A stretch of DNA of 20,799 nt from a virus. The stretch lies in IMG/VR virus record IMGVR_UViG_3300038701_001253, positions 1 through 20,799 of that record; one strand, 5' to 3'. A program made the translations under genes and the position numbers. Shown here piece by piece: positions 1-20,799 of this stretch. Each line of letters opens with the position of its first letter. The stretch's first letter is position 1. The notes beneath the pieces are model-generated. The model was not told the DNA's origin and did not search any database. It saw only the letters and a list, made by a program, of their open reading frames with translations.

Positions 1-9
1 TTAATCCAC

Positions 10-408
10 TTAATCAAGACTCTTTACTCTTTTCCAACCGTTATCATACTTGTACAATATCCTTTCATTGCCTTTGTAGTCGCAATGTATAAAGCTGTTG
101 TACCTACATATTCTTTTATAAGGAGAGTGTTCTATAAGGTCTTGTTGAAGCCTATCTAAATCATCACTCGTTAAATCAACCGCACCGTTGCCTTTAAAGG
201 TGTGCTGACTATTCCCGCTTCTTCCTTTGCTTTTTTCCCATTCAGGCGACCTATAACCACTATTTTTACTCACGTAGATAGGTTGACCGTGCGTATCTCT
301 AACTTTTTGAAGTGGGATTATATGGTACTCTTGTATTTTATCCGCTACATCTTCAGGAATGGGTTCTCCTGAGATATTAAATTCTGAAGGCTTAAAGTGT
401 AGTTTCAT
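10..408 (-). CDS. M15-family peptidase, probable endolysin
   Basis: Likely zinc peptidase that cleaves peptidoglycan cross-links at the end of infection. From ATG 408 the protein has 132 residues and fits the Peptidase M15_3 pattern: SGYRSPE at 50-56, then SQH with His69, GAVD with Asp78, and FIHCD with His108, the expected zinc and catalytic positions. His69 and Asp78 are nine residues apart, while seven is usual in this family (S-x-H-x-x-G-x-A-x-D). A TTG start at 414 is possible, but ATG 408 forms an ATGA overlap with the stop of the upstream membrane-protein gene, so I prefer it. There is no signal peptide, so release would need a holin; the two membrane proteins just upstream are candidates. 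It is the last gene of the run in this window. Family call is fairly firm; the lysis role is inferred from position. Confidence 0.82.
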   Translation of the reverse strand: MKLHFKPSEFNISGEPIPEDVADKIQEYHIIPLQKVRDTHGQPIYVSKNSGYRSPEWEKSKGRSGNSQHTFKGNGAVDLTSDDLDRLQQDLIEHSPYKRICRYNSFIHCDYKGNERILYKYDNGWKRVKSLD

Positions 409-800
409 TGCCAATCTTTTAATATTAGTTCTTTAGGTAAATTGAATAAGTTGATACCTACATAGGCTTGGATAAGTAGCACTTTCCAAACAGCGATTTC
501 AAAGCCTAAAATCAAATAGTATTCTGCTTCTACAATTTGAACGGATAGCATAGTAACCAGGGCTATAATGCACCACTTCTTACAGGATTGAAATAAATGC
601 TCCCCATCTGTAAGCCCAATCAATAAAGTTTTCCAAACCCAATGCCTATCCTGTCTCCATATATGCCCCGTCTCAGAGTTTAGAAAGTGTGTACTCAAAC
701 CTAAAAATGGTTTTTTCCACCTATCCCTTACACTTCTGTCTTCAGCTTCATTAAAGAAGTTGATTAAGAACAGTATTAATATGTTAGGAATGGCTATCAC
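405..800 (-). CDS. Membrane protein of the lysis region
   Basis: Protein of 131 residues with a hydrophobic start (about 3-16), a polar Trp- and Arg-rich middle, and one or two membrane segments at about 76-118. The middle holds TDGEHLF at 64-70; I recall similar TDGxHLFQ motifs in small membrane proteins of Bacteroidota and their phages, whose function I do not know. The start is GTG at 800, forming a GTGA overlap with the previous gene's stop, and the end overlaps the peptidase start as ATGA, so the three are probably translationally coupled. Position between another membrane protein and an endolysin suggests a holin or lysis accessory role. That is inference; length and topology are not diagnostic. 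Confidence 0.6.
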   Translation of the reverse strand: MIAIPNILILFLINFFNEAEDRSVRDRWKKPFLGLSTHFLNSETGHIWRQDRHWVWKTLLIGLTDGEHLFQSCKKWCIIALVTMLSVQIVEAEYYLILGFEIAVWKVLLIQAYVGINLFNLPKELILKDWQ

Positions 801-1138
801 TTGCGCTTGAAGTTGTCAACTTGCTTTGGTTGCAAAAAACTACCCTTTCTTTTGAAGTATTGTAGGACTAATTCAGGAACAGCACCCACCACTAAGTAAA
901 TAAGGTTGTTTACTTCAAAATCTGCAACTACTAGCTTTTCAACTTCGGGCGTGTTTAAGTGTATTGCTAAACTTAAAGCAAAAGAAAGTACTAAAGATAA
1001 CACTATTTTTACCCAATTATCTTTAAAAAAGAAAACGGGGCCAAATGCTTGTGGCGAAGCGTGGCTTGCCCTTTCACGTCTTAACACATCGTAAATTTGT
1101 GCTATTAAAAAACCTAAAAAAGTGTTTAGTAAATACAT
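797..1138 (-). CDS. Putative holin-like membrane protein
   Basis: Protein of 113 residues with three likely membrane segments (about 1-17, 43-62 and 78-95), a basic stretch after the first (LRRER, 19-23) and a basic tail (KRK). Size and three-segment topology fit a class I holin, which would make holes in the inner membrane and release the peptidase encoded two genes on. The ATG at 1138 directly follows the TAA of the fibre gene (TAAATG), and the stop overlaps the next start as GTGA. I recognise no specific holin family, so the role rests on topology and context. The following membrane protein could equally be the holin, with this one as an antiholin. Confidence 0.55.
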   Translation of the reverse strand: MYLLNTFLGFLIAQIYDVLRRERASHASPQAFGPVFFFKDNWVKIVLSLVLSFALSLAIHLNTPEVEKLVVADFEVNNLIYLVVGAVPELVLQYFKRKGSFLQPKQVDNFKRK

Positions 1139-4100
1139 TTAGTAGAGATTATTAACCACTCCTGCACCGTCCTTATAGACTAGCTTAGATTGGTCTGATG
1201 AATAATAAATTGAATTGTTAGGTGCTGCTGCATCCGTAGAGGTAAAAGGCTTGATATAGCCCGACATAGTTAAATCGCCCGTTAAGTCTAAACCGAAGTT
1301 AATATCAACTAGCCCAAAATTAAGAGGGTCTATTGTGAAAGGTGTTATCGTTCCACCTTCACCGTATGGATAACCTAAGCTATATCGTATGGTAAAAACA
1401 CCCCCGTTTAACCTATCTAAAGCCCAACTGTAGTTTCCATCTGCTGAGTTTTCCAACCTAAAACCTACATTGTTACCGCCATTAGGGGTTCTTAGTGTAA
1501 ATAGGTTTTCGTTAAAAAAGAACCCGTTTATTAATATTTCTTCGTGCTGAGTCTTTTTAAATACGGCTGTATGTGTTGCGCTTGAGTCATTTTCTATCAC
1601 ATCATTCAACCCCTGATTAGCTATTAGTAATTTAACCGAAATAATACTGTCAATTAATGCGTTGAGTTCGCTTCTATGTATTACAATACTATCTGTATTG
1701 ACATCTATTCTATCACTTAGGCTATTCGTATCAACTTGAGGGATATTATTAATATCGCTTCTTAAAGCGGTGGTGGTATCATCTATATTATTTAACCTAA
1801 TTAAGTGTAGCCCTAAAGTGTCATAGTTAGCTGTTATTCTTGCGCTTATATTAGTAGTATCAGTTGGCGGGTCAAGTAGTTCTTGCCAATCTGAATTGGT
1901 AATGCCGCTTATTAGTTGGTATTCTGTGGCGCTATCGCTCACAAATACAACCATCCCCACCCTGCGCCTATCCGTTGTAATGCTATTACGCTCCGCTATG
2001 GTTTCTACACTTCGCCAACCACCCTTGCCATATTGGTCATTATGAGTAGGATAAGCATCTAAAGGAGAGTTAGGTACTATTTGGTCTATCACCTTAACCC
2101 CATCCGCATCATTAGTATCTATTGATTGACGGCTAACAATAGCGTAAGCTGTATTTGAAAAGGTATTGCCAACGGTATTAGATACAATGACCCTAAAGGC
2201 TTGCCCGCTATCCGATAATGCCACTACTTTACTATAAGACTGATTTGTAGCCCCTGTGATGTCTTCAAATGACCCAACCGTGTCTATTTGCCATTGGTAG
2301 GTAAATGCGGGACTTCCTGTTGCTGTAACACTAAAAACCACCGTACCACCCTCGAAAACGCTAGAATTTTGGGGTTGCGCTGTAATTACTGGAGGAAAAT
2401 CAACCGCTTCTACTTCTACTAAAATATCGGTGGTGGTATCTGAACTACTTAAATTTGAAACTATCGCTCTAAATAAGTCCCCATCTTGTGAGCTTTCAGC
2501 AACAAAAGAATAGGTACTATCCGTAGCCCCTGAAACATCAACATAACCTAAGCCTGTATTTACTTGCCATTGTATGGTTCGATTTGGGAAACTTCCAGTA
2601 TCGGTAACATACAGATTAACTGTTTCCCCTGCGCTCACATCTTGATTAGCAGCCTGACCAATTATTACAGGCGGCGTTGCTCCCACCATCCAATTAATCT
2701 TTTCAATATTTCCTTGAAAGTCAGTCTCAGAGTTAGAGCCTATCATTCTTAGGGTATAGCTCTTTTTGTTTTGTGCTGAAGTAACAGGAAAATCATACAC
2801 ACTATCATTGCTTGAAAATTCTGCCAGATTATCATTGATAATTTGAAAGGTTCGGTTTGTTATATCGGTACTTACATCAATTAAGGTAACGGTGTCCCCA
2901 TCTTCAACCGCAAAAGCTTCTGACTGTAAAACATCGTTTAGGTACACATTAAAAGCAAGGGTAGGTTCTATTGGTGGTATTCCACTCATATCGTAAGCCC
3001 CTAAATCTGAGGTGTCCGCCCTTGTATATCTTCTGTTATCCAGTTCAGGCATTTTAGACTGGTTTCCTGTTTTACGTGCTTTACTTTCAAACCCATCAAC
3101 TGCTAATGTTTTTAAATGCCAGTTTACAGGGTTGGTTAATATATTAGGTAGGTCATTTAATCTAAAGCCTATTGCACTATCATTGATAAAAGTGTGGTCG
3201 TAATAGTTAGAGTTCGCTTCTTGACCCGTAGCTTGAATATTATCCAAAGCCTCACTATAACCACTTAGCGCACCCTCTCCATTCCATACCCTACGTGAAG
3301 GGTTCCAGTTATGGTGATAGTCGTTATAGTCCGCAAAGAAATTAGTGTCAGGTACTAAGTCAGGAGTTCCGTAAATATTGTTAATCGCAACTGTTAAAGA
3401 GGTGTCGGAATACAACACGTTATTATACCATTCTAAATAACCTATATCTACCAAGGTATTAACATACGAACGGTTTCTAATTCGACCCTTGTCAATCATT
3501 GTATTACTATAAACTCTCAGAGTATCTATTGCCTCAATCCTTAGCATTTCGCCTTGATTGTTAATCATCTTGTTATTGATGATGTTGGCGTAGCCATCTC
3601 CTAAAGGGGAAGCCTCAGAAACATAAATAATAGAAGCAGGGTTGTCTTGATTACCAGTTCCCGAACCTCTAAACTCATTTCTTAGAATATCAAAATTGTA
3701 AGAGGTGTTAATTGATAAGGCATTTCTTGTGCTTACATCAAAAAAGCAATCTTCTACTCTTAGACCTTTAGTATCTTTAAAAAGACCGTGAGTTGACCCT
3801 TCTCCATTTGGTGCGGTGTCCGCAGTACTAAACGTGTTATTTAAAATCCATAAGTTGAAAATACTATCTCTATTTGCGTCTGGCGAACCAACCCTGTACG
3901 CTCCATAACTTAAGTCTGACCAAATACAGCTTTGGAATATGGTTGTGTCGGTGTGGTTAATCATTCTAAATCCAACATACCCATACTGAACAACTAAGTT
4001 CGTAAAGGTGTTATTCTTTGTTTTGCTTGAAGCACCCGCATTATCCCCTGTAATATATATTAAAGCCCCATCCTCTCCCAATGGGTCACCATTTTGTAAA

Positions 4101-4426
4101 GTCAGACTTTCCCAATGCGTACCCGAAATTTCACTTAATCGTATTAAAGAGCTTACACTGTCTCCACCATCTATAATAGCACTTGACCCTGTTCCAATTA
4201 TCCATAGTTCGTAACCATTCATATCTAGCCCAAAATCCGCTATCATTTCCACTCTTGGATAAGTGCCGTTTGCTACATCCAAAGTATCTGAGAAGTCTAA
4301 AGTTCCGCCTGTAAATAGTACATCAATAGCTTCTTGAATGGTAGCATAAGACAAGCCTGTTCTTTTATTGGTTACTTGCCCAATTAGTAAGGTCGGAAAC
4401 AGAAGTAATACTAAAAGTTTTTTCAT
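1139..4426 (-). CDS. Tail fibre / receptor-binding protein with signal peptide
   Basis: Modular protein of 1095 residues. Residues 1-16 look like a Sec signal peptide, with two Lys, a Leu-rich core and LLIG before Gln17. Residues 20-478 are rich in short Asn-containing repeats typical of a right-handed parallel beta-helix, ending in DLGAYD, as many secreted beta-helix proteins do. A beta domain follows (485-580), then two Ig-like domains (585-676 and 678-765) with the usual YQWQ or IQWQ and F/RVIVSN strands. Residues 805-851 (DRRRVGMVVFV, YQL, W) match a module common in phage fibres. A coiled-coil-like stretch (855-935) and a beta-rich end (960-1095, with YYSSDQSKLVYKDG) resemble the trimeric tip of Bacteroidota phage fibres. 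The likely role is surface binding and perhaps glycan cutting by the beta-helix; I see no assignable catalytic residues. The start overlaps the previous stop as ATGA. The signal peptide is odd for a virion protein. Confidence 0.72.
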   Translation of the reverse strand: MKKLLVLLLFPTLLIGQVTNKRTGLSYATIQEAIDVLFTGGTLDFSDTLDVANGTYPRVEMIADFGLDMNGYELWIIGTGSSAIIDGGDSVSSLIRLSEISGTHWESLTLQNGDPLGEDGALIYITGDNAGASSKTKNNTFTNLVVQYGYVGFRMINHTDTTIFQSCIWSDLSYGAYRVGSPDANRDSIFNLWILNNTFSTADTAPNGEGSTHGLFKDTKGLRVEDCFFDVSTRNALSINTSYNFDILRNEFRGSGTGNQDNPASIIYVSEASPLGDGYANIINNKMINNQGEMLRIEAIDTLRVYSNTMIDKGRIRNRSYVNTLVDIGYLEWYNNVLYSDTSLTVAINNIYGTPDLVPDTNFFADYNDYHHNWNPSRRVWNGEGALSGYSEALDNIQATGQEANSNYYDHTFINDSAIGFRLNDLPNILTNPVNWHLKTLAVDGFESKARKTGNQSKMPELDNRRYTRADTSDLGAYDMSGIPPIEPTLAFNVYLNDVLQSEAFAVEDGDTVTLIDVSTDITNRTFQIINDNLAEFSSNDSVYDFPVTSAQNKKSYTLRMIGSNSETDFQGNIEKINWMVGATPPVIIGQAANQDVSAGETVNLYVTDTGSFPNRTIQWQVNTGLGYVDVSGATDSTYSFVAESSQDGDLFRAIVSNLSSSDTTTDILVEVEAVDFPPVITAQPQNSSVFEGGTVVFSVTATGSPAFTYQWQIDTVGSFEDITGATNQSYSKVVALSDSGQAFRVIVSNTVGNTFSNTAYAIVSRQSIDTNDADGVKVIDQIVPNSPLDAYPTHNDQYGKGGWRSVETIAERNSITTDRRRVGMVVFVSDSATEYQLISGITNSDWQELLDPPTDTTNISARITANYDTLGLHLIRLNNIDDTTTALRSDINNIPQVDTNSLSDRIDVNTDSIVIHRSELNALIDSIISVKLLIANQGLNDVIENDSSATHTAVFKKTQHEEILINGFFFNENLFTLRTPNGGNNVGFRLENSADGNYSWALDRLNGGVFTIRYSLGYPYGEGGTITPFTIDPLNFGLVDINFGLDLTGDLTMSGYIKPFTSTDAAAPNNSIYYSSDQSKLVYKDGAGVVNNLY

Positions 4427-5334
4427 CGTATCTCAAAGGTTATAGAGCCGTTTTGTATGCTCTTAGAAATGTAGAATATGTAAGAAGTGGTTGCACCTGA
4501 AGCGTTAGTAAAGTCGCTTACAGTTCGATTAAATGCGCCTGTTGAGTTTAAGCCCCCTACCCATATTTGAGAAACATTAGTAGGGTCAAAGCTTTCAGGA
4601 AAGGCAATTACAAAATATAAGGGGCTACTATTATTTGAGGTTGTTTCGCTTTTAGTTCTGCTAGTGATAAACTCCTTGCTCAACCCTTGCACTTCTCCAT
4701 CCGTTGGAGATTGATTAGTAAAGCCCCAATACCGATAGTCTCGGAATACAAAAGGCACGTTATCACTTGCTGTTTTTCCGTCAGCGGTGGTAACTGTTAG
4801 GTTATAGGTAGTATTTGAATTTCTTACTAAATCAACGGCTTGTGTCCCATTAGTTGAAGCCCCTGCATTTGGGTTGACAAATGCTTGATTGACCCCACCT
4901 GCTACAATAGTAGATAAGTCTTGTGTAGCTTCTTGGCGACCCGCTGTCCAGTTTAAAGTTACGGATAAGTCAGAACCGCTTGCCATTCTTTCTATTGTAA
5001 AAGAACTAGCTGTTGAGCCATCATAAGTAGCCGTTAAGCTTGCCGTTGGAACTTGTGAAGGATAGAATATGCTATCTATCCAGTTTGCAATATCATTGGT
5101 ATTTGCATTGAGACCCTCAAATCCATCAACATCTAAGGTAATAGGGTTCTTTCCATTAACTAAGCTGTCTAAAGAACCACCCCCGCCAATTTGTATAGTA
5201 TCTCCATTAGCATCTACAAAATACTCAGCCCTAACACCCTCAGTAAAATAGGTTGGGTTTCCATTTTCAAACCATTGCGCACTAGCCCCGAATGAAGCCA
5301 AAATAAATAGTAATATTAGCTTGGTAGTATCCAT
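4423..5334 (-). CDS. Phage beta-sandwich structural protein with signal peptide
   Basis: Protein of 303 residues. Residues 1-19 form a convincing Sec signal peptide: Lys5, hydrophobic core 6-15, and ASA before Gln20. The mature part is beta-rich. Residues about 110-200 (LSVTLNWTAGRQ, VDLVRNSNTTYNLTVTTADGK) and 200-303 (FRDYRYWGF, LYFVIAFPE, TTSYIFYIS) follow a strand pattern I associate with phage tail or adsorption proteins, including the RYWG motif. The ATG at 5334 lies 19 bases inside the 111-aa gene, and the stop overlaps the fibre gene start as ATGA, so the three adsorption genes are probably expressed together. Its exact position in the virion is unknown. It could be a fibre base or adaptor, or a secreted protein encoded by the phage. 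Confidence 0.6.
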   Translation of the reverse strand: MDTTKLILLFILASFGASAQWFENGNPTYFTEGVRAEYFVDANGDTIQIGGGGSLDSLVNGKNPITLDVDGFEGLNANTNDIANWIDSIFYPSQVPTASLTATYDGSTASSFTIERMASGSDLSVTLNWTAGRQEATQDLSTIVAGGVNQAFVNPNAGASTNGTQAVDLVRNSNTTYNLTVTTADGKTASDNVPFVFRDYRYWGFTNQSPTDGEVQGLSKEFITSRTKSETTSNNSSPLYFVIAFPESFDPTNVSQIWVGGLNSTGAFNRTVSDFTNASGATTSYIFYISKSIQNGSITFEIR

Positions 5335-5651
5335 AATTTCGCTGTTGTGTTAGGTAGTGAGAAAGGGAAGGTTATAGTTCCTGTAATACTGTCGAATGTT
5401 GCCCCTTGTTGAGTTAGTTCCGTTCCGTTTCCTAGTATTAAAAAGTCTTTTAACTCTTTGCCTATTAAATCATCATCTTGATAGGTCGTTCCGCTTAGTG
5501 TAATTCCTTTAGCGTTCATTCCTGCAACGGCTACAAAAATTGCTTCTATAAACTGAATGTTAAAATCTCTATGATTTTCGGCAGTTATAGGCTTATTACT
5601 AGCCAATAGGGTGCTATTCAAATCAAGTAGTTGCTGCTTAGTTAATGCCAT
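5316..5651 (-). CDS. Small protein upstream of the fibre genes
   Basis: Protein of 111 residues that I do not recognise. The first half (1-50) is helical and polar, and begins MALTKQQLLDLNSTLL. The second half (about 50-111) is beta-rich, with the hairpin-like stretch TFDSITGTITF near the end. It starts 14 bases inside the connector gene and overlaps the 303-aa gene by 19 bases, which places it in one translational unit joining the head connector to the adsorption proteins. A small virion or fibre-attachment protein is plausible. It has no signal peptide, unlike the next two genes. Confidence 0.5.
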   Translation of the reverse strand: MALTKQQLLDLNSTLLASNKPITAENHRDFNIQFIEAIFVAVAGMNAKGITLSGTTYQDDDLIGKELKDFLILGNGTELTQQGATFDSITGTITFPFSLPNTTAKLWILPS

Positions 5652-6141
5652 CTTGTATTTGTTTTATTGTTCTAACCCCGCTAATTCCAAACTTTCTTTT
5701 TCGCACGCTTTCAGTTTCTTGATATGTAGTACCGTCAAAAGTCCAATTAGCCACTTCTAAAGCATTCATCATATCCGTAACCCTTACACTTCTGTCATAT
5801 TTAGCCTGCTCGATAAGCACGCCTCTGCTTTCCTCTGTTAAAGGATTAAAAGTTCCTTGCGGGTCTGTTAATTCTGTGAGTCCGAACTGGCTAATATTTC
5901 TACCGTGAGAAGCTAAAAACCTTGCGTATGCCATTAAGCATAAAGCAGGCTTTACGTAGGTATCTAAAAAGGTTGTTAGCTCTACTCCTGGAATGCTTAA
6001 CGCTGTATAAAGTGCTTGTGTCAGCTTGGGCCGTAGGTCGTACAGTTCTGCATTAGTAATATGAGCATTTACTTGCGCCTCTTCAATATTGGTACTCCAT
6101 CCCGCTATATAGCTTGAAAAATCACTCTTCGATACTAACAC
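5638..6141 (-). CDS. Probable head-tail connector protein
   Basis: Protein of 167 residues, mostly helical through the first 110, with the pattern of small connector or adaptor proteins: an N-terminal helix, then ITNAELYDLRPKLTQALYTAL (about 28-48), then a helix ending in ARFLASHGRN. A short polar segment and a basic end (RKRKFGISG) follow. The start is GTG at 6141, 20 bases inside the portal gene; there is no ATG in the first part of the frame. Its place directly after the portal fits a head-completion ring that docks the tail, as the gp6-type adaptors do. The family call rests on fold pattern and position, not on a diagnostic motif. Confidence 0.55.
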   Translation of the reverse strand: MLVSKSDFSSYIAGWSTNIEEAQVNAHITNAELYDLRPKLTQALYTALSIPGVELTTFLDTYVKPALCLMAYARFLASHGRNISQFGLTELTDPQGTFNPLTEESRGVLIEQAKYDRSVRVTDMMNALEVANWTFDGTTYQETESVRKRKFGISGVRTIKQIQDGIN

Positions 6142-7333
6142 CTTCTTCTTTTTTAGGGAGTTCGTAAATGGTTCTTATCTCATCATCTGTAAGCTTCTGT
6201 AATACCCAATCTGGAATATTGTCGAATAGGCTTAAGCTCTTAATTGAAAAGTCTTTATCTGGAAAGGCTACATTCAAAGCCCCGCTAATCATTCTTTGAA
6301 GTCTATTAACTGTCAGGTTAAAAAGCTTCATTTGATTTACCAACGCTTGATTGTCACCTAGCTTACCAGGGGTCTCAATTCCAATTAAAACTGGTGGCAC
6401 TCCTATTAACCTACAAACCTTTGTAGCTAGTCTTTCAGTAGCTTTATCAGTAGCATCCAACATTTCAGCGATGTTCAACACCGTGATTTGTGGTTTATCT
6501 TCTGGTGTTTCGCCTTCTAAATGCAAAATGCTACTAGCATCTTCCCCAGTAAAACCATTTAGCATAGCATCAAAGTAATCCTTGTCAGTATGTCCATCTT
6601 CGTCTTGAAGCTCGTTATCTATCTTTCCAGTAGATATGACCATATTTGCACGCCAACCTTTTTTGATATTTCTGTTTTCAAGCTTAGAAATACCGCCATC
6701 GCTTTGTATATCTTCTATTCCAGAGTAGTAGGAAGGAATAGGAAACTTATCATAATACAAGCCCATCCCTTTATTGAAAAGGGTTATAATCTGTCCCGCT
6801 TGCTTGCCTTTATGGTCTTTAAGGTCTTTCTCAAATTGAACCTTTCTTTTTGCAAGGTCTGGCTCAAAAGGAAGTAATACTAAATCATCCCTTTTTTGAT
6901 ATAGAGACTCACCCATTAACTCATTGAACACCCAACTACCATCTTCTTTAGGTCTGAGTTTTTGCCATTGTACGTTTTGAATTTGTGCAACCTCTCCTGA
7001 ATTATTAAAAAACACTCGTAATGCCACCCCTTCAAAGTAGGCTGCATTTAAAGAAACATCATTTAATAATTGGTCAAAGTTTTGGGTTTTGTTAGCCTTT
7101 TCATTTGCTAGTGTTTCGTTTGAAAACCCATCCCCTTCAATAAAGGTGGCTAATCGTTTTAGCCCAATGGTGGCAGTTCCTGAGTTTACAACATTGCGAA
7201 TGATTGCATTAGGAATGTCATCTTTACTTCCAAGCTTAAACCTTTTAGAGCTACGCTCAGTAGTAATGTTAGCAATGGCGTTGAAAACCTCACGCTTTGC
7301 CTTTGCTGCAAATTCAAATAGTGAGACTTTCAT
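6122..7333 (-). CDS. Portal protein
   Basis: Forms the ring at the special capsid vertex through which DNA is packaged and ejected. It has 403 residues, a usual length for a siphovirus portal. The strongest evidence is the C-terminal stem and crown region: VCRLIGVPPVLIG at about 306-318, then GDNQALVNQMKLF and a long helix to about 354, typical of HK97- and SPP1-like portals. The N-terminal part (1-130) has the alpha/beta clip and wing pattern with FEGVALRVFFN. The gene comes after the capsid and before the connector, whereas portals usually precede protease and capsid. The ATG at 7333 lies six bases after the previous stop. Confidence 0.82.
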   Translation of the reverse strand: MKVSLFEFAAKAKREVFNAIANITTERSSKRFKLGSKDDIPNAIIRNVVNSGTATIGLKRLATFIEGDGFSNETLANEKANKTQNFDQLLNDVSLNAAYFEGVALRVFFNNSGEVAQIQNVQWQKLRPKEDGSWVFNELMGESLYQKRDDLVLLPFEPDLAKRKVQFEKDLKDHKGKQAGQIITLFNKGMGLYYDKFPIPSYYSGIEDIQSDGGISKLENRNIKKGWRANMVISTGKIDNELQDEDGHTDKDYFDAMLNGFTGEDASSILHLEGETPEDKPQITVLNIAEMLDATDKATERLATKVCRLIGVPPVLIGIETPGKLGDNQALVNQMKLFNLTVNRLQRMISGALNVAFPDKDFSIKSLSLFDNIPDWVLQKLTDDEIRTIYELPKKEEGVSIEE

Positions 7334-7339
7334 ATTTGC

Positions 7340-7678
7340 TTATGCGTTATCGGATAGCTCTGCTAATCGGTTGTTAAGTGCCTTTAGAATGCTTGCTCTA
7401 GGCTTTTCGGCTTCGTTTTCTTCAGCTATTAAAGACTGTAAAACATTGGAGTCGTTTTCTTCAGCTATTAAAGGTTTTAGCTCTTTAACTGAAAGACTGA
7501 TTGAGATTTCTTCCTTTTCTGGAATTAGCTCAATATTGTGTTTTAACCAATCAATCTTCAAAAGAAGTTCAGCAGTTTCGTTGGTAAGGCTGTCTTTTGT
7601 GATTGCCCCCCTACGTCCTGCTAATTGAATTTGACTGTCTCTGTACTCTTTTTTAAATCTGTACTTTAAATCTTCCAT
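7340..7678 (-). CDS. Small helical protein with an internal duplication
   Basis: Protein of 112 residues, strongly charged and predicted helical, which I do not recognise. It starts with MEDLKYRFKKEYRDSQ and ends in a helix NNRLAELSDN. The middle has two copies of LIAEEN, 13 residues apart, produced by a perfect 22-base direct repeat. It lies two bases after the tail-tube-like gene and six before the portal gene. It could be a head-assembly accessory or a head-tail adaptor, but nothing in the sequence decides this. Confidence 0.5.
   Translation of the reverse strand: MEDLKYRFKKEYRDSQIQLAGRRGAITKDSLTNETAELLLKIDWLKHNIELIPEKEEISISLSVKELKPLIAEENDSNVLQSLIAEENEAEKPRASILKALNNRLAELSDNA
7413..7473 (-). 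repeat. 22-bp direct repeat, period 39 bp
   Basis: The same 22 bases occur at 7413-7434 and 7452-7473, in the same orientation, 39 bases (13 codons) apart. Both copies are in frame in the 112-aa gene and encode the LIAEEN segment. The identity at DNA level, including third codon positions, points to a recent in-frame tandem duplication whose spacer halves have diverged. Confidence 0.9.
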
Positions 7679-7680
7679 AA

Positions 7681-8244
7681 TTAAGCTGATAATGCGTCTA
7701 AAACTGCGATGTTGGCATCTGTTGTTGCACTTTCATCAAAAACTAATTCCATATTGGTATGACCACCGCTCAATGTAATAGTGCTTGCCGTAGGGTCATT
7801 GAGAACCGTTCCTGTTGTTCCAGTTCCTGCACTACATTTTAGTCCGAAATTCTCGTAGTTCGTGGTGTCTATTCCCCAAGCTGTGATTGACCCATTTGCT
7901 TCTTCTGCAAATACAAATGCGCCCTCAACATCAATAAGCTCATCAATGGCAGCTTTGTCAGCAGCTAACTTGTGATATAAAACAAGGTTTACATTTTGAG
8001 TACGGATATTTGCATTTTCGCCTACCGCAACTTCAAACCCTGCGCTATTCTTTTCACGCCTTCCGATAAACTTCTTTAAGGTTTTAGTTTCAGTTAAAGT
8101 GATAGCTGTTATTTCGTGTCCGCTAATAGTTAGGTCAGATATATCTTCAAGCTCTCCTATCCAAACTCTACGGTCAACACCCCCTATTTTTTTCAAAGCT
8201 GCGCAAGTGGGGTCTAATCCTGCTGTTAAATCTGTACAAGCCAT
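7681..8244 (-). CDS. Probable major tail tube protein
   Basis: Protein of 187 residues, beta-rich through most of its length. It begins MACTDLTAGL with a second Cys at about 14 and an IGGVDRRVWIG strand, an N-terminal pattern (MAC, Cys, GG, hydrophobic strand) that I associate with tail-tube proteins of Bacteroidota phages. The C-terminal 50 residues (GTTGTVLNDPTASTITLSG) look like an added beta domain. It follows the capsid gene after a short gap that holds a hairpin, and it lies far from the tape measure, which is unusual for a tube gene. A head decoration protein is the main alternative. Confidence 0.45.
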   Translation of the reverse strand: MACTDLTAGLDPTCAALKKIGGVDRRVWIGELEDISDLTISGHEITAITLTETKTLKKFIGRREKNSAGFEVAVGENANIRTQNVNLVLYHKLAADKAAIDELIDVEGAFVFAEEANGSITAWGIDTTNYENFGLKCSAGTGTTGTVLNDPTASTITLSGGHTNMELVFDESATTDANIAVLDALSA

Positions 8245-8259
8245 TTATTGAATATTATA

Positions 8260-8279
8260 AGAGGGGACAAAGCCCCTCT
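8260..8279 (-). terminator. Hairpin between capsid and tube-like genes
   Basis: Seven-base-pair GC-rich stem (AGAGGGG / CCCCTCT) with a six-base loop, just after the capsid stop and 16 bases before the next start. On the minus strand it is followed by TATAATATT, not a clean T run. A weak terminator or an mRNA-stabilising end for the capsid transcript is more likely than a full stop, since the genes beyond continue on the same strand. Confidence 0.5.
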
Positions 8280-8292
8280 ATTGGTTAGTTGA

Positions 8293-9474
8293 TTATGCTG
8301 GTCTTAGGTAAGTGATTTCATTACCGTAAACGAAATTGATGTCTGACTTCATTCTCGCCTTGTATCTGAATACTTGGTCAAGAGTGGTCTGTCTCATATC
8401 TACGGTCTCGATGTTGTTCTCATCATCAAGTAAATCAAATCCTAACATTACGTTACTAGGAGACCATCCGCCAATCGTGTTTGGCTTAGCGTGGTTTAGA
8501 ACCGTTAGCTTTTGACCTAAGTAATCCATTTCTTTAGTTCCTACAAAATAACTTCCTGCACCGTTAGCTACGGTGGCTTGAGCTTTAGCATAAGCACGTT
8601 GCACGTGTAACGGCACTACCATTTTAAAATCTGGTAATGTTCTTACCTTATCTGGAATACTGTTGTAAAAGTTATCCAGAGCCTCCATAACATTAACGGC
8701 TGCGATAAACTCAACAGTTCCTTCAGTTGAAGCTGTACCAGTTGTAGTTGCGTTTAATTCAAAAGTTGTAGTAGTCAGTACACTTATTTGAAAGGATTGA
8801 CCGTTAATAGTTGCACCACCTACTTGCTGACCTTGTCCAGTCCCTAGTATAGTTACAACCTCTCCTGTTTGTAATCCGTGTGCAGCAGAAGTTGTTACCA
8901 CCCCATTTGCAGCAGTCGTAATACCTGAGATAGTTGCAGTTCCACTTGAATTAGCAGTTGATAACTTCTTAACAGTAGAGCCCGCCTCAAAACGTCCATA
9001 CAATCCTAAATATGCAGCAGTAAATGAAGCTGTTGCTTGAGTAACTCCGCTCTTTCCAAGTAGGTACAACTGCTCATTGGCAATACCTATCTGGTCTGTG
9101 ATATACTGAACTGCAAAACTCTCAACATCTGGTGTTGGGTCGTAGTCGTTCATTGAACCAGGTCTTTGTCTCATACTCTGCCAAGTGGTTCGTAATTTTG
9201 AGTAATCCATTTGAAGCATTACCTCATATGGAACTGGGTCTATATACTCTTCATCTAGTGTTAATCCGCTAGATTGAGAATTGAAAGTTGCAGCAGGGTC
9301 TTGAAACTCTACGCCAATATCTGCTTTGTGTAATACTTTTCTTTTCTTAATTTCTGATAAAGGGGTAACAAGTCCTTTTTCAACAATACCATCTTTTGAT
9401 AGTAAGGCACGGGCAATTAGCTTTTCTAATTCTTCCCCTGCGTAGGTGTTTGTGGTTAATGTAATATCTGCCAT
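8293..9474 (-). CDS. Major capsid protein with inserted beta domain
   Basis: Forms the icosahedral head shell. It has 393 residues. The N-terminal part (1-160) and C-terminal part (259-393) fit an HK97-like capsid protein: an early acidic and helical arm, DYSKLRTTW, a long helix 116-140, then NVMEALDNFYNSIP, FKMVVPLHVQRAYAKAQ, and a terminal beta region ending in EITYLRPA. Residues about 172-258 do not look like the core fold: they are Thr/Gly/Ala-rich and carry SAAHGLQTGEVVTI, NGQSF and TTTTFEL, a small beta-sandwich pattern seen in many phage structural proteins. Its position after the protease-scaffold gene supports the call. No separate prohead cleavage site can be assigned by eye. Confidence 0.8.
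   Translation of the reverse strand: MADITLTTNTYAGEELEKLIARALLSKDGIVEKGLVTPLSEIKKRKVLHKADIGVEFQDPAATFNSQSSGLTLDEEYIDPVPYEVMLQMDYSKLRTTWQSMRQRPGSMNDYDPTPDVESFAVQYITDQIGIANEQLYLLGKSGVTQATASFTAAYLGLYGRFEAGSTVKKLSTANSSGTATISGITTAANGVVTTSAAHGLQTGEVVTILGTGQGQQVGGATINGQSFQISVLTTTTFELNATTTGTASTEGTVEFIAAVNVMEALDNFYNSIPDKVRTLPDFKMVVPLHVQRAYAKAQATVANGAGSYFVGTKEMDYLGQKLTVLNHAKPNTIGGWSPSNVMLGFDLLDDENNIETVDMRQTTLDQVFRYKARMKSDINFVYGNEITYLRPA
8701..8961 (-). other. Inserted surface-type domain in the capsid protein
   Basis: Codons about 172-258 of the capsid gene. The segment shows the pattern HGL-TGE-VVTI ... NG-F-I ... TTTTFEL, a small all-beta module that recurs in phage tube, fibre and capsid proteins, while sequence on both sides reads as capsid core. 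Boundaries are approximate. An insertion here would most simply form an outward-facing domain that decorates the capsomer. Confidence 0.55.
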
Positions 9475-9489
9475 TTTCTTGGTCTTTGG

Positions 9490-10041
9490 TTAGTTAGTTT
9501 TTCTTTCTCTGGTCATATTAAGTACCGCCTGTCTCATAGTTGTTGGAGTCTCGATATTTTGAGAAGCTTCAGCAGGGGCGGGTACACTTTTCTTAAATGC
9601 TAAAACCTCTTTTTTAAGGTTCTGTAAAGACTCCTTCGCCTCTTCATTTACTTTCTTCGCTTCATCTAAAGAGTTTTGCAACTCATTATTCTTGGCGTTT
9701 GCAGTTTCTAATTCAGCTTTTAAAGCTTCCATTGCTTCGTCTTCTTCTGGTGCTTTTTCAACACTTTCAATTTTACCTTCAGCAACCGTTACTTTAGTGC
9801 CGTCCTCAAATGTGTGTTCACCATCGGTTGCAGGGCTTTGGTTTCCGTCTGCATCTACTATGTAGATAGTTTTACCTAGCCAATCTTCGCCTTCTTCAGC
9901 TTCTACTACTACGGCTTGACCTTCTTTGGTTGTGCCTTCTATTAGGTTTACAGCTTCAGGTTTTTTCATTGAGTTTAAAATCGTGTCAATTTTCTCGCTC
10001 ATTGATTTTCTCCAAAAGCTTTCTTCTTTCTGTTCTGACAT
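9490..10041 (-). CDS. Possible nested scaffold from an internal start
   Basis: In frame with the protease, ATG codon 204 (at 10041) is preceded by the A-rich stretch CCAAAAATAAA, the kind of leader that helps initiation in Bacteroidota. Translation from it would give a 183-residue protein beginning MSEQKEESFWRK, with the whole beta module and coiled coil but no protease. This is the arrangement of lambda C and Nu3, where the scaffold is made from an internal start. The domain boundary falls just before this codon. No direct evidence of internal initiation can come from sequence alone. Confidence 0.35.
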   Translation of the reverse strand: MSEQKEESFWRKSMSEKIDTILNSMKKPEAVNLIEGTTKEGQAVVVEAEEGEDWLGKTIYIVDADGNQSPATDGEHTFEDGTKVTVAEGKIESVEKAPEEDEAMEALKAELETANAKNNELQNSLDEAKKVNEEAKESLQNLKKEVLAFKKSVPAPAEASQNIETPTTMRQAVLNMTRERKTN

Positions 10042-10650
10042 TTTATTTTTGGTTATGTGGTTTAGAATTAAATCTGGAATTGCAATGTTTACAGTAGGTG
10101 AGTATATGGCAGAGGCAAAACCTAACTCCATCATTAGGCTTGCATCTAAAAATTTTTCTTGTGCCATATAGTTTTTAAGAGCCTCTCTTTTATCTTCTCC
10201 TAACTCTGAGCAATAAAGGTTAAGAAGCTTGTTATCCATAGCGTCTGTTTCCTCTTTAAGCTTTCCTAACTCTACTGAGTTTAACTGAACGTGCGCTAAA
10301 GCTTGAGGACTCATCCAAGCGTTATGAATATAACCACCACCCGAAGTGCTTACAAAACGGTTTTCGATAGGTGCAGCCAGTTGTATTACAGAAGCAATAC
10401 TATTGGTCTTATACGCTATCGTCTTAATTTTTTTACCTGAGTTCTTTAAAAGGTCGTAGATTTCAAACCCTTGAGAAGTTGAACCACCATCACTAGATAT
10501 TTCAGCAACAATTTCTTCAGCGTCTTTATTCTCTTTTAGAAAATTACGACAGTCATTGGCTGAAAATGTTAGCCCATCATCCTGAAGTAAAGCATTGATT
10601 TGTTGCTTTTCCCCAATCTTTCCATTAATGTGTAAAGTCGCACTTTTCAT
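9490..10650 (-). CDS. ClpP-like head maturation protease fused to scaffold
   Basis: Protein of 386 residues in two parts. Residues 1-190 match phage ClpP/S49-type prohead proteases: ISSDGGSTSQGFEIYDLL (51-68), the nucleophile region TNSIASVIQLAA with likely catalytic Ser84, and GGYIHNAW with likely catalytic His109. The third catalytic residue cannot be placed with certainty; the usual Asp near the end of this region is replaced in MELGFASAIY. Residues 204-386 look like scaffold: a basic start, a beta module (about 230-298) rich in Gly and Asp, then a long coiled coil (about 300-355) and a basic tail. It precedes the capsid gene by 15 bases. It is the first gene of the head block, and a promoter-like site lies just upstream. 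Confidence 0.75.
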   Translation of the reverse strand: MKSATLHINGKIGEKQQINALLQDDGLTFSANDCRNFLKENKDAEEIVAEISSDGGSTSQGFEIYDLLKNSGKKIKTIAYKTNSIASVIQLAAPIENRFVSTSGGGYIHNAWMSPQALAHVQLNSVELGKLKEETDAMDNKLLNLYCSELGEDKREALKNYMAQEKFLDASLMMELGFASAIYSPTVNIAIPDLILNHITKNKMSEQKEESFWRKSMSEKIDTILNSMKKPEAVNLIEGTTKEGQAVVVEAEEGEDWLGKTIYIVDADGNQSPATDGEHTFEDGTKVTVAEGKIESVEKAPEEDEAMEALKAELETANAKNNELQNSLDEAKKVNEEAKESLQNLKKEVLAFKKSVPAPAEASQNIETPTTMRQAVLNMTRERKTN

Positions 10651-10679
10651 TACAACAAAAATGCTTATCTTTATTTAGA

Positions 10680-10708
10680 CTAAATTAGAATTGTGTATTT
10701 TTACACAA
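10680..10708 (-). promoter_or_regulatory. Promoter-like site for the head operon
   Basis: On the minus strand: TTG (10708-10706), an 18-base spacer, then TAATTTAG (10687-10680), one mismatch from the Bacteroidota -7 motif TAnnTTTG. The expected transcript would start near 10674 and give a leader of about 25 bases before the protease ATG at 10650. The TTG lies inside the inverted repeat, so a protein bound there would block it. Confidence 0.45.
10691..10708. promoter_or_regulatory. Inverted repeat, candidate RHH operator
   Basis: Perfect 7-bp inverted repeat TTGTGTA-TTTT-TACACAA centred between the protease start and the divergent small regulator gene. It contains the TTG element of both divergent promoter-like sites. 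Ribbon-helix-helix proteins commonly bind short palindromes next to their own gene, so this is the natural candidate site. A hairpin in RNA is the alternative, but the stem is AT-rich and weak. Confidence 0.5.
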
Positions 10709-10718
10709 CTTAATTTTA
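10691..10718 (+). promoter_or_regulatory. Promoter-like site for the RHH gene
   Basis: On the plus strand: TTG (10691-10693), a 17-base spacer, then TAATTTTA (10711-10718), close to TAnnTTTG. The ATG of the regulator begins five bases further on, at 10723, so a transcript from this site would be leaderless or nearly so. Confidence 0.4.
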
Positions 10719-10722
10719 CAGT

Positions 10723-10866
10723 ATGAGCAATGTAAAAAGGGTTTCTCTGGATTTAGATAAGGAAACTAAGGAAAGAGTGAAAAACAAAGCCTTTGATGAA
10801 GGGCGCAATATAAGCGGATACCTTCGTAATTTAATTAGGGAAGACTTGGTAAATTCTAACTACTGA
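10723..10866 (+). CDS. Ribbon-helix-helix DNA-binding protein
   Basis: Small regulator of 47 residues and the only plus-strand gene in the window. It fits the Arc/CopG ribbon-helix-helix fold: strand 4-10 (VKRVSLD), helix A about 12-26, the turn EGRNIS, and helix B about 30-41 with GYLRNLIRE. Proteins of this type bind DNA as dimers by placing the strand pair in the major groove. It has no partner toxin: the converging neighbour is a membrane protein on the other strand, and the two genes overlap tail to tail by seven bases. The start lies 14 bases from an inverted repeat shared with the promoter-like region of the head operon, so autoregulation and control of the protease-capsid genes are likely roles. 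Confidence 0.72.
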   Translation: MSNVKRVSLDLDKETKERVKNKAFDEGRNISGYLRNLIREDLVNSNY

Positions 10867-11135
10867 TTGAAAGAGTCTTCAATTTCTTTTTCCCGCCTTT
10901 TGATTTCATTAAGAACGGGGTTATTTTTTACGCTTATAACAAAAGGTACATCTGGGTACTTTTGATTATGCATCCTTTCAGCAGTTAGTATTTGTTCTGC
11001 TTCTTTTTGGTAAGCCATTTGTTCATCATAGAACACGTTACGCTTCTTTTCTTTTCTATTTTTTTTGATGCGCTCTACATTCTTCCAAACGGAATAAACA
11101 AAAACAAGAATAAAAAATAGTGCTACAAAAGCCAT
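10860..11135 (-). CDS. Single-span membrane protein after the tape measure
   Basis: Protein of 91 residues with one membrane segment at the very start (about 2-17, FVALFFILVFVYSVW), then a strongly basic stretch (KKNRKEKKR) that should sit in the cytoplasm, then a charged helical tail. It begins 17 bases after the tape measure stop and ends seven bases into the convergent regulator gene. TATATTTG at 11148-11141 resembles a -7 motif, but I see no TTG at the right distance. I do not recognise the family. It could help tail DNA cross the inner membrane, or modify the host envelope. Confidence 0.5.
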   Translation of the reverse strand: MAFVALFFILVFVYSVWKNVERIKKNRKEKKRNVFYDEQMAYQKEAEQILTAERMHNQKYPDVPFVISVKNNPVLNEIKRREKEIEDSFNQ

Positions 11136-11152
11136 AGCTACAAATATAACTA

Positions 11153-13462
11153 TTAATCAGTTACGGTGGCTACGTTCTGAACTTCCGATAAGTCAGATTG
11201 AGAATTATTAATATCCGTAACGCTAACAAATAGCTGTAAATCAGCAATATCACTTTTTAATGAACCTATTGCGCTTTCTATACCTCTATTACTATTACTT
11301 TGAATGCTACGTGCCACAATACCACCATCATTAAGATAGTTTTTAGGGTTTCCAAATGCTGCGCCCCCTGTAAGTTGATTAACATTACTTAAAGCTGCAA
11401 GGTGTCCCCTGGCATTTTTATTTACAACTGCAATAGTTTCTTCTGCTTCTGCTTCAAAGGCAGTACCATCTGAGCCAACGAATTTAGTGCCACCTTGACT
11501 ATGAGGCTTGCCCCCTACTGGGATTAAACCACCTTTTTCAAGTTTTGGAATATTAGCACTTGCTATTTTAGCCACATTGGCTATACCCGTCGCTATTGCA
11601 ATACCTGAGTTTATAAAGTTTAATGGTGGTGGCGATGCTGCTAAAGCTTTGTTTGCTGCCAAATAGGTGCTTTGTGTTGCTTCTGCAATAGCCAAAGCCT
11701 TGTATGCAGCACTATCTTTGTTAAATAGGGCTTTACCTTGTGCTAAAGAATTAGCGATGCTTGCTTGCTTGCTTTGCTCGTTGGCAATCTCTAACTTGTC
11801 AAGTGCTTCCTTTGCTTTTACTTCTCTTTCTTTCTGAGATATTTTAGCATCTGTTATCTCGGTTTGGGTGGCAAGGCTCATTTCTCCAAATTCAGCCTCT
11901 AAATCCGCCCTTAATAATAAACCCGCAAGCTCTATATCAAATAGCGATTGTTCGTATTGCTCTTTTGATATTTGACCTTCTAGGTAACGGTTCTTTTCTT
12001 GTTCAATTAGCCTAGTGGTGGTTTCTTCTGTTTCTGCCAATAACTTTTCTTGCGCTTCTTTTCTGTCGGCTTCATCTTTTTTAATTCGGTCAGCCTCTTC
12101 TTTTTCTAAAGCTAGTCTATTACTAACTGCTTTTTCTTGCAACTCTCTAAGTCCGTCTGCTTGTGATTTGTCTAATCGTATTAAGTCGGCTTTAAGCTGT
12201 GCCTCTTTTTCTAAATCTTCAAGCTTACTATCTGATAAACTATTTTCTAATTGTGTTAGGGCTAACCTTTCTTTTGCAATGGTCTTTTCTTCTGCAAATA
12301 ACTGTTTGGTTAATTCTTGTGCTTTTTCACTAGCTGCTAACCTTTCTGCTGCGCTCTTATTCTCTTTGTCATTTGCATCCAGTCGAGCTTCGGCAATCTC
12401 ACTTTCTAACTTAGCCCTACTAGTCAGTAAGTCAATTTCTTTTCTTCTTAAAGCATTTTGGCGGTCTGCCAGTTCTTGCCCTTGCTTAGTATCTTTTGCA
12501 ACTTCTTCAGCTACTTCTTTTACCTTTTCTTTTATAGCATCAAATGCGCTTACGGCGGTATCTGAAACGCTCTCTAACCCTGTTACTACTTTCCCTACAC
12601 TATCCAATGCTACCTTTCCCGCTTCGCTAAATTGACCGCTAAAAAGTAATTTAATAGACTTACCTAAATTTGGTATTAGTTCTAATATGCCTTGAAAACG
12701 GTTTATAATATTCTGCTTTATTAGATTACCAAAATCAAGCAATGCCTCTTTAGGGTTGGAAAATAGATTAACTAGCAATTCCCCTGCATCACGTACTAAG
12801 TCCATAACTGTACCTAGTAGAGTACTAAAGAATGTAGTTACCTTATTCAACCTTTCCTGACCTTCTGCACTTCCTTTAAGGTAAGCTATAACAGCCCCAA
12901 ACGCTGCGCCTATTGCTGCTAAGGTTAAGCCTAATGGCGTAGCTATAAAAGCTTTTGCAGCGGTTGTCATTGCTCGTATTCCTGTTGTAGCTGCTGCCAA
13001 TGGTGCGGGTAAGCCCTGTAAGGCACTTTGATAGTTACCTACATTTCTAGTATTGTTTCCTACATTGCCCTCAAGTCTTTTTAACTCATCAGACTGGCTT
13101 TTAATCTGCTTCTTTAGGTCTTGCCCTGCTTTTGTATTATCTCTTTCGGAAGCACTAAGATTATTATAAGCAACCGTTGCTTGTGATAGCTGCTGCCTAA
13201 GTTGTGTAATACTACCTTTATTAGCTTGATTGGCTCTATTGTTAGCATCAATAACACGATTATTTTCACGCATTACCTTACTATTGACTCTTATATCCGA
13301 AGCGTTCTTCTGATATTGGTCGCTATTCTCTTTCCCAACGGATTTAAGTTGCTTATTTAGCTCAATGAGTTTCTTTTGTTCGGCTGCTAAAGCTTGATTT
13401 TCTTTCAATGCCTTGTCAGCACCATCAAACTGTATTTCTAATATTACTTGCTCCTTATTCAC
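11153..13462 (-). CDS. Tape measure protein
   Basis: Sets tail length and is ejected with the DNA. It has 769 residues; at about 1.5 angstrom per residue the tail would be up to roughly 115 nm. Residues 1-145 are helical and Gln/Asn/Lys-rich. Residues about 170-195 are hydrophobic and Ala/Gly-rich (FIATPLGLTLAAIGAAFGAV). Residues about 325-600 form a long charged coiled coil. Residues about 600-640 are a second Ala-rich hydrophobic stretch, followed by the KGGLIPVGGKPHSQGG motif common near the C-terminus of tape measures in Bacteroidota phages. The start is GTG at 13462, overlapping the previous stop as GTGA. No tail-assembly chaperone pair precedes it, which is unusual. Confidence 0.85.
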   Translation of the reverse strand: MNKEQVILEIQFDGADKALKENQALAAEQKKLIELNKQLKSVGKENSDQYQKNASDIRVNSKVMRENNRVIDANNRANQANKGSITQLRQQLSQATVAYNNLSASERDNTKAGQDLKKQIKSQSDELKRLEGNVGNNTRNVGNYQSALQGLPAPLAAATTGIRAMTTAAKAFIATPLGLTLAAIGAAFGAVIAYLKGSAEGQERLNKVTTFFSTLLGTVMDLVRDAGELLVNLFSNPKEALLDFGNLIKQNIINRFQGILELIPNLGKSIKLLFSGQFSEAGKVALDSVGKVVTGLESVSDTAVSAFDAIKEKVKEVAEEVAKDTKQGQELADRQNALRRKEIDLLTSRAKLESEIAEARLDANDKENKSAAERLAASEKAQELTKQLFAEEKTIAKERLALTQLENSLSDSKLEDLEKEAQLKADLIRLDKSQADGLRELQEKAVSNRLALEKEEADRIKKDEADRKEAQEKLLAETEETTTRLIEQEKNRYLEGQISKEQYEQSLFDIELAGLLLRADLEAEFGEMSLATQTEITDAKISQKEREVKAKEALDKLEIANEQSKQASIANSLAQGKALFNKDSAAYKALAIAEATQSTYLAANKALAASPPPLNFINSGIAIATGIANVAKIASANIPKLEKGGLIPVGGKPHSQGGTKFVGSDGTAFEAEAEETIAVVNKNARGHLAALSNVNQLTGGAAFGNPKNYLNDGGIVARSIQSNSNRGIESAIGSLKSDIADLQLFVSVTDINNSQSDLSEVQNVATVTD

Positions 13463-15315
13463 AACCTTAATAGTTTAACTTTAGTAGATTTTCCTTGCTG
13501 ATATTGGTTTACTTCTAGTATGAACCAATATTCTTTTTCTAAGAATACAGGAACTGTAATATCTAATTGATTAATGTCCGTTACATCTAGCCTCACATAA
13601 CACTCCAATATCTTGGCTTTATCAAATGCTGCTGTAAAAGCTGTATAGTTTTCAGAAACGACTGTATCAAAATCCTTAAAGGTTAGATTAGCTTGATTTG
13701 CGGGTGCTGTTTCTCCTGTGATGGTTACTAGAAAATCATTATTAACTTCTGCTTGTGCAATTCTATACTTTGGGTCTAGGTCTGGCTCATCGTAGCTTGT
13801 TCCTGAGCCTGAATATCTGGGTATTAAAATACATTGTTCACTCTCGGTAAATACATTAGAAATGCCACTTGCAGCATATTTGCTTTCGTAGGCTGTTGCT
13901 TCTAGTTTTAGGTTTTCATCTGCTATTGTAAAAGAACTATTGCCTAGTTCGTTATTGGCTTTATAAATAGGGTCATCATCTGAACCCTCAGCCCATTTTA
14001 AAAAGTTAGTTTGTGCGTATTCTTTTAACCTAAATTGATAACTTATTTTGTAGGCTCTATCCACTTTATCACTCCAATCTTTTGCAAAGGGTTTGCGTGC
14101 TGCTATGGTATTGAAAGGTACATAGGTAATGTACTTAGTTTGGGCGTTGGTAATTAATAAAGCGTTTTGCCTTACTGCTTCTAACAAAAAGAGGTTTCTA
14201 ATTTTAAGGTCTGGCATTTGGTCTGCTAAGTGTATTAGCTGCCCATCATTTATGGGTTCACTCCCCGAAATAATCTCAAAATAACTTCCTGCCTTAATGG
14301 TTATTGCCGTGCCGCCCACAGCGGTTGTTACTCTAACCTCATAAACGCTTTCGTTTGCAGCGTAGCCGTTTAACTCTATATCAACCGCTTCATTATTTGG
14401 ATTAACAATAGACTTAGTTTGAATAGGTGGGTTAACTCCTCTTTTTACAAAATCAACATTAATTGTACCAATAGCGGGTTCATCTATGATAATGTGTAAC
14501 TTGATATTGTAGCTCCCATTTGCCCTAAGTGCAAACCCATCATAAGGGAAAGGGGCGGAACTGATACTAAATTCTTTGTCTGAAGGGTCGTAGTCTAAAG
14601 TATCAAATTGTACTAATCTTGATTGGTCTATACCCCCAGTTGTAAAGTCAGCAGATAAAGACATTTTTGCTTTTACAAAATCTGCCGTTATATTCCTGAA
14701 GTCTTGCTTACTAAAAGGCAAATAAGTAACCCCGCTTGCGCTGTCAATAGTCCATCCGTATAAATCTGCAGCCCTTTGTAAAAGTGTAAACATTTTAACA
14801 GCGGGAAAGAAGTCGGTGTGTGGTCTAGTGCCTTTAACTACATCCGTCCAACGACCATAGTTTATATTTGGGTAAATAACATCATCTAAACTTGCACGCT
14901 TTGAATTTACATTGCTTGCTGTCCAATCGTGGTCAAGGTCTGTAAGGTCTAATTCTGTTAGTTTAGTATCTCCTAGTAAATCAAAGAAATCACTAGCCCC
15001 TTGAAAGAAACGTAGTTGAAAATACTCTGCGCTTTCTTGAATAGTAGCAAACCCTTTATAAACTGTTAGGTCATTAATTTTTATTTCTGCGCTTAATCTT
15101 TGGTAAGGTAGCCCATCCCTTGCTTGTGAACTACTCAGGTTTCCCAGGTGCTTTACATTGTTGTTCGTTCTAGCAACTTTAACCTTGCTGCTATAAGAAC
15201 CACCTCTTGCCACAATATCATTGAATTGAGCCTCTGAAAAACTCAAAGCAATATCCTGAGAGGGTGGAAGCCCATCAAGTACTTTATCTCGGTCTAGGAT
15301 TATACTAACTTTCAT
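13459..15315 (-). CDS. Large tail or baseplate protein
   Basis: Protein of 618 residues with mixed beta structure. The N-terminal 120 residues (ILDRDKVLDGLPPSQDIALSFSE, then FQLRFFQGASDFFDLLGD) resemble proteins of Bacteroidota prophages that I know only as tail or baseplate components. A central part (about 170-400) holds two beta domains around a helical stretch LFLLEAVRQNALLITN, and the C-terminal part is beta-rich. It starts 11 bases inside the previous gene and ends in a GTGA overlap with the tape measure. Its size and place next to the tape measure suggest a distal tail (Dit/Tal-like) protein, although those normally follow the tape measure. Confidence 0.5.
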   Translation of the reverse strand: MKVSIILDRDKVLDGLPPSQDIALSFSEAQFNDIVARGGSYSSKVKVARTNNNVKHLGNLSSSQARDGLPYQRLSAEIKINDLTVYKGFATIQESAEYFQLRFFQGASDFFDLLGDTKLTELDLTDLDHDWTASNVNSKRASLDDVIYPNINYGRWTDVVKGTRPHTDFFPAVKMFTLLQRAADLYGWTIDSASGVTYLPFSKQDFRNITADFVKAKMSLSADFTTGGIDQSRLVQFDTLDYDPSDKEFSISSAPFPYDGFALRANGSYNIKLHIIIDEPAIGTINVDFVKRGVNPPIQTKSIVNPNNEAVDIELNGYAANESVYEVRVTTAVGGTAITIKAGSYFEIISGSEPINDGQLIHLADQMPDLKIRNLFLLEAVRQNALLITNAQTKYITYVPFNTIAARKPFAKDWSDKVDRAYKISYQFRLKEYAQTNFLKWAEGSDDDPIYKANNELGNSSFTIADENLKLEATAYESKYAASGISNVFTESEQCILIPRYSGSGTSYDEPDLDPKYRIAQAEVNNDFLVTITGETAPANQANLTFKDFDTVVSENYTAFTAAFDKAKILECYVRLDVTDINQLDITVPVFLEKEYWFILEVNQYQQGKSTKVKLLRL

Positions 15316-16663
15316 TGGTGGTTTTTAATTCCTGAGATTTTACCAACTCCAATGTGTACCCATTTTCAGAAGCTTGAAATGGTAATGCTAAAACACTTCG
15401 ACTGCTAGGGTCTAAATAATACCTTTCGTAACTATCAACTGAGTAAATACCGTTAGCTTCGGTAAGATTAACCTTGTAAATCTGAGTAGCTAAAGACAAG
15501 CTTTTTAAATGCCTTAATACTTCTTTGCTTGCTGTTTTAGTGTTTAATGCTAGGGTGTCTCTTACCTCTTCAATGGATGTTAGATACTCATTATCATTTT
15601 GCCTTACGGTGGTGGTTTTAGGCTTACTTAAACCTTCTACAATCTGACCTTCAAAGCTGAAGAACTGCCACCCCCCTTGCCTATGCCACCAAGCAACCAT
15701 AACACCGCTACAATATTCTTTCGCTTCTAAAGGCTCTATTACCTCAATGTTTAAGGTATAGTCAAAACTACCATCGTCTATTGTATAAGAGAATATGCCA
15801 GTCTCAGTTGGTGCGCCTGTTATTCCAGTCAATACCGTGTCGCCTATATAGCCCCACCAACTAGGTTTAGCGGGCGTGGTGGTTAAACTTCCATCTTGTA
15901 GGGTATCATCAAACGTTAATGTGAAGCTTTGACCTTTAAAAAGTAAAAGGTTAATCGTATCTCCTGACTCGTAAGCTGTGTCTCCCGTGTAAATTAGCCT
16001 GTTCTTGTAATAGGTATTGCTAAATTGTGAAACAGGCTGTTTGAAATTAGAATAGAAAACACCATAATACTGACCTGAACCCTCAACTGACTTACGTGCA
16101 TATCTTGCACTTTGTGCGCTTTCTCCTGTTTCCTGAACCCAATACTTTACTACGTTGTCATAGCTATTTAAGGTGTCGCTTTGTAGTATAGGGAATTGTG
16201 GCCCTCGTGTTATAAACCTAGAACGTACATAGTCCTGAACATCAAACTCTAATATCCCTTGTGGGTTTGGTGTTACCTTGATAACCCCGCTTATTAATTG
16301 TGGTTGCGCTGCTGTATCAAAGCCTGTTCTTATTGTAAACTCTCCTTCTACTAAAGCACGGATATAGCCACCCGAATAACCTGCATCATAGGAAGTGTTT
16401 AGAGTCAAGTCCCAATCACTAGCATTAGCTGCTTTTGCAGTTACCTGAACATTTGGACTACTTATGTCCGCAACATCTACTAAATCCGAGGCAAATACAA
16501 AATCATTTACATTTATCAAGTCGCCAATATCTCCTGTAACTCTTACTTGTAAGTTACCACCATTATCAGCGTAATTGCTAATGGTGCTTTTGTTTTCAAA
16601 CTGATATACCAACCCTTCATAAAGGTTTGCGTATTCATCTGGTTGGGATAGTAGAGTACTCAC
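15305..16663 (-). CDS. Beta-rich tail protein
   Basis: Protein of 452 residues, almost entirely beta-strand by sequence pattern. The first 150 residues hold strand repeats ending in GILEFDVQDYVRSRF. Residues 230-310 look like a small Ig- or cadherin-like domain. A conserved-looking core CSGVMVAWWHRQGGWQFFSFEG (about 317-338) resembles a motif in Bacteroidota phage tail proteins. The start is GTG at 16663 in a GTGA overlap with the neck protein. It lies between neck genes and the 618-aa protein and is probably a virion tail component; the exact role is not clear. Confidence 0.48.
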   Translation of the reverse strand: MSTLLSQPDEYANLYEGLVYQFENKSTISNYADNGGNLQVRVTGDIGDLINVNDFVFASDLVDVADISSPNVQVTAKAANASDWDLTLNTSYDAGYSGGYIRALVEGEFTIRTGFDTAAQPQLISGVIKVTPNPQGILEFDVQDYVRSRFITRGPQFPILQSDTLNSYDNVVKYWVQETGESAQSARYARKSVEGSGQYYGVFYSNFKQPVSQFSNTYYKNRLIYTGDTAYESGDTINLLLFKGQSFTLTFDDTLQDGSLTTTPAKPSWWGYIGDTVLTGITGAPTETGIFSYTIDDGSFDYTLNIEVIEPLEAKEYCSGVMVAWWHRQGGWQFFSFEGQIVEGLSKPKTTTVRQNDNEYLTSIEEVRDTLALNTKTASKEVLRHLKSLSLATQIYKVNLTEANGIYSVDSYERYYLDPSSRSVLALPFQASENGYTLELVKSQELKTTNES

Positions 16664-17124
16664 GCTGCTGTTTTAAAGGTTTCAGTTACTACTTCTGTAA
16701 AGGCTTTCAATACATTGGGTGTTAGCCATTCATTTATATAATCATCATTAGCCACGCTCGACAATATCCCAGAGTTACCGCCCTGACGATACAGCAAAGA
16801 GCCTTCTCTTGCCATTTTTCTACCTATTAGATAGGCTAAACTATTAGTCGGAATATCACTACTTACTGGCTTTACACTTATCCATTTCTTAATTTCATCA
16901 AGTGGTGGCATTTTCCCTGGCTTTCTCCCATCTTCTAAAACAAAAATGTAACCCGCCCCGTATATCTGTAATGTTCGACCATCAAACCGCCATCCTATAC
17001 TTTCGGCTGTTTTACCTGAAGCATTCATAGCACCGTAAGAGGTAACATTCTTTTGGTAAATGTTCTCTTTAATTTGGTTTACAGCTCTATCTCCGAACTT
17101 CTCAACTTCTGTTTGCCACAACAT
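16660..17124 (-). CDS. Neck / tail completion protein (gp10-like)
   Basis: Protein of 154 residues with the pattern of HK97 gp10-type and related minor tail proteins that cap or join the tail: an N-terminal helix, SGKTAESIGW (36-45), a beta pair LQIYGAGYIFVLEDGRKPGKMPP (52-74), then IKKWI and a helix SLAYLIGRKMAREGS (95-109). The GRKPGKMPP motif before a Trp-containing helix is typical of the Bacteroidota members I recall. The ATG at 17124 lies 23 bases inside the preceding gene. It pairs with that gene as a neck module. Confidence 0.6.
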   Translation of the reverse strand: MLWQTEVEKFGDRAVNQIKENIYQKNVTSYGAMNASGKTAESIGWRFDGRTLQIYGAGYIFVLEDGRKPGKMPPLDEIKKWISVKPVSSDIPTNSLAYLIGRKMAREGSLLYRQGGNSGILSSVANDDYINEWLTPNVLKAFTEVVTETFKTAA

Positions 17125-17599
17125 AATCAGTATTTAAGTCGTCCGTATCTCTATGCCAGGGGGCGTGTTCATAATCTCCTATATGATAGTCAGGTGCGCA
17201 ATCATCTTTTACAATCAATCGTGCAGACAAAGCGAAACCTGAAAGTGTGCCTTGAAATCCTGCTTGTGGTTCAGTTGTGATGTTTTCTAATCTTACCTCT
17301 TTTTGCTGCAACTCATACTGAAAAGCTGCGCAAAGCTCATTCATTAAATATTGTATATTCTCCGTTTGTGTGGTGTTAGAGTCTGGCGCATCTTGCATTA
17401 GAAAACCCATCAGAATATTATGGGTGTCCCAATCTTCACCGTCTGTTATAGTGTAGGGTAGCAAATAGATTAGTGGTAAATCAGTATCTTTTAGTTGGCT
17501 AACCTGAAACCTCTTACCGTGAATAAATGAGCCTGTGGGGTTTATCCTTTCGGCACACTCTTTTATTATCTTAACTACTTTTTTGTATGTTCCTGGCAC
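17102..17599 (-). CDS. Tail terminator-like protein
   Basis: Protein of 165 residues with alpha/beta organisation. It begins with a helix (TYKKVVKIIKECAERI), then SFIHGKRFQVSQ, then a strand DLPLIYLLPY, an ILMGFLMQDAPD strand and loop, the helix TENIQYLMNELCAAFQYEL, and a final strand pair. The order of elements resembles gpU-type tail terminators, which cap the tail end that docks on the head. It starts at GTG 17599, 29 bases inside the 227-aa gene in a +1 frame relative to it. Location next to the gp10-like gene supports a neck role. The call is by pattern and context only. Confidence 0.45.
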   Translation of the reverse strand: MPGTYKKVVKIIKECAERINPTGSFIHGKRFQVSQLKDTDLPLIYLLPYTITDGEDWDTHNILMGFLMQDAPDSNTTQTENIQYLMNELCAAFQYELQQKEVRLENITTEPQAGFQGTLSGFALSARLIVKDDCAPDYHIGDYEHAPWHRDTDDLNTDYVVANRS

Positions 17600-18254
17600 G
17601 CTCTTGTATCTCTATCAAGTTATTCTCATACTCGGAGCGTGTATGTTTGTAAAGTAAGTATTGATATACTTCGCCTGCGGGTTGGTCTAATACTTTTTGA
17701 AAGTTTAAAATGTTCCCGCCTGCTAACTCATAAACTGTTGCACTACTTCCAAAGGCTGCTAATCTTTCAATACCCGCATCTTTTTGTTCGTCAGTAGGCT
17801 CTTCACTCCAAAGTATTTCAAACTTCTTTAAAAAGGTTAAGATTGATTGCAAAATGTACATCCCTTGTGTAACTATTTTTTCAATCGGTTTATCCCAGTC
17901 TATCTCAATACCGTATATCTCTGCCAACTTTGGTAAGATGTAGGTTATATTCTCTGCTAGTCTTAGCTGCACTCTTGCTATTTCTAACTTCTCATAACTC
18001 TCTTTTGCTATGTCTAATGCTATGGGTTTAGCCTTACCCTCTAATCTTTCTAAGTCTAATTTAAAAATTGGTAAGAAGCTTTCTTTTTGAAAGTCTTGCA
18101 TCTGGTCTAAAAGTTCCTTTGGGATATTACTTAGGGTAGTTAAAAGATGTTCTGGTGTGTGTTCGTGTCTCAGCTCATAGAACTCTTTGGCTGTTACTTC
18201 AGACCATTCCGTTTTTATTGAGTATTGGGTTTTATTTATGGTTACGGTTTGCAT
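17571..18254 (-). CDS. Helical protein downstream of TerL, possible tail chaperone
   Basis: Protein of 227 residues, helical for most of its length. The N-terminal 20 residues form a beta pair (TVTINKTQYSIKTEWSEVT), then helices with conserved-looking leucines. The C-terminal part (GIERLAAFGSSATVYELAGGNILNFQKVLDQPAGEVYQYLLYKH) has a helical pattern reminiscent of tail assembly chaperones, which keep tape measure proteins soluble. It starts in a TAATG junction with TerL. An A6 run lies in its last codons inside the overlap with the next gene. I do not recognise the family with certainty, and its distance from the tape measure argues against the chaperone idea. Confidence 0.5.
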   Translation of the reverse strand: MQTVTINKTQYSIKTEWSEVTAKEFYELRHEHTPEHLLTTLSNIPKELLDQMQDFQKESFLPIFKLDLERLEGKAKPIALDIAKESYEKLEIARVQLRLAENITYILPKLAEIYGIEIDWDKPIEKIVTQGMYILQSILTFLKKFEILWSEEPTDEQKDAGIERLAAFGSSATVYELAGGNILNFQKVLDQPAGEVYQYLLYKHTRSEYENNLIEIQERARNIQKSS

Positions 18255-19507
18255 TAATCAAACTCTGATTTAACACGCCCATAGTTCCCACCCCTGTATT
18301 TGCTTTGCTTCTTCACTCCAAGAACCATTAATGCCCAATATCTAAGAGCATCTAAAGCGTGGTTAAAAGCATCAATAGGTTGGTTAGTGGTATTACCCGC
18401 CCTGTCCGTTTTCCAAGTGTAACCCTGTAATTCTTTAATAATGTTTACGCTTCGCTTAGTTACTTTAAATCCATCTTGTAACAACTGTATGCCATATTCT
18501 AAGCTATCCTTTCCTTTCTTAACTGGATAGATGGTTAAACCGCCCCTTTGTAATTCTGCTATACTTTTAGGCTCTGCGCTATCCGCATAAATCTTTGCTT
18601 TCTCTAATGGTTTGGTAAGCCTTATTATATCGCTGTTTAATAGTCCAGTTTGGTAAATACATTCATCAACTATTAATTCACTATTGTAACGATAAACTGC
18701 AACTAAAGCTGAAGGGTCGTTAGTAAATCCAAAGTCCATACCGTAGCCTAAAAGCTTTGCATCTTTGGGTAATTGGTCAATAGTTTGCCAGTTCTCATAA
18801 ACCACGCCCTGTAAACTTCCTAACTCTCCCAGCCCGTAAACTTTCCATTTGTTAGCCCAATATTTACTTTTGACGTTGCTTTCTTCAAACAGTTTGTTTC
18901 TGGGTAGTTCAGGATTGAAGAACCCTTTTTGCTTATAGTCTAATATAGATTTTCGCTCACTCTCTGAAAGGAACTCGTTATCTTCAAAGGTTAGTGTAAG
19001 AAAGTTGTTTTTATTAATATAGTCATCGCCCCAGAACATTTTGTCGGGGTTGTAGTCAATAATGGTAAGGTCGCATCTTGATATAAATTGAACGGCTGTA
19101 TCAATGTCCATTTTGTCCGCCTCATTGATATACAATATATCACGCCTAAAGCCCTTACCTACATCATTAACATCTGCGCCTAAGAAGTCTAAATAACTTT
19201 CGTTAGGGTATTCGTGTTTGCTTTCGGACTTGTTAAAGTCATTACTATTCAGCACCCCCCAATCTTTAGCAATTTTCTTGTAGTCTCTTATTACCGTCCG
19301 CTTCATCTTAGATAGCTCTGAAGATAGTATTGTGGCTTCTTTAGTTGATGATAAAAGAGATTGAATAATTAACTGTATAATGGAAATGGTTTTGCTTGCC
19401 CCTTGCCCCCCTCGTATTATAAATACATCTTCTTCTGAGTTGCTTTGGATTAAGTCAAGTATTTTGAAGTACCCTTTTGTGTATTGGTATTTATTTTCGG
19501 TTGCCAA
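18254..19507 (-). CDS. terL: Terminase large subunit
   Basis: ATP-driven motor and nuclease that packages and cuts phage DNA at the portal. It has 417 residues. The ATPase has Walker A GGQGASKT (33-40, Lys39), Walker B ILYINE (124-129, Glu129) and the coupling motif DYNPD (151-155). The nuclease part has the acidic residues expected for the RNase H-like fold: Asp258 in GYGMDFGFT, Asp309 in IYADSAEP, and Asp386 in FNHALDALRYW. The start must be non-ATG: TTG at 19507 is used here, since the first in-frame ATG comes after Walker A. It overlaps the small terminase gene by 17 bases. The next gene is a tail-region gene rather than a portal. Confidence 0.92.
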   Translation of the reverse strand: MATENKYQYTKGYFKILDLIQSNSEEDVFIIRGGQGASKTISIIQLIIQSLLSSTKEATILSSELSKMKRTVIRDYKKIAKDWGVLNSNDFNKSESKHEYPNESYLDFLGADVNDVGKGFRRDILYINEADKMDIDTAVQFISRCDLTIIDYNPDKMFWGDDYINKNNFLTLTFEDNEFLSESERKSILDYKQKGFFNPELPRNKLFEESNVKSKYWANKWKVYGLGELGSLQGVVYENWQTIDQLPKDAKLLGYGMDFGFTNDPSALVAVYRYNSELIVDECIYQTGLLNSDIIRLTKPLEKAKIYADSAEPKSIAELQRGGLTIYPVKKGKDSLEYGIQLLQDGFKVTKRSVNIIKELQGYTWKTDRAGNTTNQPIDAFNHALDALRYWALMVLGVKKQSKYRGGNYGRVKSEFD

Positions 19508-19922
19508 TGTCTGGTAGGTTAGGAATGTTTAAGCTTCCTTTCAGTTCGGTTTCTTTCTTTTCTACTAAGCTATTTAGCCTTTGAGTAATACTATGATTGT
19601 AAAAGCCTAACATCCCACCAACGATTTGATTTTCTCGTATCTCCTCTTTCACGTGCGAACAGATACCAATAAAGTCGCTATACAAACCATCTTGATTAGT
19701 AAAGTATTGTTCTACTTCTCCATACTTTTTTTTACTTCTACAAAACCTTTTAAACCCTTCTAAAGTGTAAGGCACTTTTTGGGGGTCTGCTTTACGGTCT
19801 CCGTCCTTACCTACATATTGAACTTTGAGCCATTCTTCAGACTGCTTTTCAATATCCGCTTTGTATTCTTTCCAGGCACTTTCTAAATCTTCTGGACTTT
19901 TAAATATTCTTGTTGGGTGCAT
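19491..19922 (-). CDS. Terminase small subunit, Gp3 packaging type
   Basis: DNA-recognition partner of the large terminase. The 143 residues fit the P22-like Gp3 packaging family: an N-terminal helix EDLESAWKEYKADIEKQSEEW (11-31), a polar loop, then PYTLEGFKRFC (51-61) as the likely helix-turn-helix region, the helical core 65-115, and a polar tail. The ATG at 19922 shares a base with the previous stop (TAATG). Its position directly before TerL supports the call. Confidence 0.75.
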   Translation of the reverse strand: MHPTRIFKSPEDLESAWKEYKADIEKQSEEWLKVQYVGKDGDRKADPQKVPYTLEGFKRFCRSKKKYGEVEQYFTNQDGLYSDFIGICSHVKEEIRENQIVGGMLGFYNHSITQRLNSLVEKKETELKGSLNIPNLPDIGNRK

Positions 19923-20140
19923 TACAAATGGTCTTTATGGTTTGGTAACTTCTTCCTTTCTCTAAAATAACATAGTCCGTACCTTCTACCATCGTAAACT
20001 GCTAACCAGTATTGGAATAGTTCGGGTTCTGTTATATGTTGTACTGCTTCTATCATTCCTTCTAATAGAGCTTTTATTTCTCCTTCGGGTTTAGTTTGTT
20101 GCTTTCCCGCTTTGTAGTCTTTAGGGTTGTATTCTTCCAT
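19922..20140 (-). CDS. Small conserved-looking protein before the terminase
   Basis: Protein of 72 residues that I do not recognise. It starts with a polar part (EEYNPKDYKAGKQQ), followed by a helix GEIKALLEGMIEAVQHI, then LFQYWLAVYDGRRYGLCYF and a basic end. The stop overlaps the small terminase start by one base, so the two are coupled. A role near packaging is possible by position only. Confidence 0.5.
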   Translation of the reverse strand: MEEYNPKDYKAGKQQTKPEGEIKALLEGMIEAVQHITEPELFQYWLAVYDGRRYGLCYFRERKKLPNHKDHL

Positions 20141-20156
20141 TATAGTAGTAGGTTAG

Positions 20157-20339
20157 TCATAGTTTAAATGCTAATAAGTTTATTTGACACTTCCCGAAAC
20201 ATAGTATTTGAATAAGAGCTAAACAAATTTCATTTTTAGTTTCTTGGTACTTCTTTGTTAAGTCATTAACTGTAATGTTCTTAGGGACATTGGCGAAATC
20301 TTTAATGTCCATCTCTATCCATTCTTCTTTGTCTTTCAT
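20157..20339 (-). CDS. Small hypothetical protein
   Basis: Protein of 60 residues, acidic at the start (MKDKEEWIEMDIKDF) and hydrophobic near the end (ALIQILCFGKCQINLLAF). I recognise no family. It lies 16 bases upstream of the 72-aa gene and eight bases after the 69-aa gene, so it belongs to the same run. Confidence 0.42.
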   Translation of the reverse strand: MKDKEEWIEMDIKDFANVPKNITVNDLTKKYQETKNEICLALIQILCFGKCQINLLAFKL

Positions 20340-20347
20340 AGTTCTGT

Positions 20348-20557
20348 TTACTTAGTCTTTTGTTCTAGCTTTTCGATGCTAATTTCCTTATGAGTCCCTA
20401 TTCTAACTGTAACATCATCGTTAGGTTCAGTAGAATTGATAAGCTCTTTATAACCGGGTATTTTTTCTATATCTTCAAAAGAAGCATCTTGCCAAGCAAA
20501 CTCTTCTATTGGTTTGTAAAGTTTTTCTGTCGAAACATCTACTTTTTTAGTCTCCAC
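20348..20557 (-). CDS. Small hypothetical protein, GTG start
   Basis: Acidic protein of 69 residues with no recognised family. The GTG at 20557 is the only start that gives the full frame; there is no later Met. Spacing to both neighbours is short (24 and eight bases), in line with the rest of the operon. Confidence 0.42.
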   Translation of the reverse strand: METKKVDVSTEKLYKPIEEFAWQDASFEDIEKIPGYKELINSTEPNDDVTVRIGTHKEISIEKLEQKTK

Positions 20558-20581
20558 CCCGTATATTTTTAGCCTTTAGCT

Positions 20582-20797
20582 TCATTTTGTAATACTTGAC
20601 TGATAGTTTTTAAACTTTCTACGGGCGTTCTTCTCATTTCTAGCTACGCATTTGAAAACATAGATATGCTCATTTAAAAAGCCCGAAGCATCAAATCGGT
20701 ATTCCTTGCAGCCTTTTGGTATTACCACCTCTTTAGGGGTTTCGGTAACTTCCCTTTCAGCTCTTACGTCTGTATCGTGATACATCATTCCCGCCAA
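20582..20797 (-). CDS. Small hypothetical protein at the window edge
   Basis: At least 69-71 residues, possibly truncated by the window edge. In-frame starts are TTG 20797 and ATG 20788 or 20785; an earlier start outside the window is also possible. After an acidic beginning, the pattern EYRFDASGFLNEHIYVFKCVARNEKNARRKF looks like a small beta hairpin plus a basic helix. I do not recognise it. Confidence 0.42.
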   Translation of the reverse strand: MAGMMYHDTDVRAEREVTETPKEVVIPKGCKEYRFDASGFLNEHIYVFKCVARNEKNARRKFKNYQSSITK

Positions 20798-20799
20798 AG

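Follow-up and report, generated by a model that had tools for sequence, protein, structure and literature searches.

Assembly of tail fibres is assumed to take place in the cytoplasm, within the forming phage particle. Signal-peptidase-I substrates that obey the Q-rule have been described in Bacteroidota (PMC5837995, PMC10653852), and they combine a basic n-region, a hydrophobic core, small residues ahead of the cleavage site and Gln at +1. In 2023, five Q-rule genes of unknown function were reported in Porphyromonas gingivalis phages of the proposed Nixviridae, where the phage-encoded signal peptides were read as an adaptation to host secretion (PMC10367356). The locus analyzed here, a window of viral DNA spanning 20,799 nt (positions 1–20,799 of IMG/VR record IMGVR_UViG_3300038701_001253), carries two neighboring genes on the minus strand with leaders of the same build, each joined to fibre-type domains.

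The putative first exported gene (4423–5334, minus strand) encodes a 303-residue protein that opens with a 19-residue leader, MDTTKLILLFILASFGASA (5278–5334), followed by a predicted cut before Gln20. The second (1139–4426, minus strand) encodes a putative 1095-residue fibre-type protein with a 16-residue leader, MKKLLVLLLFPTLLIG (4379–4426), and a predicted cut before Gln17. Both leaders have Lys/Arg in the n-region, a hydrophobic core, small residues at −3 and −1, and a cut within 14–30 residues. A home-made scorer of charge, hydrophobic core and small −3/−1 residues flagged just these two of the 25 open reading frames in the window; leaders of this type followed by Gln arise at a rate of 2.5e-4 in random sequence of the same composition. 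The coordinates and the scorer thus confirm the leaders and post-cut glutamines proposed in the initial annotation. The two frames overlap by a few bases, and the first overlaps the gene upstream to a similar extent. That upstream gene encodes a leaderless 111-residue protein (5316–5651, minus strand) that stands, by position, where relatives have a fibre-base gene, X; a profile comparison of the two was not significant and their likeness is positional only. Farther upstream lies the portal gene (6122–7333, minus strand), whose product weakly matches the portals of Bacteroides phages. Downstream, the lysis end of the operon (10–1138, minus strand) comprises an M15 endolysin (10–414; PF08291, 1.7e-9, in Pfam; phrog_894 endolysin in PHROG) and two small genes that, by position, are probably of holin type.

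Across the window and its relatives, Gln occupied +1 in 23/32 leaders, compared with a 3% background, and never +2. These leaders were drawn from 578 non-redundant open reading frames, the cut being placed without regard to which residue stood at +1, and the set includes some lipoproteins and non-fibre frames, with mis-placed cuts accounting for several of the exceptions. Because 23 of the 32 have Gln at +1, we take this as good evidence that the leaders mark real substrates of Sec and signal peptidase I. No NCBIfam model of a type IX sorting domain matched the window pair or eight relatives at E 0.1, and both window leaders lack a lipobox, having Gln rather than Cys at +1. Surface display or receptor masking before lysis, which the initial annotation had raised, is therefore not favoured.

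Behind the leaders lie modules found in other phages. Residues ~175–303 of the shorter protein form a RYWG beta domain (4426–4812, minus strand; alignments A1, A2 and A10), which has homologues among the tail proteins of DAC16, Tunturi_5 and crAss-like phages; the broad alignments A2 and A3 were too diverse to scan. An AlphaFold model of the protein matches viral tail, tail-fibre and baseplate proteins. The RYWG domain is its best part (pLDDT roughly 53–85 per 10-residue block), and a PDB fold search returned nothing significant. In the longer protein, residues 17–480 (2987–4378, minus strand) form a putative right-handed beta-helix, judging from the sequence pattern, and the sole match there is a weak, sub-threshold one to choice-of-anchor Q at residues 448–480. 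Ig-like domains follow at residues ~628–766 (2129–2545, minus strand; Pfam Ig_3, 1.9e-12; phrog_3995 tail protein, 3.6e-20; PDB 9ncf, 5.6e-23, and also 9c2d, a tail protein). The DRRRVGM module (residues ~778–856; 1859–2095, minus strand) is 47–58% identical to the N-terminal modules of fibres at two other phage loci (L048 and L049) and 45–49% identical to Cellulophaga phi18:1 gp60/gp61, which lack signal peptides and are annotated as virion proteins by MS/MS. Both modules named in the initial annotation are therefore real. The C-terminal YYSSDQ-KLVYKD segment (1142–1282, minus strand) is present as described. Nothing in a collection of 50,697 phage records matched it, and it is a putative fibre tip by position.

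Other phages conserve a leaderless pair in which a RYWG gene precedes a DRRRVGM gene (DAC16, Tunturi_5, L045, L049, L051 and L052, with both domains also in one chain in L049), so these two domains have neighbouring genes there as in the window. In contrast to the window, the pair has no signal peptide, and the DRRRVGM module is N-terminal (at residues 11–24 in the loci scanned), whereas in the 1095-residue protein it is internal, preceded by the signal, the putative helix and the Ig domains, ~780 residues in all. Leaderless flavobacterial fibres likewise share bodies and/or tips with signal-led fibre-type proteins, as seen for phage 11b gp46 (33–36% identity over 347–430 residues), pippi8-1 gp46 (36–44% over the last 108–130 residues) and the X-fused fibres of L091, L094, L105 and L112, which occupy the same genomic slot as signal-led genes. 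These fibres differ from the signal-led proteins in having no signal peptide and in carrying an N-terminal anchor on the same chain. The survey of homologues envisaged by the initial annotation was divided. A result that it had named as contrary to its reading was obtained in part, since the window's own modules are leaderless in L040, L044, L045 and L048–L055. Leaders nevertheless recur in that slot on fibres unrelated to these, and the leaderless homologues are therefore read as evidence of two modes of deployment, not as a refutation of export.

Related flavobacterial phages have, between their portal and lysis genes, a slot with one or two genes of fibre type whose leaders read MKK...|Q. 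Defining the class by slot, leader and domain type, we found such genes in at least 16 further contigs (17 with the window), one of them a prophage of Aquimarina algiphila M91 (L114) whose signal-led gene encodes 305 residues. Their products keep the first 305 residues constant (53–73%) and then swap middles (GDSL, BNR) and tips, which from sequence is the usual fibre architecture; domain matches include GDSL, BNR, LamG, S74 and phrog tail-fibre. In flavobacterial siphophages the slot often has a short, leaderless X and, after it, one or two fibres with leaders; other members have a single leaderless fibre fused to X. A signal-led gene was present in 13/15 contigs with short X compared with 2/7 with fused X (p 0.014, from counts tallied by hand and ignoring relatedness). 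A Fisher test of whether X-fused fibres lack leaders was dropped as circular, since X at the N-terminus leaves no place for a leader. Both forms stand side by side in L101 and L102, which shows that a signal-led gene need not replace the X-fused fibre.

The window's two proteins have no signal-led close homologue, and viral_contigs contained no close relatives of either protein, the portal or the major capsid protein. Related contigs were found with the terminase; because searches of these relatives with the window's major capsid protein and the 1095-residue protein gave no match, the structural genes are taken as mosaic. A prophage survey of genome_contigs by portal gave two loci only, and a search of 395 genomes for the TETEF-type N-terminus gave three weak matches and no phage relatives. 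The proposal that virion-type adsorption modules stand behind Q-rule Sec leaders is supported, as a recurrent feature of this phage group.

Leader features, Q signature, recurrence, fibre homology and the X-fused alternative are direct observations. We think it fairly probable that the products of both genes, proteins of tail-fibre type, are genuinely handled by the host Sec system and signal peptidase I and act outside the cell after lysis. The proteins would be made late and exported to the periplasm via Sec, where signal peptidase I would trim the leader and bare an N-terminal glutamine. Since no outer-membrane signals were seen, the mature proteins would be held in the periplasm, probably waiting there until lysis and then acting outside, free or particle-bound. 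Lysis would free them with the progeny, and they may work as adhesins or glycan-cutting fibres. Phages of this group thus seem to export fibre-like proteins rather than build them onto the particle inside the cell.

Within this favoured reading, the released protein could meet either of two fates. The products may never sit on the particle and instead leave the cell, at lysis or before it, as free adhesins or hydrolases; we consider this less likely than not, together with the roles it would entail (coating receptors, blocking superinfection or re-adsorption, digesting capsule and matrix). Such a fate is the default for a Sec-exported product and is consistent with the GDSL, BNR and LamG domains in relatives, the presence of an X-fused fibre as well in L101 and L102, and the many secreted S74 fibre-like proteins that hosts encode. 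However, most contigs show no other anchored fibre at the slot, the swapped middles and tips resemble the host-range evolution of an adsorption fibre, and there is no surface-anchoring signal. Alternatively, and somewhat unlikely in our judgment, the exported fibre joins the virion outside the cytoplasm after lysis, for example on the short base X. The signal-led gene takes the place that leaderless fibres with common bodies and tips have in relatives, the N-terminal 300 residues are constant as if docked to something constant, and outer-membrane targeting signals are absent. Against this, no tailed phage is known to us to attach exported fibres outside the cytoplasm; L101 and L102 hold a leaderless X-fused fibre in addition to the signal-led protein; and no docking motif was identified. 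The broader proposal that this group routinely exports fibres via Sec, matures them in the periplasm and docks them at or after lysis, so that assembly ends outside the cytoplasm, is unlikely.

Other readings fare worse. Signal-like leaders do occur on coat proteins of some Bacteroidota phages (pippi8-1 gp35, L152), where the prohead protease has been suggested to cut them (PMC10367356), and the leaders here might similarly be kept or cut by a phage protease on an ordinary fibre made in the cytoplasm. But the two coat leaders, too few as a control for statistics, have V and A at the apparent cut, compared with Gln in 23/32 here, and Gln at +1 fits selection for the host export route rather than a phage protease; we regard this reading as quite improbable. 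Very improbable, too, is that the genes are cargo from host secreted fibre-like proteins, useless to the virion and kept through lysogenic conversion or drift. S74 proteins are present in 40/60 Bacteroidota genomes, and of 21 whose N-terminus is complete, 15 have a leader, 12 with Gln; yet the genes here are part of a late structural operon, and they match tail-fibre families of phages as well as leaderless fibres. Finally, the start codons are predicted ones, but a wrong start or a chance hydrophobic N-terminus is a strongly disfavoured artefact: both leaders begin at the first start codon of their frame, a few bases from the end of the upstream gene, and Gln leaders recur in 16 other contigs.

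If fibre-type proteins are exported, either particles are finished outside the cytoplasm or freed fibres are used against receptors and matrix, and both outcomes bear on host range and superinfection. The predicted cut would leave a diagnostic N-terminal pyroglutamate. Annotation pipelines may misfile such phage genes as host secreted proteins.

Our literature search found no report of signal-led tail fibres. Secreted S74 (endosialidase-chaperone) proteins on Bacteroidota chromosomes resemble the phage class in being signal-led and fibre-like with Q-rule cuts, and given their abundance the phages could have acquired the leader together with a host module. Unlike the phage class, they are host genes, and some have C-termini that by eye resemble those of type IX cargo, a kind of ending that matched nothing in the phage proteins. 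Compared with Bacteroidota Q-rule substrates in general, the window leaders are phage-encoded, lie in a late structural operon and are joined to tail-fibre domains. The idea of Q-rule phage genes was partly anticipated by the Porphyromonas phage work (PMC10367356); in contrast to the Nixviridae genes, products of the class described here are of fibre type, are encoded in the fibre slot and are found repeatedly among flavobacterial phages.

In the window, a 20.8-kb phage fragment from IMG/VR, the main genes all share the minus strand. They run from the terminase through the tail genes, tape measure, Clp-type protease, major capsid protein and portal to two small genes, the 303-aa gene (4423..5334), the 1095-aa gene (1139..4426), two further small genes and an M15 endolysin; some of these roles were assigned through weak homology, position or our own reading. 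Its structural genes (6122-19507) stand in a permuted order that Bacteroides phage EMB2 shares: the tape measure precedes the genes for protease, capsid and portal. The two genes have the leaders described in the initial annotation, of 19 residues ending ASA|Q in the 303-aa protein and 16 residues ending LIG|Q in the 1095-aa protein, and they are the sole signal-led genes among the 25 window ORFs. Leaders were scored with a home-made scorer, not SignalP; random sequences matching the composition of the window yield such a leader at a rate of 2.5e-4.

Relatives were retrieved via terminase and portal and then read through their fibre slot, between the portal and lysis genes. The portal is usually followed by head-completion genes, then by gene X, which is short (166-222 aa; the window counterpart, matched by position, has 111 aa) and leaderless, then by one or two fibre-type genes with an MKK...|Q leader, and finally by lysis genes. 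Signal-led genes occupy this slot in 17 contigs, counting the window, two of which (L104 and L114) represent a single prophage of Aquimarina algiphila M91. Because of this recurrence, the leader is not a quirk of the window. The earlier interpretation, that Q-rule leaders on two adsorption-type proteins point to an export unexpected for virion proteins, is supported in part and widened to fibre-type genes of related phages. In four contigs (L091, L094, L105, L112) X is instead fused to a leaderless fibre, and L101 and L102 encode an X-fused fibre together with a signal-led protein. Some phages, like the window, have two different signal-led fibre-type proteins; second genes stand in tandem at L107 14020-15726 and L110 4774-6369, one with an LRR_5 match just below cut-off and the other with LamG. 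Directly after X in L108, at the expected fibre position, lies a 462-aa ORF (12008-13393) that looks unlike a fibre and by eye reads as nicotinamide-phosphoribosyltransferase-like.

Host-range tail fibres combine a constant base with a swapped middle and tip. Five signal-led proteins share their first ~305 residues (53-73% identity), have unrelated middles beyond, and have swapped C-terminal tips of ~100 residues. Domains found in signal-led proteins include GDSL lipase, BNR, LamG and phrog tail-fibre families, with the S74 chaperone sub-threshold. Leaderless fibres (phage 11b gp46, pippi8-1 gp46, L091, L112) have bodies and tips in common with them, with 33-36% identity to 11b gp46 over 347-430 residues. 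At the sequence level, the signal-led proteins are fibre-type proteins.

Cut sites were predicted blind to the following residue in 578 non-redundant ORFs of at least 150 aa, 32 of which scored as signal-led. Gln was present at +1 in 23 of these and at +2 in none, against a background of 3% in mature proteins. Some of the 32 leaders, several in all, belong to lipoproteins or to ORFs that are not fibres, so the fraction is higher for fibre-slot genes. In Bacteroidota hosts, Gln occupies this position in a mean of 71% (PMC5837995). The enrichment is the strongest argument that the phage leaders would serve the host export route.

Taken alone, export of the signal-led fibre-type proteins is likely. 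It is improbable that the leader stays on in the cytoplasm or is cut by a phage protease; coat proteins provide a precedent (PMC10367356), with two examples in this analysis, but their leaders lack Gln. These P22-type coat proteins, at L077 4179-5261 (Flavobacterium phage pippi8-1 gp35) and L152 1102-2163, have signal-like leaders ending ..ASPAFA|VGV and ..SEASA|AIG, in agreement with a remark on Porphyromonas phage capsids (PMC10367356).

Since no type IX sorting domain was found in the window pair and eight relatives, and these fibre-type proteins have no lipobox, exported proteins would be kept in the periplasm after the cut and freed alongside progeny at lysis. Their gene position and modular design favor docking of the mature proteins onto particles, which has no known precedent and is somewhat doubtful. 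That same lack of precedent, together with the X-fused fibre and signal-led protein found side by side in L101 and L102, favors proteins that act free and never on the particle, a reading about as doubtful as docking.

S74 matches were present in 40 of 60 Bacteroidota genomes, and 15 of the 21 S74 proteins with a complete N-terminus were signal-led, 12 with Gln; Bacteroidota chromosomes thus encode many secreted S74 fibre-like proteins. Some of the chromosomal signal-led S74 tail-fibre-like proteins (L119-L148) have ends that by eye resemble those of type IX cargo. Fibre modules with a leader are thus frequent in Bacteroidota hosts and may have passed between hosts and phages. In the open-licence literature we found no report of their regular placement in the phage fibre slot.

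At its C-terminal end the 303-aa protein has the RYWG domain, whose homologs are the C-termini of tail-type proteins from Bacteroides phage DAC16 and its relatives and Tunturi_5 gp28; homology to crAss-like proteins is weaker. One crAss-like RYWG protein (L041 5443-6600) contains TAG codons in frame, which would fit recoding of this stop codon. In BFVD, the AlphaFold model of the 303-aa protein (mean pLDDT 51, C-terminal part best) matched tail, tail-fibre and baseplate proteins of viruses, with E-values as low as 3e-11; the PDB gave no convincing match. The 1095-aa protein has a long N-terminal part that is probably a beta-helix, Ig domains similar to phage tail proteins (phrog_3995; PDB 9ncf/9c2d), and an internal DRRRVGM module. 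This module has 45-58% identity to modules found at the N-terminus of other phage fibres and of Cellulophaga phi18:1 gp60/gp61, whose annotation as structural proteins is based on MS/MS. An RYWG-type gene directly followed by a gene starting with the DRRRVGM module, all without leaders, occurs in DAC16, Tunturi_5, L045, L049, L051 and L052, and L049 6772-8478 encodes one leaderless chain with the module at its start and the RYWG domain at its end; judged from these homologs, the two therefore form a widespread fibre pair. Compared with the leaderless pairs, the window is special in its leaders and in the 780 residues that precede the module.
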